The position numbers were made by a program, and so were the translations under genes. A stretch of 64,000 nucleotides of DNA, taken from NCBI GenBank assembly GCA_902622875.1, contig CACNRW010000004.1, forward strand, positions 62,001 through 126,000, read 5' to 3'. This document shows, one piece after another, positions 1 through 64,000 of this stretch. The first letter of the stretch is position 1. Each line of letters begins with the position of its first letter. Below the pieces are notes generated by a model, which did not search any database, was not told the DNA's origin, and saw only the letters and a program-made list of their open reading frames with translations. The stretch comes from an uncultured SAR116 cluster alpha proteobacterium. GTDB lineage: Bacteria; Pseudomonadota; Alphaproteobacteria; Puniceispirillales; Marisalimonadaceae.

Positions 1-1286
1 TTTATCGTTTAAAAAACTCAAAAGCTTCCTTGGTAATTTGTGACAGAAAAGGACTTTTAAAAATTAAAAAAGTTATTGATAAATTGCCTAATTTGAAATC
101 AATAATTTGTGTGGATGAAATTGATGGAGTTAACACTCTAAGTTTTAAAAAAATATTAGAAGAATCATCTGATAATTATACTAATAAAAGTACAAAATCA
201 TTTGACCCAGCTATAATAATTTATACTTCAGGTACCACCGGTGGACCCAAAGGTGCATTACTACCGCATAGAACATTACTAGGACATATACCAGGAGTTG
301 AGATGCCACACGAATTTTTATCCTCATCAGAGCCAGTAAATGATTTATTTTGGACGCCAGCTGATTGGGCATGGATAGGAGGTTTGTTTGATGTTCTTCT
401 TCCTGCATGGCATTTTGGAATTCCTGTTGTAAGTCATAGATCACAAAAATTTGACCCTGAATTTACGTTTGATTTAATTTCTAAGCTTAATATTCAAAAT
501 ACATTTTTACCACCTACAGCACTAAAAATGATGAAGTCATTCAATCCTTCAAGTACAAAATATAAATTAAATTTAAGAACAATCGGGTCTGGAGGTGAAG
601 CATTAGGAGAAGATTTGCTAGAGTGGGGGAAAAAAATTTTAGGTGTTAATATTAATGAATTTTATGGTCAAACAGAATGTAATTTAACCATTTCAAATAG
701 CAGAGCGATAATGCCGACCAAGCAGGGTTCAATAGGTAAACCTGTTCCTGGCCACGATGTTAGGATTATGAATAAAAGAGGAGAATTTATAAAGGAGTCA
801 GGTGTAGATGGTGAAATTGTTGTTAGAAATGATACACCGGTAGCTTTTTTGAAATATTGGGAAAATGATAAGGAAACCCAAAATAAAGTTATTAACGGTT
901 GGCTTCATACAGGTGACTTTGCCTTTAGAGATGATGAGGGATATTTTTATTTTAAAGGACGTGAAGATGATATTATAAATACTTCAGGTTATCGGGTAGG
1001 CCCAAGTGAGGTGGAAGACTGTATATTATCCCATCCACATGTTGATATGGTTGCAGTCATAGGGGTGCCGGATAAAGTTAGAGGTAATATAATCAAAGCC
1101 TTTATTATTCCAAGAAATAAAAATGATATTTTAACACAAAATAAAGATCTTAAACTTAGCATCCAAAATGATGTTAAAGTAAAATTGGCAGCACACGAAT
1201 ATCCGCGTATCATAGAATTTGTAAAAGAATTACCTATGACAACAACAGGTAAAATTATTCGCAAAGATTTAAGGGAAACCATTTAA
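1..1286 (+). CDS. Acyl-CoA synthetase (AMP-forming), 5' end cut by window
   Basis: Adenylate-forming acyl-CoA ligase: activates a carboxylic acid with ATP and transfers it to CoA. The reading frame is open to the left window edge (first full codon at base 3), so about 430 C-terminal residues of an enzyme that is usually 520-560 long are present. Visible motifs are the P-loop-like YTSGTTGGPKG, the EFYGQTE block, the HTGD block, and the C-terminal PMTTTGKIIRKDLRE segment that carries the catalytic lysine. The segment around WTPADWAWIGG resembles short/medium-chain acyl-CoA and acetyl-CoA synthetase-like members, but the substrate cannot be read. It lies 140 bases upstream of the MetY-like gene on the same strand; co-transcription is possible but unproven. 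Confidence 0.9.
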   Translation, partial: YRLKNSKASLVICDRKGLLKIKKVIDKLPNLKSIICVDEIDGVNTLSFKKILEESSDNYTNKSTKSFDPAIIIYTSGTTGGPKGALLPHRTLLGHIPGVEMPHEFLSSSEPVNDLFWTPADWAWIGGLFDVLLPAWHFGIPVVSHRSQKFDPEFTFDLISKLNIQNTFLPPTALKMMKSFNPSSTKYKLNLRTIGSGGEALGEDLLEWGKKILGVNINEFYGQTECNLTISNSRAIMPTKQGSIGKPVPGHDVRIMNKRGEFIKESGVDGEIVVRNDTPVAFLKYWENDKETQNKVINGWLHTGDFAFRDDEGYFYFKGREDDIINTSGYRVGPSEVEDCILSHPHVDMVAVIGVPDKVRGNIIKAFIIPRNKNDILTQNKDLKLSIQNDVKVKLAAHEYPRIIEFVKELPMTTTGKIIRKDLRETI

Positions 1287-1426
1287 TTTCTCAAATTTAA
1301 ATTATAGCTGAAATGAAAATTATTTACTTAAATAAATTAGATTTCTAAAGTGTTGAAATTTTATATTTTTCACTTCTACGAAATAAGTTATACATAAAAT
1401 ATTAAATTTTATTTCAAGGAACTATT

Positions 1427-2722
1427 ATGAGCGAAAATTATAAGTTTGATACCCTTTCTTTACATGCAGGTCATATCCCTGACAAAGAAACTGGATCTCG
1501 TGCTGTTCCTATTTATCAGACTACATCATATGTTTTTAAAAGCACTGAAGAGGCAGCTTCTCTATACAATATGGAGGTTGGTGGGCATTTATATACTAGA
1601 ATTTCAAATCCTACTGTTGCAGCTCTTGAACAGAGATTAGCTGCATTAGAGGGTGGGGCTAGTGCCCTTGCATGTTCAAGTGGAATGGCAGCAATGCACT
1701 TAGTAGTTTCAGCAATATGTAGTAGTGGTGATCATATAGTAGCTTCAAGCAAAATGTATGGCGCCAATATAAATTTACTTCAGCATACTATGCCTCGTTT
1801 TGGTATAAATACGGATTTTGTAAACCCAAATGATCCAGAAGCTATTGAGAACGCTATAAAACCCAACACAAAACTAGTTTTTGGTGAAGTGATTGGAAAT
1901 CCTGGATTAGATATAATGGATGTCCCAACAATTGCAGAAATATGTAAAAGAAAAAATGTTCCTCTAGTCCTTGATGCCACTTTTAATACACCATATTTGA
2001 TGCAACCATTTAAGTATGGAGCAAATATTGTTGTTCATTCACTAACAAAATGGCTGGGTGGGCATGGCATTGCTATTGGAGGCGCCGTAGTAAATGGTGG
2101 AAACTTTGATTGGAGTGACAAAGATAAATATCCAACTATTTCGGGACCACATTTTGCCTTGGGAGGCATAAGCTTTTGGGAAGAATTTGGACCATCTGCA
2201 TTAATAGCTAAAATTAGAGCAGAAGGAATGTATAATTTTGGTCCTTCTCTTTCTCCCACAAATGCGTTCCATTTAATGCAGGGGATTGAAACATTACCTT
2301 TGAGAATGAAAAAACATATTGAAAACACTCACTCTATTCTTGATTTTCTTAGTAATCATGAATCTGTAGCTTGGGTTAAACATCCTGATTTAGATACACA
2401 TCCTGATCACGAAATAGCAAAAAAAATCTTACCTAAAGGATCTGGTTCTATAATAGTATTTGGAATTAAAGGTGGACGAAAAGCTGGGCAAGTATTTATA
2501 GAATCTGTAAAGTTAGCGTCTCATTTGGCAAATGTTGGTGATGCTAAGACACTTCTAATTCATCCAGGGAGCACAACTCATTCTCATTTAAGTTCAGAAG
2601 CTATGAAAGAAGGAGGATTAACTGACGATATGATAAGGCTTTCTGTCGGCTTGGAAGATGTTAAAGATATCAAAAAAGATTTTGAAAAGGGTTTTAAGGC
2701 TGTAAAAAAACTAAATAAATAG
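1427..2722 (+). CDS. MetY-like PLP enzyme (O-acetylhomoserine sulfhydrylase / cystathionine gamma-synthase family)
   Basis: PLP-dependent Cys/Met metabolism enzyme of 431 residues, the usual length of the O-acetylhomoserine aminocarboxypropyltransferase (MetY) branch. The PLP lysine is Lys208 in HSLTKWLGGHG, the cofactor-binding Asp lies in the VLDATFNTP block near residue 183, and the substrate-phosphate region SSGMAAMHL is near 84-92. Family enzymes replace the acyl group of O-acetylhomoserine with sulfide or methanethiol, or eliminate thiols. An AAGGAA ribosome site precedes the ATG. It heads a tight plus-strand run (8, 31, 33 and 39 bases between genes), so besides methionine synthesis it may take sulfide or methanethiol released by the neighbouring pathway. 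The MetA at 57499 carries the residue for acetyl-CoA use, which fits an O-acetylhomoserine partner. A methionine gamma-lyase role is the main alternative. Confidence 0.85.
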   Translation: MSENYKFDTLSLHAGHIPDKETGSRAVPIYQTTSYVFKSTEEAASLYNMEVGGHLYTRISNPTVAALEQRLAALEGGASALACSSGMAAMHLVVSAICSSGDHIVASSKMYGANINLLQHTMPRFGINTDFVNPNDPEAIENAIKPNTKLVFGEVIGNPGLDIMDVPTIAEICKRKNVPLVLDATFNTPYLMQPFKYGANIVVHSLTKWLGGHGIAIGGAVVNGGNFDWSDKDKYPTISGPHFALGGISFWEEFGPSALIAKIRAEGMYNFGPSLSPTNAFHLMQGIETLPLRMKKHIENTHSILDFLSNHESVAWVKHPDLDTHPDHEIAKKILPKGSGSIIVFGIKGGRKAGQVFIESVKLASHLANVGDAKTLLIHPGSTTHSHLSSEAMKEGGLTDDMIRLSVGLEDVKDIKKDFEKGFKAVKKLNK

Positions 2723-2729
2723 GTATTTT

Positions 2730-3524
2730 ATGAGAATTTATTTTAAAGGTAATGAAACATATATTGGAACTGGTGGTAGAAGTTTAGATAGTAATAAAAC
2801 TACCATTTGTTTTTTACATGGATCAGGTCAAAATCATCTAAGTTTTGTTCAACAAGCCAGATTTTTTGCTTTTAAGGGATATTCTATAATTGTTCCTGAT
2901 ATGCCAGGTCATGGGTTTTCTAAAGGAAAACCGTTAAATTCAATTAAGGATAATGCTAATTGGGTTTATGAGTTGTTAGTTGAACTGGAAGTTCAAGAAT
3001 TAGTTGTTGTAGGTCACTCACAAGGATGCTTAGTAGGTCTTGAATTAAATAGACTTTACCCAAACTTTTTAAAAGGAATAATTTTTATTGCAGGATCAAA
3101 TCAAATACCAGTTAACCAATTTTTATTAGATCTTTCAAAAGAGGATCCTCAAAAAGCTTCAAAGATGATGGTAACTTGGGGACATGGAATAGATGGTGAC
3201 ATGTCTACTAATAATTGGCCGGGTCACTCACACTATGGTGAGGGTAATAATATAATGAAAATGAATACCGCAGATGCCTTGCAACATGATTTAAATTCTA
3301 TTAACAACTATAATGGTGGGGTGGAAGCTTCAAAAAAGATTAATATACCTTCTTTAGCTGTTCTAGCTAAAAATGACCAAATGACACCGTTGAAATCAGG
3401 ATTAAAATTTGTTGATCTTCTTAAAAACTGTGAAACTCATATTCTTGATTGTGGACATTTTCTTCAATCTGAAAGACCAAAAGAGCTAAATTCAATAATA
3501 AATTCATATCTTACAAAATTATAA
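2730..3524 (+). CDS. Alpha/beta hydrolase
   Basis: Cytoplasmic alpha/beta-hydrolase fold protein of 264 residues without a signal peptide. The triad can be read: nucleophile Ser97 in GHSQGC, acid Asp216 in AKNDQMTP, and His243 in DCGHFLQSERP; the oxyanion-hole HGSG lies at 30-33. It starts 8 bases after the MetY-like gene, so the two are very likely co-transcribed and perhaps translationally coupled. Substrate is unknown; in this context ester or thioester cleavage in the same catabolic route is plausible, but that is inference from neighbours only. Confidence 0.85.
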   Translation: MRIYFKGNETYIGTGGRSLDSNKTTICFLHGSGQNHLSFVQQARFFAFKGYSIIVPDMPGHGFSKGKPLNSIKDNANWVYELLVELEVQELVVVGHSQGCLVGLELNRLYPNFLKGIIFIAGSNQIPVNQFLLDLSKEDPQKASKMMVTWGHGIDGDMSTNNWPGHSHYGEGNNIMKMNTADALQHDLNSINNYNGGVEASKKINIPSLAVLAKNDQMTPLKSGLKFVDLLKNCETHILDCGHFLQSERPKELNSIINSYLTKL

Positions 3525-3555
3525 TAATTTTAAATAGGGAGGCTTCAAAGTAATT

Positions 3556-5136
3556 ATGGGTAAACAGAATCCATTTTTATTTAAGGAAATTTCAAAAAAA
3601 GAGCATTGGAGAGTTCCTGAAATTATTTTGACTCAATGCTTGAAGCATCCTAACAGAAAAATTATAGAATTCACAGATGGTCATGAGTGGACGTTTAAAG
3701 ATTTAAAAATAAAGTCTTTGCAGAAAGCTAGAATTTTAAAAAACTTGAGCTTGAAAGCAGGAGATAATCTTACAGTTATAATTGAAGACCCTAAGGAATT
3801 TATTTTATATTGGATAGCGTCTAATTTCCTTGGAGTTATGTTTGTAGCTCTAAACACTGCGATTAAGGGTAAAGGTTTATTACATCAAATTAATACTTCA
3901 AAGTCAAAACATGTAATCGTAGATAATTTATTTTTTGATGAAGTAAATGATCTAAAAAATAATAATAAGTTAGGTGTAAATATATTAAATTGTAGTGAAT
4001 TAAAAAACAAAGAAATAATAAATGAAAATGAAGTAATATTTGGCAAGCTAAGTGATAATGTATGTACCATGTTTACCAGTGGAACATCAGGGCCATCTAA
4101 AGGTGTTATGATGCCAAATGCGCACTGCGTTTTATTTGCGATTGGAACAATTGAAAATTACGATTTAAAACACGATCATGTTTTCTATATTTCTCTTCCA
4201 TTATTTCATGCAAATGGTTTATTTATGCAGCTTTTAGCTTGTATAATTACTGGTGCTAAAGCAATAATAAGAAACAGATTTTCTGCATCTAATTGGCTAA
4301 AAGATATAAGAAAATATGACGTCACACACACAAATATGCTAGGTGCAATAGCTGCATTCGTAGTTGCTCAACCTCCATCTGGATATGATAAGGATCATAA
4401 ATTAGCTGTCATTGGATCAGCACCATTACCAAGTGAACCTGAAAGAATTTTTAGACAGAGATTTGGTGTCAAACAAGTCTTGCCACTTTATGGAATGACT
4501 GAAGTCAACATTCCTATTTATGGTTTGAAAAATGAAATTGGAAATGGAAAATGTGGAAAGGTTTACGAAAAATACTTTGAGGTTGAAATAAGAAATCCTG
4601 AAAATGATTCTAAAGTAAATGATGGTGAAGTTGGAGAGATAATGGTAAGGCCAAAGCAGCCGTTTGGTTTTATGTCTGGTTATATGGGTATGCCAGAAAA
4701 AACGATTGAGAGTTGGAGAAATTTTTGGTTCCATACTGGAGATGCAGGTATTAGAGAATTTTCTGGTCATTTTACTTTTGTAGATAGGTTAAAAGACTGT
4801 ATAAGACGTAGAGGTGAAAATATTTCTTCCTATGAAGTAGAGCAAGCTTTTTTAGAAATTCCTTATATCACTGAAGCCGCTGCTTATGCAGTTTCGGCGG
4901 ATGGTGGTGAAGGAATGGAAGATGAGGTCATGGTAGCTTTAATGGCAAACAAAGATGTTGCCATAAATTTTGTAGAATTATTAACTTTAGCAAAAAGCAA
5001 CTTAGCAAAATTTGCTATCCCTAAATATTTAAGAATTATGGAAGAATTTCCTAAAACTCAAACAGGTAAAATCCAAAAAAATAAGCTTAGAGAACAGGGC
5101 ATTACTGTTGATACTTGGCAAAACATAAATATTTAA
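3556..5136 (+). CDS. CaiC-like acyl-CoA ligase (AMP-forming)
   Basis: Full-length (526 residues) class I adenylate-forming CoA ligase. It shows the nucleotide-binding MFTSGTSGPSKG (about 172-183), the LYGMTE block, WFHTGD, the hinge/acceptor region RRRGENISSYEVE, and the C-terminal KTQTGKIQKNKLRE with the catalytic lysine. The RRGENIS form is typical of the crotonobetaine/carnitine-CoA ligase and related small-acid ligase group rather than of long-chain fatty acid ligases. GGGAGG lies upstream of the ATG as a good ribosome site. It sits in the plus-strand run between a hydrolase and a DHDPS-family lyase; the converging operon supplies a CaiB-type CoA-transferase and an enoyl-CoA hydratase, so CoA-ester chemistry on a small acid is likely. 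Confidence 0.88.
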   Translation: MGKQNPFLFKEISKKEHWRVPEIILTQCLKHPNRKIIEFTDGHEWTFKDLKIKSLQKARILKNLSLKAGDNLTVIIEDPKEFILYWIASNFLGVMFVALNTAIKGKGLLHQINTSKSKHVIVDNLFFDEVNDLKNNNKLGVNILNCSELKNKEIINENEVIFGKLSDNVCTMFTSGTSGPSKGVMMPNAHCVLFAIGTIENYDLKHDHVFYISLPLFHANGLFMQLLACIITGAKAIIRNRFSASNWLKDIRKYDVTHTNMLGAIAAFVVAQPPSGYDKDHKLAVIGSAPLPSEPERIFRQRFGVKQVLPLYGMTEVNIPIYGLKNEIGNGKCGKVYEKYFEVEIRNPENDSKVNDGEVGEIMVRPKQPFGFMSGYMGMPEKTIESWRNFWFHTGDAGIREFSGHFTFVDRLKDCIRRRGENISSYEVEQAFLEIPYITEAAAYAVSADGGEGMEDEVMVALMANKDVAINFVELLTLAKSNLAKFAIPKYLRIMEEFPKTQTGKIQKNKLREQGITVDTWQNINI

Positions 5137-5169
5137 TTATCATCTAATTTCGTATTAAAGGGAATCAAA

Positions 5170-6087
5170 ATGGCTAATGATGATTTTAAGGGTTGCTGGC
5201 CTGTAGCTCCAACTCCTTTCAAACCTAATGGTGAAATTGATAAAGAGGGTATGAAAAGGGTCATTGACTGTATGGTTGATCAACAGGTTGACGGTATTTG
5301 TATATTGGCAAATTATTCTGAGCAATTTTTATTGTCTGATGAAGAAAGAGAAATTTTGACAAGGCTATGTATAGAGCATGTAGGTGGCAGGGTTCCAGTT
5401 ATTACAACAGTAAGTCATTTTTCTACTGATATAGCTTTTTCAAGAGCTAAATTAGTAAAAGAACTTGGTGGTGAAATGCTCATGATGATGCCACCCTATC
5501 ATGGGGTTTTAATGAAAGGTTCTCCTCAGCAAACATTTGAACAATTTGCTAAAGTTGGTGAAGTAGGTGTCACTATTATGGTGCAAGATGCACCATTATC
5601 CGGAATAGATTTACCTGTGCCTCTTTTAATAAAGATGGCCAAAGAAATTGAAATGGTGAAATGTTTTAAAATTGAGTGTGCTCAAGCAGCTGCAAAATTA
5701 AGAGTTCTTGTAAATGAAGGTGGAGATTTTATAGAAGGACCTTTTGATGGAGAAGAAGGTATAACATTATTTGCTGATTTAGAAGCTGGAGCAACTGGAA
5801 ATATGAGTTCAGCAATGATACCAGACTTAATAAGGCCAATAGTTTTAGATTATCTTGGAGGAAACACTCAAAAATCTGAAAATCAATATAATCATATATT
5901 ACCATTAATTAATTATGAAAATAGACAATGTGGCTTCAGAGCTACAAAGGTTGTTATGAAAGAAGGCGGTGTAATAAATTCTGATTTTTGTAGACATCCT
6001 ATTCCGGATTTAGAAGAAAACACAAAAAAAGGTTTGATAAACTTAGTTAAAAATTACAATCCAATTGTGTTACAATGGGGTAAATAA
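5170..6087 (+). CDS. DHDPS-family aldolase/lyase with divergent active site
   Basis: A 305-residue (beta/alpha)8 protein of the dihydrodipicolinate synthase / N-acetylneuraminate lyase superfamily. The Schiff-base lysine fits Lys167 (in CFKIEC) and the catalytic tyrosine Tyr110 (in MMPPYH). Where true DapA proteins carry the Gly-Thr-Thr-Gly-Glu substrate loop, this one reads LANYSEQFLLSDEER near 46-60. It is therefore unlikely to be lysine-pathway DapA and more likely a 2-oxo-acid aldolase or dehydratase. The family usually yields or consumes pyruvate through a lysine imine. It lies in the plus-strand run just before the cupin gene, so a product of one may feed the other (inference). Confidence 0.85.
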   Translation: MANDDFKGCWPVAPTPFKPNGEIDKEGMKRVIDCMVDQQVDGICILANYSEQFLLSDEEREILTRLCIEHVGGRVPVITTVSHFSTDIAFSRAKLVKELGGEMLMMMPPYHGVLMKGSPQQTFEQFAKVGEVGVTIMVQDAPLSGIDLPVPLLIKMAKEIEMVKCFKIECAQAAAKLRVLVNEGGDFIEGPFDGEEGITLFADLEAGATGNMSSAMIPDLIRPIVLDYLGGNTQKSENQYNHILPLINYENRQCGFRATKVVMKEGGVINSDFCRHPIPDLEENTKKGLINLVKNYNPIVLQWGK

Positions 6088-6126
6088 TGATAAAACTTAT
6101 AATTTTATTTTTAGTTGGAGGGATAG

Positions 6127-6636
6127 ATGCCTTACACTCTGAATGATTTAATTGTTGATATAAAAGAAATACTTGTCAATGACCAAATTCAAAATGGCTC
6201 AGATAAAATTTGTTACTTTGTTTCAAAAGCCTTAATGGATCAAAACTTTGTAGCAGAGAACCTTCCTGATCGATTAAATGGTGAATCTCCTAGACAGATA
6301 CTTTATGAAGACAAGGATACAGGATTTTGTGTTTGCGGCCACGTATATGATACCGAGGCTTTAGGAACTCCTCATGATCATGGACCAAGTTGGGCAATTT
6401 ACGGGCAAGCATCTGGTGAAACAGAAATGACAGAATGGGAGATTACTAATGATACATCTTCAGATGATATCATTTATGTTAAACCAAAAAAAACTTATAC
6501 TATGAAAGCGGGTGATGTTCATTTTTATGATATTGGCCATGTCCACTCGCCTGTAAGGAAAGATCCTGTAAGATTGCTTAGAATAGAAGGTGAAAATTTA
6601 GATAATGTTAAAAGATCGAACATAAAAGTATCTTGA
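6127..6636 (+). CDS. Cysteine-dioxygenase-like cupin (putative metal-dependent oxygenase)
   Basis: A 169-residue protein with a cupin-type block: GHVYDTEALGTPHDHGPSW holds a His-x-His pair (PHDHG), followed by a Gly-rich turn and a later KAGDVHFYDIGHVHSP segment with further histidines. This matches the double-stranded beta-helix metal site of the thiol dioxygenase / COG5553 group. Family members oxidise thiols such as cysteine or 3-mercaptopropionate to sulfinates using iron and O2. A strong GGAGGG lies just before the chosen ATG. It ends the plus-strand run. The assignment to thiol oxidation is supported by the nearby rhodanese and TauE-type exporter but is not proven; another small metal-cupin activity is possible. 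Confidence 0.7.
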   Translation: MPYTLNDLIVDIKEILVNDQIQNGSDKICYFVSKALMDQNFVAENLPDRLNGESPRQILYEDKDTGFCVCGHVYDTEALGTPHDHGPSWAIYGQASGETEMTEWEITNDTSSDDIIYVKPKKTYTMKAGDVHFYDIGHVHSPVRKDPVRLLRIEGENLDNVKRSNIKVS

Positions 6637-6662
6637 GACAGAACAAAATTTTCGCAATAATT

Positions 6663-7424
6663 TTATTTATTTTTAACTTGAGTATCTATAAATTCTCTAA
6701 TTCTTTTAACTAAGCCTGGTTTTGATGCAGATCTAACTAATGCTGCAAGATCATTGTTTAAATCTTTATCATCTAAAGTCTCTGACATTAATTTAGATTT
6801 CGATTCATAATTGAGTTTAAAGGCTTCTAAGCTTATTTCTTTAATCTTTGATTTCCAATTATCTGCTTCACAAATACTTGTTAAAAAGCCACTTTTAAGG
6901 GCTTCATCTGAATTAAAAATTCGAGACGATTCAAGAAAATTTATAGCATTTTTTCTTCCAACCAATCTAGACAACCTTCTTGTACCAAGTACTATTCCGA
7001 ACTGTAGTCCCGGCATACGAAAAGTTGTTTCTGGTGAAGCAACCCTGTGTTGACATGCAGAAACAATATCTGCGCCAGCACCAAAACACTTGCCATGAAC
7101 AAGAGCTAGGCTACTAATTGGTAATTTATAAATCATTTGAAGTAATTCTTCAATTTTAACAAAACGATAAAGAAGGTCTGCATCACTTTCATTTTGGAGA
7201 TTACTTAAGTCAAAGCCAGAAGAAAAAGCTCGTCCTTCACCGCTAAAAATTAATAGTTTAATTTTTTTTTGGAGCGCTTCGTTTATACCATCAGTCATAA
7301 TTTGAATCATTTGAGAGTTTAAGGCGTTGAGACGAGAAGGATTATTTAAACGGAGCCAAGTAATATTCTCTTGATGTTCAATTATAATTGGAGTTGATTT
7401 TGTATTCATAACTAATTTAACCAT
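6663..7424 (-). CDS. Enoyl-CoA hydratase/isomerase family protein
   Basis: Crotonase-fold protein of about 253 residues. The two oxyanion-hole regions are visible: GRAFSSGFDLSNL in the first half and HGKCFGAGADIVSA in the second. Crotonases hydrate, isomerise or cleave acyl-CoA esters. The glutamates typical of authentic enoyl-CoA hydratase are not evident from the motifs, so the exact reaction is open. The listed start overlaps the upstream CoA-transferase stop by a few bases; a second ATG five codons later (7409) would give a short gap and is equally possible. It is the last gene of a minus-strand unit with the CoA-transferase and the rhodanese. Confidence 0.85.
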   Translation of the reverse strand: MVKLVMNTKSTPIIIEHQENITWLRLNNPSRLNALNSQMIQIMTDGINEALQKKIKLLIFSGEGRAFSSGFDLSNLQNESDADLLYRFVKIEELLQMIYKLPISSLALVHGKCFGAGADIVSACQHRVASPETTFRMPGLQFGIVLGTRRLSRLVGRKNAINFLESSRIFNSDEALKSGFLTSICEADNWKSKIKEISLEAFKLNYESKSKLMSETLDDKDLNNDLAALVRSASKPGLVKRIREFIDTQVKNK

Positions 7425-8587
7425 TCACAAATTACTTCCTCATTATGTTCACCAAGTTCTGGAGGCATTTTTAAATCTTTTGTTTCAACGCCCTCAATTG
7501 AAATAGGAAAAGCAACACTGTATGTGTGGGAGCCATTTGGTAAAGTAACAGGTTTTACTATTTCCATATGTTTTATGTGTTTGTCTTTTAATATAGTTTC
7601 AAAATTATTAATAGGCGCACAAGGAACTTTTCTTTTGTCCATTTCTCTCAACCAATGTTTCACATTATGTTTAATAAACATTTTAGTAAGTATTTTTGAC
7701 AACTCATCTTGATTTTTAGCTCGATCAGATTGTGTTTTAAAACGGGTGTCATTCTTAAGATGTTCCATTTCAACAGCTTCGCAAACTTCAAACCAAAGCT
7801 TATCGTTTCCTGCTGCAATTACAAAAAAAGCGTCAGACGCTTTAAATGCTTGATATGGAGCATTTCTAGAGTGAGCAGACCCAAGCTTTTCTGGTGCTTT
7901 ATTATTTCCAAAATATTCACTTGTTTGAAGAGCAGATATTCCTAAAAGGCTGCCAATCATAGAGCAATCTATGTGTACTCCTTCACCACTTTGTTCAACT
8001 CTTCTAAGCATAGCCATAATAGTATAACTAGCATACAAACCCGTACAAAAATCACCTATCGGAACTCCGCATTTAACTGGAGAAGTATCTTTTTCTCCAG
8101 TAACGCTCATTATTCCAGATATAGCCTGAACGGTTACATCAAAAGCCCCTTTATCAGAATAAGGACCTGTCTGACCATAACCAGAAATAGAACAATATAT
8201 TAACTTTTTGTTAATTTTTCTTAAATCGTCATAACCAAGGCCAAGTTTTTTCAAAACACCTGGACGATAGTTTTCAATTAATATTGTTGCTTTGGAAATA
8301 AGTCTTTTTAGTAGACTTACATCAGAAGGATCTTTGATATTAAGAGCCACGCTCCTTTTATTACGGTTAACTGATGCAAAGTTTTCACTATAAGCTTCAT
8401 TGTTTTTTTGTTGAGAAATATTTAATGGAGGCCATTGTCTCATTCCATCACCTCCTTTTGGGTTTTCAATTTTTATAACATCTGCGCCAAGATCTGCTAA
8501 TAATGAAGAGGCAAAAGGACCTGCTGCAATTTGACCAAGTTCTACTACTCGAATACCTGATAAAGGTTTTCCATTATCTTTAAACAT
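7412..8587 (-). CDS. CaiB/BaiF family CoA-transferase
   Basis: Class III CoA-transferase of 391 residues, normal length for the family. It begins with the typical GIRVVELGQIAAGPFASSLL, followed by ADLGADVIKIENPKGGD, and has the catalytic aspartate at Asp179 in GVPIGDFCTGLYA. The family moves CoA between carboxylic acids through an aspartyl-CoA anhydride. It sits between the rhodanese gene (2 bases apart) and the crotonase (overlapping). Together with the CaiC-like ligase facing it, this suggests that the pathway substrate and product are exchanged as CoA esters. It may act on the same acid as the ligase, saving ATP once the route is running (inference). Confidence 0.9.
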   Translation of the reverse strand: MFKDNGKPLSGIRVVELGQIAAGPFASSLLADLGADVIKIENPKGGDGMRQWPPLNISQQKNNEAYSENFASVNRNKRSVALNIKDPSDVSLLKRLISKATILIENYRPGVLKKLGLGYDDLRKINKKLIYCSISGYGQTGPYSDKGAFDVTVQAISGIMSVTGEKDTSPVKCGVPIGDFCTGLYASYTIMAMLRRVEQSGEGVHIDCSMIGSLLGISALQTSEYFGNNKAPEKLGSAHSRNAPYQAFKASDAFFVIAAGNDKLWFEVCEAVEMEHLKNDTRFKTQSDRAKNQDELSKILTKMFIKHNVKHWLREMDKRKVPCAPINNFETILKDKHIKHMEIVKPVTLPNGSHTYSVAFPISIEGVETKDLKMPPELGEHNEEVICEWLN

Positions 8588-8589
8588 TC

Positions 8590-10173
8590 TCAGCTTTCAG
8601 CATTTATATTTCCAATTTTAAAAAAATTAATTTCTTGTTTATCCATTTTGTCTAACAGATCTATTTCCCATTTCAAATATTGCCTGGCGTGATCTTTATT
8701 CCCCTTATGACGCATGTAGGTATGAAAGTTAAAGTCTATAAACTTTTTGTCTAATTCAATTACGTTTTGATCTAAACATTCAGGATATTTAAAAATTTCT
8801 TCCTTATTCCAATGGTATGCTTTGATTTGAATTTTTGGAAATATCTCTTTTAGATCCTTAATAATCAGACTTACCTTATTTATGTCATCGAAAACTATAA
8901 TTATATTTTTAATCAATTTAGATGTATTTTGTTTAAGAGCTGATCTATTTAACCAGATAGAATTCTTCAGCCTTGATTTACAATAATCAATACTTTTACG
9001 GATATCAAAAATAATAGTTGTATCTGATGCTTTTATATCATTCAAACTTATATGAGAAACTGATATATTCTTGAATTTAATGTGGCTTTTGATCTTTAAT
9101 GTATTTATTTCTGTTTCTGTCCCTTTAAAAACATAACACTCAAAATTCATTTTTTTAAGCCAAAGTGCTGTTGTTCCGGCTCTCACAAGATCGCCCTCAT
9201 CAAAAAGTATTATCCGTGACTTTAGTACTCCAACATAACTATCTGTAGCTTGAACCAGTTGACCCCCAGGGACATTTCTTATTCCTGGAAGAGATTTTTC
9301 AGGAGATAAATTAGTTTTCACGTTGAAAATATAAGTAGATCTTGTTTCATCCTCTATTAAATCTTGAGCTTCTGGTAAATCGATAACTTTTATATGATTT
9401 TTATCTAACAAATTTGAAATTTCACTTTTTAGCTTTTCTTTTTCGTTTTCTTTAGGCGAAATGTCGAGAAAATTTGTTTTGTTATTATCCAATTTTAAGT
9501 TAGATAAAACCCAACCCTGTGTTCCATTTTCTAAGGCGTAGACTTTATTTTTTATACCAAAATTTATTAACGTTTGGGCCCCAATAATTGATCTTGTTCT
9601 GCCTGCACAATTTATAATTATGTTAGTCTTTGAATTTTTGATTATTGATGAAATTTTGTACGGTATTTCGGCATTAGGGCAACAAATACTTTCTGGAATA
9701 CTCATTTTTTTATACTCTTCAAATGGTCGCCCATCTAATATGATTATATCTTCTTTTTTTTTCTGTTTTTGGAATAATTCTTTGGGGGAAATTGAAGGTG
9801 TGCGATACTTGTGTTCAACTAATTCACCAAAACTTTTACTAGGTACATTAATGCCATCAAATAATTTGAACTTGGCTCCCAACCAACCTTTAACACCTTC
9901 TTTTAAAATTAAAATTTTAGAATAGCCTAAAGCCTTTGCTTGTTTGTAGGCTAACTCGGATATTCCATTGTTATCATCAAATAATACAACCCGAACATTT
10001 TTATTTGGGAGAAGTGTTTCTATGTTGATTTCAAAAGTACTAAATGGAATTGAAATAGAAAAAAAAGGATGACCTTTAGTATGTTGGCTAATTTCTCTCA
10101 CATCAATAAACGCAATCTCGTTATCATCCGAAATCCAAGACTTAACTGTTTTTGCGTCTACAGTATTATCCAT
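8590..10173 (-). CDS. Four-domain rhodanese-like protein
   Basis: A 527-residue protein made of four consecutive rhodanese-like segments, roughly 5-105, 125-230, 245-360 and 375-465, each with a beta-strand/loop of the type IIxxD. Only the second has a catalytic cysteine, Cys189 in INCAGRTRS; the matching loops of domains 1, 3 and 4 read LFDDNNG, LFDEGD and VFDDINK and are presumably structural. Rhodaneses transfer sulfane sulfur from thiosulfate or persulfides to an acceptor. No signal peptide is present. It is the first gene of the minus-strand unit, divergent from the TPP enzyme across an 87-base gap with a palindrome. Multi-domain rhodaneses beside thiol-dioxygenase-like cupins point to thiol or persulfide metabolism. 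Confidence 0.85.
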   Translation of the reverse strand: MDNTVDAKTVKSWISDDNEIAFIDVREISQHTKGHPFFSISIPFSTFEINIETLLPNKNVRVVLFDDNNGISELAYKQAKALGYSKILILKEGVKGWLGAKFKLFDGINVPSKSFGELVEHKYRTPSISPKELFQKQKKKEDIIILDGRPFEEYKKMSIPESICCPNAEIPYKISSIIKNSKTNIIINCAGRTRSIIGAQTLINFGIKNKVYALENGTQGWVLSNLKLDNNKTNFLDISPKENEKEKLKSEISNLLDKNHIKVIDLPEAQDLIEDETRSTYIFNVKTNLSPEKSLPGIRNVPGGQLVQATDSYVGVLKSRIILFDEGDLVRAGTTALWLKKMNFECYVFKGTETEINTLKIKSHIKFKNISVSHISLNDIKASDTTIIFDIRKSIDYCKSRLKNSIWLNRSALKQNTSKLIKNIIIVFDDINKVSLIIKDLKEIFPKIQIKAYHWNKEEIFKYPECLDQNVIELDKKFIDFNFHTYMRHKGNKDHARQYLKWEIDLLDKMDKQEINFFKIGNINAES

Positions 10174-10222
10174 TTTAATAACTCAATCATTAGTTTAATC
10201 TTAACAATATTAAAAATTAATA

Positions 10223-10242
10223 TAAGATTTTTAACATGTTAA
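10223..10242. promoter_or_regulatory. Operator-like palindrome between divergent rhodanese and TPP-enzyme genes
   Basis: The 87-base divergent gap contains a perfect 12-base palindrome, TTAACATGTTAA, at 10231-10242, about 20 bases before the TPP-enzyme ATG. A second, spaced inverted repeat, AATCTTA at 10197-10203 and TAAGATT at 10223-10229, lies just left of it. Such sites in a divergent gap are typical of a regulator that controls both directions. No regulator gene is visible in the island, so the protein would be encoded elsewhere. Confidence 0.4.
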
Positions 10243-10260
10243 GTCAAAAGGGGTGGAATT

Positions 10261-11913
10261 ATGAAAGAATATAATGTGGGAGACATAGTTTCAGAATTTT
10301 TATATCAGATAGGTGTGAAAGATGTTTTTGGTGTGGTTTCAGTCCATAACATACCTATGCTAGATGCTATTGGTAGAAGAAACTATATACAAATGATACC
10401 TGCAAGAGGTGAAATGGGCGCAGGTCATATGGCAGATGGTTATGCAAGAGCTACAAATGGTCTTGGAGTTGTCTTTACTAGTACTGGACCTGGGGCAGCA
10501 AATATAGCAGGAGCTTTAGTTGAGTCTCGATTTGCTGGTTCAGCAGTACTTCATTTTACTGGTCAAACAGCAACAGAAAATTTAGATAAAAACCAAGGAA
10601 CAGTTCACGATGTTCCTGATCAGTTGGGTATGTTGAAATCTATTTCTAAGAAAGCAATTAGAATAAGCAAACCAGAAGACGTTATCACAAAATTAATGGA
10701 AGCAACTACTGCTGCTCTTACTCCTCCAATGGGACCTGTGTCTGTCGAAATACCAATAGATATTCAAAGAACTATTATTGAAAGGCCATCAGAATTAGAT
10801 CAAATTAAATCGCCAAGCATAAATTTACAAATAGGTGATATTTCATCTTTAGATAAGATAGAGGACATAGTAAAAAAATCTAAAAGAAAAATACTTTGGG
10901 TAGGTAATGGGGCAAAATTTGCAAAAGATGAAGTAGAAAAATTTATTGATATTGGCTTTGCACTTGTTACTAGTACATTAGGAAGAGGTGTTGTTCCTGA
11001 AAGTAATAAAATGAGTATGGGTGCTTTTAATGCTGTACCTCTAATAGAAGATTTTTATAAAACACTTGATTTAATGATAGTTGTTGGAAGTAGATTAAGA
11101 GGACACGAAACTAGAGATATGTCTTTAAAACTTCCGGACAATATTATTCAAATTGACATTGATCCTGATGCAGAAAATAGAACATACAAAACTAACCTTT
11201 TTCATTGTGGTGACGCAAAAATGGTTTTGGGAGAACTTGCTAATAGACTATCAAACACTATCCTTGTCGATGATGACTGGATAAATGAAGTTTCAGAACT
11301 TAAAAATAAAATTTTTGAATCTTATAAAAATAATCTTGGTGCTTACAAGGACTTTCCGGAAATTATAAGAAGAGTACTTCCTGAAAATGGAAGATGGGTC
11401 AGAGACGTAACAATTTCTAATAGTATGTGGGGCAATCGTTCTATGCAAATTAATAAACCTGAACAAAATATTTATCCAGTTGGGGCTGCAATTGGTCCTG
11501 GAATGGCTCTTGCTATTGGAGCGTCTGTTGGGATCAAAGGAGAAAAAACCATTGCTATGTGCGGTGATGGAGGTTTTATGTTGAACCTTCCTGATTTGTG
11601 GACAGCTGCTGAAACTAATTGTGATGTAGTTTTTCTAGTTATGAACGATCAGGGATATGGTGTTATAAAACATATTCAAGAAAGCATGTATGGCGGAAGA
11701 AAATTTTATGCGGATTTGATAGGTCCAAATTTTGAAGATTTAGCCAAAGTTGCAAAAATGAAATATAAGAGAATTGATAATGCTAATGAATTAGAAAAAA
11801 AATTGGATGAAGCTGTGAAATTTACAGGTCCTGTTTTGGTAGAAGTAAATGTTCAATCCGTAGGAGAAATGCCTCGTTACTTTGCTCCACCTCCTCATGC
11901 TTTAAAGGATTGA
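10261..11913 (+). CDS. Thiamine-pyrophosphate-dependent enzyme (acetolactate-synthase-like large subunit)
   Basis: TPP enzyme of 550 residues with the usual three-domain order. The N-terminal pyrimidine-binding domain carries the cofactor-activating glutamate Glu51 in ARGEMGAGHMADGYA; the C-terminal pyrophosphate domain has the GDG motif at 435-437 and the paired Asn in NDQGYG near 464. The family decarboxylates 2-oxo acids and may transfer the resulting activated aldehyde. It lacks the start expected for sulfoacetaldehyde acetyltransferase (Xsc) and there is no adjacent regulatory IlvH, so biosynthetic acetolactate synthase is unlikely. A good GGGGTGG ribosome site precedes the ATG. It is directly followed, 1 base later, by a TauE-type exporter, implying one transcript. 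Confidence 0.82.
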   Translation: MKEYNVGDIVSEFLYQIGVKDVFGVVSVHNIPMLDAIGRRNYIQMIPARGEMGAGHMADGYARATNGLGVVFTSTGPGAANIAGALVESRFAGSAVLHFTGQTATENLDKNQGTVHDVPDQLGMLKSISKKAIRISKPEDVITKLMEATTAALTPPMGPVSVEIPIDIQRTIIERPSELDQIKSPSINLQIGDISSLDKIEDIVKKSKRKILWVGNGAKFAKDEVEKFIDIGFALVTSTLGRGVVPESNKMSMGAFNAVPLIEDFYKTLDLMIVVGSRLRGHETRDMSLKLPDNIIQIDIDPDAENRTYKTNLFHCGDAKMVLGELANRLSNTILVDDDWINEVSELKNKIFESYKNNLGAYKDFPEIIRRVLPENGRWVRDVTISNSMWGNRSMQINKPEQNIYPVGAAIGPGMALAIGASVGIKGEKTIAMCGDGGFMLNLPDLWTAAETNCDVVFLVMNDQGYGVIKHIQESMYGGRKFYADLIGPNFEDLAKVAKMKYKRIDNANELEKKLDEAVKFTGPVLVEVNVQSVGEMPRYFAPPPHALKD

Positions 11914-11914
11914 A

Positions 11915-12673
11915 ATGTTTGAAATGCCAGGAGAACTTTCAGAGTTCACAATATACTTCTTAATATTTGCGAGTATGGTGACCTCTTTTATAAGTTCTGC
12001 TTTTGGAATTGGTGGTGGAGCCATCCTAATAGGTTTGTTAGCCATTAAACTCCCGCCTTTTGCTTTGTTACCAATACACGGTATTGTTCAAATAGGATCT
12101 AATTTCGGTCGAACCCTTATATTTCTAAAAGATGTAAAGAGGGACGTGTTAGTTCCTTTTAGCATCGGAACTGTTCTAGGATCTTTTATTGGTGGAACAT
12201 TCTTTGTACAAATAGAGCCTTGGTTACTTCAATTAATTGTTGCTTTATTTATTCTTTGGTCTGTTTTTGGGAAAATCCCAGCTATTGGTTCAACCCACGT
12301 AGTTTTTGGTGGAATGTTTTCTGGCTTTTTTACAATGTTTTTTGGAGCTTCAGGAACTTTAGTAGCAGGCATGGTAAAGACTATGAAATTAGAGCCAGTA
12401 AAACATACAGCTACTCACTCAGCGTTAATGACGATTCAACATTTTATAAAGGTAGTAATATTTGGCTTTGTAGGTTTTGTTTATGCCGATTATGTTCTGC
12501 TAATTACTGCAATGATTGTAAGTGGTTTTATAGGAACAGTAATTGGTAAAAAAATTTTAGTAAAATTTGGTAAAAAATATTTTAAATTAGTACTAAATAT
12601 TATCCTGACTTTAATAGCATTTAACCTTATATGGAGTGCAATAAAAATGAGTGGTTATTTTACAAATATTTAA
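11915..12673 (+). CDS. TauE/SafE family anion exporter
   Basis: Integral membrane protein of 252 residues with about eight hydrophobic segments arranged as two related halves, and the typical ISSAFGIGGGAILIGLL start and FFGASGTLVAG in the second half. TauE/SafE proteins are thought to export sulfite, sulfoacetate or related organosulfur anions. The gene starts 1 base after the TPP enzyme, so the pair is co-transcribed. Export of a toxic by-product such as sulfite made by the neighbouring enzymes is the natural reading. The 3' end overlaps that of tctA by four bases on the other strand. Confidence 0.85.
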   Translation: MFEMPGELSEFTIYFLIFASMVTSFISSAFGIGGGAILIGLLAIKLPPFALLPIHGIVQIGSNFGRTLIFLKDVKRDVLVPFSIGTVLGSFIGGTFFVQIEPWLLQLIVALFILWSVFGKIPAIGSTHVVFGGMFSGFFTMFFGASGTLVAGMVKTMKLEPVKHTATHSALMTIQHFIKVVIFGFVGFVYADYVLLITAMIVSGFIGTVIGKKILVKFGKKYFKLVLNIILTLIAFNLIWSAIKMSGYFTNI

Positions 12674-14154
12674 TCTTTTTGCTTTGTTATCCATGAAAAA
12701 ATCACTGGTCCACATAAACCTAGAAATGCAAAAATTAGAAACATAAGTGCTAGAGGTTGGGTAAGGATCAACCACCACTGACCATCAAACATTTTTAAAG
12801 AATGTTGTAGGTTAGTTTCCACCATTTCTCCTAATATTAAACCAACGGCAATTGGAGCAACCGAGAAACCATGTCTTCTTGCAAAAAAACCAATTACACC
12901 AAAAATCAAAGCTAACCATACATCTAAAAGTTGTCCTTGGAAAGCATAGGCACCAATGACCGATAATGCAAAAACTATTGGCCATAGAATTTGGGTAGGC
13001 ACTAAGGATACCCTTGCAAACAATTTAGCTGCATATAGTCCCATCAGCATAAACATTACGTTTGCTACAAACATAGATCCAAAAATTTGATAGACCTTTT
13101 CAACTTGTTCAGTAAACAAATAAACACCTGGTCTAAGCCCATGAACCATTAGACCAACTAGAATTATTGCGGTTGTACCACTACCGGGTATTCCTAGTAC
13201 CATTGTTGGCACCATTGCGCCCCCAGTTGCAGCATTATTAGCGGCTTCAGCACCAGCTATACCTTCAATTGAACCTTTACCAAATTCTTTTTTATTCTTA
13301 GACCATCGCCTGGCTTCAGAATAACCAATCATTGATGCTACAGTTGCACCTTCAGCAGGCAAAACACCTATAAATGTTCCAATTCCACAGGACCTCAAGA
13401 TAGTTTTCCAAATCTTTTTATAATCCTCTTTTGTTGGGAGTTTTACAGCTTTCATACTCACTGTTTTAATAATTTTATCAACTGTTTTTGATTGGACTAA
13501 AAGTTCAGAGATAGCAAAAAGACCAATAAATATTGGAACAAAATGAAGACCTTCATACAATTCATAATTCCCAAACATAAATCTTTCAATTCCAGTTACA
13601 CGTTCAGCGCCTATAGTAGAAAGCCAAACTCCAAAAATCCCACCGATTAGATTTTTAACAGCACCTCCTGCACTAATACTGGCTAACATGGATAACCCAA
13701 AAACTGTTAGTGCAAAATATTCTGGGGATCTAAACTCGTAAGCAACCCTAGCCAATAAAGGCGCGGCAAAACATAGTATTAGAACGGAAAAGATACCTCC
13801 AACAGTACTTGATATCACCGCAATACCTAGAGCTCGGCCAGCTTCGCCTTTTTGTGCAAGAGGATATCCGTCGAAGGTAGTGGCTGCCGCAGCTGAGGTA
13901 CCAGGGGTATTTATTAAAATCGCGGTTATTGAACCAGCAAATGTAGCAGAAACATATATCGTAGCAAGAACTGCAATTGCATGGACTGGGTCCATTGTAA
14001 GAGTAAACGGCAATAGTAAAGCAGCACCTGTAGTTGCTCCCAACCCTGGTAGGACACCTATTATAACACCTAGAACTGTGGTAGCAAAAATTAATCCTAA
14101 TAAGTAGGGGTCAACCATAACTGACGCCATTGCAGATATTGCCTGTTCAAACAT
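12670..14154 (-). CDS. tctA: Tripartite tricarboxylate transporter, large permease TctA
   Basis: Large permease of the tripartite tricarboxylate transporter family, 494 residues and about 12 hydrophobic segments. The signature GVLPGLGATTGAALLLPFT occurs near the N-terminus, and PGTSAAAATTFDGYPLA soon after. Together with TctB and the periplasmic TctC it drives secondary uptake of organic acids. Gene order on the minus strand is tctC-tctB-tctA with 9 bases between tctB and tctA. The substrate is not readable; its location next to the catabolic island suggests it may bring in the island's substrate. Confidence 0.93.
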   Translation of the reverse strand: MFEQAISAMASVMVDPYLLGLIFATTVLGVIIGVLPGLGATTGAALLLPFTLTMDPVHAIAVLATIYVSATFAGSITAILINTPGTSAAAATTFDGYPLAQKGEAGRALGIAVISSTVGGIFSVLILCFAAPLLARVAYEFRSPEYFALTVFGLSMLASISAGGAVKNLIGGIFGVWLSTIGAERVTGIERFMFGNYELYEGLHFVPIFIGLFAISELLVQSKTVDKIIKTVSMKAVKLPTKEDYKKIWKTILRSCGIGTFIGVLPAEGATVASMIGYSEARRWSKNKKEFGKGSIEGIAGAEAANNAATGGAMVPTMVLGIPGSGTTAIILVGLMVHGLRPGVYLFTEQVEKVYQIFGSMFVANVMFMLMGLYAAKLFARVSLVPTQILWPIVFALSVIGAYAFQGQLLDVWLALIFGVIGFFARRHGFSVAPIAVGLILGEMVETNLQHSLKMFDGQWWLILTQPLALMFLIFAFLGLCGPVIFSWITKQKD

Positions 14155-14163
14155 TAGAATATC

Positions 14164-14625
14164 CTAACCATAATAAAGATTCATAAGAATACCTCGTGGG
14201 AACCTTATTTTAAGTACAAAGTCAAATAATAAAAAAACTAAACCTGGTGTAACCGTGGCAGTTAAAAATGCAACCCATAACCTTTTTTCTCCCCACAAAA
14301 TACTCATTAAAAAAATTACAACAAAAATCCCTATAAACATATCTGTGTATACGGTCAACAAATAAAAGAGCAGAAATAATAACATACTTCCCCAAGTATG
14401 ATATTTTTCCAATGATACAGCTTTAGGTTTATTCTTATAAAATTGATAAGTTAGAATTCCAAGTAAAAACAATTTCAAAATCATTAAAAAAATTGGAAAA
14501 GATCTAGCTTGCATACTGTCACCTACAATCATTTCAGGAGATGTATCAAGCTGAAGAGAAATTGCTATAACTGACAATGAAAAAATTGCCAGTATTAATG
14601 GAATTAGATAAATTTTATTTTTCAT
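14164..14625 (-). CDS. tctB: Tripartite tricarboxylate transporter, small permease TctB
   Basis: Small membrane subunit of about 154 residues with four hydrophobic segments, the normal TctB size and topology. I place the start at the ATG at 14625 (MKNKIYLIPL). The longer frame beginning with TTG at 14649 starts inside a strong hairpin and adds an unlikely MRGLCLKY lead. TctB sequences are poorly conserved, so the call rests on size, hydrophobicity and position between tctC and tctA. Its translation may be lower than that of tctC because of the intervening hairpin. Confidence 0.85.
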   Translation of the reverse strand: MKNKIYLIPLILAIFSLSVIAISLQLDTSPEMIVGDSMQARSFPIFLMILKLFLLGILTYQFYKNKPKAVSLEKYHTWGSMLLFLLFYLLTVYTDMFIGIFVVIFLMSILWGEKRLWVAFLTATVTPGLVFLLFDFVLKIRFPRGILMNLYYG

Positions 14626-14636
14626 ATATTTCAAAC

Positions 14637-14664
14637 AAAGACCTCTCAAATTTGAGAGGTCTTT
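14637..14664 (-). terminator. Perfect inverted repeat between tctC and tctB (intercistronic hairpin/attenuator)
   Basis: Arms AAAGACCTCTCAAA (14637-14650) and TTTGAGAGGTCTTT (14651-14664) form an uninterrupted 28-base palindrome starting 12 bases after the tctC stop. In the minus-strand transcript it would form a strong hairpin followed only by a broken U-run, so partial termination or 3'-end protection of the tctC message is likely. This would give the usual excess of binding protein over permease. Confidence 0.75.
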
Positions 14665-14676
14665 TATCTTCTTTAA

Positions 14677-15654
14677 TTATTTCAATAAGCCCATTTCTTT
14701 AAGAGCAGGACCAAATTCACCTACCATAAATGCAATTTGCTTTCCCCAAGGACCAGATGGTTGTGGAGACGTACTGTCTAAACCAGAATTTTCGAGATAA
14801 GCTTGGTACATTGAATGTTTCATAGCTTTTTGAATCCCTTTTTCCATGTCAGCAACTCTTGCTTTATCAACACCAGCATGAGTTACAAAGCCTCTAGTAG
14901 TTGAAAGAACAAGATCAATACCCATTGACTTAGCTGTCTTAGCCTTAGGTATTGGCGCCATTCCATTTTCAGCTAAAATGACAAGTGGGCAAATGTCTCC
15001 AGCTTCGACTGGTGCCGCGGCTTCTGACAAGTTAAGTGTTCCTACATCGACTTCTCCTGCAACTAGTCTAGTAGCTAGTTCACCTCCACCTTTATATGGT
15101 ATGTATTTAGGCATTTTTTGACCAAGTCTCTTTGCCCAAAGAAAAACAGTTATATGGTCAATAGTACCAGTATGAGTGCCGCCAAAAGTTATCTTGTCAC
15201 CCTTTTTCATTCCAGCCACAAAATCTTCCGGTGTTTTGTAAGGGCTTTTTTTACAATTAACCATTAATATTTGAGGATCGTTTGTTCCTCGAGAGATTGG
15301 CGCCATATCTTCAACTTTTAGCTTTGTTTTACCCATAGCCATAGTAATTGCATGACCAACAGTAAAAGTTAATATAGTATTTCCATCGGCAGGCCTTGTC
15401 ATAAAATAATTCATTGCTGCGGCACCACCGCCACCTCTCTTATTTACAACTACCATGTCTTGTTTCAATGTCCTTCTGGAACGAAGCATCATCATTCTTG
15501 AGTTGACGTCAGTACCACCACCTGCTCCTGCGTGCGTCACAACTTCAATCGCAGGTTTTTTAGCGGCTAAAGTTGGAGCAGTTGTAAAGGCTATAGCAGA
15601 TACTATAGCAGCTATACCAGTACCAACCTTAAATAGTGTAGTAGATTTAATCAT
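14677..15654 (-). CDS. tctC: Tripartite tricarboxylate transporter substrate-binding protein TctC
   Basis: Periplasmic solute-binding protein of the Bug/TctC family, 325 residues. It has a clear signal peptide with a hydrophobic stretch at about 10-28 and a likely cleavage after the Ala-Ala at 30-31. The typical early motif VVTHAGAGGGTDVNSRMM lies around 38-55, and the ligand-loop block KRGGGGAAAMNYF near 67-80. GGAGG lies seven bases before the ATG, a strong site fitting high expression. A set of three palindromes lies upstream and a strong hairpin follows the stop. Ligand probably a small carboxylate, not identifiable from sequence. Confidence 0.92.
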   Translation of the reverse strand: MIKSTTLFKVGTGIAAIVSAIAFTTAPTLAAKKPAIEVVTHAGAGGGTDVNSRMMMLRSRRTLKQDMVVVNKRGGGGAAAMNYFMTRPADGNTILTFTVGHAITMAMGKTKLKVEDMAPISRGTNDPQILMVNCKKSPYKTPEDFVAGMKKGDKITFGGTHTGTIDHITVFLWAKRLGQKMPKYIPYKGGGELATRLVAGEVDVGTLNLSEAAAPVEAGDICPLVILAENGMAPIPKAKTAKSMGIDLVLSTTRGFVTHAGVDKARVADMEKGIQKAMKHSMYQAYLENSGLDSTSPQPSGPWGKQIAFMVGEFGPALKEMGLLK

Positions 15655-15677
15655 TTAATTTCCTCCATAATGATTAA

Positions 15678-15738
15678 CCAGCATATGCTGGATGTTTAAT
15701 GTTATAATAACATTAGTAGTTAAGAATAACTATTCTTA
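15678..15738. promoter_or_regulatory. Three consecutive palindromes upstream of tctC
   Basis: Within 61 bases of the tctC upstream region there are three separate inverted repeats: CCAGCATATGCTGG at 15678-15691; AATGTTA-taa-TAACATT at 15698-15714; and TAAGAATA-ac-TATTCTTA at 15721-15738. They are different sequences, so they are not copies of one operator. They could be binding sites for more than one regulator, or in part leader-RNA hairpins. The rest of the 226-base gap (15739-15880) shows nothing recognisable. Confidence 0.5.
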
Positions 15739-15880
15739 TCCCCATTTAAAATCGTTTGTAATTTGAAGTTATTCAAAATACTTATCAAATGAATTATTGA
15801 TTATTACGAAATAAAAATATGAGTCAAGTATAACAGAGGCTATATAATGAGTTATTGTTTAATTAGTTAATTAAAAAAAC

Positions 15881-16090
15881 TTATTTGTTTTTATCATTAG
15901 AGTATTTTTTGAAGTGAGGCTTCATATTAGTTCTGTAAAGTTCTATTGTCTCAGTCCTAGTATAAATTTTCTTTTCGTCTTGCAAAAACAATTTGTCAAT
16001 TTGAGGAGCAGCACTTGCCAATTGAAAAATTACAGAAATTATTGAGAGTGGTTCCAATTTAAAACTCCATCTTTGCCAAAAAAATTGCAA
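15881..16090 (-). CDS. Small hypothetical protein, possibly a remnant
   Basis: A 69-codon frame with no recognised homology. It would have to start with TTG (16090), directly after an in-frame TAA, and no convincing ribosome site is present. The C-terminal half (KLFLQDEKKIYTRTETIELY) looks protein-like and charged, whereas the N-terminal part does not. An A7 run at 16078-16084 lies at the junction, and a neighbouring frame upstream (NFFGKDGVLNWNHSQ) also looks coding-like. A longer gene broken by frameshift is therefore as likely as a real small gene. Confidence 0.25.
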   Translation of the reverse strand: MQFFWQRWSFKLEPLSIISVIFQLASAAPQIDKLFLQDEKKIYTRTETIELYRTNMKPHFKKYSNDKNK

Positions 16091-16206
16091 ATATTATGCC
16101 ATTCCGAAAATAAAATTTAAAATAGTTAAAGTAAATTATTGAAAATTTAAAAAATTATAATAAGTAATAATTTCGAATAATTATTAAACAAGAATTTATA
16201 ACTTAT

Positions 16207-16770
16207 ATGAATAATTTTGAATTAATTGAAAAATATAACGCCTCTGATATTTCTATACCAAAGAATATGTTTGGTTGGATGAGATCTAATCATGCAGGGG
16301 AGACAGGTGCTGTTTGGATATACCTAGGTGCCAAGTGTATTTTTTGGAATAAAAAAATTAAGGTAATATCAAAAGAACATTATCAAACAGAAAAAAATCA
16401 TTTAATTATTATGAACCACCTATTATCTAATAAAAGTAAAAGTAAACTTTTAATTTTTTGGAGAATTCTAGGGTTTAGTTTGGGATTTATTTCGGCTCTG
16501 CTAGGTTATAGATTTTTTTGTGTTACTATACAATCAGTTGAAAGCTTTGTAGAACAACATTATCGAGAGCAAATAGAATTTTTATATAAAAAATCAATTT
16601 CTTTTGATCTCTTAAAAGTTTTAGAAATGTGTTGTGATGAAGAAGTTGAGCACCAAAATGATGCCAAAATGCAGAAGGGATTAGATAAAAACAGTGTTTT
16701 TGAAAATATGTGGTCCAATTTAATTGGCTCGGGATCTAATGTTGCAGTAAATGTTTCAAAATTAATATAG
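16207..16770 (+). CDS. coq7: Demethoxyubiquinone hydroxylase Coq7
   Basis: Carboxylate-bridged di-iron monooxygenase of 187 residues that hydroxylates 5-demethoxyubiquinone, the penultimate step of ubiquinone synthesis, at the inner membrane. The iron ligands can be seen as paired motifs: SNHAGETGAV near 28-37, EKNHLIIMNH, VEQHYREQ, and DEEVEHQNDA near the C-terminus. A hydrophobic stretch lies between the two halves. It is followed 9 bases later by a DCC-motif protein and then a small gene, forming a short operon. COQ9 and an ABC1-family protein, also linked to ubiquinone, lie elsewhere in the window. Confidence 0.93.
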   Translation: MNNFELIEKYNASDISIPKNMFGWMRSNHAGETGAVWIYLGAKCIFWNKKIKVISKEHYQTEKNHLIIMNHLLSNKSKSKLLIFWRILGFSLGFISALLGYRFFCVTIQSVESFVEQHYREQIEFLYKKSISFDLLKVLEMCCDEEVEHQNDAKMQKGLDKNSVFENMWSNLIGSGSNVAVNVSKLI

Positions 16771-16779
16771 GTTTTAAAA

Positions 16780-17160
16780 ATGAATTTAACTAAAGTTTTT
16801 TATGATGGTAAATGTGGTCTTTGTAGCAAGGAAATCAATTACTATAAAAAAATTGCTCCAAAGAATATTTTTGAATGGTATGACATTGCAACCAAACCAG
16901 ATGACTTAAAGCTTATTAAAGTATCTCAATATGATGCTTTAATGTATTTACATGCGACAGATCAAAACGCTAATGTGAAGATTGGTGTAGATGCTTTTAT
17001 TTTGATTTGGAGTAAATTAAGGTTTTGGAATATATTATCTGTTTTTGTAAGTTTTCCTGTCATTTATTCATTAGCTAAGATTACATATAAAATTTTTGCT
17101 GGTTACAGATTTAAAAAATTAACTCATTGTCAGGTGGCAAGCCAGGAAGTGTCAAAATAA
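16780..17160 (+). CDS. DUF393 (DCC-family) thiol-disulfide-type protein
   Basis: A 126-residue protein with the family-defining N-terminal motif FYDGKCGLCSKEI, a CxxC at Cys12 and Cys15, and the usual hydrophobic middle (FWNILSVFVSFPVIYSLA) and YRFKKL tail. DUF393 proteins look like thioredoxin-fold redox proteins; no substrate is established. Overlap-free but only 9 bases after coq7, so it is co-transcribed with it. A role in redox care of membrane or quinone enzymes is conceivable but is only inference. Confidence 0.85.
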   Translation: MNLTKVFYDGKCGLCSKEINYYKKIAPKNIFEWYDIATKPDDLKLIKVSQYDALMYLHATDQNANVKIGVDAFILIWSKLRFWNILSVFVSFPVIYSLAKITYKIFAGYRFKKLTHCQVASQEVSK

Positions 17161-17161
17161 A

Positions 17162-17353
17162 ATGATAAAATGGGTAAAAAAGAAACTAAAAAAACAAGAT
17201 ATCAATCTTTCACAAAAAGAAACTCGCTTAGAGCAAATGAAAAAAAATCCTTATAAAAGAGTAGACAGTGAAAATATGACCGAGATTGAAAAAATGGATA
17301 AAGGCTTTAACGGTAAGACTTTTTCTATTAATGGAATGGACATAGATTTTTAA
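17162..17353 (+). CDS. Small hypothetical charged protein
   Basis: A 63-residue lysine- and glutamate-rich protein, not recognised. It starts with an ATG one base after the stop of the DUF393 gene, which supports translational coupling and argues that it is real. It has no signal peptide or membrane segment; the first half (KWVKKKLKKQDINLSQKE) is strongly basic and may form a helix, and the end is FSINGMDIDF. Alternative: a chance frame, but the position at the end of the coq7 operon and the coding-like composition favour a gene. Confidence 0.55.
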   Translation: MIKWVKKKLKKQDINLSQKETRLEQMKKNPYKRVDSENMTEIEKMDKGFNGKTFSINGMDIDF

Positions 17354-17447
17354 ATCATCTAGCTAAAACATTTTTATTACTTTGCCTTTAAGTGAATAAT
17401 TATGTAATTTTTGATTCTTATTTTAAAGGTTAACTAGGGGGTAAAAG

Positions 17448-18584
17448 ATGAGAAAGTTTACAACTACTTTAGGAGCGCTATTGGTAATGGCGGCATCCTC
17501 AACACTTGCTGATGGGCATAAGGTAAAAGTTGGAATGATAACTACTTTATCAGGTGGAGGTTCAGGTTTAGGTATTGATGTCAGAGATGGTTTTATGCTC
17601 GCTGTAAAAGGCAACAAAAATATTTCGGTAATAACTAAAGATGATCAACGCAAGCCGGACATTGCAGTTCAATTAGCAGATAAAATGATACAGTCAGACA
17701 AAGTAGATGTTCTTACTGGAATAATATGGTCCAATTTGGCAATGGCAGTTGTACCAGCCACTGTAAATCAAGGTAAGTTTTATTTGTCACCCAATGCTGG
17801 TCCATCCAAACTAGCGGGAAAGGGTTGTCATAAAAATTATTTTAATGTGGCTTGGCAAAATGACAATTTACACGAAGCAGCAGGTGGTTATGCAAATTCT
17901 GCTGGTTTCAAAAATTCTTTCATTCTTGCTCCTAATTATCCAGCAGGTAAAGATGCCCTTACAGGGTATAAAAGATTTTTTAAAGGCAAATTAGCTGGTG
18001 AAATTTATACCAAGTTAGGACAAAAAGATTATGCAGCAGAGATTGCACAAATAAGAGCTTCAGGTGCAGATAGTGTGTTTTTCTTTCTTCCAGGTGGAAT
18101 GGGGATTGGTTTCATGAAGCAATTTTCCCAATCAGGTATTAAACTTCCTATAGTCGGTCCTGCATTTTCATTTGATCAAGGTATATTGAAAGCTGTTGGA
18201 GACGCAGCATTGGGTGTTAAAAATACCTCTCAATGGTCAAAAGATATAGATAACGCTGCAAACAAAAAATTTGTAAGTGACTTTAAAAGTGAATATGGAA
18301 GACTTCCTTCATTATATGCTTCTCAAGGTTATGATACTGGTAAACTTTTGATATCTGCAATGTCCAAGGCTAAAATTAAAGATATGGATAAATTTAGAAA
18401 TGCCCTAAGAAAGGCAGATTTTTCATCCACTAGAGGTAAATTTAGTTTTGACAAAAATCATCATCCAATTCAGGATATTTATGTTCGTGAAGTGATTAAA
18501 GAAGGTAAAACTCTCACTAATAAAATCGTGTCAGTTGGACTAAAAGATCATTCAAATGCATATGTTTCTGATTGTAAGATGTAA
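17448..18584 (+). CDS. Branched-chain-amino-acid-type ABC transporter substrate-binding protein
   Basis: LivK-type periplasmic binding protein of 378 residues. The signal peptide spans about 1-21 (cleavage after LADG or TLA), then VKVGMITTLSGGGSGLGIDV starts the type 1 fold. A GGGGG ribosome site stands before the ATG. It is followed by a hairpin and then livH, livM, livG and livF, a full ABC importer. Family members bind branched-chain amino acids, amides or aromatic and other small acids; the ligand cannot be read here. No regulator is adjacent. Confidence 0.92.
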   Translation: MRKFTTTLGALLVMAASSTLADGHKVKVGMITTLSGGGSGLGIDVRDGFMLAVKGNKNISVITKDDQRKPDIAVQLADKMIQSDKVDVLTGIIWSNLAMAVVPATVNQGKFYLSPNAGPSKLAGKGCHKNYFNVAWQNDNLHEAAGGYANSAGFKNSFILAPNYPAGKDALTGYKRFFKGKLAGEIYTKLGQKDYAAEIAQIRASGADSVFFFLPGGMGIGFMKQFSQSGIKLPIVGPAFSFDQGILKAVGDAALGVKNTSQWSKDIDNAANKKFVSDFKSEYGRLPSLYASQGYDTGKLLISAMSKAKIKDMDKFRNALRKADFSSTRGKFSFDKNHHPIQDIYVREVIKEGKTLTNKIVSVGLKDHSNAYVSDCKM

Positions 18585-18594
18585 ATAAAATGTC

Positions 18595-18621
18595 TAGGTG
18601 ATTTCATTAAGAAATCACCTA
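18595..18621 (+). terminator. Intercistronic hairpin between binding protein and livH
   Basis: Inverted repeat TAGGTGATTTC (18595-18605) and GAAATCACCTA (18611-18621) with loop ATTAA, 11 bases after the stop of the binding-protein gene. No U-run follows, so it is better seen as an mRNA 3'-stabilising or partial-termination element than as a full terminator. It parallels the tctC-tctB hairpin. Confidence 0.7.
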
Positions 18622-18638
18622 AGACGAATAATCCTTAA

Positions 18639-19556
18639 ATGACGCTTATATTATTTTTTGAACAGCTTTTGAACGGTATACAATTTGGAACTATGTTGTT
18701 TCTTATGTCTTCTGGTTTGACATTGATTTTTGGTGTAATGGGTCTAATAAATTTAGCCCACGGATCCTTTTATATGATTGGAGCTTTTAGTGCGGCATTA
18801 ATTGCGGCTTTAACTGAATCTTTCTGGTTAGCCTTACTAGCAAGTCTTGCTGGAGCGGCAATTGCAGGTGTTTTAATTGAAATTATAATTATAAGACGTT
18901 TGTACAGACGGGACCATTTAGACCAGGTTTTAGCAACGTTTGCTCTAATATTGTTACTTTCAGAAGGAGTGAGGTGGTGTTTTGGAGCATTTCCTTTGTA
19001 CCTAAATATCCCAAATATACTTAATGGTACAGTACCTATCTTTGATAACATAATTTATTCTAAATATAGATTGTTTATAATATTTATGGGTTTTCTAATT
19101 GCTTTAGGTCTCTATATTCTAATAACAAAGACACGTTTAGGTATTCGTATTAGAGCTGGGCAAAATGATCGTCAAATGATATCAGCCCTAGGTGTTGATA
19201 TCTCAAAACTTTACACAATTGTGTTTGCCATCGGAGCGTCACTTGCAGGGTTAGCGGGCGCAATGATTGGAGCTATCCAATCAGTTGAGGTGGGAATGGG
19301 TGAGCCAATTTTAATCTTAGCTTTTGTAGTTATAGTAATTGGGGGAATAGGATCAATTAAAGGTGCTCTTGTAGGTTCTATATTAGTGGGAGTTACAGAC
19401 ACTATTGGACGCATTTTTTTACCAGAGTTGTTAAAAGTATTCATGGAACCATCAAACGCAACTTCGGTAGGGTCTTCAATAGGGTCAATGTTAATATATA
19501 TTCTTATGGCACTTATATTAATTATAAAACCATCTGGATTGTTTGGAAAAAGTTAA
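18639..19556 (+). CDS. livH: Branched-chain amino acid ABC transporter permease LivH-type
   Basis: Inner-membrane permease of 305 residues with about eight hydrophobic segments and the conserved GLTLIFGVMGLINLAHG block near 27-43. A second conserved part, ALGVDISKLYTIVFAIGASLAG, forms the coupling loop region. It pairs with LivM to form the channel of a HAAT-family importer. The gene follows the intercistronic hairpin and its stop lies 1 base before the livM ATG. Confidence 0.92.
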   Translation: MTLILFFEQLLNGIQFGTMLFLMSSGLTLIFGVMGLINLAHGSFYMIGAFSAALIAALTESFWLALLASLAGAAIAGVLIEIIIIRRLYRRDHLDQVLATFALILLLSEGVRWCFGAFPLYLNIPNILNGTVPIFDNIIYSKYRLFIIFMGFLIALGLYILITKTRLGIRIRAGQNDRQMISALGVDISKLYTIVFAIGASLAGLAGAMIGAIQSVEVGMGEPILILAFVVIVIGGIGSIKGALVGSILVGVTDTIGRIFLPELLKVFMEPSNATSVGSSIGSMLIYILMALILIIKPSGLFGKS

Positions 19557-19557
19557 C

Positions 19558-20541
19558 ATGATTATTGAAAAATTTTTTAATAAATGGATTATGTTTTTTC
19601 TCATACTTATACCTACTTTTGGTGTTATTTTTGATGAACCTTATTTTATAACCTTGGCAACAAAAGTTGTTATTCTTGGTATTGCGGGTATTGGTTTAAA
19701 TTTAGCACTTGGTTATTGCGGCCTTATTTCTTTAGGACATGCAGCGTTTTTTGGGATTGGTGGCTATATTACTGGAATATTATCTTTCCACGCTTTAAAT
19801 GATGAAATGTTATTTAGTTGGCCTGTGGTTGTTTCTGGTAGTTCTGAAATGCTAATTATTTGGCCAATAGCAATTTTAGTAAGTGCATTATTTTCTTTTA
19901 TAATAGGTTTACTATCTTTAAGAACTAGTGGCGTATATTTCATTATGATTACTTTAGCATTTGCACAAATGTTATATTTTTTTTCAATTAGTTGGCCTAA
20001 TTATGGTGGTGAAGATGGCCTTTCAATATATATGAGAAATTCCTTTCCGATGCTTAATACAATGGATCCCATTAGTTTTTATATAATTTCCCTATTTTGG
20101 TTATTATTTTCTATTTTTATTTCACTGAGATTAATCAATTCTCCCTTTGGCATGTCTTTTCAGGCAATTAAACAAAATGAAGAGAGAGTTAAATCAGTAG
20201 GGATAGAAACATTCAAAGTAAAATTGTTAGTTTTTGTTATCTCTGGAACAATTACTGGTTTAGCTGGATCGCTTTATACTGATTTAAATAGATTTGTGAG
20301 TCCAACTGTTCTTGATTGGCATACTTCTGGAGAAATAATGGTGTTTGTCATACTCGGTGGAATGGCTAGACTTTATGGTCCTTTAGTCGGAGCGGCTTTT
20401 TTCATTGCATTGGAGCAAACTCTTGGATCATATACAGAGAACTGGCAATTTTGGCTAGGTTTAATCCTTATATTGGTAATATTATATGCACGATCAGGAA
20501 TTTTAGGTTTGTTTGATAAGAAGTTAAAACATGAAAAATAA
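19558..20541 (+). CDS. livM: Branched-chain amino acid ABC transporter permease LivM-type
   Basis: Second permease of the importer, 327 residues from the ATG at 19558, which directly follows the livH stop; a longer TTG frame from 19543 would overlap livH and is less likely. Conserved features include LNLALGYCGLISLGHAAFFG near the N-terminus and the coupling-loop region FGMSFQAIKQNEERVKSVGIE. About ten hydrophobic segments. The 3' end overlaps livG by 11 bases, indicating translational coupling. Confidence 0.92.
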   Translation: MIIEKFFNKWIMFFLILIPTFGVIFDEPYFITLATKVVILGIAGIGLNLALGYCGLISLGHAAFFGIGGYITGILSFHALNDEMLFSWPVVVSGSSEMLIIWPIAILVSALFSFIIGLLSLRTSGVYFIMITLAFAQMLYFFSISWPNYGGEDGLSIYMRNSFPMLNTMDPISFYIISLFWLLFSIFISLRLINSPFGMSFQAIKQNEERVKSVGIETFKVKLLVFVISGTITGLAGSLYTDLNRFVSPTVLDWHTSGEIMVFVILGGMARLYGPLVGAAFFIALEQTLGSYTENWQFWLGLILILVILYARSGILGLFDKKLKHEK

Positions 20542-21280
20542 AATTTTAAATATTAAAAATTTATCAAAATCTTATGGAGCATTTAAGGTTACAGATGAAA
20601 TAGCTATCGACTTAAACTTTAATGAAATTCATGCTTTAATTGGACCAAACGGAGCAGGAAAATCAACATTAATCAAACAAATTGTAGGAAGTGTTAAGCA
20701 CGACATAGGATCAATAGTTTTGGATCAAGAAGATATAACTGATCTCAATGATGTTGAACGAGCAAAAATAGGTATATCTAGAACTTTCCAAGTTTCATCA
20801 ATTATTCCAAAATTTAGTGCTTTAGATAATATAATTTTATCACTTCTTGATAAATCCAAAGAAACATTTCAGCTATTTAAAAGCATAAGAAAAAATAAAG
20901 AATTAGTTTCTAAAGCTAAAAAGATTCTTAAGGAAATTGAGCTGTCGGATAAGAGTCATATTCTAGCCTCTGAACTTAGTCATGGTGAAAGAAGAAAGCT
21001 AGAGGTTGGTTTAGCACTTGCTATGGATCCAAAGGTTTTTTTGTTCGACGAACCTATGGCTGGTCTTGATGAAAGTGGAACGAAAATGATGATAAACTTA
21101 TTTAAAAAGATTAAAACTAATTCACCTATTTTATTAATTGAACATGATATGGATGCAGTATTTGCTCTTGCTGACAGAGTTTCTGTAATTAACTACGGTA
21201 AAATAGTAGCCACCGGAACAGTTGACCAAATAAGATCTAATGTCTTAGTTCGTGATGTGTATTTAGGTTATGAAATTTAA
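20531..21280 (+). CDS. livG: ABC transporter ATP-binding protein LivG-type
   Basis: ATPase subunit of 249 residues. Walker A is GPNGAGKST, the signature is LSHGERRKLEVG, and Walker B runs into FLFDEPMAGLD, followed by the switch histidine in LIEHDMD. The signature differs slightly from LSGGQ, as is normal for LivG. It overlaps livM by 11 bases upstream and livF by one base downstream, so all four transporter genes are coupled. Confidence 0.93.
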   Translation: MKNKILNIKNLSKSYGAFKVTDEIAIDLNFNEIHALIGPNGAGKSTLIKQIVGSVKHDIGSIVLDQEDITDLNDVERAKIGISRTFQVSSIIPKFSALDNIILSLLDKSKETFQLFKSIRKNKELVSKAKKILKEIELSDKSHILASELSHGERRKLEVGLALAMDPKVFLFDEPMAGLDESGTKMMINLFKKIKTNSPILLIEHDMDAVFALADRVSVINYGKIVATGTVDQIRSNVLVRDVYLGYEI

Positions 21281-21969
21281 TGGATAAACTTTTAAAAGTA
21301 AAATCACTGAAATCTTGGTATGGAGCTAGTCAAGCTCTTTTTGATGTTAATTTAGAAATCAATCAGGGAGAAATTGTTGCGCTACTTGGCAGAAACGGGA
21401 TGGGAAAGTCTACAACTATTAAATCTATTTGTGGTTTAATAAATGAATACCATGGCGAAATTAAGTTTAATAATATCTCACTTATAAAACGCCCAAGTTA
21501 TAAAATTGCTCAATTAGGAATAGGGCTAGTTCCTGAGGGAAGAAGAGCTTTTTCTAATTTAACTGTATTAGAAAATCTCATTGCTACAGCTGTTGATGGA
21601 GAATGGGATTTAGATGCTATTTACAATTTATTTCCAAGATTGGAAGAAAGAAAAAATCAATTAGCCTTTTCATTATCAGGAGGAGAGCAACAAATGTTGG
21701 TAATTGGAAGAGCTTTAATGACTAATCCAAAGTTATTAATCTTAGACGAAGCAACTGAGGGTTTATCACCAACTATCAGATTAGAAATTTGGAAAGTAAT
21801 AGAGGTCTTAAAAGATAAATCTTCATCAATCTTAATAATTGATAAATCGTTAAAACAATTATTAGATTTAGCTGATAACTTTTATATACTTGAAAAAGGA
21901 AGAACGGTTTGGAATGGGCCTCCTACCAAGCTTACAAGCAACCTTGCCCAAGAGTTCTTGGGTGTTTAG
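21280..21969 (+). CDS. livF: ABC transporter ATP-binding protein LivF-type
   Basis: Second ATPase of the importer, 229 residues. Walker A is GRNGMGKST, the signature LSGGEQQMLVIGRAL, Walker B LLILDEATEGLSP. In place of the usual switch His (EQ/EH) the sequence reads IIDKSLKQLL, a replacement that might lower ATPase turnover at one site; such variation is seen among LivF-type subunits. Its ATG overlaps the livG stop by one base, and its 3' end overlaps the converging small gene by four bases. Confidence 0.92.
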   Translation: MDKLLKVKSLKSWYGASQALFDVNLEINQGEIVALLGRNGMGKSTTIKSICGLINEYHGEIKFNNISLIKRPSYKIAQLGIGLVPEGRRAFSNLTVLENLIATAVDGEWDLDAIYNLFPRLEERKNQLAFSLSGGEQQMLVIGRALMTNPKLLILDEATEGLSPTIRLEIWKVIEVLKDKSSSILIIDKSLKQLLDLADNFYILEKGRTVWNGPPTKLTSNLAQEFLGV

Positions 21970-22268
21970 ATATAATTTTTAAAATCTTCTGAGAGGTTAA
22001 TCTCACCTTCTCCACCCACACCTGACACAATAGCTCCCATCTCATTGTATTCCTGACTAACTTTTTGCCAATTTTTTCTTCCTTTTTCAAAATGAGATTT
22101 TGAAATCCAATATTTAACATTTAAAAAATTGGTCTCAGAAATATCAACAACAGTTTCTTTAATAAGCCCAACGCTCATCTGTTCAGTTGCAACTTGTTTA
22201 CTTAATAATTTTAAGGCTTTTTTTGCAGTTTGGTTTGGACATTTTATTGTGACGACACGTAAATACAT
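21966..22268 (-). CDS. Small protein, possible dimeric alpha-beta-barrel fold
   Basis: A 100-residue protein with no confident family. The start MYLRVVTIKC, the later LIKETVVDIS and the central NVKYWISKSHFEKGRKNWQ suggest the strand-helix layout of small ferredoxin-like/ABM-type proteins, which often act as monooxygenases or isomerase-like helpers. It converges on livF with a four-base overlap and is downstream of the class III aminotransferase on the same strand (70 bases). A second small protein of the same general type lies upstream of the aminotransferase. Fold call is tentative. Confidence 0.6.
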   Translation of the reverse strand: MYLRVVTIKCPNQTAKKALKLLSKQVATEQMSVGLIKETVVDISETNFLNVKYWISKSHFEKGRKNWQKVSQEYNEMGAIVSGVGGEGEINLSEDFKNYI

Positions 22269-22338
22269 ATAGATATTATTTTTCTTAAAAAATTAAAATT
22301 TGAGTTATTTATTAAATAAATTTAAATTATTATCAAGT

Positions 22339-23667
22339 TTAATTACAGATATATTCGATAGTATTTTTTAATTTTTGAGAAATTTCATTCATTTCATTTT
22401 CATTAATTATAAATGGTGGTGCTATTAAAATATGGTCACCAACAGTACCATCTACTGTCCCTTGCGTTGGATAGCAAATTAAACCCAAATCAAGAGCCTT
22501 TTTTTTAATATTACCCGCAATATTTAAGTTTTTAGGAAAAGGCTCTTTAGTATTTCTGTTTTTGACTAGTTCAATACCTCTAAATAAACCTCTGCCTCTT
22601 ATATCACCAATGTACTCATTTTGACCAAGTGTGACCTCTAGGCTTTTCTGTAAATATTCTCCTTTTTTTCTTATCTTTTCAAAAAAGTTTTCTTTGATTA
22701 ATTTATTTACAACAGCTAATGATGCGGCGCATGCAATGGGATGACCAAGGTAGGTATGTCCATGTTGAAAAAAACCACTTCCGCGGTTTATAGCGTCATT
22801 AATAAAATTTTGACACATCATAGCAGCTATAGGTTGATATCCAGCTCCTAAACCTTTGGCAATAGTTATTATATCAGGAACAATTTTTTCTTCATCACAC
22901 GCAAAGAGTGGTCCGGTTCTTCCCATGCCGCACATGACTTCATCCAAAATTAATAAAACATTATAATTAGTGCAAATTTCTCTTATTCGCTCAAAATATC
23001 CTTTAACAGGTGTTAAGGCACCAGCTGTTGCACCAACAACTGTTTCTGCAATAAACGCCATAACATTGTTTGGACCTAATCGAATTATTTCGTCTTCTAA
23101 TTCGTTAGCCACTCTTAAACCATATTGAATATCACTTTCGTTTGCATCCTGAAATCTATATTTATAACAAGGTGAAATCAAACTAGTTTCTATAAGCAAA
23201 TCTTCAAACAAAGATCTTCTTTGTACATTACCTCCAACTGCTAACGCTCCTAATGTATTACCATGATAACTCTGTTTTCTTGAGATAACCTTGTGTTTTT
23301 TTGGTTTCCCAATTTCATTAAAATATTGCTTTGCTAATTTTAGTGAAGCTTCAATAGCCTCTGATCCACTTGAAACAAAATAAACTTTGTCTAATCCTGT
23401 TGGTGAGTTTGTTGATAATAATTTTGCAAGTTCTTCTGCAGGTTCATTAGTAAAAAAAGATGTATGGGCAAAGGCCAATTTCTCAGCTTGCTTAATTATT
23501 GCATCATTGATTGTTTGGTCTGAATGACCTAAGCATGAAACAGCTGCCCCACATGAACCATCAAGATATTTTTTACCGTTTTTGTCAATAATATAGCACC
23601 CATCCCCGTAAGCGGCAATTGGGAGATCATAGCTATTATGTCGAGGTAAAATATTGCTGTTTTCCAT
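22339..23667 (-). CDS. Class III aminotransferase (aspartate aminotransferase family)
   Basis: PLP-dependent fold type I class III aminotransferase of 442 residues. Lys271 (ITIAKGLGAGYQPIAA) forms the internal aldimine, Asp242 (ILDEVMCGMGRTG) binds the pyridine nitrogen, and SSGSEAIEASLKLA near 99-112 holds the phosphate. Such enzymes transaminate omega-amino acids, diamines or beta-alanine/taurine-like amines with pyruvate or 2-oxoglutarate. Substrate not identifiable; proximity to the Liv-type importer hints that it may process the imported amino compound. Flanked by two small proteins, 70 bases downstream and 16 bases upstream. Confidence 0.9.
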   Translation of the reverse strand: MENSNILPRHNSYDLPIAAYGDGCYIIDKNGKKYLDGSCGAAVSCLGHSDQTINDAIIKQAEKLAFAHTSFFTNEPAEELAKLLSTNSPTGLDKVYFVSSGSEAIEASLKLAKQYFNEIGKPKKHKVISRKQSYHGNTLGALAVGGNVQRRSLFEDLLIETSLISPCYKYRFQDANESDIQYGLRVANELEDEIIRLGPNNVMAFIAETVVGATAGALTPVKGYFERIREICTNYNVLLILDEVMCGMGRTGPLFACDEEKIVPDIITIAKGLGAGYQPIAAMMCQNFINDAINRGSGFFQHGHTYLGHPIACAASLAVVNKLIKENFFEKIRKKGEYLQKSLEVTLGQNEYIGDIRGRGLFRGIELVKNRNTKEPFPKNLNIAGNIKKKALDLGLICYPTQGTVDGTVGDHILIAPPFIINENEMNEISQKLKNTIEYICN

Positions 23668-23683
23668 ATTTATTATTTTTTAT

Positions 23684-23989
23684 TTAAAATGAAGTTTCAC
23701 CAAAATCTTGAGTAACTGCACCAACAAAGTGCACTGTTTTGGGAGCCAGCGTCTTAACGTATTTTGCTATATTTTCTTCTATTAACTTTTCAATTTTTTT
23801 CATAGACTCATTGTCTGGAAATTCCCATAAAACTACGCTTACATTAGGTGTTTGAGGATTTTTCATAGCTCTAAATCGAACACCTTTAACTTCTTGAAGT
23901 AAGTTAGGCCATCGTGTTTCTAGTATGGACTCAAATAATTCACAATCTTCAGTAGATGGAAAGGTTCTTACAAAGATTTTAATTAACAT
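23684..23989 (-). CDS. Small protein, possible ferredoxin-like/ABM-type fold
   Basis: A 101-residue protein that begins MLIKIFVRTFPSTEDCELFE and contains VSVVLWEFPDNESMKKIEKL, a strand-helix-strand pattern reminiscent of small dimeric alpha-beta-barrel proteins. I do not recognise a named family. It ends 16 bases upstream of the aminotransferase start, so the two are likely co-transcribed. A role as an accessory enzyme for the aminotransferase product is only a guess from position. Confidence 0.6.
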   Translation of the reverse strand: MLIKIFVRTFPSTEDCELFESILETRWPNLLQEVKGVRFRAMKNPQTPNVSVVLWEFPDNESMKKIEKLIEENIAKYVKTLAPKTVHFVGAVTQDFGETSF

Positions 23990-24091
23990 TCTTACCTCAA
24001 TATATTAATTTTATTTAAATTATTACATATTTTAGTTTTGTATATTATGTTGATTTTTGCAAACAGTTAAATTTTTTAATGGATTAAATGA

Positions 24092-24316
24092 ATGATTGAA
24101 ATAGTAACAAGGACAGATGTGCTTTTAAGGGCTTTAAAAATGGCATCTATAGTTGGGATAGTCTTAGCTATAATTAATCATGGGGATCATATATTTTTTG
24201 GTACAATGACTGTTACAAATTGGATAAAGGTTATAATAACATTTTGTGTCCCTTTTTGTGTGTCAACAATTTCGTCAGTACTTGCAATTAGAAGAGAACA
24301 AAATATTTCCCATTAA
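24092..24316 (+). CDS. nrtS: NrtS-family small membrane protein (nitrate/nitrite transporter type)
   Basis: A 74-residue protein with two hydrophobic segments (about 17-33 and 45-65), matching the size and pattern of NrtS: the ALKMASIVGIVLAIINHGD first segment with a following INHGDHI turn, and NWIKVIITFCVPFCVSTISS in the second. NrtS proteins were described as small nitrate/nitrite permeases working as oligomers. No nitrate-assimilation gene lies nearby. The stop overlaps the start region of the DUF3108 gene. Confidence 0.75.
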   Translation: MIEIVTRTDVLLRALKMASIVGIVLAIINHGDHIFFGTMTVTNWIKVIITFCVPFCVSTISSVLAIRREQNISH

Positions 24317-25115
24317 AATAAAACTAAAGATAATTAGATACTTAAAAATTTATTTTAAAGTTTTAAGTTTTAGTATTATTTTTATTAACTTTTCAGCTTT
24401 CGCATCGCAAGAAAATTATTTTTATGAAGTTCAATTTGGTAATTTAATTGTTGGACAAGCAGAAATTTCTATTAACACAAGTAATAAAAAAATTGAACTG
24501 AATTCTAAATCAAAAACTGCTGGTTTTTTAAATGTCTTTTACGAATATGTTGGTGAGTTAAATTCATCTTCAATTAAAAAAGATAATATTTGGATTCCAA
24601 ATAAATTTTTAGCTAATGGTATTTTTAATAATAAGGCGCGCTCCTCTGACTTGGAATGGGGAGTAAATAATTCAGTAAATTACAAAAATATTCCTATTAT
24701 AAATTTAAAAAAATTTCATCCTATATATAGAGAAAGTTTAATTAACGTAATAGATCCCATAACCGCCTTTTTAAACGTAATTGAAAGAATAAGATTTGAG
24801 AATAAATGTGATACAAGCTTTAAAATTTTTGATGGTAGACGTAGATATGATCTTAAAATAAAAACTTTAGGAAATAGCTTTATTGAAAATGACAGGCCTA
24901 AATCTTATGAGGGAGACGTTTTGATTTGTGGCTTAAAGATTTTGCCTTTGGGAGGTCATAGGTTGAAAACTAAATGGAAACCAATAGACGATAAATTCAC
25001 TGATTTTAAACTTTTTTTTGGTAGGACTGACTCTGGGCGAATTTTACCAGTAAGAATGAATTTAGAAAGATGGTTTGGAACTATAACTGTTCGTCTACTA
25101 CAAAAGCATTTCTAA
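24282..25115 (+). CDS. DUF3108 domain protein, exported
   Basis: Exported protein of about 277 residues with the DUF3108 opening YEVQFGNLIVGQAEISI just after a signal sequence (hydrophobic VLSFSIIFINFSAFAS, cleavage probably after AFAS). Function of the family is unknown; it is probably a periplasmic beta-rich protein. The start is unclear because no ATG exists in frame before the signal. TTG at 24282 is used here; GTG at 24258, TTG at 24246 or even ATT at 24312 are alternatives, and all but the last overlap nrtS substantially. The overlap indicates coupled translation. Downstream, aroE starts 4 bases after the stop. Confidence 0.8.
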   Translation: MQLEENKIFPIKIKLKIIRYLKIYFKVLSFSIIFINFSAFASQENYFYEVQFGNLIVGQAEISINTSNKKIELNSKSKTAGFLNVFYEYVGELNSSSIKKDNIWIPNKFLANGIFNNKARSSDLEWGVNNSVNYKNIPIINLKKFHPIYRESLINVIDPITAFLNVIERIRFENKCDTSFKIFDGRRRYDLKIKTLGNSFIENDRPKSYEGDVLICGLKILPLGGHRLKTKWKPIDDKFTDFKLFFGRTDSGRILPVRMNLERWFGTITVRLLQKHF

Positions 25116-25119
25116 TCTT

Positions 25120-25970
25120 ATGAAATTAGGATTAATAGGACATAACATAGCAACATCTCAAGCTCCTGATATTCATAAACGTTTAGGAGAGTTATTTGGA
25201 GTTTCTGTTAGCTATGAATTGTTTGACTTAAAATCAAAAAAAGAAAGTTATCTCTCTGACTTAATAAAAGAGTTAAAAATGAGTGGCTTTAGTGGGGTAA
25301 ATATTACTTTTCCTTTCAAAGAAAAAGTAATTAAATTTGCAGATAAAGTTTACGAAAGTGCATTTAATGTAAAATCAGCTAACACATTAATTTTCCAAAA
25401 AAATATTGTTGCTCATAATACAGATTATTCTGGTTTTATAAAAAGTTATGATTTTCATTTTAAAAAAAAGAAACCAGGAAAAATTCTTATTATTGGAATT
25501 GGTGGTGTCGGAAGAGCTATCTCCTTTGCATTATCCTCACTAGGAGTTTTAGAACTTCATATATTAGATACTGACAATCTAAAAGGAGAGAAACTACTCA
25601 TAGAATTAAAAGAACTAAAAATAAATTGTAAATTACTTGATCATAAAAAATTAGAGAGTGCTATATCAAGTTTCGATGGAATAATAAACTATACTCCTTT
25701 GGGTCACTATGATTTGCTGGTTGTTCATTAGGCAATTTAGAAATAAAAAAATATCAATGGCTATATGATGTTGTATATACGCCAGCAAAAACTATTTTTC
25801 TTAAGAAAGGCGAAATTGTTGGATCTAAATTAATCTCAGGGATAGACCTTTTTATTTTTCAAGCTTTAGATGCGTTTTTATTATTTTCAAATAATAGATT
25901 TAATGAAGAACACATCCTACAACAAACTCATAATTTGAGGGACTATTACTTTAATAGCCTATATAAATAA
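25120..25970 (+). pseudogene. aroE: Shikimate dehydrogenase AroE, frameshifted (possible sequencing error)
   Basis: AroE reduces 3-dehydroshikimate with NADPH in aromatic amino acid synthesis. Codons 1-198 in frame encode GLIGHNIATSQAPDIHK, the NITFPFKEKV substrate block with its lysine, the NTDYSGF block and the nucleotide fold IIGIGGVGRAISFAL. After NYTPLGHYD the frame runs into TAG at 25729-25731. The C-terminal third continues in the next frame at about 25713: FAGCSLGNLE, then YDVVYTPAKT, GIDLFIFQALDAF and a stop at 25968-25970. One extra T in the TTT at 25713-25715 restores a full 283-residue protein. A single-base loss, real or technical, is the simplest explanation. The gene follows DUF3108 by 4 bases. 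Confidence 0.85.
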
Positions 25971-25973
25971 GAA

Positions 25974-27182
25974 TTATATTTTTTCAAAAATTATCTCATT
26001 TGATAACATTTCTAGTATTTCTTCTTCGCTATATCCTACATCTTTCAAAACTTCCTTTGTATTTTGACCAATCAAAGGCGGTTTATGTTTGACGCCAACT
26101 GATTTAGATCTACTAAACTTTATAGGTGATGAGACACCTTTATAATCTTCTTTACTAACAGTCATATTTCTTTCTGAAGTTTGAGGATGATTCAGTGCCT
26201 CCTCAATATTTCTTACAGGCCCCGCTGGAACACCAGCAGATAATAGCTTTTCAGAAAATTCGACTCCATCCACATCCTTTAAGGCATCTTCTAAATATTT
26301 AGTTAAGTCTTCTCTATTATTAACTCTATCGCCGTTTGTAAGAAATCTTTCATCTGTTATGAGGTGATCTATTTTGAGAGCTTTGCATAATCTTGCAAAT
26401 CCTGCGTCATTGCCAATCCCCATAAAAATTTCATTAGTTGCAGTTTTAAATTTATCATAAGGTGCAATATTTGGATGAGCATTACCTGTAGCTTTACCAG
26501 GTTTTTTTGACAAAAAATAATTTCCTGTATGAGGATGCATTAATGCTAGGGCGGAATCATAAAGAGACATGTCTATAAATTGACCTAGTCCTGATTTATG
26601 TCTCTCTTGGAGCGCCATTAATATTCCAATGGTAGCGTACAACCCTGTACCCATATCAACCACGGGAGCGCCTACCCTTACATCTCCTCCATTTGGATGT
26701 CCATTGATAGACATCATTCCAGTCATAGCTTGAACAATTGCATCGTATCCAGGAGCTCCTCCTAAAGGTCCTTCAGCTCCAAAACCAGAGATTCGGCAAT
26801 GAATTAACTTAGGAAATTTTTCTTTTAAAACATCTTCGTAACCAAGGTTCCATTTTTCCATTGTCCCAGTTTTAAAATTTTCTATAACTACATCTGAGGT
26901 TTTGAGAAGTTCTAATATTATGTTTCTACCTTCTTGTTTTGTTAAATCAATGGCAACAGACTTTTTATTTCTATTTACATTTATAAAATATGAAGCCATT
27001 TCGTTAATAAATGGGGGGCCCCAACCTCTTACCTCATCACCAATCTTTGATTCAATTTTTATAACTTCAGCACCATGGTCTGCAAGTATTTGAGTTGCAT
27101 ATGGTCCCCCAAGAACCCTTGTAAGGTCTAAAACTTTTATGCCATTTAAAGCAGAAACGATAATATTGTTTTGATATGTCAT
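25974..27182 (-). CDS. CaiB/BaiF family CoA-transferase
   Basis: Class III CoA-transferase of 402 residues, with the family start GIKVLDLTRVLGGPYATQIL, DHGAEVIKIES, and the catalytic aspartate Asp176 in GAPVVDMGTGLYA. It is the last gene of the long minus-strand liu-containing operon, 17 bases after an acyl-CoA dehydrogenase. It may activate the acid oxidised by that dehydrogenase, or be a separate step; the substrate is not readable. Similar genes are often attached to acyl-CoA degradation operons. The second CaiB-type enzyme of the window (7412-8587) is a clear relative with a different context. Confidence 0.9.
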   Translation of the reverse strand: MTYQNNIIVSALNGIKVLDLTRVLGGPYATQILADHGAEVIKIESKIGDEVRGWGPPFINEMASYFINVNRNKKSVAIDLTKQEGRNIILELLKTSDVVIENFKTGTMEKWNLGYEDVLKEKFPKLIHCRISGFGAEGPLGGAPGYDAIVQAMTGMMSINGHPNGGDVRVGAPVVDMGTGLYATIGILMALQERHKSGLGQFIDMSLYDSALALMHPHTGNYFLSKKPGKATGNAHPNIAPYDKFKTATNEIFMGIGNDAGFARLCKALKIDHLITDERFLTNGDRVNNREDLTKYLEDALKDVDGVEFSEKLLSAGVPAGPVRNIEEALNHPQTSERNMTVSKEDYKGVSSPIKFSRSKSVGVKHKPPLIGQNTKEVLKDVGYSEEEILEMLSNEIIFEKI

Positions 27183-27199
27183 TTATTCACTTTTTTTCT

Positions 27200-28366
27200 T
27201 TAATATGATTTTGGTAATCCGAGCACACGTTCTGAAATATAGTTCAAAATCATTTGAGCGCTTACAGGAGCTAATTTTGGAATTAAAGATTCTCTTAATA
27301 ATCTTTCCACATGATATTCTTTTGCATAACCCATTCCTCCAAGAGTGATCACAGCTTGAGTGGCAGCCTTAAAACCAGCTTCAGCTGCAAAGAATTTTGC
27401 AGCATTTGCCATTCCACCCGCATTTTGTCCATTATCGTATTGGTGTGCAGCTTTTGAAATAAGTAGTTCTGCCGCTTCTAACTCAATCCAGTTTTCTGCT
27501 AATGGATGTTGAATACTTTGGTTCTTGCCAATAGGTCTGTCAAAAACAATTCTGTCACTTGCATATTTTACTGCTCTTGCTAGGGCATTTTTCCCTATAC
27601 CTAATGCTTCTGCAGCAATTAATATTCGTTCTGGATTAAGACTATCAAGTATATATTTAAATCCCTTGCCTTCTTCACCAATTCTATCAAAATCAGGCAC
27701 CTCTAGATTATCAATAAATATCTGGTTACTGTCTACGGCTGCTCGACCCATTTTTGAGATTTCTTTAACCTCAATTTTTTTTCTATCTAATTCAGTATAA
27801 AATAAAGTCAGACCATCAGTGTTCTTTTTGCATTCCTCAAAGGGAATAGTTCGTGCCAATAAGAGGATTTTATCAGCAATTTTAGCTGTTGATGTCCAAA
27901 TCTTCTGTCCATTAACCAGATATCCATCATTAATTTTTTTTGCAAATGTTTTTAATTTACCTGTGTCTAATCCAGCGTCTGGCTCGGTTACTCCAAAACA
28001 AGTTTTTTCTCTTCCTGAAATCAAAGGGGGTAGCCATTTCTCTTTTTGCTCATTATTGCCATAGACCACAATTGGATGTGGTCCAAAAATGTTTATATGT
28101 ATAGAAGAGGCTGCTGCCATTCCACCACCAGTTTCAGAAACTTTTTGCATAAAAATAGATGCATCACTTACACCTAACGCAGTACCACCAAACTGCTTGG
28201 GCATACATATACCTAACCATCCTCCACAAGCTATCTCTTCATAAAATTTATGAGGAAATTTATTTTCTTTATCACATTGAAGCCAGTAATCATCATCAAA
28301 GTTTTTCATAATATTTTGAACTGAATCAATAATTGATAACTGTGTTTGGTTTAGATTAAAGGACAT
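27200..28366 (-). CDS. Acyl-CoA dehydrogenase
   Basis: FAD-dependent acyl-CoA dehydrogenase of 388 residues, with the normal alpha-beta-alpha layout: FGVTEPDAGLDTG and GQKIWTSTAKIAD for the FAD/substrate site, and the C-terminal helices with ALGIGKNALARAVKYASDR and ITLGGMGYAKEYHVERLLRE. Substrate class uncertain; the sequence is clearly different from the isovaleryl-CoA dehydrogenase at the head of the operon, so a second acyl-CoA is oxidised. Located between an AhpD-like gene (5 bases) and a CoA-transferase (17 bases) on the minus strand. Confidence 0.9.
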   Translation of the reverse strand: MSFNLNQTQLSIIDSVQNIMKNFDDDYWLQCDKENKFPHKFYEEIACGGWLGICMPKQFGGTALGVSDASIFMQKVSETGGGMAAASSIHINIFGPHPIVVYGNNEQKEKWLPPLISGREKTCFGVTEPDAGLDTGKLKTFAKKINDGYLVNGQKIWTSTAKIADKILLLARTIPFEECKKNTDGLTLFYTELDRKKIEVKEISKMGRAAVDSNQIFIDNLEVPDFDRIGEEGKGFKYILDSLNPERILIAAEALGIGKNALARAVKYASDRIVFDRPIGKNQSIQHPLAENWIELEAAELLISKAAHQYDNGQNAGGMANAAKFFAAEAGFKAATQAVITLGGMGYAKEYHVERLLRESLIPKLAPVSAQMILNYISERVLGLPKSY

Positions 28367-28371
28367 AAAAT

Positions 28372-28968
28372 TTATCTTGCTATATTATGATAGTTGTCGT
28401 TGGGCTCCATTTCAGTTGCAGAAGCTAATCTATTAGTCATGTTAAACAAACCAACTATAGCGCTTATATCCCAAATATCTCTATCGGTATATCCTACTTC
28501 TCTTAATTTTGTTCTATCGCTTTCAGATATCTCTGATGGGTCTCTAGTTAACTTTTTAGTAAAATTGAGCATTTCAAGTTGTTTCTCTGGTAGTTCTGCA
28601 GATCTAAAATTTGCAGCTATTCGTTCTCCTAATTGGGGATCATTTGAAAGTTCTCTAACTGCAGATCCATGTGCTACCAAACAGTAGAAACAATGGTTTT
28701 CTGACGAGACTGTAACTGCAATCATTTCTCTTTCTAATTTTGTTAAACCAGACTCACCTAACATTAAAGAATTATATAATTTAGTAAAACCCTCAAATTG
28801 TTTTGGAAATTTTGAAAATGCAGTAAGTACGTTTGGTATAAAACCGATTTTCTCATTAACAATATTTAAATAATTTTCGACTTGGTCTTCACCATCCTTC
28901 TTACCGTTGTACTCAAGATTTAATTTTGTTAAATTTTGTCTTTGGCCTTGTTTTAATATATTAGCCAT
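28372..28968 (-). CDS. AhpD-like peroxidase-related protein (carboxymuconolactone decarboxylase family)
   Basis: A 198-residue alkylhydroperoxidase-like protein. The AhpD redox centre is visible as Cys93 and Cys96 in NHCFYCLVAHG, with His100 next to it, and the family C-terminus DIWDISAIVGLFNMTNRLA. Members of the uncharacterised peroxidase-related group reduce peroxides via the CxxC pair, but few have known substrates. The start codon directly abuts the stop of the upstream crotonase gene, so it is part of the liu operon transcript. It may protect the flavin dehydrogenases from peroxide (inference). Confidence 0.87.
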   Translation of the reverse strand: MANILKQGQRQNLTKLNLEYNGKKDGEDQVENYLNIVNEKIGFIPNVLTAFSKFPKQFEGFTKLYNSLMLGESGLTKLEREMIAVTVSSENHCFYCLVAHGSAVRELSNDPQLGERIAANFRSAELPEKQLEMLNFTKKLTRDPSEISESDRTKLREVGYTDRDIWDISAIVGLFNMTNRLASATEMEPNDNYHNIAR

Positions 28969-29769
28969 TTATTTCTCCATTATCCAATTTGGTTTTCTTT
29001 TCTCAAAGAATGCATTAATACCTTCAATAGATTCTGGATTTTCCCATACATCTGCTAGGGCTTCAACTGTAAATTTAATAGTATTTTCGTCAATTTTAGA
29101 AGATAAGTTTCTTACAAGATTTTTTGACGCTGTTACTGCCGAGGGACCATTGATGAGAATAGTATCTGCTTCTTGGTTAATAATGTTGTCTATACTTTCT
29201 TTGTTACAAAAAGATTTGATTAACCCTATATTTTTGGCTTCTGGAGGATAAAAGATACGGGCACTTGTAAACAAATCTATGCCATTACTTGATCCAATTT
29301 TCGAAATAACATAAGGACTAATTGTAGCAGGTATTAATCCAAGCTTCGCTTCTGTTAAAGCTAACTTAATATTTTCTATAGATATAGCAACATCACAAAC
29401 AGAAATAATACCTATTCCTCCACCATACGCGTTTCCTTCTACTTTTGCTATAAGAGGTCTAGGAAATTGGTACATTTTGTATAATAAATCGGCCAATTTT
29501 CGAGCTTCTTCAATTCTTGTTTTTCTGTCTGAAAATATTTGTTCCTTCATCCAGTCTAAATCACCACCAGCGCAAAAAGATTTGCCTTTGGCAGATATAA
29601 TCAAAACTTTTGTATTGGGGTCTTCTTTTAATTCATCAAAGCTTTCTGAAAGTTCTCTGATCATCATAGGTGATAAAGCATTATGTTTTTCTGGTTGATT
29701 TAACATTATTTCAGAAATGCCAATATCATTTTTTTTTATAGTGATTGTTTGCTTTTTATTTTTATTCAT
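28969..29769 (-). CDS. liuC: Methylglutaconyl-CoA hydratase (enoyl-CoA hydratase family)
   Basis: Crotonase-fold enzyme of 266 residues. GKSFCAGGDLDWMKE gives the first oxyanion-hole strand and VEGNAYGGGIGIISVCD the second. In the liu pathway this position is filled by 3-methylglutaconyl-CoA hydratase, which makes HMG-CoA for the lyase encoded just upstream. The assignment to that reaction rests on context: its start overlaps the HMG-CoA lyase gene by eight bases and the carboxylase genes precede them. A general enoyl-CoA hydratase cannot be excluded from sequence alone. Confidence 0.85.
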   Translation of the reverse strand: MNKNKKQTITIKKNDIGISEIMLNQPEKHNALSPMMIRELSESFDELKEDPNTKVLIISAKGKSFCAGGDLDWMKEQIFSDRKTRIEEARKLADLLYKMYQFPRPLIAKVEGNAYGGGIGIISVCDVAISIENIKLALTEAKLGLIPATISPYVISKIGSSNGIDLFTSARIFYPPEAKNIGLIKSFCNKESIDNIINQEADTILINGPSAVTASKNLVRNLSSKIDENTIKFTVEALADVWENPESIEGINAFFEKRKPNWIMEK

Positions 29770-30628
29770 AGCTTCCGTGCTCTTTAAGGTTTAACGCAAT
29801 TTTATTACATTCTCTAATTTTTGTGATATTAAGATTAGTCTCATATCCCATTGATAGTAATAAATCATTTACTTTTTCCGTGGAAACATTGCCTTTCGCA
29901 CCTGGTGAATATGGACATCCACCTAGACCACCAACTGAAGAATCAAAAGTTTTAATTCCGTATTCTAAAGAAATTTTAACGTTATTTAATGCATTTTGAA
30001 ATGTATCATGAAAATGACCAGCTAATTTATCAGGTGTTAAAAATTGTAAACATTCTGTAATAATTTTTGACGTTTGTTCAGAGCTTCCTTTTCCAGTTGT
30101 GTCTCCAAGAGAAACTTCATAACAACCCATTTTTATTAATTTATTAGCTATTTCTCCAACTTTTTTGGGATCAACATAATTTTCATATGGACAATGAGAA
30201 ATGCAACTAATGTAACCTCTAACAGGAACTTTATTTATCTTAGCCTTTTGGATAATTGGCTTAAATCGATTTAGGCTTGTATTAATATCACAATTAGTAT
30301 TTTTTTTGTTAAATGTCTCTGAAGCGGCGGTAAAAATTGCTACTTCATCCACTTTTGCTTCTAAAGCATTGTCAAATCCTTTCTCATTAGGAGTTAAAGC
30401 GGTATACTTTATTTCCTTCACTCTATTGATACCTCGAAAAACTTCTAAAGCATCAGATAATTGAGGAACCCATTTAGGACTAACAAAACTAGACGTTTCA
30501 ATTTTTTTAAAACCACAACTTGATAGTTTATTTATAAATTTTATTTTATCTTCAGTAGAAATGAAATTCTTTTCATTTTGAAGTCCATCTCGGGGACTCA
30601 TTTCAAAAATATTAATAAAACTATTCAT
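29762..30628 (-). CDS. liuE: Hydroxymethylglutaryl-CoA lyase
   Basis: HMG-CoA lyase of 288 residues, which splits HMG-CoA into acetyl-CoA and acetoacetate in the last step of leucine breakdown. The N-terminal metal/substrate motif SPRDGLQNE lies at 11-19, the HFHDTFQNAL block binds the divalent metal, and the C-terminal signature VGGLGGCPYSPGAKGN contains the catalytic loop cysteine. Gene order on the minus strand is mccA, then this gene 20 bases later, then the hydratase with an eight-base overlap. Confidence 0.93.
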   Translation of the reverse strand: MNSFINIFEMSPRDGLQNEKNFISTEDKIKFINKLSSCGFKKIETSSFVSPKWVPQLSDALEVFRGINRVKEIKYTALTPNEKGFDNALEAKVDEVAIFTAASETFNKKNTNCDINTSLNRFKPIIQKAKINKVPVRGYISCISHCPYENYVDPKKVGEIANKLIKMGCYEVSLGDTTGKGSSEQTSKIITECLQFLTPDKLAGHFHDTFQNALNNVKISLEYGIKTFDSSVGGLGGCPYSPGAKGNVSTEKVNDLLLSMGYETNLNITKIRECNKIALNLKEHGSYE

Positions 30629-30648
30629 TTTTTAACCGTTGAGAAATT

Positions 30649-32646
30649 TTATTTCTTTAAACTTAAAAGTTTCATTTTTTCAGTAACCTGTTGGCCATTT
30701 TTTACATAAATTTTATTTATAACACCGTCACGTGGTGAATTAAGTGAATACTCCATTTTCATTGCTTCTAAATTTAACAAAACCTCACCTTTTTTTACTT
30801 TTGAGTTTTCTCTAATTTTTTTAAATTTTATTAGTCCATGCATTGGAGCTATTATATCATTTTCTGAAAATTCTTCATTGTTTTCTCTAGGTCTTAAAGA
30901 ATCTAAAACAATAACTTCATAAGTGTTGTCTTTAGTAAATATTGTAAAAAATTTATTATTAGTATGTTTATCTATAATTAATTTGTAATTAACATCTAAA
31001 CTTTGACCATCTAACTTAGCTTTGAGTGAAGATTTATGTATCTTTACAGAAGTGAATAGATACTTTAGTTTATTTACTATAATTTCATATTTATTCATGT
31101 TAATTTGACAAATTTTTAATTGTTGGGTGCTACCTTGAATAGTTATATTTAATGGGTACTCACTTGGTTTCCACATATACCAATTTGAAAGTTGTATTGA
31201 TATAGTCTGATTAAAAATAACAAGCCCTGCAAGAGCTAAGTAATATGGATCAAACTCATTATCAATAAAGTCCTTTAAATTATTCTCTACAAATTTAGTG
31301 TCTATATTTCCTTTAATAAAATTTTTATTGGTAATCAATTTTTTTAGTAAATTTAAATTTGTTCTTATACCACCAATTTCAACATCAATAAGAAAATTCT
31401 TAAGGTATTTGATCGCTTCATTTCTATCTTTCCCAAATGAAATAATTTTTGCAATCATTGGGTCATAAAATGGAGTAATATAATCTCCTTCTTGTGTACC
31501 TGTTTCTACAATACAGTTTTTATGTTTTAACAATTTAGGAAAATTAAGATGATGTATTAAGCCGCTTTGAGGTAAAAAATTATTATTTACATTTTCTGCA
31601 TATAATCTTGCTTCAATGGACCACCCCTTTAAAACTATATCTTTTTGTGATTTAGAGATTTTGTTGCCGTTAGCAATTTCAAGTTGCCATGTTATTAAGT
31701 CGGTTGAAGTTACAGCTTCAGTGACTGAGTGTTCAACTTGAATTCTTGTATTCATCTCCATAAAGTAAATTTTATTTTTATCAATGCCGTTTTCAATATC
31801 AGCAATAAATTCTATAGTGCCTGCCCCTTCATATTTAATTGATTTTGCTGCTTTCACAGACAAATCACCTAGAAAAGTTCTAATGTCATTATTTAATTCT
31901 GGACAAGGAGCTTCTTCTATTATTTTTTGTTGGCGTCTTTGCAATGAGCAATCTCTATCAAATAAGTGTATTATATTACCATACTTATCACCGAAAATTT
32001 GAATTTCAATATGACGTGCCTTTGGAATATATTTTTCAAGTAAACATTTTTTATCTTTAAAATTTGTCTTTGCCTCACTAGAAGCTTCTTCTAGTGCAGA
32101 TAAAAAATTTATTGAAGTTTCAGCTATTCTCATGCCTCTACCACCACCACCGGCACGAGCTTTTATTAATATTGGATAACCAATTTTTTTAGCAGTTTGC
32201 TCTAGAAATTTTTTATCTTGAATTTTCCCATGGTACCCTGGAACAACTGGAACTCCTGCTTTTTCCATAATTAATTTAGCTTTATCCTTTTCACCCATAT
32301 TTCTTACAATTTTGCTGCTAGGGCCTATAAAGATAAGGTTATTACTTTCAACCTTTTTTACAAAATCAGCATTCTCAGACAGAAGGCCGTAACCTGGATG
32401 AATTGCGTTAATTTTATACTTTTTGCAAATTTTAATAATTACGTCACTATTCATATATGTTTCTGAAACTTGTGATCCTGGTATGTTTACTGCTTCATCT
32501 GCAAGCTTTGCATGTAAACAGTTGACATCTTCGTCTGAATAAATTGCAACAGTAGGAATCTTAATTTTTCTTGCACATCTTATAATTTTACAGGCAATTT
32601 CACCTCGATTTGCAATTAATAGTTTTTTTATTTTTGGAACAGACAT
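30649..32646 (-). CDS. liuD: Methylcrotonoyl-CoA carboxylase, biotin-carrying alpha subunit
   Basis: Biotin-dependent acyl-CoA carboxylase alpha subunit of 665 residues. N-terminal biotin carboxylase domain: KLLIANRGEIACKIIR, the ATP loop KARAGGGGRGMRIAE, and FMEMNTRIQVEHSVTE. The C-terminal biotinyl domain has the biotin-accepting Lys630 in LEAMKMEYSL, 35 residues from the end. The middle linker is poorly conserved. Paired with the liuB carboxyltransferase 12 bases upstream, it carboxylates 3-methylcrotonyl-CoA. Propionyl- or geranyl-CoA carboxylase are alternatives by sequence, but the liu context decides. Confidence 0.93.
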   Translation of the reverse strand: MSVPKIKKLLIANRGEIACKIIRCARKIKIPTVAIYSDEDVNCLHAKLADEAVNIPGSQVSETYMNSDVIIKICKKYKINAIHPGYGLLSENADFVKKVESNNLIFIGPSSKIVRNMGEKDKAKLIMEKAGVPVVPGYHGKIQDKKFLEQTAKKIGYPILIKARAGGGGRGMRIAETSINFLSALEEASSEAKTNFKDKKCLLEKYIPKARHIEIQIFGDKYGNIIHLFDRDCSLQRRQQKIIEEAPCPELNNDIRTFLGDLSVKAAKSIKYEGAGTIEFIADIENGIDKNKIYFMEMNTRIQVEHSVTEAVTSTDLITWQLEIANGNKISKSQKDIVLKGWSIEARLYAENVNNNFLPQSGLIHHLNFPKLLKHKNCIVETGTQEGDYITPFYDPMIAKIISFGKDRNEAIKYLKNFLIDVEIGGIRTNLNLLKKLITNKNFIKGNIDTKFVENNLKDFIDNEFDPYYLALAGLVIFNQTISIQLSNWYMWKPSEYPLNITIQGSTQQLKICQINMNKYEIIVNKLKYLFTSVKIHKSSLKAKLDGQSLDVNYKLIIDKHTNNKFFTIFTKDNTYEVIVLDSLRPRENNEEFSENDIIAPMHGLIKFKKIRENSKVKKGEVLLNLEAMKMEYSLNSPRDGVINKIYVKNGQQVTEKMKLLSLKK

Positions 32647-32657
32647 TTTGTATCTTA

Positions 32658-34262
32658 CTACATTCTAAAAATACCAAATTTGGTGTCTTCAATATTTTGG
32701 TTCATTGTAATGCTAATACTTTTGGCTAAAATATCACGCGTTTTTGTAGGATCTATAATTCCATCATCCCACATACGAGCAGAGGCGTATAAAGGGTGTG
32801 ATTGATTATTAAATTGCTCTAATATCGGCTTTTTAAATTTATCCTCAATTTTTTTATTCCACTTACCATTAGCTTTAAGTGTGTTGTTCTTTTTTAATTG
32901 AGCTAAAACACTTGCAGCTTGCTCCCCACCCATTACAGATATTCTTGAACAAGGCCACGTCCATAAAAATCTTGGTGCAAAAGCTCTGCCACACATTCCA
33001 TAATTACCTGCTCCAAAGCTACCTCCTATTAAGAGTGTGATTTTTGGAACTTTAGAAGTTGCAACTGCGTTAACTAGTTTCGCGCCATTTTTTGCAATTC
33101 CTCCATGTTCTGCATTTTCTCCCACCATGAAGCCAGTGATATTTTGTAAAAAAATTAATGGAATTTTTCTTTGACTACATAACGAAATAAAGTGTGTACC
33201 TTTCAGGGCACTGTCAGAAAACAAAACTCCGTTATTAGCTATAACACCGCAGGTTTGACCTTTTAATTTTGCAAAACCAGTTACTAAAGTTTTACCAAAA
33301 TTATGTTTAAATTCGTCAAATTCAGATCCATCAAAAATTCTCATTATTATTTCTTTAACGTCATAAGATGTTTTGTTATCTGCGGGGACTATTCCTAGAA
33401 GTTCTTGAGGGTCATAAAGTGGTAGTTCAAAATTTGAAAGATTGTCATCCTTCTTTTTTATATTTAAGTTTTTTACACATTGTCTAGCTATAGCTAGAGC
33501 ATGTTCATCATTATCAGCAAGATAATCGGCAACACCAGAAATTTTTGTATGAACCTCGCCTCCACCAAGACTTTCTGCATTGGTTAATTCGCCTGTTGCC
33601 GCATTAACTAATGGTGGGCCTGCTAAAAAAATAGTTCCTTGATTTTTTACGATTATAGTTTCGTCTGACATTGCAGGGACATAAGCTCCACCTGCTGTAC
33701 AACTTCCCATAACAACTGCAATTTGAGGTATACTTTTTGAGGACATGTTGGCTTGATTAAAAAAAATTCTTCCAAAATGTTCTCTATCAGCAAAAACTTC
33801 ATCTTGGTTTGGTAGATTTGCCCCGCCAGAATCAACCAAGTAAATACAAGGTAATTTATTTTCTAGAGCTACTTCTTGAGCCCGAAGATGTTTTTTTACA
33901 GTTATAGGATAGTAGGTTCCGCCCTTAACAGTTGAGTCATTACATATAACCATTACGTCTATACCATGAATTTGACCCACCCCAGTTATTATTCCACCAG
34001 AAGGACAAGCATTCTTGTACATATTATAACTTGCAGTTAACCCTAATTCTAAAAATGAACTTCCTGGATCTAAAAGCTTTGATACCCTATGTCTAGGTAA
34101 CATTTTCCCCCGTTTTTGATGGCGCTCATTTAATTTTTGACCACCACCGTTCATTGCAAAATCAACAGCTTCTCGGGTTAATTTAAGATCAACTTCGAGT
34201 CTTTTTTTATTTTTTTGAAAGTTTGTACTTTTTACGTTTATTTGAGATTTTAGTTTTGTCAT
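32658..34262 (-). CDS. liuB: Methylcrotonoyl-CoA carboxylase, carboxyltransferase beta subunit
   Basis: Carboxyltransferase of 534 residues, two crotonase-like halves. Typical blocks are [54 protein letters not shown] and the second-half [20 protein letters not shown] and [16 protein letters not shown]. The last three are the acyl-CoA and biotin binding loops of methylcrotonyl-CoA carboxylase type beta subunits. Its ATG comes directly after the stop of the isovaleryl-CoA dehydrogenase gene with no intervening base. Works in a complex with the biotin subunit encoded next. Confidence 0.94.
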
Positions 34263-35429
34263 CTACATAGTTTCCGAAAACAATTCTCTACCAATTAACA
34301 TCCTTCTAATTTCGGAAGTCCCTGCTCCAATTTCGTACAATTTAGCGTCCCTAAGCAATCTTCCAGCTGAAAAGTCATTAGTATATCCATTTCCTCCTAG
34401 CGCCTGAATTGCTTCAAGAGCGATTTGAGTGGCTTTTTCTGCAGAATACAAAATACACCCAGCAGCATCTTTTCTAGTAGTTTCTCCTCTGTCACATGCT
34501 TTAGCCACTTCATAAACATAAGATCTACAAGCGTTCATAGTCGTATACATGTCAGCTATTTTACCTTGCATTATTTGAAATTCTCCAATTGACTTTCCAA
34601 ATTGTTTTCTCTCATGAATATATGGAACAACTACATCCATTGCCGCTGCCATAATTCCTAGAGGTCCTGCAGCAAGAACAACCCTTTCATAGTCCAAGCC
34701 GCTCATTAAAACAGCTGCTCCATTTCCTTCTTCGCCTAGAATATTTTCTTCAGGAACAGGACAGTTTTCAAAAATAAGTTCAGCAGTATTAGAACCCCTC
34801 ATGCCTAATTTATCTAATTTTTTTCCAGTAGAAAAACCTGTCATTGTTTTTTCTATTATAAAAGCTGTTATACCTTTTGACCCTTTTGAGGGATTAGTTT
34901 TTGCATATACCACTAAAGTATCAGCATCAGGTCCATTGGTAATCCACATTTTGGATCCATTAAGTAAATACGTTTTATTACCTTGTTTCTCTGCATGAAG
35001 AGACATTGAAACAACGTCAGACCCAGATCCACTTTCACTCATAGCTAAGGCTCCAACCTTTTCGCCAGAACATAGCTCAGGTAAATATTTTTGTTTTTGT
35101 TCCTCATTTCCGTTTCTATTAATTTGATTTACACATAAGTTTGAAAAAGCGCCATAAGACAGACCTACCGAAGCACTCGCTCTACTAATTTCTTCTATGG
35201 CGATACAATGGGCTAAATAACTCATGTCACTTCCGCCATAATCTGATGATGCAGTAATCCCTAATAAGCCAAGGTCACCAAACTTTTTCCACAGATGATT
35301 GGGAAAAGAGTTTTCTTTATCAATTTGATTTGCAATTGGAGCTATTTCATTTTGTGCAAACTTATAAACAGTATCTCTTAATACTTCATTATCCTTACCA
35401 ACAGAAAAGTTCATGGAATGAAAAAACAT
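34263..35429 (-). CDS. liuA: Isovaleryl-CoA dehydrogenase
   Basis: FAD-dependent dehydrogenase of 388 residues oxidising isovaleryl-CoA to 3-methylcrotonyl-CoA, the first committed step of the liu pathway. The catalytic base is Glu248 in [16 protein letters not shown], at the helix-G position characteristic of isovaleryl-CoA dehydrogenase rather than the C-terminal position of short/medium-chain enzymes. Other blocks: [14 protein letters not shown] and [13 protein letters not shown]. The start at 35429 is preceded by AAGGAG about ten bases upstream; a later ATG at 35414 has no ribosome site. Head of the operon; a promoter probably lies in 35430-35499, where I see no clear regulatory palindrome. 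Confidence 0.93.
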
Positions 35430-35499
35430 ATAAATAAAGCTCCTTTAACAAATTCTAGTAGATTAGAACACAACTTTATTTTATTCACACGTATAAAAT

Positions 35500-35955
35500 T
35501 TATTTAAATTGATTTGATGCTCTTTCTTTTGCTTTAGCACTTTCTATACCAGAAATATATAAAAGACCGTTCATACGACGCATTAGATTGGCTTCAAAAT
35601 CATCAATAACTCCATCTGACAAGATTACTCCCCACATCATTTCAATTACTTCAATTCTTTCATTATGGTCCATTTCATTTAAAATTACTTTTATTTGAGA
35701 AAATATTTCAATTCTTTCATTACTATTTTCTAGAGTTTTTTTAATGTTTTCCTCAGCCTCAATTTGTGTGAAGTTGAACTTATTAATTAATAAATTTGTG
35801 ATGTAACCGATTTCAATTTTATCAGTCTTTCCGTCAATTTGACACGCTTCTAGTAATAACACTATAACTGCTTGAAGATCTTCTCCTTGGTATTCATCCA
35901 CTTTTGCATCTTTAGAAGTAAATTTTTCAATTGCAGCTTTTAAATTTGAAAACAT
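35500..35955 (-). CDS. TerB-family protein
   Basis: A 151-residue all-helical protein of the tellurite-resistance TerB-like family. The typical acidic metal-site pattern occurs twice: LLLEACQIDGKTDKIEIGYI in the first half and GVILSDGVIDDFEANLMRRM in the second. TerB proteins bind metal ions and are often general stress or envelope-linked factors; in alphaproteobacteria single TerB-like genes are common without a ter cluster. No other ter gene is present here. Its relation to the neighbouring liu operon (70 bases) or gdh (divergent) is unclear. Confidence 0.87.
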   Translation of the reverse strand: MFSNLKAAIEKFTSKDAKVDEYQGEDLQAVIVLLLEACQIDGKTDKIEIGYITNLLINKFNFTQIEAEENIKKTLENSNERIEIFSQIKVILNEMDHNERIEVIEMMWGVILSDGVIDDFEANLMRRMNGLLYISGIESAKAKERASNQFK

Positions 35956-36137
35956 ATTCTTTCCTGACTATTAGAATCCTATTTAGTTATTTGTATTTTT
36001 ATACAAGATTTTAAAATGAATAAAATTTAATTTTTTTCAAGTTTAAAATAGCTAAGTCTTACTCCTTTTAACTTTTTTCTTTTTATGTAAAGATTATTTC
36101 TGGGTTTTTATATATTTTTTAAACTTAGTTAAGGGGG

Positions 36138-36153
36138 CAATCCGCAAGGGTTG
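36138..36153 (+). promoter_or_regulatory. GNRA-capped hairpin just upstream of the gdh start
   Basis: CAATCC (36138-36143), GCAA loop (36144-36147) and GGGTTG (36148-36153) form a six-pair stem with one G-U pair and a GNRA-type tetraloop. It is preceded by GGGGG and ends eight bases before the ATG at 36162. The AAGGG that could serve as ribosome site lies within the loop and right arm, so folding could limit translation. The rest of the 206-base gap is AT-rich without clear features. Confidence 0.45.
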
Positions 36154-36161
36154 AAAAAATA

Positions 36162-37583
36162 ATGGCGAGCGATGCATTTCTAAATTCAATTGAAGTTAAT
36201 TTTAAAAAAGCAACTCGATATATTCAAAAAATTGATGGTTCAGAAGCTTTTTCTGATGAATTAGCCAATCAAATAATGTTGGCTAATGCTACTTACGTAG
36301 TAAGATTTGGTGTAAGGCTAAGAGGCACAGTCCATACATTCACGGGTTTTCGTTCAGTTCATTCTGATCACTTTGAACCTGTAAAAGGGGGTATAAGATA
36401 TGACTTAGCTGTAAATCAAGAGGAGGTTGAAGCTTTAGCTTCACTGATGACTTATAAATGTGCATTAGTTGAGGTCCCTTTTGGGGGCTCTAAAGGTGGC
36501 CTTGTAATTAACATAAAAGAATGGTCTGACGAAGAGTTGGAAAGAATTACAAGACGTTTTACACAAGAATTAGCTAAAAGAGACTTAATTCATCCATCTC
36601 AAAACGTTCCGGCTCCTGATGTCGGTACTGGAGAACGTGAAATGGCTTGGATGGCAGACGAATACCGTAGATTAAATCCAACTGATCTTAATGCATGGGC
36701 TTGTGTCACTGGAAAGCCTGTTAATAAAGGAGGTATTTCTGGAAGAACTGAGGCTACAGGAAGAGGGGTTAAGTTTGCCCTGAAAGCATTTTTTCAAAAT
36801 GAAATAGATGTCAAAAAAACTGGTTTGACCCCTGGACTAAAAGGAAAAAGAATTATTGTTCAAGGTTTAGGGAACGTTGGATATTATGCAGCCCATTTTT
36901 TATCCAATGAGGATGGTGCAAAAGTTACTCATGTAATAGAACGTGACGGATCAGTTGTTAATCATGAAGGTATAGATATTCCTTCCTTAAAAAAATATCT
37001 TATTGAAAAAGGTACAGTTAAGGGTTTCAATGGTTATGTTGAAGCTAGAGCTGAAATACTAGAGGAAGAAGCAGATATATTGATACCAGCAGCCTTGGAA
37101 TTAGTCATCGATAAAAAAAATGCTAATTGTATTAAAGTACCCCTAATTGTAGAAGCTGCAAATGGTCCAGTATCGTCAAGTGCAGATGAAATTTTAAATA
37201 AACGAGGTGTAATAATTATACCTGATTTATACGCTAATGCAGGAGGTGTCACAGTAAGCTATTTTGAATGGATTAAAAATTTGAGCAGAATAAGGTTGGG
37301 GAGACTACAAAGAAGAGCTCAAGAAAATCAAGTTTGTACAATTATTAATGGGATTGAAAGCATGACAGGAAAAGAATTTCCTTCAGAATTTAAATCAAAA
37401 TCTATTCAGGGTGCATCTGAATTAGACCTTGTTAGATCTGGATTAGAAGACACTATGATAGAAACTTATAAAGTTATTAGTAATGTATGGAATTCTAATA
37501 AAAACATACCAGACTTAAGAACAGCAGCTATGATGGTTTCCATTAAAAGGATTGCACGAAGTTATAGTTCATTAGGAATGTAA
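36162..37583 (+). CDS. gdhA: Glu/Leu/Phe/Val dehydrogenase (glutamate dehydrogenase type)
   Basis: Amino acid dehydrogenase of 473 residues. The substrate and catalytic region HFEPVKGGIRYDLAVNQEEV and VPFGGSKGGL (catalytic Lys near 111) is followed by PAPDVGTGEREMAWM; the Rossmann motif is IIVQGLGNVGYYAAHFL. It interconverts glutamate with 2-oxoglutarate and ammonium, or possibly oxidises leucine/valine-type amino acids. The RSVHSDHF substrate part is of the glutamate-like branch. Next to an ammonium transporter (convergent) and a GlnE-like gene, so a nitrogen role is likely. A 12-pair hairpin ends the gene. Confidence 0.9.
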   Translation: MASDAFLNSIEVNFKKATRYIQKIDGSEAFSDELANQIMLANATYVVRFGVRLRGTVHTFTGFRSVHSDHFEPVKGGIRYDLAVNQEEVEALASLMTYKCALVEVPFGGSKGGLVINIKEWSDEELERITRRFTQELAKRDLIHPSQNVPAPDVGTGEREMAWMADEYRRLNPTDLNAWACVTGKPVNKGGISGRTEATGRGVKFALKAFFQNEIDVKKTGLTPGLKGKRIIVQGLGNVGYYAAHFLSNEDGAKVTHVIERDGSVVNHEGIDIPSLKKYLIEKGTVKGFNGYVEARAEILEEEADILIPAALELVIDKKNANCIKVPLIVEAANGPVSSSADEILNKRGVIIIPDLYANAGGVTVSYFEWIKNLSRIRLGRLQRRAQENQVCTIINGIESMTGKEFPSEFKSKSIQGASELDLVRSGLEDTMIETYKVISNVWNSNKNIPDLRTAAMMVSIKRIARSYSSLGM

Positions 37584-37608
37584 AAAGGAGGAAAAATTTC
37601 CTCCTTTT
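37583..37608. terminator. Bidirectional terminator between gdhA and amtB
   Basis: Perfect inverted repeat AAAAGGAGGAAA (37583-37594), AA, TTTCCTCCTTTT (37597-37608), starting inside the gdhA stop codon region and 16 bases from the converging amtB stop. A-run on one side and T-run on the other let it act as a Rho-independent terminator in both directions. Confidence 0.85.
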
Positions 37609-37624
37609 ATAAGTTATATAATGT

Positions 37625-38920
37625 TTATTTTTTAAAGTCAGGGTATGCTTCCATACCAACTTCAGCTAAATCTACCCCTTCAAGTTCTTCTTCCTCAGAA
37701 ACTCGAATTCCGATTGTAAATTTAATGATATACCAAACTATACCGGACGCAATTATTGTAAAAGCACCAATAGCAAATATACCGTATAATTGAGCACCTA
37801 AATTTGCGTCTGAGTTTGACAATATTACGGCTATAGTGCCCCAGATACCAGCAAATAGATGAACTGGTATAGCACCTACAACATCATCAATTTTTAGCTT
37901 GTCGAGCAATGGAATCGTTAATACCACGATGATTCCACCAACTGCTCCAATAAATATAGCTAACATAGGAGATGGAGCTAACGGTTCTGCTGTAATTGCA
38001 ACTAAACCACCTAACGCACCATTTAATGCCATAGTTAAATCAGTTTTTTTGTAAAACATCATTGTTAATATAAGTGCCACTACCACACCACCAGCGGCGG
38101 CTAAGTTGGTATTTATGTATATGTTAGAAATTGCAGCAACATCAGCACCGCTTCCCATAGCTAGTTGTGATCCACCATTAAAACCAAACCAACCGAACCA
38201 TAAAATAAATGTACCGAGCGTTGCTAATGGTAAGTTAGAACCAGGCATTGGGTTTACGCTTCCATCAGAAGAATATTTTCCTTTTCTGGCACCTAGAATG
38301 ATAGCGCCAGTCAATGCTGCCCAACCTCCAACACCGTGCACAATTGATGAACCTGCAAAATCAAGAAACCCTGCTTCACTTAAATAACCTCCACCCCAGG
38401 ACCAAGATCCTTGAATTGGATAAATAAATCCACAAAGAATTACAACAAATATTAAAAAGGCTTTTAATTTAACTCTTTCAGCAACCGCACCACTTACTAT
38501 TGAAGCAGCAGTTGCGCAGAAAACCATTTGGAACCACCAATCAGAACCTGATGAATATGTTGCGTCATTTTCACCTCCAAAAGTTTCTCCATCACTTGGA
38601 CCCCAAATTGCAAATGAACCCATAAATCCAGACACATCCATATACATCAGATTATAACCAATTACTGCAAACATAATACCAGCTATTGAATATAAACCTA
38701 TGTTTTTGGCACATTGTACAACAGCATTTTTTGCTCTTACTAACCCAGTCTCTAGCATACAGAAACCGGCGGCCATGAGCATTACAAGAAAACCATGGAC
38801 AAGGAAAGAGAATGAATTAAAAATATATGCTGTTTCGGCGTCAGGAGCAGCTATAGCTACACTCACAAAACCTATTATTATCGCAGGTATTAATAAAAAT
38901 AACCTGATTATATTAAACAT
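37625..38920 (-). CDS. amtB: Ammonium transporter
   Basis: Amt-family ammonium channel of about 431 residues from the ATG at 38920, which has GGAG shortly upstream; a longer frame from 38968 lacks such a site. An N-terminal signal-like segment (IIRLFLLIPAIIIGFVSVAIAAPD) precedes the eleven membrane segments. Conserved parts: HGFLVMLMAAGFCMLETGLV, ADP-like GGWAALTGAIILGARKGKY and LWFGWFGFNGGSQLAMGS. The C-terminus is EEEELEGVDLAEVGMEAYP, typical of tails that meet a PII protein. No glnK lies next to it in this window. Confidence 0.94.
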   Translation of the reverse strand: MFNIIRLFLLIPAIIIGFVSVAIAAPDAETAYIFNSFSFLVHGFLVMLMAAGFCMLETGLVRAKNAVVQCAKNIGLYSIAGIMFAVIGYNLMYMDVSGFMGSFAIWGPSDGETFGGENDATYSSGSDWWFQMVFCATAASIVSGAVAERVKLKAFLIFVVILCGFIYPIQGSWSWGGGYLSEAGFLDFAGSSIVHGVGGWAALTGAIILGARKGKYSSDGSVNPMPGSNLPLATLGTFILWFGWFGFNGGSQLAMGSGADVAAISNIYINTNLAAAGGVVVALILTMMFYKKTDLTMALNGALGGLVAITAEPLAPSPMLAIFIGAVGGIIVVLTIPLLDKLKIDDVVGAIPVHLFAGIWGTIAVILSNSDANLGAQLYGIFAIGAFTIIASGIVWYIIKFTIGIRVSEEEELEGVDLAEVGMEAYPDFKK

Positions 38921-39119
38921 ATTAACTCTCCATTTTGTTATGAATTGTTCTATTACACTCAATATCAAACTAATATAAAATTAGGAATAGTTACTAACAA
39001 TGACCACTTGTGAGAAAAGATTAAAATACAGACACATTTAAGCCAAAATAGAAAAAATGCGCAAATTTTAGGCACATATTATTCAATTAATTCAATCAAA
39101 AAAACTAATTATATTTAAT

Positions 39120-40607
39120 TTATTTAGATTCTAAAATTTGATTTAATAGTTTAAATATTTCAATTTTACCCCTACTTATCAAAGATTTTAACGACCCCAA
39201 ATCATTTTCATTAACTTCTTTAATTAACAGGTTTACTGCATCTGTTGGTAAATGATTTTGTTTTTGTTCAAAAAAACAAATATTTACTATCTGATCAGTT
39301 TTGAAAAAAACATTTTCCATTTTTTTACAAAATAATTTTTTTTGGTCAATTTCATATTTTGGAATTAAATCTGACTCCTTATTATAAAAGTACAACAAAA
39401 ATTCTAAATCTCTTTGTCCGCCACCAACGTATTTAGTTTCAAACCAATTGGGAGAACTATTTTTTTTGAAATCATTTGTTATGCTCTCACCTTCATTTTT
39501 ATTAATTCTCATTTTATGTATTTCTTCAGTTATATCACTGTCTGAAATAGGTAATGCCATTAATTTATCTAATAAGTTTCTAACTTTTTTACTAAATGTA
39601 CCATCATTAATTACTCTTGCTTTTTTGAGAGCAATCTTTTCCCAAGCAAATGATTCTATTTCGTGATATTTTTTGAAGCTTGCATAAGTACATGCTACTG
39701 GACCAAATTTACCTGAAGGTTTTAACTTAGTATCAACCTCGTATATATAACCTTCTGTAGTTTTTGTAGATAACATTTTTATGAGCTGTTTAAAAATACT
39801 TATGTATATATTCTTCTTGAATTTGCCTCCGTATACAAACACTAAATCAACATCAGAGTTAGCAGTCATTGAATTCGTTCCAAATCTACCATATGCAATA
39901 ATACTAAAGTCTTTACAAACTATGTTATGCTCAATTAAATTCTTTTTGTTTATTACTTTTAATGAAAAGTCTATAGTAGCTTCTGCTAACAATGAAAACT
40001 CTGAGGCAGCTCTTTTGACATCTATGTCATTATTAATTATAGCAAACAAAATTTGAAACTTTAGTATCCTGTGAGTTCTTCTGAGTGTATCTAGTAAAAC
40101 TTCTTCATTAGAATTACTTGTGTCTATTTTTTCAAAACTATTTTTATAAAACGTCTTATTGCCATTTAGTCTAAAGCCATAATCTGGCTGAAGAATTTCT
40201 AAAAGTTTTACATCTTTAGAAAGTACATTGGTTATATGACCTGAGAACGATAAAACTTTTGACAAATTCCTATATATATACATGTTAGTTTTTAAAGTAT
40301 CAATATACGAAAAATTAAAAACAATGTTGTCAATCAATCTTAAAAGTTGATAGAGACCTTCATTTGTATGTTTTGATAAAAAAATTATAGGAATAATTTT
40401 TTTTAGAAAAAAAATTAAATTATTTTTTATATATTTAGAGGTTTTTTTGCTAAAAAAGTCTTCATACAATTTAAAAGTGGATTTTGCTCCAATTTTATTA
40501 CAGCTTTGAATACTTTTAATAAGGTTCTTGATAGTTTCGTCAACTTCAATGTCATCATTTAAAGTTAATGGAAGGTTAATAGGTATATGCAGTTTTTTAT
40601 GAAGCAT
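39120..40607 (-). CDS. glnE: Half-length GlnE-like adenylyltransferase (single nucleotidyltransferase domain)
   Basis: Homologue of glutamine synthetase adenylyltransferase/adenylyl-removing enzyme, but 495 residues instead of about 950. A single nucleotidyltransferase domain is present: AYGRFGTNSMTANSDVDLVF with the Asp-x-Asp metal pair, then GYIYEVDTKLKPSGKFGP and ESFAWEKIALKKARVI. These resemble the C-terminal (adenylylating) half of GlnE more than the N-terminal half (inference by eye). KYVGGGQRDLEFL follows, as in the family. No stop-broken second half is visible on either side. Adjacent to amtB and gdh, consistent with a nitrogen role; whether it still modifies glutamine synthetase is open. 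Confidence 0.75.
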   Translation of the reverse strand: MLHKKLHIPINLPLTLNDDIEVDETIKNLIKSIQSCNKIGAKSTFKLYEDFFSKKTSKYIKNNLIFFLKKIIPIIFLSKHTNEGLYQLLRLIDNIVFNFSYIDTLKTNMYIYRNLSKVLSFSGHITNVLSKDVKLLEILQPDYGFRLNGNKTFYKNSFEKIDTSNSNEEVLLDTLRRTHRILKFQILFAIINNDIDVKRAASEFSLLAEATIDFSLKVINKKNLIEHNIVCKDFSIIAYGRFGTNSMTANSDVDLVFVYGGKFKKNIYISIFKQLIKMLSTKTTEGYIYEVDTKLKPSGKFGPVACTYASFKKYHEIESFAWEKIALKKARVINDGTFSKKVRNLLDKLMALPISDSDITEEIHKMRINKNEGESITNDFKKNSSPNWFETKYVGGGQRDLEFLLYFYNKESDLIPKYEIDQKKLFCKKMENVFFKTDQIVNICFFEQKQNHLPTDAVNLLIKEVNENDLGSLKSLISRGKIEIFKLLNQILESK

Positions 40608-40716
40608 TCACAAACCAATTATAATTAACTATTTTTGAATTAACTTACATATAATTTTAGTTTGTTTCAATATATATACATTAGAGTTTAAAAAATTATT
40701 AGGGAGTGTTATCAAA

Positions 40717-41667
40717 ATGTTTTTGAACGATTATTTATCAAAAAATTGTGAAGAAAAAGATTTAATATTAGTTTTAAAAAATCTTGCAAAAGCTGCAATA
40801 CAAATATCAAAAACTTTAAAAGAAGTTAAAAAAAATGGAACTGATTCAGTTATTTTTAAAACTAAAAATTCTGATGGAGACATTCAAAAACCTTTAGATA
40901 TTTTATCTGATGAAATACTCATAAATTTTATGAAAATGTCACCGGTTTCAGCTTATGCCTCTGAAGAACAAGAAGGATATCTTAATTTTAAAAACAAAAA
41001 TAACTTAATTGTTTTCGCAGATCCACTTGACGGTTCTAGTAATATAGACGTTAACGTATCCATAGGAACGATTTTCTCAATAATGTCAAAAAATAATTTG
41101 CCTTTAGATAGTGCTTTTAGCCAAGAAGGTAAAAAACAAAAATCATCTGGATTTTTTGTTTATGGGCCACAAACAACTTTATTTATAACAGTTGGAAAGG
41201 GTACCGCTCTCTTCGCCTTAGATGAAAGTAACAAGATTTTTACATTAATAGATGAAAAAATAATAATTCCTAAAACTACTTCTGAGTTTGCCATTAATAG
41301 TGCTTATAGAAGATTTTGGGATCCCCGTACGCTAAAATATATTCAAAATTGTCAGGAAGGAGATGAAGGCCCAAGGAAAAAGAATTTTGGAATGAGATGG
41401 GTAGGATCTTTAGTTGCTGATGCAAGTAGAATTTTATTAAGGGGTGGAATATTTTTATATCCAGCTGATAGGCGAATCAAGTACAAAGAAGGTAGGCTTC
41501 GTCTAACTTATGAAGCAAACCCAGTAGCTTTTTTAGTCGAACAGGCAGGCGGCAAAGCTATTAATGGCGAAGTTAACATTTTAAATGTAAAAGTTAAAAA
41601 TGTTCATCAGAGATCCCCCTTAATATTTGGTTCTTCTGAAGAGGTTTTAGAATTTAAAAATTCCTAA
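40717..41667 (+). CDS. fbp: Class I fructose-1,6-bisphosphatase
   Basis: FBPase of 316 residues, hydrolysing fructose-1,6-bisphosphate for gluconeogenesis or a Calvin-type cycle. The metal/phosphate signature DPLDGSSNIDVN lies at 102-113 with ASEEQEG (81-87) upstream, and the 6-phosphate site GMRWVGSLVADASRILLRGG and YPADRRIKYKEGRLRL follows. AGGGAG is the ribosome site. It is the first gene of a six-gene sugar-phosphate run. A low-stability palindrome lies in the 100-base gap before tkt. Confidence 0.93.
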   Translation: MFLNDYLSKNCEEKDLILVLKNLAKAAIQISKTLKEVKKNGTDSVIFKTKNSDGDIQKPLDILSDEILINFMKMSPVSAYASEEQEGYLNFKNKNNLIVFADPLDGSSNIDVNVSIGTIFSIMSKNNLPLDSAFSQEGKKQKSSGFFVYGPQTTLFITVGKGTALFALDESNKIFTLIDEKIIIPKTTSEFAINSAYRRFWDPRTLKYIQNCQEGDEGPRKKNFGMRWVGSLVADASRILLRGGIFLYPADRRIKYKEGRLRLTYEANPVAFLVEQAGGKAINGEVNILNVKVKNVHQRSPLIFGSSEEVLEFKNS

Positions 41668-41695
41668 AAGATTTTCACTAAATTTTTAAAACTTT

Positions 41696-41713
41696 TATGT
41701 AATTTTTTACATA
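41696..41713. promoter_or_regulatory. Short inverted repeat upstream of tkt
   Basis: TATGTAA (41696-41702), TTTT, TTACATA (41707-41713) forms a seven-pair stem or an operator-like site, 55 bases before the tkt ATG. The low GC content makes it a weak terminator; it could equally bind a regulator of the sugar-phosphate genes. Confidence 0.3.
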
Positions 41714-41767
41714 TAAATGTTATTGGTATTTAAATTATTTTATCTAAATTTTTTAGGAGTAAATTTA

Positions 41768-43756
41768 ATGCAAAGTCAGGTAAAATCTAATGAAAAAAAA
41801 ATCACCCAAATGGCTGATGCAATTAGATTTTTATCTATGGACGCAGTACAGGCAGCAAATTCGGGTCACCCTGGAATGCCTATGGGCATGGCAGATGTCG
41901 CAACTATACTTTTTAAAGACTTCATAAATATTTATCCTAAAAAACCAGACTGGCCAGATAGAGATAGGTTCGTTTTATCAGCTGGTCATGGATCAATGCT
42001 TCTATACGCTCTTCACTATCTTTTAGGATATGAAGATATGCCTATAGAGAATATCAAAAACTTTAGGCAGTTAAATTATAATACTGCAGGTCATCCTGAG
42101 TTTGGACATGCAAAAGGTATAGAGACAACAACTGGACCATTAGGACAAGGCCTAGCCACTGCTGTAGGTATGGCTTTAAGTGAAAAATTATTATCTTCTA
42201 GATTTGGTTCAAATTTAGTAAATCATTATACATACGTAATTGCTGGAGATGGTTGCCTTCAGGAAGGTGTCAGTCATGAAGCAATTGAGTTTTCAGGGCA
42301 CTTAAAACTTTCAAAGCTAGTTGTACTTTGGGATGATAATAATATTTCAATTGATGGTTCTACAAACTTATCTAATTCTGCTAACCAAATTTCAAGATTT
42401 AAGGCTGCGGGTTGGCATACTCAGGTAATAGATGGTCATAACCATAATGATATTAAAATAGCTCTTGTTAATGCAAAAAAATCAAGAAAACCATCGCTGA
42501 TTGCCTGTAAAACAACAATTGGATATGGTGCACCAAGTTTGGCTGGAACCTCCAAAACACATGGAGCACCTCTAGGTGTAGATGAAATCAATGCTACGAG
42601 AAAAGCATTAGGGTGGGCAAATAAACCGTTTGAAATACCCTCCGAAATCCTAAATGAATGGGAAAAAACTACAGCAAGGTCGTATGAGTTATTCAAAAGT
42701 TGGACAAAAAAATTTGAAAATAGTCCCAAAAGGAATAGATTTGAAACATTTATGAGTGGAACTCTTTCAATTTCTTATGATAAAAAACTCAATTCATTTA
42801 TAAAACAAATGAAAAAAGAAATGCCCAAGTTAGCTACCAGACAATCTAGCCAAAAAACTCTTGAAATTATAAATCAAGTTATTGGAAATACAATTGGAGG
42901 TTCAGCAGATCTTACTGGATCAAATTTGACTAAAACAAGTAAGATGAAAACTGTTTCTTCTAGCAAGGTTTATGGTAATTATATTCATTACGGTATTAGA
43001 GAGCATGCAATGGGATCTGTAATGAATGGTATAGCTCTTCATAAAGGCTTTATCCCGTATGGGGGAACTTTTTTAGTATTTAGTGATTATATGAGGTCAT
43101 CTATTAGGCTCTCTGCATTAATGTCTTTGAAAGTAATTTACGTGTTAACTCACGATTCTATTGGACTTGGTGAAGATGGGCCAACTCATCAACCAATAGA
43201 GCATTTAGCTATATTAAGATCTACACCAAATCTAAATTTAATAAGACCAGCCGACACTGTTGAGACCGCTGAAGCTTGGGATATAGCACTTAAAACTAAC
43301 GGTCCAACAGTTTTGGCTCTTTCAAGGCAAGGTTTAAAAGCTTTTCGTTGTGAAAAATCGTCTGAAAATAAAGTTTCTAGAGGTGGTTATCTAGTAAATG
43401 ATACATTTTCAAGAAGAGATCTAACTCTCATAGCTACTGGATCAGAGGTTGAATTAGCTATAGAGGCGTCTAATTTGTTAAAACAAGAAGGTATTAAAGT
43501 AGCCGTTGTTTCTCTTCCCTGTTGGGAACTATTTGATAAGCAAAATGATGATTATAAACTGAAAGTTTTAGGTAATAGTCCCCGTATTGCTATTGAAGCT
43601 GCTTGTGAAATGGGATGGAGCAAATATATTGGAGAGAAAGGTAGATTTATAGGAATGAGTAGTTTTGGAGCTTCAGGGCCAGCTCCCGATCTCTATAAAC
43701 ACTTTGGCATTACTTCAGAAGCTATAGTAGAACAAGCAAGATCAATTATTAAATAA
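41768..43756 (+). CDS. tkt: Transketolase
   Basis: TPP-dependent transketolase of 662 residues from the ATG at 41768, preceded by TTAGGAG; the longer frame from 41717 adds a hydrophobic lead without support. Blocks: ANSGHPGMPMGMADVA, TTGPLGQGLATAVGMAL, the TPP motif GDGCLQEGVSHEA with DDNNISIDG, and in the second domain HYGIREHAMGSVMNG with the catalytic glutamate and THDSIGLGEDGPTHQP. It moves two-carbon units between sugar phosphates in the pentose-phosphate pathway. Followed by pgk 29 bases later. Confidence 0.95.
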   Translation: MQSQVKSNEKKITQMADAIRFLSMDAVQAANSGHPGMPMGMADVATILFKDFINIYPKKPDWPDRDRFVLSAGHGSMLLYALHYLLGYEDMPIENIKNFRQLNYNTAGHPEFGHAKGIETTTGPLGQGLATAVGMALSEKLLSSRFGSNLVNHYTYVIAGDGCLQEGVSHEAIEFSGHLKLSKLVVLWDDNNISIDGSTNLSNSANQISRFKAAGWHTQVIDGHNHNDIKIALVNAKKSRKPSLIACKTTIGYGAPSLAGTSKTHGAPLGVDEINATRKALGWANKPFEIPSEILNEWEKTTARSYELFKSWTKKFENSPKRNRFETFMSGTLSISYDKKLNSFIKQMKKEMPKLATRQSSQKTLEIINQVIGNTIGGSADLTGSNLTKTSKMKTVSSSKVYGNYIHYGIREHAMGSVMNGIALHKGFIPYGGTFLVFSDYMRSSIRLSALMSLKVIYVLTHDSIGLGEDGPTHQPIEHLAILRSTPNLNLIRPADTVETAEAWDIALKTNGPTVLALSRQGLKAFRCEKSSENKVSRGGYLVNDTFSRRDLTLIATGSEVELAIEASNLLKQEGIKVAVVSLPCWELFDKQNDDYKLKVLGNSPRIAIEAACEMGWSKYIGEKGRFIGMSSFGASGPAPDLYKHFGITSEAIVEQARSIIK

Positions 43757-43785
43757 ATTTTAACTCAGATTAAGAAATTATTAAG

Positions 43786-44988
43786 ATGAACTCTTTAATA
43801 AAAAGTATAATTAATGAAAACGTGTTTGGTAAAACAGTATTAATTAGAGCTGATTTAAACATACCTATTTCAAATGGAGAGATTTTAGATCAGTCACGTG
43901 TTGAAAGAGTTATACCAACCATCAACTTTTTGAAATCGTCTGGTGCAAAGATTGTTATATGTAGTCATCTAGGAAGACCAAATGGAAAATATAATAAAAA
44001 ATATACTTTAAAACCCTTAGTAGAAATTTTATCAAATATTTTACAAACAAATGTTCACTTTAGCGATTCTTGTATAGGTCAGGATACTCTAAATATTAAA
44101 ATAAGTTTAAAAGCAGGTGAAATTCTTTTACTTGAGAATGTTCGTTTCCATGAAGAAGAAACAAATAACAATCTTAGCTTTGCAAAAAAATTATCTGAGG
44201 GTTGTGATTTATTTGTAAATGATGCTTTTTCTTGTTCTCATAGAGCGCATTCAAGTTTGCATGCGATTACAAATTTTCTCCCTTCATATTCAGGCAAATT
44301 GATGGATGAAGAAATAAAAGCCTTAACATCTGTCTTAAGTTCTCCAATAAAACCAGTAGCTGCCTTGGTTGGAGGTGCAAAAATTTCTACAAAAATAAAT
44401 ATTATTGAGTATTTAATAACAAAGATGGACTATTTAATAATTGGTGGGGCTATGGCAAATACTTTTCTTGTAGCCGAGGGCTTGAATGTTGGAAAAAGTC
44501 TTTTTGAAAAAGGTTCTGTAAATATTGCGCAATCGATTTTGAACGAAAGTAAAAAAATAAATTGTGAAATAATACTTCCTATTGATGTAGTAGTGTCACA
44601 ATCTTTTGAAGCAAATGGAAACACTAAAATTGTACCATCGAATATGATACCATTAGATATGATGGCACTTGATGTTGGCCCAAAGACAATCAAAAAAATA
44701 AGTCTTATTTTTGAGAATATTAAAACCTTATTGTGGAATGGGCCACTTGGGGCTTTTGAATTAGAACCTTTTGGTGAAGGTACTTTTTCATTGGCAAGAC
44801 GGGCATCGAATTTAACTACCAGTAACAACTTAATTACAGTAGCAGGTGGAGGCGATACATCTTCTGCTTTAAATAAAGCAGGTGTAAATGATACATTCAC
44901 ATATGTTTCATCGGCTGGTGGTGCTTTTCTTGAGTGGTTAGAAGGTATAGAGTTGCCAGCTATATCGGTATTGAGTAATAATAAATAA
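43786..44988 (+). CDS. pgk: Phosphoglycerate kinase
   Basis: Standard bacterial PGK of 400 residues. N-terminal domain: VLIRADLNIPISNGEI, the CSHLGRPNGKYN substrate loop, LLENVRFHEEE and the FVNDAFSCSHRAHSS histidine block. C-terminal domain: VGGAKISTKINI, LLWNGPLGAFE and the nucleotide loop VAGGGDTSSALNKAG. Cytosolic enzyme of glycolysis/gluconeogenesis, interconverting 1,3-bisphosphoglycerate and 3-phosphoglycerate. It is co-transcribed with gap, 24 bases downstream. Confidence 0.95.
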   Translation: MNSLIKSIINENVFGKTVLIRADLNIPISNGEILDQSRVERVIPTINFLKSSGAKIVICSHLGRPNGKYNKKYTLKPLVEILSNILQTNVHFSDSCIGQDTLNIKISLKAGEILLLENVRFHEEETNNNLSFAKKLSEGCDLFVNDAFSCSHRAHSSLHAITNFLPSYSGKLMDEEIKALTSVLSSPIKPVAALVGGAKISTKINIIEYLITKMDYLIIGGAMANTFLVAEGLNVGKSLFEKGSVNIAQSILNESKKINCEIILPIDVVVSQSFEANGNTKIVPSNMIPLDMMALDVGPKTIKKISLIFENIKTLLWNGPLGAFELEPFGEGTFSLARRASNLTTSNNLITVAGGGDTSSALNKAGVNDTFTYVSSAGGAFLEWLEGIELPAISVLSNNK

Positions 44989-45012
44989 TTATTTTTTTTG
45001 AGAGGAAATAAA

Positions 45013-46020
45013 ATGTCAGTTAGAGTTTCTATTAATGGTTTTGGTAGAATTGGAAGGAATATTTTAAGAGCTATAATAGAATCGGGTAGGGAGGATATTA
45101 AAGTCGTTGGTATTAACGATTTGGGTCCTGTTGAAACTAATGCTCATTTGTTAAGGTACGATACTGTGCATGGAAGGTTCCCTGCTGACGTCAAAGTTAG
45201 TGGTGATAATATTGATGTGGGTAAAGGACCAATAAAAGTGACATCTATCAAAGATCCAAGAGATCTTCCATGGAAACAACTTGATGTTGATATTGCTATG
45301 GAATGTACTGGAATTTTTGCTAGCCGTGAAAAAGCTTCAATGCATTTAGAAGCTGGTTCAAAAAGAGTCTTAGTTTCAGCTCCAGCAAGTGGAGCTGATT
45401 TGACTGTTGTCTATGGTGTAAATCATAATAAGTTAACTAAAGATCACCTAGTAGTGTCTAATGCTTCTTGTACAACAAACTGTCTAGCTCCAATCGCAAT
45501 GGTTATTAATCATGGGGTAGGAATTTCTCAAGGGTTTATGACCACAATCCATTCTTACACTGGTGATCAGCCAACACTAGACACTATGCATTCTGATATG
45601 TATAGAGCAAGAGCTGCTGCAAGTAATATGATACCAACATCAACTGGTGCTGCAAAAGCAGTAGGATTAGTTTTACCAGAATTAAATGGAAAGTTAGATG
45701 GTGTCTCAATGAGAGTGCCAACTCAAAATGTATCAGTTGTGGACTTTAAATTTAATACTGGGAAATCAACCTCTGTAGATGAAATTAATAATCTTATTAA
45801 AAAAGCTACTAATAATGAACTTAAAAACATTCTTGGATACACAGATCAACCTCTTGTATCAAGTGACTTCAATCATGATTCAAGATCATCAATTTTTCAC
45901 ATGGATCAAACAAAGGTGATGAATGGATCATTTGTAAGAGTTTTAAGCTGGTACGATAATGAGTGGGGTTTTTCTAATAGAATGTCAGATACAGCCGTGG
46001 CTATGAGCAAAACAATTTAG
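45013..46020 (+). CDS. gap: Glyceraldehyde-3-phosphate dehydrogenase, type I
   Basis: GAPDH of 335 residues from the ATG at 45013, which has GAGAGG upstream; five extra codons from 44998 are unlikely. The nucleotide-binding GFGRIGRN is at 9-16 and the catalytic cysteine is Cys153 in NASCTTNCLAP. The C-terminal WYDNEWGFSNRM is typical. Follows pgk in the same run, so triose-phosphate metabolism is controlled together. The coenzyme-specificity region (INDLGPVETNAHLL) has the NAD-type aspartate. Confidence 0.95.
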   Translation: MSVRVSINGFGRIGRNILRAIIESGREDIKVVGINDLGPVETNAHLLRYDTVHGRFPADVKVSGDNIDVGKGPIKVTSIKDPRDLPWKQLDVDIAMECTGIFASREKASMHLEAGSKRVLVSAPASGADLTVVYGVNHNKLTKDHLVVSNASCTTNCLAPIAMVINHGVGISQGFMTTIHSYTGDQPTLDTMHSDMYRARAAASNMIPTSTGAAKAVGLVLPELNGKLDGVSMRVPTQNVSVVDFKFNTGKSTSVDEINNLIKKATNNELKNILGYTDQPLVSSDFNHDSRSSIFHMDQTKVMNGSFVRVLSWYDNEWGFSNRMSDTAVAMSKTI

Positions 46021-46059
46021 TTTGGTGTTACTATTCTAATTTTGAAGGAAATAAATTAA

Positions 46060-46719
46060 ATGAGAGAAGTTATTATTGCGCCTTCAATATTATCTGCTGA
46101 TTTTGGTTCATTAGCAAATGATGTTAAACTGATTGATGAAGCTGGTGCTGATTGGATACACTTGGATGTAATGGATGGTCATTTTGTACCAAACCTTACT
46201 TTTGGTCCTCCAATTATTAAATCAATAAGACCATATTCTAAAAAACCTTTTGATGCACATCTCATGGTTACAAACCCAGATGATTTATTAGAAGAATATG
46301 TGGCTGCTGGGGTTGATATGATCACTGTTCATAAGGAAGTTACTCCACATCTTGATAGAACTCTAACTAGAATAAGAAACTTAGGCTGTAAAGCTGGAGT
46401 TTCTATAAATCCAGGGACATCTCTTTCCGGATTGGAATTCTTGTTAGAAAAACTTGATTTAATACTTATTATGAGCGTTAACCCTGGATTTGGAGGTCAA
46501 TCGTTTATTAATTCTTCAATAGATAAAATTTCAGCTGTTAGAGACCTGGTTTCATGTAAACCTATAAATATTCAAGTTGATGGAGGTGTAAACAATGTAA
46601 TTGCATCCCAAGTAATTAAAGCAGGCGCCAATGTATTGGTAGCTGGATCCGCTATTTTTTCAGGGTCTGATATTAAAAGTTATCAAAAAAATATTGCTTC
46701 ACTTCGTTGTCAAACGTAA
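46060..46719 (+). CDS. rpe: Ribulose-phosphate 3-epimerase
   Basis: TIM-barrel epimerase of 219 residues that interconverts ribulose-5-phosphate and xylulose-5-phosphate. Family blocks: APSILSADFGSLANDV, HLDVMDGHFVPNLTFGPP with catalytic Asp and metal His, MSVNPGFGGQSF and IQVDGGVNNV with the second catalytic aspartate. AAGGA precedes the ATG. It feeds transketolase encoded upstream; the gph gene begins three bases after the stop. Confidence 0.95.
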   Translation: MREVIIAPSILSADFGSLANDVKLIDEAGADWIHLDVMDGHFVPNLTFGPPIIKSIRPYSKKPFDAHLMVTNPDDLLEEYVAAGVDMITVHKEVTPHLDRTLTRIRNLGCKAGVSINPGTSLSGLEFLLEKLDLILIMSVNPGFGGQSFINSSIDKISAVRDLVSCKPINIQVDGGVNNVIASQVIKAGANVLVAGSAIFSGSDIKSYQKNIASLRCQT

Positions 46720-46722
46720 ATT

Positions 46723-47400
46723 ATGGGGTATCTAAATTATAACATAATTTTTGATTTAGACGGGACTCTAGTTCATTCAGTCCCAGATATGCACAATGCA
46801 ATAAACAAAACTCTAACTCAATATAATTTAGCAAATATATCAGAAGAGAAGCTACAAACTTTTGTTGGACAAGGTATGTTATCTTTATCAAAAAAAGTTG
46901 TAGATTATTGTGGAGGCAATGAAGAGTTGTACGAAACTGTCTTTAAAAGTTATAGACAGAATTATTCTGACGAGCCTTATAAATATAGTACTCTAATGCC
47001 TGGTGTGATGAACGCTCTTAATTACTTTTATAGCCAAAAAATTCCAATGGGAATATGTACTAATAAAAGGCAATTTGTTACTGAAAAATTAATTAAACAG
47101 ATGAGTTTAGACAAATTTTTTGACGTTGTCATTGGAGCACAAGATAATATACCACTGAAGCCAAAACCTGACATGATTCAGTTAACAATTAATCAATTTA
47201 ATTCAATCAAGGGCTCTTTTTTTATGGTAGGTGACACTTCTAATGATATAGATGCTGCTAAATCTGCAAATATTAAGTCTATTGCCGTTAATGGAGGTTA
47301 TGCAAACGCTGATATAAATTCTCTAGGTGCAGATTATACTTTAGACACAATGGAAGAGATTATTGATCTTTTTAGGTCATTTAAATTGGGTCCCAACTAA
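46723..47400 (+). CDS. gph: Phosphoglycolate phosphatase-like HAD hydrolase
   Basis: HAD-family phosphatase of 225 residues. Nucleophile Asp11 and acid Asp13 in FDLDGTLVHSVPD, motif II in CTNKRQF, and motif III/IV in KPKPDM and GDTSNDIDAAKSA. Its place after rpe fits gph (2-phosphoglycolate phosphatase), which in many proteobacteria follows rpe. HAD substrates are hard to predict, so other sugar phosphates are possible. Its 3' end overlaps the converging SDR gene by 20 bases. Confidence 0.87.
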   Translation: MGYLNYNIIFDLDGTLVHSVPDMHNAINKTLTQYNLANISEEKLQTFVGQGMLSLSKKVVDYCGGNEELYETVFKSYRQNYSDEPYKYSTLMPGVMNALNYFYSQKIPMGICTNKRQFVTEKLIKQMSLDKFFDVVIGAQDNIPLKPKPDMIQLTINQFNSIKGSFFMVGDTSNDIDAAKSANIKSIAVNGGYANADINSLGADYTLDTMEEIIDLFRSFKLGPN

Positions 47401-48301
47401 AGACATCACCACTCCTATCATTAGGTGTCATTGAACTTCTAAGTGACGGATAAGCCCTCTCAGCTATTTCATGAGGGGTCCAGCCTGAATCAGAGTGGAC
47501 ACTTTTTATAGGTCTGTTTTGATTATATATAAAAAGTTCATTTAATCTTGCACTGAAAATTTGTCCAGTAACTTCTTTTGCAGCAGCAGATGCTAAGAAA
47601 ACAGCTAAAGGAGCATTCTTTTCAGGAGTCATTTTTTTAAGTCTTTCGACTCTTTCTTTTTCGGACTCTGTAGTTGAAGGAATTGAGTTTGTCATTCTGC
47701 TCCAAGCAAACGGAGCAATACAATTCGATCTGACATTGTATCTACTCATATCTAATGCAATAGATTTTGATAACCCAGCAATACCTAGTTTAGCAGCTGA
47801 ATAATTAGCTTGGCCAAAATTACCAATTAAACCAGATGTACTAGTCATATGAACATATGAGCCTGAATTTTGCTCGCGGAAATAAGGAGCAGCTGCACGG
47901 CTAACGTAAAAGCCACCATTTAAATGTACGTTAATAACGCTTTCCCAGTCAGATGGTTCCATTTTATGAAAAATTGTATCTCTTAAAATACCCGCATTGT
48001 TGATAACAATATCAATTTTGCCAAATGTATCTATTGCCTTTTTAATGATCAATTGAGCACTTTCCCAGGTAGAAACACTCTCGTTACTAATAACTGCTTT
48101 ACCTCCCTTTTGTGTAATTAACCCAGTAGTCTCTTCAGCGGGAGAATTTGAACCACCCTCACCAGTTAATGATACACCTATATCATTCACAACTATAGAT
48201 GTTCCTTCTACAGCTAGTGCTAAAGCTATTTCTCGACCGATACCTCCACCTGCACCAGTTACAACAGCTACTTTGTCCTTAAGTTCTAAATCAATACTCA
48301 T
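47381..48301 (-). CDS. Short-chain dehydrogenase/reductase (HSD17B4-like)
   Basis: SDR enzyme of 306 residues. The cofactor motif TGAGGGIG is at 15-22, NNAG near 101-104, and the catalytic triad Ser154, Tyr167 and Lys171 in NYSAAKLG. The extra sequence after VVNDIGVSLTGEGGS and the longer C-terminus resemble the SDR domain of peroxisomal multifunctional enzyme type 2 and related bacterial 3-hydroxyacyl-CoA dehydrogenases. NAD(H) preference is suggested by the Asp in VVNDIG. Stands alone between gph (convergent, overlapping) and tRNA-Arg. Confidence 0.88.
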   Translation of the reverse strand: MSIDLELKDKVAVVTGAGGGIGREIALALAVEGTSIVVNDIGVSLTGEGGSNSPAEETTGLITQKGGKAVISNESVSTWESAQLIIKKAIDTFGKIDIVINNAGILRDTIFHKMEPSDWESVINVHLNGGFYVSRAAAPYFREQNSGSYVHMTSTSGLIGNFGQANYSAAKLGIAGLSKSIALDMSRYNVRSNCIAPFAWSRMTNSIPSTTESEKERVERLKKMTPEKNAPLAVFLASAAAKEVTGQIFSARLNELFIYNQNRPIKSVHSDSGWTPHEIAERAYPSLRSSMTPNDRSGDVFSWDPI

Positions 48302-48424
48302 GAGTTAAATTCCTAAATAGTTCAATATTTATAATATAAATTTTTAGTTATCAAGTCACCCAAATTATTTTGAATAACCTAACTGTTGATAATAAGAATT
48401 TATATGATATTAACTAAGGTGTGT

Positions 48425-48501
48425 GGCCTCGTAGCTCATCTGGATAGAGCGCAAGATTCCTAATCTTGAGGTAACAGGTTCGAGTCCTGTCGAGGTCACC
48501 A
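48425..48501 (+). tRNA. tRNA-Arg (anticodon CCT)
   Basis: A full cloverleaf folds from 48425 to 48501. Acceptor stem GGCCTCG pairs with CGAGGTC (one G-U), the D-arm is GCTC/GAGC, the anticodon stem CAAGA/TCTTG closes a seven-base loop TTCCTAA with anticodon CCT, and the T-arm is ACAGG/CCTGT with loop TTCGAGT. The CCA end is encoded. It reads AGG codons. The flanking gaps (48302-48424 and 48502-48562) show nothing more than a weak palindrome, ATTTTATAAAAT, at 48504-48515. Confidence 0.97.
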
Positions 48502-48562
48502 TCATTTTATAAAATCAATGGTTTAATATTTAGTTTTTTAGACAAACTTATAAATTATCTCA

Positions 48563-48972
48563 TTAATAATCTATGTTCATTCTATATAAAACAGAGTCTT
48601 TTTTAAATTCAAAATATGAAAATTGAGAATTATTGTAGATAATTTTATCATTAACTTTTGAAGGGTTCATTTGAAACAAATGTCCATTTCCAAAACTATA
48701 AATCATTTTATTCTTAGATTTAATTTTAAAAGAATGTTTTGAGCTTTTTGTATCGCTATTAGAATATTCATTTGTTTTTCTTACGGTTTATTAGCTTTTG
48801 GGTTTCCAAATGTGAAAAATGATTTTAAATATTTATTTATTTTATCATCACATTGATAATGATTAAAAAGTTTGCTGGCAAATTTTTCAATATTTTTACC
48901 AAAAACGACAAAGGTGTTAGTCAAAAAAGTGGCCACTACTATAAATTTGACTAATTTTGAACTTAGTAACAT
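48563..48972 (-). pseudogene. Small exported hypothetical protein, frameshifted
   Basis: The first frame (48781-48972) encodes a signal peptide (KLVKFIVVATFLTNTFVVFG) and about 40 further residues, ending NPKANKP-stop. A second coding-like frame runs from about 48787 to the TAA at 48563-48565 without a good start, with sequence such as MIYSFGNGHLFQMNPSK and SYFEFKKDSVLYRMN. One extra base in the AAA before CCG (plus-strand TTT at 48787-48789) would join them into a single protein of about 136 residues. So this is probably one small periplasmic protein broken by a single-base loss, real or technical. No family recognised. Confidence 0.55.
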
Positions 48973-49075
48973 TAAAGTATAACCCCTAATTTAATATCTA
49001 TTCTATAAAAATTAACAATAAATAAATATTAACAAGAGTCAAAAATTAGAAATTTATTAGTCTGTGATTGTATTT

Positions 49076-49102
49076 AAGTATCATATACTTATATCTAGAT
49101 AG
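49076..49102. promoter_or_regulatory. Adjacent palindromes upstream of the dehalogenase-like gene
   Basis: TAAGTAT-cat-ATACTTA (49076-49092) is directly followed by TATCTAGATA (49093-49102), in the divergent gap between the small exported protein and the dehalogenase-like gene. Could be operators for either gene. Nothing else stands out in the 205-base gap. Confidence 0.3.
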
Positions 49103-49177
49103 TAACTAAAATTGTACCTTAATATCTAATGCTTAAATTTTAACATTTATACTCATATCCTGGACAATATAATAATT

Positions 49178-50062
49178 ATGGATTTTTTTAATGATTTCAA
49201 AATATCTTTTTTAAAAATCAAAAGAGGTGCAATAAGATATAGAAGAGGTGGAAGTGGTCCTCCACTATTAATGTTACATGGTAATCCACAAACACATGCA
49301 ATGTGGCATAAAGTTGCGACAGCTGTTGTAAAGAATTTTACAGTAATTTGTCCAGATATTCCAGGTTATGGTAAATCATTCAAACCTAAATTATCAAAAA
49401 ACCATAAAGAGTATTCAAAAGTTAGTATGGCTAATGACTTAATAGAATTTATGAAATTATTAGGTTTTACGTCTTTTTATATAATTGCACACGATAGAGG
49501 AGCAAGAATAGCTCATCGTTTAGCTTTAGATTTTCCAGATAAAATTTTAAAAATGATACTACTAGATATTATTCCTACCATTGAGCATTTTGAAAGAACA
49601 AACATGGATTTTGCAATGGGTTATTATCATTGGTTTTGGTTAGCGCAGAGAAATCCTATCCCTGAATCTGTGATTAATAAAGCACCTGAAGAGTGGTTTT
49701 TTGCACATACATCAAGAGAAAAGAAGAAAAAAGACTTTTTTTCAAAAAAAGCTTTGAATGATTATATCGAATGTGTAAAAAATCCAGAAACTATAAATGC
49801 AATATGTGAAGATTATAGAGCTGCTGCCTCAATTGACTTAATAGATGATAAAATAAGTAGAGAAAATAAACTTAAGATAAGTGTACCTATATTAGTTTTG
49901 TGGGGAAAAAAAGGTAAGATCGGTCAATGGTATGACCCTTTATCGATATGGAAAAAGTATTGCTCTAACGAGGTAAAAGGGTATGGAATTGACACAGGTC
50001 ACTATTTAGCTGAAGAAAGCCCTGGGGAAATCGTAAAAAATATTAAAGAGTTTTTAACATAG
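49178..50062 (+). CDS. Haloacetate-dehalogenase-like alpha/beta hydrolase
   Basis: Alpha/beta hydrolase of 294 residues very like the fluoroacetate/haloacetate dehalogenase group. The nucleophile is Asp106 in IIAHDRGARIAHRLAL, not serine, followed by Arg107 and Arg110 that would bind the carboxylate. The HGNPQTH oxyanion part lies at 34-40, an acid at Asp130 (LLDI), the halide-binding pair His151-Trp152 and Tyr213 are present, and the base is His275 in DTGHYLAEE. All residues known to matter in that family appear conserved. An epoxide-hydrolase-like activity is the main alternative. Stands 26 bases upstream of an M3 peptidase gene. Confidence 0.85.
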   Translation: MDFFNDFKISFLKIKRGAIRYRRGGSGPPLLMLHGNPQTHAMWHKVATAVVKNFTVICPDIPGYGKSFKPKLSKNHKEYSKVSMANDLIEFMKLLGFTSFYIIAHDRGARIAHRLALDFPDKILKMILLDIIPTIEHFERTNMDFAMGYYHWFWLAQRNPIPESVINKAPEEWFFAHTSREKKKKDFFSKKALNDYIECVKNPETINAICEDYRAAASIDLIDDKISRENKLKISVPILVLWGKKGKIGQWYDPLSIWKKYCSNEVKGYGIDTGHYLAEESPGEIVKNIKEFLT

Positions 50063-50088
50063 ATAAGAATAAGGTTTTAAATTTAAAA

Positions 50089-51879
50089 ATGAATGAAATT
50101 AAAATAAATGAAATGAACAATCAGTTGCCAAATTGGGATCTTTCAGAAATATATAAAGATATCAAAGACCCAAATATTGCAAAAGATATAAAAGAAATTA
50201 AAGCGCTATCTGATGATTTCTTAACAAATTGGAAAGGGAAACTAAATAAACTAAGTGCGTCTGATTTTGTAAATTGTATAGAAAAGTATCAAGCAATAAA
50301 CGAAGCTATCTACAAAATAGCAACGCACAGCAGCTTAATATTTGCAACAAATATGGAAGATCCTGAAATTACGAGATATAATTCTTCCATTTCAGACCAA
50401 ATAACTGAAATACTCTCTTCTTTAATTTTCTTCACATTAGAATTGTCAAAAATAGATGAAAAGACAATTTACAAATGGATGAAAGATAAAAGTGCTCAAA
50501 AATGGCAACCATTTCTAAAAATATTAAGGAAAAGAAATCCATATCTCTTAGACCCATTAGTAGAAGAAATTTTAATTGAAAAATCTGCTACTGGAAGATC
50601 TGCTTGGGTTAGACTTTTTGACGAAACTTCAGCAGCTCTCCGATTTCCTTTTAGAAAAGATTTGCTAAGTGAGGCTGAAATTCTAAATCTTTTATCGGAC
50701 AAAGATCCAGAAAATAGAAAAATTGCAGGCAAATCTCTTTCAGACATTTTAGATAAAAATAAGCGAATATTCTCAATGATACTGAATGTAATTTCCCGAG
50801 ATAGATATATTGAGGATAACAAAAGAGGATTTCACAAAATAATGTCTTCCCGCAATTTGGATAATGATGTTGAAGATGAAGTGGTTGATTCACTTGTAAA
50901 TACTGTTGATAAAGCAATGCCAAAGCTCACGCATAGATATTATAAGTGGAAGGCTAAACAGTTTGGTAAAAGTAAGTTGGATTGGTGGGATAGAAATGCC
51001 CCATTACCTCAAACATTAGACAAAACCATTAAATGGTTAGATGCTAAGAGTATTATTTTAGATGCTTTTTCTTCTTTTCATCCAAAAATTTCTAATTTGG
51101 CAGAATTATTTTTCAAAAATAACTGGATAGATGCAAGTGTGAGGCAGGGTAAAGCATCAGGTGCTTTTGCACATCCATCAGTACCTTCTTTACACCCTTA
51201 CATTTTAGTTAACTACCAAGGTAAAATAAGAGATGTCATGACTTTGGCCCATGAATTAGGACACGGGGTTCATCAAATATTAGCAGCTAAAAATGGTTTG
51301 TTAATGGCCGAAACACCTTTAACACTTGCAGAAACGGCATCAGTTTTTGGAGAAATGTTAGTATTTAGAAAATTATTGGATGAAAGCTCAGTACAACAAA
51401 AAAAACAATTATTAGCGGGTAAAATTGAAGATATGTTAAATACTGTTGCTAGACAAATTGGTTTTCATCAATTTGAAGTTAAATTCCATGAAGCAAGAAT
51501 AAAATCTGAATTAACGCCCGATGAAATAAGTGATATCTGGATGGAAACTCAGAGACATGCCGTTGGACCATATATTAACCTTAATAATGATTATAGGGTA
51601 TTATGGGGTTATATCCCGCATTTTGTACACACTCCATTTTACGTATACGCATACGCATTTGGAGATGGTTTAGTTAATGCTCTTTGGTATGCCTATCAAA
51701 AAAGTGATAAGGATGAATTTTCAAAAAAGTATATTGATATGTTATCTTCAGGTGGAACAAAAAGTCACAACGAATTGTTAAAACCTTTCAATTTAAGCGC
51801 ATATGAAGATAGTTTTTGGGACAAAGGTATTGCAATGATTACTGGTTTAATGGATGAACTAGAAGCGTTACAAAACTAA
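50089..51879 (+). CDS. M3-family oligoendopeptidase (PepF type)
   Basis: Zinc metallopeptidase of 596 residues. The HExxH motif is His388-Glu-Leu-Gly-His392 in TLAHELGHGVHQ, and the third ligand glutamate follows in AETASVFGEMLVFRKL. The whole protein is helical and lacks a signal peptide, so it should trim peptides in the cytoplasm. The C-terminal FVHTPFYVYAYAFGDGLVNALW is the substrate-binding region of the M3B/PepF clade. Same strand as the dehalogenase-like gene and the ABC1-family gene (29 bases later). Confidence 0.92.
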   Translation: MNEIKINEMNNQLPNWDLSEIYKDIKDPNIAKDIKEIKALSDDFLTNWKGKLNKLSASDFVNCIEKYQAINEAIYKIATHSSLIFATNMEDPEITRYNSSISDQITEILSSLIFFTLELSKIDEKTIYKWMKDKSAQKWQPFLKILRKRNPYLLDPLVEEILIEKSATGRSAWVRLFDETSAALRFPFRKDLLSEAEILNLLSDKDPENRKIAGKSLSDILDKNKRIFSMILNVISRDRYIEDNKRGFHKIMSSRNLDNDVEDEVVDSLVNTVDKAMPKLTHRYYKWKAKQFGKSKLDWWDRNAPLPQTLDKTIKWLDAKSIILDAFSSFHPKISNLAELFFKNNWIDASVRQGKASGAFAHPSVPSLHPYILVNYQGKIRDVMTLAHELGHGVHQILAAKNGLLMAETPLTLAETASVFGEMLVFRKLLDESSVQQKKQLLAGKIEDMLNTVARQIGFHQFEVKFHEARIKSELTPDEISDIWMETQRHAVGPYINLNNDYRVLWGYIPHFVHTPFYVYAYAFGDGLVNALWYAYQKSDKDEFSKKYIDMLSSGGTKSHNELLKPFNLSAYEDSFWDKGIAMITGLMDELEALQN

Positions 51880-51908
51880 ACGAAAATTTCTGATAGGTTA
51901 AAATAACA

Positions 51909-53279
51909 ATGACAAATAAAATTACTTTTCGAGATGAATTAAGCTCCTCAATGACTGGAGGAAGACTTAGACGTTATGTAAAAGTTACCTCCGCAATGGG
52001 AGGGTTAGCAGCTAGGCTGGCTGGTGAAAAATATTTGGGAATAAAAATAGACAGGGAACAACATGCATCCGACTTAAGAGCTGCTCTTGGTGGATTAAAG
52101 GGCCCTCTAATGAAAGTTGCTCAGATATTAGCTACTATCCCTGACGCACTTCCTAAAGAATATGTTAATGAACTATCACATCTCCAAGCTGACGCTCCTT
52201 CAATGGGTTGGCTTTTTGTCAAAAGAAGAATGAAAGTCGAACTTGGTGAGAATTGGTTAAATAACTTTAAAGATTTTAATAAACAAGCCTCTGCTGCTGC
52301 TTCACTCGGTCAAGTTCATTTCGCTGAAAGTATTGACGGAAAGGAACTAGCCTGTAAATTACAATACCCTGACATGGGTTCAGCAGTCCAAGCTGATTTA
52401 AAACAACTGAAACTTATTTTTTCATTATATGAAAAATATGATTCTGCTATATCAACAGAAGCTATACATGAAGAGTTGTCTGATCGATTAAAAGAAGAAC
52501 TTGATTATTCACATGAAATTAAAAATTTAAAATTATATAGGCATATGTTATGTGACCAAAGTTCAATCACATTACCACATCCTATTGAAGACTTATCAAC
52601 TAATAGACTTCTTACTATGACGAGAGTTCATGGTATAAAAATTATGGACTTTATTGGCAATAATTCTGAGATAAAAATGAGAAATGAAGTCGCTATGAAT
52701 ATGTTTAAAGCATGGTACATCCCCTTTTATAAATTTGGCGTTATTCATGGTGACCCTCATTTAGGAAATTATACAATTCGACCTGATGGTGGTGTTAATC
52801 TAATGGATTTTGGATGCATAAGAATATTTAGACCTGACTTTGTTACAGGTGTTATCGAGTTATATAAAGCTCTTAGGGATGGGGATGAAGAAAAGGCGGT
52901 TAACGCTTATAAAAGATGGGGTTTCGAAAATCCATCAAAAGAACTAATTAGCGTATTAAATATTTGGGCAAACTTTATTTATCAACCTTTATTAGAAGAT
53001 AAGGTAAGATTAATTAATCCAAGTGAATCAGGTCAATATGGAAGAGAAACTGCAGAGAAAGTTCATGAAGAATTAAAAAAGATAGGAGGTGTAAAGCCTC
53101 CTAGAGAATTTGTGTTAATGGATAGAGCAGCAGTTGGTTTGGGATCGGTTTTTATGCATTTAAAAGCAGAAGTTAATTGGTACAGAATTTTTCATGACTT
53201 AGTTGGTGACTTCAATGAAGCCGTATTAACTAAAAGACAACAACAGGCTATAAAGAAATCAGGTTTAGATATTCATTAG
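51909..53279 (+). CDS. ABC1/AarF/UbiB-family kinase-like protein
   Basis: Atypical kinase-like protein of 456 residues. The N-terminal family motif is LKGPLMKVAQILATIPDALP; here the usual Lys-x-Gly-Gln reads Lys-Val-Ala-Gln. The A-rich loop is AAAASLGQVHFAES, the invariant lysine lies in ELACKLQYPD, the catalytic loop is VIHGDPHLGNY and the metal motif MDFG. UbiB/COQ8 proteins support ubiquinone synthesis by an ATPase activity. This branch lacks the C-terminal membrane anchors of UbiB, so a general ABC1 role is safer. Coq7 and COQ9 are in the same window but not adjacent. Confidence 0.9.
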   Translation: MTNKITFRDELSSSMTGGRLRRYVKVTSAMGGLAARLAGEKYLGIKIDREQHASDLRAALGGLKGPLMKVAQILATIPDALPKEYVNELSHLQADAPSMGWLFVKRRMKVELGENWLNNFKDFNKQASAAASLGQVHFAESIDGKELACKLQYPDMGSAVQADLKQLKLIFSLYEKYDSAISTEAIHEELSDRLKEELDYSHEIKNLKLYRHMLCDQSSITLPHPIEDLSTNRLLTMTRVHGIKIMDFIGNNSEIKMRNEVAMNMFKAWYIPFYKFGVIHGDPHLGNYTIRPDGGVNLMDFGCIRIFRPDFVTGVIELYKALRDGDEEKAVNAYKRWGFENPSKELISVLNIWANFIYQPLLEDKVRLINPSESGQYGRETAEKVHEELKKIGGVKPPREFVLMDRAAVGLGSVFMHLKAEVNWYRIFHDLVGDFNEAVLTKRQQQAIKKSGLDIH

Positions 53280-53282
53280 TTA

Positions 53283-54665
53283 TCAACTAATATTTTGTAA
53301 TATCGTGTCTAAAGATTTTTTCGCATCGCCATAAACCATCCTAGAATTTTCTCTAAAAAATAGGGGATTTTCAATACCAGAATAACCTCTACCTTGTCCT
53401 CTTTTTGAAATAAAAACTTGTTTAGCTTTCCAAACTTCTAAAACTGGCATTCCTGCAATTGGGCTATTAGGGTCTTCTTGGGCTGCTGGATTTACAATAT
53501 CATTTGCTCCAAGTATCATGACTACGTCAGTTTCAGGAAAATCAGAATTAATTTCATCCATTTCTAATACGATGTCATATGGAACTTTAGCTTCAGCAAG
53601 TAGAACATTCATATGTCCTGGAAGACGGCCTGCAACCGGATGAATCCCAAATCGAACTTCTTTCTTTTTTGCTCTCAATCTAGATGTCAATTCAGATACA
53701 GCACTCTGAGCTTGCGCCACTGCCATCCCATAACCTGGAACAATTATTATTTTGTTGGCTTCTTTTAACACAGATGCAACAGATTCTACATCTATAGGTT
53801 TCATTTCGCCTTTTATATCCATAGCAGGTCCACTTGTATCGCCCCATCCACCAAGAATAACAGAAAGAAAATTTCTGTTCATTGCTTTGCACATTATATA
53901 TGAAAGTATTGCACCTGAAGACCCTACAAGAGCTCCTGTAACAATTAAAAGGTCATTTCCAAGCATAAAACCAGTGGCAGCAGCAGCCCAGCCGGAGTAT
54001 GAGTTAAGCATTGAGACCACAACTGGCATATCTGCACCACCAATAGCGAGAACGAGATGCGCTCCTATAATAAAAGCAATAATTGTCATAATAATTAACG
54101 TCCAATTACCTTCATGGTTTAGAAACATATAACCCAGAAATAAACACCCAAACAACATGGCTAAATTTAAAGCATGTCTACCAGGTAATATTAGCGCCTT
54201 ACCTGTAATAATTTCCGATAGTTTTCCAAAAGCTATAATAGATCCTGTAAAAGTAATTGCACCAATAAACACGCCAATAAAAACCTCAACATTATGTATT
54301 GTTAGCTGAGATGAAGACATTTCTACATGTGGCAACATAGCTGAATTGATTCCAATAAAGACTGCTGCCAGTCCCACAAAAGAATGAAGAGCAGCAACTA
54401 GTTGAGGCATACCAGTCATTTGAACTTTTCTAGCGACAACAGCCCCTATAAATGAACCAATAACTATTGCACCAACTAACCAATGAATCCATTTTGTTAA
54501 AAAAACTTCATTACCAAAGATAGTTGCTACTACAGCAATTACCATTCCTACGATGCCATACCATACGGCTCTTTTTGCTTTTTCTTGATTGCTTAAGCCT
54601 CCTAAAGCAAGAATAAAAAGCACACTTGAAGTTATATATGAAGCAGTTAGTATTCCAATAGTCAT
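53283..54665 (-). CDS. pntB: NAD(P) transhydrogenase subunit beta
   Basis: Membrane and NADP-binding subunit of proton-translocating transhydrogenase, 460 residues. The N-terminal half has about nine hydrophobic segments, the C-terminal dIII domain shows [14 protein letters not shown], the [18 protein letters not shown] block and [11 protein letters not shown], all NADP(H)-binding hallmarks. The complex uses the proton gradient to make NADPH from NADH. It follows pntA by 15 bases on the minus strand and converges with the ABC1-family gene three bases away. Confidence 0.95.
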
Positions 54666-54680
54666 TTCTAAATCCTTTAC

Positions 54681-56243
54681 TTAACTTCTTTGAAACATTG
54701 CTAACATCCGTTTGGTAACCATAAACCCTCCAACAATATTTATTGTTGCGATAAAAATTGAGATTAATGCTAAGATACTAACAATATCATTATCGGTTTT
54801 CATCTGTAATAAAGCACCAATTATAATAATACTTGAAATAGCATTTGTTACTGCCATAAGAGGTGTATGAAGAGAATGTGAAACATTCCAAATAACCTGA
54901 TAACCCACAAAACATGATAATATAAAAACTATAAAATGTTGCATAAAATCAGTAGGTGCGTAAATGCCTATAAACCAAGTTATAAGAGCCCCAACAACTA
55001 AAAGCATGACTTGCAATTTACCAGCTTTCTTTTCAGCATCTATTTTATCTTTAGTAATTTCTTCAACAGTTTTCTGTTTTGTTTCAGTATTAGTATGTTT
55101 TGCTATAGCGGCTATTTTTGGCTTTGGGGGAGGGAAAGTTATATCTCCATTATGAAGTACAGTTGCGCCTCTGATTACATCATCTTCCATATTAGTAAAC
55201 GGAATACCATTCTTTTCAGGTGTTAAATCATCAATCATATGCCGAATATTTGTGGAATATAGATTAGATGACTGTGTTGCCATTCTACTTGGTAAATCAG
55301 TATATCCAATCACTTTCACTTTATTTTTTGTCTCCACCATTTTATCAGGCTTGGTTACATCGCAGTTTCCGCCCTGTTCAGCAGCAAGATCAACTACAAC
55401 AGAACCTGGTTTCATCAGGTCTACCATTTCCTTAGGCCAAAGTTTTGGTGCAGGCATTCCAGGAATAAGGGCTGTAGTAATTACTATGTCAATCTCAGGA
55501 GCCTGTTCTCTAAATAAATCCATTTCTTTTTTAATAAATTCTTTGGAGGCAGGCTTTGCATAACCACCATCACCAGTACCGTCGGATACAAAATCAAGCA
55601 TTAGGAATTCAGCTCCCATTGATTCGATTTGTTCAGCAACTTCTGGTCTTACATCAAATGCTCTAACAATAGCACCCATGGATTGAGCCGTACCAATTGC
55701 TGCAAGTCCTGCAACTCCCGCACCTATTACAAGTATTTTAGCAGGAGGAACCTTTCCAGCAGCAGTAATTTGCCCAGTGAAAAATCTTTCAAATTGGTTT
55801 CCTGCTTCAATGATAGCTCTGTACCCTGCAATATTAGCCATTGAAGATAAGGCATCCATTTTTTGGGCTCTACTTATTCGAGGTATCATATCCATTGCTT
55901 GGACTGTTACCTTTTTCTTTTTTAAATTTTCAAGTAAAGGTTTGTTTTGTCCAGGCCAAATAAAACTTATAATATGTTGATTTACTTTTACTTTCGTAAG
56001 CTCTGTCTTTTCAGGACCTCTTACTTTTAATATAATGTCCGACTCTTTCCAAAGTTGGTCAGCATTTTTAACAATCTTGACCCCGGCGTTTTTATAATCT
56101 TTGTCTGAAAAATTAGCATTTATACCAGCGTTAGATTCTAAAATGCATTTATAACCTAATTTTTGAAGTTGCTTTGCACTTTCAGGAGTCATAGCAACTC
56201 TGTTTTCACCTTTGAAAATTTCTTTTGGACTTCCAATGATCAT
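54681..56243 (-). CDS. pntA: NAD(P) transhydrogenase subunit alpha (fused)
   Basis: Alpha subunit of transhydrogenase, about 520 residues from the ATG at 56243 (MIIGSPKEIF); five extra codons from 56258 are less likely. The NAD-binding dI domain contains ESNAGINANFSD, the Rossmann motif VIGAGVAGLAAIGTAQSMGA and RMATQSSNLYSTN. After a linker rich in Lys and Glu, the C-terminal 100 residues hold four hydrophobic segments. So it is a PntA with dI and membrane part fused, unlike the split PntAA/PntAB of many alphaproteobacteria. Confidence 0.94.
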   Translation of the reverse strand: MIIGSPKEIFKGENRVAMTPESAKQLQKLGYKCILESNAGINANFSDKDYKNAGVKIVKNADQLWKESDIILKVRGPEKTELTKVKVNQHIISFIWPGQNKPLLENLKKKKVTVQAMDMIPRISRAQKMDALSSMANIAGYRAIIEAGNQFERFFTGQITAAGKVPPAKILVIGAGVAGLAAIGTAQSMGAIVRAFDVRPEVAEQIESMGAEFLMLDFVSDGTGDGGYAKPASKEFIKKEMDLFREQAPEIDIVITTALIPGMPAPKLWPKEMVDLMKPGSVVVDLAAEQGGNCDVTKPDKMVETKNKVKVIGYTDLPSRMATQSSNLYSTNIRHMIDDLTPEKNGIPFTNMEDDVIRGATVLHNGDITFPPPKPKIAAIAKHTNTETKQKTVEEITKDKIDAEKKAGKLQVMLLVVGALITWFIGIYAPTDFMQHFIVFILSCFVGYQVIWNVSHSLHTPLMAVTNAISSIIIIGALLQMKTDNDIVSILALISIFIATINIVGGFMVTKRMLAMFQRS

Positions 56244-56321
56244 ATATAATGTCCTCATTATAATGTGTTGATTAATATGTTAATATCAAATTACAAAATA
56301 TTTATAAAGTTTTACAAAAAA

Positions 56322-56348
56322 AAACCGCAATTAATATTTATGCGGTTT
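56322..56348 (-). terminator. Rho-independent terminator of rpsU
   Basis: On the minus strand AAACCGCA pairs with TGCGGTTT (plus-strand arms 56322-56329 and 56341-56348; 11-base AT loop), and the right arm runs directly into a run of about ten T. It lies about 25 bases after the rpsU stop. Confidence 0.9.
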
Positions 56349-56374
56349 AGTTAGGTAATAGTATTACTTTTAGC

Positions 56375-56578
56375 CTAGTAACCCTCTCTTTCTAATCTCT
56401 TTCTCATAAGTTTCCTAACCCTTCTCGTACTTTCGGCCATTTCTCGCGCTTTTCTTTCAGAAGGCTTTTCATAAGCTCTTCTATTTTTCATTTCTCTGAA
56501 CATACCTTCTCTTTGCATTTTCTTTTTTAATACTCTAAGAGCTTGGTCAACATTATTGTCACGCACAGACACATACAT
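56375..56578 (-). CDS. rpsU: 30S ribosomal protein S21
   Basis: Small basic ribosomal protein of 67 residues, normal for alphaproteobacteria. It begins [20 protein letters not shown] and has the conserved [20 protein letters not shown] block. S21 sits near the 3' end of 16S rRNA and helps initiation. It is a single-gene unit with its own terminator and is divergent from the COQ9 gene; the 159-base gap between them holds an (AT)7 run at 56709-56722 and no clear operator. Confidence 0.97.
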
Positions 56579-56737
56579 ATTATAAACCTTTAATTGTTGT
56601 AAATAAGAAATAGCGAAATAACATATTATATAAGGTTATGGCAAGTATTTTTAAATATTATTAATTATTATAACTATATCCAATTGGTTTGATATATGCG
56701 ATAAATAAATATATATATATATCTTAAATAGGCAGTA

Positions 56738-57472
56738 ATGTGCATGACGAAAAAACAAACAGATTATATTCAAGTTAAAACAGACTTAATCAAAGCAATG
56801 CTTCCACATGTTCCTTTTGATGGATGGAGTTTTGAAGCCCTAGAACAAGGGGCTGTCGATATAAACTTTGAACAAGAGAAAAATATTAATGTTCGTATGG
56901 ACATTTACAAAAATTTATTCAGAAATGGTCCTATTGATTTCATAGATGTTTTTTCAGAAATGATAGATATGGATGTAAAAAACAACTATCAATTGATAGA
57001 TCCCAAGCCTGAAAGAGTTCCAGAAAAGGTAAAAAAAATTATTTTGATGAGACTTTCACTTTGCCAAAAATATAAAGAGGCTGTTAGATCATCATTACCT
57101 CTAACTGCACTTCCTAAAAATTCAAAAAAATCGATAAATATACTCTACAGGACTTGCAACAGTATCTGGAGAATGATTGGGGATAAGTCAACAGACTTTT
57201 CTTTTTATACAAAAAGATTTTCATTAGCAGCTGTATATTCGTCTACCCTACTTTTCTGGTTAAATGATACTTCTAGTGATCAAGAGGAGACATCTTTTTT
57301 TTTAGACAGAAGGTTAAATGATATAAGTAAAATACCCAACTTTAAAAAACCTTTCTCTTTTATTAAAAAAGTATCAGCCAGTGTCAATAAAACAAAAAGC
57401 ACTATGAAAATTAAATCTGTTTTCGATGTTTTAAAGAAATTAAACCAAATAAAAAATTCTAGTTTTAGTTAA
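56738..57472 (+). CDS. COQ9 family ubiquinone-biosynthesis protein
   Basis: A 244-residue all-helical protein of the COQ9 family, a TetR-like lipid-binding fold that supports Coq7 in ubiquinone synthesis. Typical parts are AMLPHVPFDGWSFEALEQGA near the N-terminus and SIWRMIGDKSTDFSFYTKRF with LAAVYSSTLLFWLND, which form the lipid-binding core. Start either at 56738 or at the ATG two codons later (56744). The match to Coq7 at 16207 implies that the aerobic ubiquinone route is complete in this organism for the hydroxylation at C6. Confidence 0.93.
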   Translation: MCMTKKQTDYIQVKTDLIKAMLPHVPFDGWSFEALEQGAVDINFEQEKNINVRMDIYKNLFRNGPIDFIDVFSEMIDMDVKNNYQLIDPKPERVPEKVKKIILMRLSLCQKYKEAVRSSLPLTALPKNSKKSINILYRTCNSIWRMIGDKSTDFSFYTKRFSLAAVYSSTLLFWLNDTSSDQEETSFFLDRRLNDISKIPNFKKPFSFIKKVSASVNKTKSTMKIKSVFDVLKKLNQIKNSSFS

Positions 57473-57498
57473 GTAATATAATTTTAAATTAAAATATA

Positions 57499-58419
57499 AT
57501 GCCAATTAAAATACATGATAATTTACCTGCAAGAGAATTACTTCTAAATGAAGTTGTTGATGTTATAAATAGCAGTACTGCTGAAAAGCAAGATATTAGA
57601 CCTTTAAAATTTTTATTATTAAATTTGATGCCCAAAAAACTTCAAACCGAAGTTCAATTTGCACGACTTCTTGGGGCATCTCCATTACAAATTGAACTCA
57701 CTTTAATGACTACAGAAACTTATATTCCTAAAAATACAAAAAAAGAGCATTTAATTGAATTTTATAAGACGTTGGATGATATCAAACATAATTTTTATGA
57801 TGTTTTAATAATCACTGGTGCACCTGTTGAGACTGTTCCATTTGAGAAAGTAAAGTATTGGAAAGAATTAAAAGAAATTATTTTATGGTCATCAACCAAT
57901 GTTTTTAGAAAAATTGGGATTTGTTGGGGCGCTCAAGCTTTATTAAAAGTACTTCATAATATTGAGAAACACTCAATGAAAGAAAAACTATTCGGAGTAT
58001 TTGACCATAATTTAAATCAGGAAAATCAATATAGGCTTTTGCAAGGTTTTATAAATAGATTTCCTATGCCAGTGTCGCGTTATACTGAAAATAAAGAAAA
58101 TGAAATTCTAAGGTCTGGCCTAGAAATTTTAGCTTTTTCTCTAAATTCAGGAATAGGCATGGTCAGATGTCCGAAAACAAAAGATTTATTTATCCTAAAC
58201 CATCTAGAATATGACGCTGTTACGCTTAAAGAAGAGTTTTTAAGGGATAAACTTGATAATATACAGACAGAAATCCCAGTGAACTATTTTCCTAATGATG
58301 ATACAACTAAGGATCCAATAAACAGGTGGCGACCTTATGCATTCTTATTATTCACTAACTTTATAAATGAAGTTTATCAGGATGTACCTTTTGATTATGT
58401 TTCAAGGAATATCACATGA
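57499..58419 (+). CDS. metA: Homoserine O-acyltransferase MetA (probably acetyl-CoA dependent)
   Basis: MetA of 306 residues, which acylates homoserine as the entry to methionine synthesis. The catalytic cysteine is Cys142 in GICWGAQAL, and His235 and Glu237 (NHLEYD) complete the site, all at standard positions. Residue 111 is Glu (GAPVETVPF). Published work on MetA links Glu111 to acetyl-CoA use and Gly to succinyl-CoA, so this should be a homoserine O-acetyltransferase despite the usual MetA name. That suits the MetY-like enzyme at 1427. The 3' end overlaps purK by eight bases. Confidence 0.92.
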   Translation: MPIKIHDNLPARELLLNEVVDVINSSTAEKQDIRPLKFLLLNLMPKKLQTEVQFARLLGASPLQIELTLMTTETYIPKNTKKEHLIEFYKTLDDIKHNFYDVLIITGAPVETVPFEKVKYWKELKEIILWSSTNVFRKIGICWGAQALLKVLHNIEKHSMKEKLFGVFDHNLNQENQYRLLQGFINRFPMPVSRYTENKENEILRSGLEILAFSLNSGIGMVRCPKTKDLFILNHLEYDAVTLKEEFLRDKLDNIQTEIPVNYFPNDDTTKDPINRWRPYAFLLFTNFINEVYQDVPFDYVSRNIT

Positions 58420-59500
58420 TGCGTGTATTATAATGTCCCATTTTTCTGCCTGGCTTTGTTTGTTTTTTATTATATAAATGTAATATATATTCTTGGTTAT
58501 TGATTATATCACCTATATTATTAATTTCATTTCCAATAATATTTATCATTTCCCATTTTCCACTACATTTAACGTCCTTTACAGGTAAACCACATATCGT
58601 CCTAATCAAGATATCAAATTGACTATTATCACACCCGTCCATAGTCCAGTGAAAAGAGTTATGAGGTCTTGGTGCTATTTCATTGAAAAGGATACTGCCA
58701 TCTAAAAGTTCAAAAAGTTCAATGGCCAAAATACCATAAAAGTTTAGATTGTGTGATAATTCTTTTGTTTTTAATCTTAAATCTTTTTCGATTATATTAT
58801 CTATCATTGCCGGTGCAATAGTTCTATTTAAAATACCTTGTTTATGGTAATTTTCTGATATTGGAAAAAATCCATCACTATTATCAAAGCTTTTAAAGTA
58901 CATAATAGAAATTTCTCTTTTGAATTCTAGTTCCTCTTCTAAAACACACTCAACAGATCCTAAATTCTCCCATACTTCAAACAAATTTGAATTTTTGTTA
59001 ATCCTTACTTGTCCCTTACCGTCATAACCTAGGGAGTTAGTTTTTAATACACCTTTATTACCAAGAGATTTAGAAGCTGTTATTAAATCGTCAGAATTCT
59101 TTATCAAATACCATTTATGTGTTTTAAAACCAGATTTAACAGCCATTTCTTTTTCTTTTGATCGGATTTGCGCACATCTGAATACAATACTGCTGGGCAT
59201 TATCTTAGTTTTACTAGCTAATAATTCAAGGGATTTAGAGGGGATGTTTTCAAATTCTGAAGTTGCACATACGACTTTATTTGAAAACTCTACTAGTTTG
59301 TCAAAGTCATTCCACTCGCCATAGGTTACTTTACTAACAACTGACTCAGCTGGATTATCGCCCTTTGGACAATATAAATGAGTTTTATATCCTGCTCTTG
59401 TTGCAGATAAGGCGATCATTTTACCTAATTGCCCACCCCCAAGAATACCAATTATATTCTCATCTACAGGTAATATCGGAAAATTAGTGTTATTATTCAT
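58412..59500 (-). CDS. purK: N5-carboxyaminoimidazole ribonucleotide synthase
   Basis: ATP-grasp enzyme of 362 residues that carboxylates aminoimidazole ribonucleotide with bicarbonate and ATP in purine synthesis. N-terminal IGILGGGQLGKMIALSA and the ATP-grasp parts VLKTNSLGYDGKGQV, ECVLEEELEFKREIS and FNEIAPRPHNSFHWT are typical. Its product goes straight to PurE, encoded by the overlapping upstream gene. Length is normal for PurK. Confidence 0.95.
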   Translation of the reverse strand: MNNNTNFPILPVDENIIGILGGGQLGKMIALSATRAGYKTHLYCPKGDNPAESVVSKVTYGEWNDFDKLVEFSNKVVCATSEFENIPSKSLELLASKTKIMPSSIVFRCAQIRSKEKEMAVKSGFKTHKWYLIKNSDDLITASKSLGNKGVLKTNSLGYDGKGQVRINKNSNLFEVWENLGSVECVLEEELEFKREISIMYFKSFDNSDGFFPISENYHKQGILNRTIAPAMIDNIIEKDLRLKTKELSHNLNFYGILAIELFELLDGSILFNEIAPRPHNSFHWTMDGCDNSQFDILIRTICGLPVKDVKCSGKWEMINIIGNEINNIGDIINNQEYILHLYNKKQTKPGRKMGHYNTRIM

Positions 59501-59997
59501 TTTTTTTTTGGATTTTCTGGCACTTTATTAGTTTGACTAGAAAGCCATTTTTTTAACTTAATCCCTATATTATCATTAGATAAGCTTAAGATTTTAGCAG
59601 CATAAACAGCAGCGTTAATAGCGCCAGCCTTCCCTAAAGACATAGTAGCAACGGGAACACCACTTGGCATCTGTACTATAGAAAGTAGACTATCAATTCC
59701 GTTTAAAGCTGAGCTTTGAATAGGAACTCCTATCACAGGCAAATTTGAATGAGACGCAATCATGCCGGGTAAATGAGCAGCACCACCAGCACCAGCAATT
59801 ACAACTTGGATAGAAGTATTTTCAACTTTTTTTGCAAAATCATGCATTCTATCGGGAGTTCTATGGGCAGATATAATTTTGGCAATAAATGGAATTTTTA
59901 ACTGGTTCAATGTCTGTTCTGAGAATTTCATAGTTTCCCAGTCACTTTGACTGCCCATTATCAGAGCAGCAATAGGTTTTACATTGATTTGTTCCAT
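59497..59997 (-). CDS. purE: N5-carboxyaminoimidazole ribonucleotide mutase, class I
   Basis: Class I PurE of 166 residues; moves the carboxyl group of N5-CAIR to C4. Signature parts: IMGSQSDWETMKF, SAHRTPDRMHDFA, AGAGGAAHLPGMIAS and PIQSSALNGIDSLLSIVQMP, the nucleotide-binding loops. AGAGG precedes the ATG. It overlaps purK by four bases, so the pair is coupled; the octameric PurE is expected to be soluble. Confidence 0.95.
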   Translation of the reverse strand: MEQINVKPIAALIMGSQSDWETMKFSEQTLNQLKIPFIAKIISAHRTPDRMHDFAKKVENTSIQVVIAGAGGAAHLPGMIASHSNLPVIGVPIQSSALNGIDSLLSIVQMPSGVPVATMSLGKAGAINAAVYAAKILSLSNDNIGIKLKKWLSSQTNKVPENPKKK

Positions 59998-60068
59998 ATT
60001 AAGCCTCTTAATAGGTTAATACTATTATATAAATTTATCTTTCAAATTATATCTAGTTTTTTAGTAGA

Positions 60069-60614
60069 TTAATTTTCATCATTATTAGTCTCTATTGATC
60101 CACCAGCTTTAATAATGGCATTCTCAAGATCATCTTGAGTGCATAAACTTAATAAAACAGGGTGTTTAGCTGTAATATTCGAAATATTCCAGTGGCTTCT
60201 AGTACGAATTTTTTCAATAGTGTCTTTTGTTGTTCCGATTAATTTTGATATTTGATTGTTTTTCACCTCAGGATGATTTTTAACAATCCAAGCGATGGCA
60301 TCAGGTTTATCACCTCTTCTAGCTAAAGGAATATACTTAGGCCCTTTATTTTTATTTTTAGTCTCAGGTAATGAAGAGGAAGATTTTTTAAGAGATAATT
60401 TCTCGTCATTACAGCAGTTATCAATTTCTTCCTGAGTAAGTTGTCCATTAAGTATAGGGTCAAAACCTAAAATACCCTGACCGACATCACCATCTGCAAT
60501 AGCTTGAACTTCAAGTACGTGAAGATTACAAAACTCAGAGATTTGTTCAAAGGTTAATGTTGTATTATCTATTAACCATACAGCTGTCGCCTTAGGCATA
60601 AGTAGTGAAGACAT
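60069..60614 (-). CDS. trcR: Cell-cycle transcriptional regulator TrcR (DUF1013)
   Basis: A 181-residue DUF1013 protein, a group restricted to Alphaproteobacteria and named TrcR from Caulobacter studies. The N-terminal LMPKATAVWLIDNTTLTFEQ starts a helix-turn-helix-like part (ISEFCNLHVLEVQAIADGD), and the C-terminal GDKPDAIAWIVKNHPEVKNN with KLIGTTKDTIEKIRTR a second one. GGAG lies nine bases before the first ATG, so 60614 is used rather than the sixth codon. This is the best single lineage marker in the window. Confidence 0.9.
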   Translation of the reverse strand: MSSLLMPKATAVWLIDNTTLTFEQISEFCNLHVLEVQAIADGDVGQGILGFDPILNGQLTQEEIDNCCNDEKLSLKKSSSSLPETKNKNKGPKYIPLARRGDKPDAIAWIVKNHPEVKNNQISKLIGTTKDTIEKIRTRSHWNISNITAKHPVLLSLCTQDDLENAIIKAGGSIETNNDEN

Positions 60615-60722
60615 TTTTTAAACTCCAATTAACCTTATTTAAATATTTTATAAGAACAATATTATTACATATAATGACATTATTTTATATTTTGTATCAT
60701 TATACTTATTAATTTCATGAAA

Positions 60723-60741
60723 CAACTTAATAATTAAGTTG
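60723..60741 (-). terminator. Possible terminator after ygfZ
   Basis: CAACTTAA (60723-60730), TAA, TTAAGTTG (60734-60741) forms an eight-pair stem about 30 bases after the ygfZ stop on the minus strand. It is AT-rich and has only a short T-run after it, so termination is probable but weak. The rest of the 155-base gap to trcR shows nothing. Confidence 0.4.
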
Positions 60742-60769
60742 AAACATTTAGTTTGTCAATCTAAGAAGT

Positions 60770-61684
60770 CTAGATTTTTTTGGGGAGAGGAAGCATGTAT
60801 TTAGGAAAATTAATTCTAATTTTCTCACCTAAAAAATCACCCTCTAGAGTTTCGTCCGCCTCAAAACTATACAAATAAGACAATGTAATTTTGGCTATTC
60901 CGTACCAAAGATCATCATCCGTATTATACAATAATGAAACTATCTCTCCAATTTCTTTACTATTAAACAATATTTTTTTCTCATTTAGTTCAATTAATTT
61001 TGAATATGATAGTTTTTTATTTTTAAAGGTAACAGGAACATATTTTCTCTTAACTAACCCCTTCCATTTTATTCTTGCATTCACTTCTTGACCTATGAAG
61101 CAACCTTTTTCAAAACTAATTCCACCTAACAAATCTAAATTGATTTCTAAAGGAAGAGAGACATTTGTTTTTATTTCATTTGAGCCTTCTAAAATACAGT
61201 TTTTATATCTTAATAAATCATACCAATTTATAATTTCATTATTATTCACACTGTTATTTTTATTTATGATTTGGTTTTTAACATAAACTCTTCTGATATC
61301 TTCATTAAAAAATCTTTTATCAATCAGAGTATAAGCAGAATTTTCATTCTTAGTTGTCACTAAAACTTCGTAACTTGTTTTTTCTATCGAAACTTCTTTT
61401 CTTAAATTATACATATTTAGTTTTTTAATTAATTCGTCTTGATGGACTTTATTATATTCAATATAGACCGATTTATCATTTAAAGAATTTTCAACAATAT
61501 TTGAACTTACTAACATATCAAATAATATTCTTCCTTGCGGCGATAGTAATGCACTTGGTAAAAGTTCTTTTGGTTTTAACTTGGAGATATCAGATGTCAA
61601 AATGTTGTTTAAAAAATCAATTCTATTTTCACCTGAGACTTTCAAAACTTTTCTATGTTTAAGATGAATCTTTTTGTTTTCCAT
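60770..61684 (-). CDS. ygfZ: Folate-binding protein YgfZ (iron-sulfur cluster factor)
   Basis: YgfZ/IBA57-type protein of 304 residues that uses a folate to help assemble or repair [4Fe-4S] clusters. The family signature KGCFIGQEVNARIKWKG (Lys-Gly-Cys-x-x-Gly-Gln-Glu) is complete, and the early FLNNILTSDISKL and LLSPQGRILFDMLV parts agree. It lies three bases after leuA, so the two are co-transcribed; the LeuA partner LeuCD (isopropylmalate isomerase) is an Fe-S enzyme, which could explain the link. Confidence 0.9.
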   Translation of the reverse strand: MENKKIHLKHRKVLKVSGENRIDFLNNILTSDISKLKPKELLPSALLSPQGRILFDMLVSSNIVENSLNDKSVYIEYNKVHQDELIKKLNMYNLRKEVSIEKTSYEVLVTTKNENSAYTLIDKRFFNEDIRRVYVKNQIINKNNSVNNNEIINWYDLLRYKNCILEGSNEIKTNVSLPLEINLDLLGGISFEKGCFIGQEVNARIKWKGLVKRKYVPVTFKNKKLSYSKLIELNEKKILFNSKEIGEIVSLLYNTDDDLWYGIAKITLSYLYSFEADETLEGDFLGEKIRINFPKYMLPLPKKI

Positions 61685-61686
61685 AA

Positions 61687-63357
61687 TTAGTTAAGATCAA
61701 TTTTGTTAATTGCACTTATAACAGCGAGAATTGGTGCAACGGTTATGCTTGTATCAATTCCACATCCAAAAACAGAATTTTTACCATTATTAAATTTAAG
61801 TTCAACATATGCTGCTGATTCAGCTTTTGAAGTTGCACTTCTAGTGTTCTGACCAAAATCTTCTAATGTAAATTGCAAGTTAAAATTCTCACGTACTCCG
61901 TTCACAAACGCAGAAATAGGACCATTACCTTGTGAAGAAAACTGAATAATTTTATTTTTATAACTTACTTTAGCATTAATTATTTCTAAGTTCGTTTCTC
62001 TGTTAGCTCCTTTGACTTTAAAATCAATTAGTTCAAATGGTTTTTTTACAATGAAGTTTTCATTAAAAGTTTGCCAAATTATATTACTTGTAATTTCATT
62101 TCCAGTTTTATCAGCAATCTTTTGAACACTGGCTGACAATTCTATTTCTGCACCTTTTGGCAATCTTACATGATAATCTGTTTCTAACAACCAAGCAGTT
62201 CCGCCCTTCCCAGACTGACTGTTAACTCGTATTATTGCTTCATATGTTCGACCAATGTCAGCTGGATCGATAGGTAAATATGGGACAGCCCATTTCTCAC
62301 TTTTAGAGTTTTCTATATTATCCATTCCTTTTCTTATAGCATCTTGATGACTGCCTGAAAAAGCTGTATGCACTAGTGATCCCGCATAGGGATGTCTTTC
62401 ATGAACTGGAAGCCTATTGCAAAATTCTGCTGTTTCTATCAAATTATTTATTTTGCTAAAGTCTAAATTTGGATTTATACCTTGGGTAAATAAGTTGAGA
62501 CCTAATGTTACTAAGTCAACGTTACCAGTACGCTCACCATTTCCAAATAAAGTTCCTTCGACTCTATCTGCACCTGCCATTAAGCCTAGTTCGGTTGCTG
62601 CTATTGCTGTACCCCGGTCGTTATGAGGATGCAGTGATAAAATTACTCTTTTTCTTTCGCTAAAATTATTTCCCATCCACTCTATTTGATCTGCATGAAT
62701 ATTTGGAGTGGACATTTCAACAGTTGCAGGAAGATTAATTATTACTGGCTTACTAATATTAGCTTCCCATACATCTAAAACATTCTCGCAGACGTCTAAT
62801 GCGTATGGTAATTCAGTTCCTGTAAAGCTTTCAGGGGAATATTGTAGTCTTATATTAGAGGTGCTTAATAAATGCAAATGATCTGCAATTATTTTAGCCC
62901 CATCAGTTGCTATTTTTTTAACCCCTTCCTTGGTATCTTTAAAAACAACTTTTCTTTGTAAAGTGCTTGTAGAATTATAAAGATGGATGATTGCATTTTC
63001 ACACCCTTTTAGGCTATCTATAGTCTTTATAATTAGTGGTTCTCTTGATTGAGTTAGTACTTGGACTGTTACATCAGTGGGAATATGTCCTTCAGTTATC
63101 AATTCCCTAACAAAATTAAAGTCGGTGTCAGATGCAGATGGAAAGCCTATTTCAATTTCTTTAAAGCCGATTTCAACTAACTGCTTAAACATACGCATTT
63201 TTCTAATTGAATCCATAGGCTCAACTAGTGCTTGATTACCATCTCTTAAATCAACTGAGCACCAAGTTGGTGCTTCTGTTATTAAATTATTAGGCCATTG
63301 CCTATTTGAAATTTCTACAGCAGGATATGGATTATATTTATTGTAGTTATTATTCAT
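61687..63357 (-). CDS. leuA: 2-isopropylmalate synthase (long, LeuA2 type)
   Basis: Condenses acetyl-CoA with 2-oxoisovalerate in the first step of leucine synthesis. At 556 residues it matches the LeuA type 2 layout: WCSVDLRDGNQALVEPMD with the metal Asp, ILSLHPHNDRGTAIAATEL, and GNGERTGNVDLVTLGLNLF. The C-terminal regulatory domain (QGNGPISAFVNGVRENF and SATSKAESAAYVELKF) should bind leucine for feedback control. A leader peptide with leucine codons and a hairpin lies upstream. Homocitrate or citramalate synthase is less likely given the N-terminus. Confidence 0.93.
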   Translation of the reverse strand: MNNNYNKYNPYPAVEISNRQWPNNLITEAPTWCSVDLRDGNQALVEPMDSIRKMRMFKQLVEIGFKEIEIGFPSASDTDFNFVRELITEGHIPTDVTVQVLTQSREPLIIKTIDSLKGCENAIIHLYNSTSTLQRKVVFKDTKEGVKKIATDGAKIIADHLHLLSTSNIRLQYSPESFTGTELPYALDVCENVLDVWEANISKPVIINLPATVEMSTPNIHADQIEWMGNNFSERKRVILSLHPHNDRGTAIAATELGLMAGADRVEGTLFGNGERTGNVDLVTLGLNLFTQGINPNLDFSKINNLIETAEFCNRLPVHERHPYAGSLVHTAFSGSHQDAIRKGMDNIENSKSEKWAVPYLPIDPADIGRTYEAIIRVNSQSGKGGTAWLLETDYHVRLPKGAEIELSASVQKIADKTGNEITSNIIWQTFNENFIVKKPFELIDFKVKGANRETNLEIINAKVSYKNKIIQFSSQGNGPISAFVNGVRENFNLQFTLEDFGQNTRSATSKAESAAYVELKFNNGKNSVFGCGIDTSITVAPILAVISAINKIDLN

Positions 63358-63395
63358 AATTCTAGACCTTTATTTTAAGCTCAAAACGTAATAGA

Positions 63396-63488
63396 TTATT
63401 TAACAAATATTGACCCGAACTCCTTGGAGCACGGGCTTCTTAATAAACTAAGAACTTTTATAGGATTTGAATTATTATTTTTATTCAT
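63396..63488 (-). CDS. Leader peptide upstream of leuA (attenuation)
   Basis: A 30-codon frame runs from ATG at 63488 to TAA at 63396-63398, 38 bases before the leuA start. It begins MNKNNNSNPIKVLSLL and contains three leucine codons in four positions (CTT AGT TTA TTA). The end part (RSPCSKEFGSIFVK) overlaps a hairpin. This is the arrangement expected for ribosome-mediated attenuation: a ribosome waiting for Leu-tRNA at those codons would change folding of the following RNA. The remaining leader (63489-63634) shows no other motif. Confidence 0.6.
   Translation of the reverse strand: MNKNNNSNPIKVLSLLRSPCSKEFGSIFVK
63414..63435 (-). promoter_or_regulatory. Hairpin within the leuA leader
   Basis: CCCG-aa-CTCC-tt-GGAG-ca-CGGG (63414-63435) can fold into an interrupted stem right after the leucine codons of the leader peptide. 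It is by far the most GC-rich spot in the gap. No long U-run follows, so it may be the antiterminator/pause element rather than the terminator itself. Confidence 0.55.
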
Positions 63489-63634
63489 AGCAAATAGACT
63501 CTATCAATTGTATAATTATTTAGTCAAGTTTTAAGAAGTATTTTAAAATTTTTAATATTGCCAAAAAGTATGTTTAAAACTACTTTGCAATTAAATGTTT
63601 AAATCTAGAATTTATTTTAAATTATAGGATTTCA

Positions 63635-64000
63635 ATGACGGATATTAATCTAATAAGAAATTTTTCCATTATTGCTCATATTGATCATGGTAAATCAACA
63701 CTTGCTGATAGGTTAATTCAAGAATGTAAAGGTTTGGCCGATAGGGAGATGAAAGAGCAAGTGCTTGATAATATGGAAATTGAAAGAGAAAGAGGAATCA
63801 CAATAAAGGCTCAAACTGTTAGATTATTGTATAAGCATTCAGATAATAAAACTTATACATTGAATTTAATGGATACCCCAGGTCATGTTGATTTTGCTTA
63901 CGAAGTCTCTAGATCTTTGTCAGCTTGCGAAGGTTCACTACTTGTCGTAGATTCGTCTCAAGGAGTAGAGGCGCAGACTCTCGCTAATGTTTATCAGGCA
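63635..64000 (+). CDS. lepA: Elongation factor 4 (LepA), 3' end cut by window
   Basis: The first 122 codons of LepA, a translational GTPase that acts on stalled or mistranslocated ribosomes. It starts [20 protein letters not shown] with the G1 loop at about 15-22, the switch I part [13 protein letters not shown] with the effector Thr, and the G3 motif DTPGHVDF. The [16 protein letters not shown] block separates LepA from EF-G and EF-Tu. Divergent from leuA; the ATG at 63635 follows AGGAT. The rest lies outside the window. Confidence 0.96.

Follow-up and report, generated by a model that had tools for sequence, protein, structure and literature searches.

The window, a 64,000-nucleotide stretch of DNA from an uncultured SAR116 cluster alphaproteobacterium, carries at positions 1427–15654 a gene island that is family-wide in SAR116 and that, in our tentatively offered best explanation, quite possibly serves the use of a small carboxylated organosulfur compound through organothiol oxidation and sulfur salvage. 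The heart of this island is a cupin together with a multi-domain rhodanese. No publication on it was found in the literature searched.

Open reading frames of at least 120 amino acids were scanned at 1427–15654 (all coordinates are window positions) and searched against Pfam and NCBIfam profiles. The families named in a preliminary description of this DNA were all found in place, with profile assignments for all but the cupin; its gene list had missed an alpha/beta hydrolase (2730–3524, plus strand; Pfam, with a GHSQG motif) and an acyl/acetyl-CoA synthetase that precedes MetY. The latter is a full gene of about 550 amino acids in all (1–1286, plus strand, with its 5' end some 370 bases outside the window at G000:C4:61631), and in most loci extending that far it is the conserved first gene beside MetY. 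Five genes in the same direction follow, separated from one another by 7–39 bases, namely MetY of the O-acetylhomoserine sulfhydrylase type (1427–2722, plus; NCBIfam), the hydrolase, an ATP-dependent acyl-CoA ligase (3556–5136, plus; its best NCBIfam model, NF004808, scored under its cut-off), a DHDPS superfamily protein (5170–6087, plus; Pfam, with an FKIE motif at residues 166–169) and the cupin (6127–6636, plus), which was assigned to a divergent thiol-dioxygenase fold by an AlphaFold2 model, Foldseek and profile searches. The minus strand then carries a crotonase superfamily gene (6663–7424; Pfam), a class III CoA-transferase (7412–8587; Pfam and NCBIfam) and a rhodanese of the 1YT8 type (8590–10173; Pfam and the 1YT8 match). 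A TPP-dependent enzyme of the NF005470 (PRK07064) equivalog (10261–11913, plus; NCBIfam) and a predicted TauE/SafE family exporter (11915–12673, plus; Pfam PF01925) lie 1 base apart and may form the unit previously claimed for them. The stretch ends with a tripartite tricarboxylate transporter on the minus strand (all by Pfam), consisting of the large permease TctA (12670–14154), the small permease TctB (14164–14649) and the periplasmic receptor TctC (14677–15654).

Comparison of SAR116 loci showed that the order of eleven genes (MetY, alpha/beta hydrolase, CoA ligase, DHDPS-like, cupin, rhodanese, TPP enzyme, TauE, TctA, TctB and TctC) was kept in 34 of 41, while the remaining 7 were interrupted by contig ends; family membership was set at a cupin identity of at least 64%, and two loci titled Rhodobacteraceae (L121 and L122) were excluded. 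The order spans four genera, across which the rhodanese, hydrolase and CoA ligase fall to 44–60% identity with the arrangement still intact, and this conservation indicates clustering beyond chance. Conservation beyond a single genome, which the preliminary description had proposed as a check, was therefore borne out across the family. The CoA-transferase and crotonase, formerly counted as pathway members, occurred in only 7 of the 41 loci; the pair lies outside the conserved set and is an addition in one subclade. In none of the 11 other genomes of the class that have both a TPP enzyme and a cupin did the two lie within 20 kb of each other.

Parts of the island also occur by themselves. MetY scored above the cut-offs of TIGR01326 (561.8 against 495.1) and, just, of NF006004 (636.8 against 636), and has an SLTK motif at residues 205–208, the lysine of which we take to be the PLP lysine. 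Its near orthologues elsewhere in the order stand outside such an island, and in each of 8 loci retrieved from the order's other families the hydrolase adjoins MetY with the island absent (one of the 8 has a weak CoA-ligase match, at 25% identity). MetY and the hydrolase are thus an older pair than the island, so that the earlier proposal of one pathway is only partly right. The hydrolase weakly matched MetX (E 3.2e-4); a strong MetX match was present in only 4 of 49 genomes, the window's own not among them, and a supply of acyl-homoserine to MetY is therefore putative, which counts against our best explanation. The cut-off of the MetX model TIGR01392 was reached in none of the 49 genomes and likewise in none of 14 controls.

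The nearest solved structure to the DHDPS-like protein is L-2-keto-3-deoxyarabonate dehydratase (7C0C, 3FKK; full-length match, 315.5 bits), and relatives lie in sugar-acid operons in two plasmid contexts (Ruegeria and Phaeobacter), whereas neither a sugar-acid dehydratase nor a semialdehyde dehydrogenase was found beside the SAR116 gene. The protein is closest to sugar-acid dehydratases, and this tells against one pathway of nine families. For the TPP enzyme NF005470 was the best model (710.8 against a cut-off of 495), and no TauE match was found beside close relatives at any of 12 loci fetched (about 9 kb on each side, one shorter), which likewise does not support one pathway. Three plasmid contexts of TPP-enzyme relatives and one of a CoA-ligase relative showed no clear sulfur link.

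These observations favour a composite neighbourhood, in which an old pair for homocysteine synthesis (MetY and the hydrolase), a sulfur pair (the cupin and its rhodanese) and a unit for organic acids unrelated to them (Tct, the TPP enzyme, the CoA ligases and the DHDPS-like protein) were co-inherited and do not make up one pathway; the cupin–rhodanese pair was likewise found without the rest of the island in two metagenome-assembled genomes titled Rhodobacteraceae, in Hyphomicrobiales and in others. We regard this as possible, if somewhat doubtful. However, the genes from MetY to the cupin are co-directional and closely spaced, and the order of the whole island has held over four genera at identities at which reshuffling would be expected of such an assemblage.

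The cupin alone returned nothing at E≤0.001 in Pfam (no family over its cut-off) and nothing in NCBIfam or a PDB sequence search, so that profile and fold searches were needed; NCBIfam does not discriminate here, as the canonical thiol dioxygenases of Variovorax and Aminobacter are also unmatched at E≤1e-10. The AlphaFold2 model had a mean pLDDT of 94, and the best 50 of 1860 Foldseek matches to it were proteins of the thiol-dioxygenase fold, 48 being titled as such or as PCO and the other 2 being B. subtilis YubC, which we take to be identical with the protein of the titled entry 4QM9. Mercaptosuccinate dioxygenase (8VNI) came first among the matches listed and was also the best, though weak, match of the cupin profile (E 0.006), and profile–profile comparison (E 1.4e-6, probability 90.5) matched the cupin to two proteins of the dioxygenase family that are encoded in rhodanese clusters on plasmids of Variovorax and Aminobacter. 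A cupin search in plasmids returned 3 weak Pseudoalteromonas records. A thiol-dioxygenase fold in divergent form is therefore supported by the predicted model, and of the original label 'CDO-like' the fold stands while the active site departs from it. H83, H85 and H140 are invariant in 11 of 11 sequences and align with histidines of the Variovorax and Aminobacter proteins, so that the three histidine iron ligands are retained in a predicted metal site, whereas R152-x-E154 aligns where the Ser-His-Tyr (SHY) motif has His-x-Tyr. Arg-x-Glu was found in 111 of 113 cupins (114 cupin rows minus one with too short a matched stretch) and the Ser-His-Tyr outer-sphere motif is absent; as 80 of the loci were found by the patterns PHDHG[PS]SW and RIEG..., any motif count in which they figure is biased in favour of the motif. 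In one pattern scan, 511 of 543 pattern matches encoded cupin relatives, and 80 were kept.

The rhodanese had been described as four-domain. In Pfam no more than two stretches of it score, and the four-domain description rests on homology to 1YT8, which we take to be PA2603 and to have four rhodanese domains; the match is long and co-linear (E 5.5e-76, query residues 17–420 of 527). C189, in the CAGRTRS catalytic loop that 1YT8 shares, is the sole cysteine conserved in all 14 aligned rhodaneses, the window's included. The earlier view of the cupin and rhodanese as linked sulfur genes gains from the recurrence of the pairing outside the family, in 21 of 72 rows, with rows from the same taxonomic order among them; no rhodanese lay within 3 kb in the other 51, many of whose flanks were only 1.5 kb, and some of the 72 rows duplicate one and the same place (L076 and L224 are an example). 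A cupin tree of 82 rows, from which near-identical SAR116 rows had first been removed, forced at least 4 changes of label between rhodanese-paired and not, subject to a long-branch warning and with the label of the window's own row, whose retrieved flank did not extend far enough, set manually to rhodanese-paired.

It is unlikely, in our judgement, that the protein is instead a non-oxygenase metal-binding cupin (an isomerase, lyase or sensor) on a CDO fold, its pairing with the rhodanese reflecting sulfur signalling or tRNA or cofactor thiolation and not catabolism. The replacement of His-x-Tyr by Arg-x-Glu, the lack of a Pfam family over cut-off and the 51 rows with no rhodanese neighbour seen would all suit such a role, but the three-histidine set sits on a thiol-dioxygenase fold and the repeated partner is a rhodanese of the kind that is also found with canonical dioxygenases. 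Moreover, according to an excerpt of PMC8050391, SHY is a common feature of structurally characterised thiol dioxygenases that speeds the reaction and is reportedly not required.

We return to organothiol oxidation and the fate of its sulfur. TauE scored 80.4 bits against PF01925 (cut-off 32.6). In Xsc–TauE sulfonate units a TPP enzyme and TauE are adjacent, as they are in SAR116, whose TPP enzyme differs in belonging to another equivalog and whose scanned genes include no Pta or sulfonate genes. An Xsc-like or sulfopyruvate decarboxylase-like activity of the TPP enzyme, with TauE exporting the resulting sulfite, is very improbable, for although the two genes are one base apart and a reference title in PMC5373536 calls the Cupriavidus necator TauE a sulfite exporter in C2-sulfonate metabolism, the score of the enzyme against NF005470 exceeds the cut-off by a wide margin, no sulfoacetaldehyde acetyltransferase (Xsc) model was among the best 25 of its 53 matches, and no sulfonate-cleaving enzyme was found among the genes scanned.

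Sulfite reductase was found in none of 58 family genomes, 6 of which are at least 90% complete. We rejected a restriction of the cupin to genomes lacking sulfite reductase, as outside the family three genomes (G129, G131 and G133) carry both and a fourth (G105) has the cupin plus a partial sulfite reductase. PF01507, over its cut-off in 20 of 49 genomes with the window's own not included, was set aside as a test because, as we understand it, CysH, CysD and further enzymes all fall within it. PF00174 was over its cut-off in 44 of the 49 and pointed to Sox genes: elsewhere in the window's own genome SoxZ, SoxC and SoxB, each scoring above its cut-off, stand in a row with a SoxY-like gene that does not reach its own, and these could accept exported sulfite, in keeping with the sulfite export first suggested for TauE. 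In the excerpted text of PMC12262181, SAR116 subclades II and III have soxCDBYZ but lack soxAX, with sulfane sulfur or sulfite as possible substrates of this set, and an excerpt of PMC8547437 places other sulfite oxidation genes (apr/sat) in some SAR116.

The island resembles known Msdo and 3MDO–rhodanese clusters, in divergent form, as far as the excerpts of PMC5373536 and PMC12947264 describe these. The Msdo cluster of Variovorax paradoxus B4 and Advenella mimigardefordensis comprises mercaptosuccinate dioxygenase, cystathionine beta-lyase and a rhodanese, with LysR and a PAAT ABC transporter also present in Advenella (PMC5373536, in part). Both systems place a dioxygenase of the same fold beside a Cys/Met PLP-family enzyme, a rhodanese and a transporter, a parallel that lends weight to the proposed logic of a thiol-oxidising sulfur cluster, but the SAR116 island has MetY and not cystathionine beta-lyase, TctABC in place of the Advenella ABC transporter, an additional TauE and a cupin that lacks SHY. 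No LysR gene was found among the open reading frames of at least 120 amino acids at 1427–15654. In pseudomonads 3mdo-tst (PA2602–PA2603) is one transcription unit (PMC12947264, in part), and there too a thiol-dioxygenase-fold protein adjoins a sulfurtransferase, annotated as thiosulfate sulfurtransferase; that dioxygenase is a canonical 3-mercaptopropionate dioxygenase, whereas the SAR116 cupin is of a distant subfamily and on the strand opposite its rhodanese. Deletion of tst in P. protegens had no significant effect on 3-mercaptopropionate, according to the same excerpt. The Variovorax and Aminobacter plasmid clusters likewise pair thiol dioxygenases with a rhodanese.

In the use of an organosulfur compound that we tentatively propose, TctABC would import a small carboxylated organosulfur compound, and the cupin, by virtue of its modelled fold, would oxidise a thiol or a persulfide, yielding a sulfinate from which sulfite arises. 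The rhodanese, via its single conserved cysteine, may carry sulfane sulfur to or from the cupin step, as the recurrent pairing suggests, while MetY, beside its old partner the hydrolase, would fix sulfide-level sulfur as homocysteine in a lineage in which the search for sulfite reductase found none. Sulfite exported by TauE would reach the periplasm and could be oxidised there by Sox proteins, and the CoA ligases, the DHDPS-like enzyme and the TPP enzyme would process the carbon skeleton in no given order. As to the nine families once proposed as a single pathway, the conserved neighbourhood, the fold, the cupin–rhodanese pairing, the known Msdo cluster and the Sox genes speak for the proposal, while the findings on MetY, the CoA-transferase and crotonase, the DHDPS-like protein, the TPP enzyme and the cupin's active site speak against it. 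Our own explanation also has against it the missing SHY motif, the 51 rows with no rhodanese nearby, the P. protegens tst deletion, the joint occurrence of cupin and sulfite reductase outside the family, and the apr/sat genes of some SAR116. A wider proposal, which we consider decidedly unlikely, is that Arg-x-Glu cupins are a new class of dioxygenases for thiols or persulfides, widespread in proteobacteria, that form with the multi-domain rhodanese a sulfane-sulfur-to-sulfite unit, joined in SAR116 by MetY (for assimilation) and by TauE feeding Sox without SoxAX, as a combined route of organosulfur salvage and oxidation replacing sulfate assimilation.

The cupins are a large uncharacterised family with an active site unlike that of the canonical thiol dioxygenases compared, and make the need for SHY directly testable. 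SAR116 is described as abundant at the ocean surface (PMC8547437, in part) and is believed to rely on sulfur in reduced form (PMC3368413, in part). With genes for acid import, sulfide capture and sulfite export beside the cupin and rhodanese, the island may aid the use of organic sulfur without sulfite reductase; if our explanation is true, it would be a concrete route by which SAR116 obtains the sulfur of an organic compound and might also supply Sox genes that are without SoxAX.

The island (window 1427-15654) lies on contig C4 of a 1.96 Mb genome of 76 contigs with a completeness estimate of 81%, and thirteen genes fall within it in the ORF listing. A plus-strand run encodes, in order, MetY, an alpha/beta hydrolase, a CoA ligase, a DHDPS-like protein and the cupin (6127-6636), with intergenic gaps of 7, 31, 33 and 39 bases; rhodanese, class III CoA-transferase and crotonase form a minus-strand unit, the TPP enzyme and TauE (both plus-strand) are separated by a single base, and TctC, TctB and TctA lie on the minus strand beyond TauE. 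An additional CoA synthetase upstream of MetY starts about 370 bases ahead of the window. The preliminary description had assigned the island genes to the correct families and overlooked the alpha/beta hydrolase. Just ahead of the window, at 3-1571 (minus strand) of fetched locus L089, a large divergent gene (1152 aa) stands head to head with the CoA synthetase and, by a reading of its sequence alone, resembles indolepyruvate ferredoxin oxidoreductase.

All eleven core genes (MetY, hydrolase, CoA ligase, DHDPS-like protein, cupin, rhodanese, TPP enzyme, TauE and TctABC) occurred in order around the cupin at 34 of 41 Marisalimonadaceae loci, the conserved loci spanning four genera; the remaining 7 stop at contig edges and the genes present there keep the same order, with one of them (L099) carrying a rhodanese piece on the opposite strand at the contig end. 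The CoA-transferase and crotonase were found only in 7/41 family loci, and in the others rhodanese directly follows the cupin. Searches at E≤1e-10 detected the cupin in 67 of 136 genomes of the order Puniceispirillales and, counted from the same order-wide table, in 45/58 family genomes, including 6/6 with completeness of at least 90%. In a sample of 337 genomes of the class, the TPP enzyme (E≤1e-130) co-occurred with the cupin (E≤1e-20) in 11 apart from the window's own; none of these 11 had the two genes within 20 kb, and in 9 they were on different contigs, where a contig break is possible. TctABC (12670-15654) shared only 78-79% (TctA), 67-68% (TctB) and 82% (TctC) DNA identity with the closely related loci L082 and L083, the neighbouring genes compared sharing 92-97%, and showed 97-99% identity to L070 and L084, suggesting that the transporter was swapped in place by recombination limited to it. 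Locus L082 (genome G013) also has a broken rhodanese frame, in two overlapping pieces (8097-9732), its neighbours having intact copies.

The cupin had no Pfam match at E≤0.001, and its profile gave a weak match to mercaptosuccinate dioxygenase (8VNI, E 0.006) and a non-significant one to Azotobacter 3MDO (6XB9, E 1.2), level with unrelated proteins. Its AlphaFold2 model is confident (pLDDT 94), and among the best 50 of 1860 Foldseek matches 48 were titled thiol dioxygenases or plant cysteine oxidases, the other two being B. subtilis YubC; 8VNI was the top match (TM 0.77 by query length, identity 17%). Three histidines and a Ser-His-Tyr motif are common to structurally characterised thiol dioxygenases, the motif increasing the rate and not being a requirement, according to an excerpt of PMC8050391. 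In the cupin H83, H85 and H140 are invariant (11/11 sequences), and R152 and E154 align with the His and Tyr of the dioxygenase-family proteins from the Variovorax and Aminobacter rhodanese clusters in a profile-profile comparison (E 1.4e-6, probability 90.5) whose second profile consisted of these two rows only; Arg-x-Glu occurs in 111/113 cupin members. Given this fold, the retained histidines, and Arg-x-Glu at positions of a motif that raises the rate without being required, the cupin plausibly acts like a thiol dioxygenase, yet is not classed as a member. The cupin family is duplicated in one class genome, with five matches, including two tandem pairs (G433:C1, near 895166, 1711125 and 2706659).

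The rhodanese matched 1YT8, which we take to be the four-domain PA2603, at E 5.5e-76, and since C189 (CAGRTRS) is the sole cysteine kept in 14/14 sequences, window included, a single catalytic domain is probable. Among 72 cupin rows from outside the family (those of the same order counted in), 21 had such a rhodanese within 3 kb (one genome counted twice, many flanks only 1.5 kb), in variable relative orientation between loci. On an 82-row tree the pairing took 8 changes, at least 4 of them forced by well-supported branches, versus 25.6 in shuffles. The pair can exist alone, as two MAGs titled Rhodobacteraceae carry cupin (68-69%) and rhodanese (55%) without the remaining island genes. In the marine genome Filomicrobium MED665 (L139, 7457-15712), a TPP enzyme differing from the window's (28% identity), an MDMPI-domain protein, cupin, rhodanese, an enolase-superfamily enzyme and a class III CoA-transferase lie together in an independent-looking association of these families. 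In Hyphomicrobiales MAGs (L141, by Pfam; L145, L146 and L153, via similarity clusters) the pair adjoins genes for a peptide-type ABC transporter, 2-hydroxyacid dehydrogenase, M17 aminopeptidase and NlpC/P60.

Comparable clusters are known. Excerpts of PMC5373536 describe mercaptosuccinate dioxygenase with cystathionine beta-lyase and rhodanese in Advenella and Variovorax, the Advenella cluster also containing LysR and an ABC transporter for amino acids. Plasmids of Variovorax and Aminobacter combine a dioxygenase-family gene with metC and rhodanese, the ABC transporter beside them being an amino-acid one in Variovorax and of branched-chain type in Aminobacter; near the rhodanese of a Marinobacter plasmid no dioxygenase is annotated. 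The 3mdo and tst (PA2603 homologue) genes of Pseudomonas protegens seemingly form one transcription unit, and tst deletion caused no significant change in 3-mercaptopropionate (PMC12947264, in excerpt). The SAR116 set shares the logic of these clusters but differs in MetY, the divergent cupin, and the predicted Tct importer and TauE exporter.

Other parts have histories of their own. All 61 genomes searched gave some match to MetY, and other families of the order contain near orthologues (~61-72%); because the same hydrolase adjoins MetY, island absent, at 8/8 loci fetched from those families, the two are an older unit which the island joined. This hydrolase (2730-3524; loci L182-L189) gave weak MetX matches in several genomes (e.g. 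G051 and G066, E ~1e-8), and strong matches to MetX were present in just 4 of 49 genomes; the hydrolase is thus a candidate for the missing homoserine acyltransferase. For the DHDPS-like protein the nearest match is L-2-keto-3-deoxyarabonate dehydratase, and its plasmid relatives in Ruegeria and Phaeobacter (61-63%) lie within sugar-acid operons in the two contexts examined. No function is assigned to the equivalog that includes the TPP enzyme; near 12 of the enzyme's relatives outside the order (~9 kb each side, one shorter) no TauE match was found at E≤1e-6. That the region is a composite neighbourhood, not one pathway, is almost as likely as the organothiol and sulfur-salvage reading.

Sulfite reductase domains were found in 0/58 family genomes (0/6 with completeness of at least 90%) and in 24/136 genomes of the order, all from other families; assimilatory sulfate reduction is incomplete in SAR116 isolates, which probably rely on reduced sulfur (PMC3368413, in excerpt). 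The window's own genome holds SoxY-like (below cut-off), SoxZ, SoxC and SoxB (above cut-offs) genes in a row, one unassigned gene separating SoxC from SoxB. SAR116 subclades II and III, which may not include the window's, have SoxCDBYZ without soxAX, a set that may use sulfane sulfur or sulfite (PMC12262181, in part); neither "dioxygenase" nor "rhodanese" appears anywhere in the main text of that SAR116 genome paper or of another, PMC8547437. Such a setting would give meaning to an export of sulfite by TauE. The sulfur flavour proposed in the preliminary description is real, with the cupin and rhodanese at its centre, and the region as a whole reads best as an island for organothiol oxidation and sulfur salvage, assembled from at least three units.
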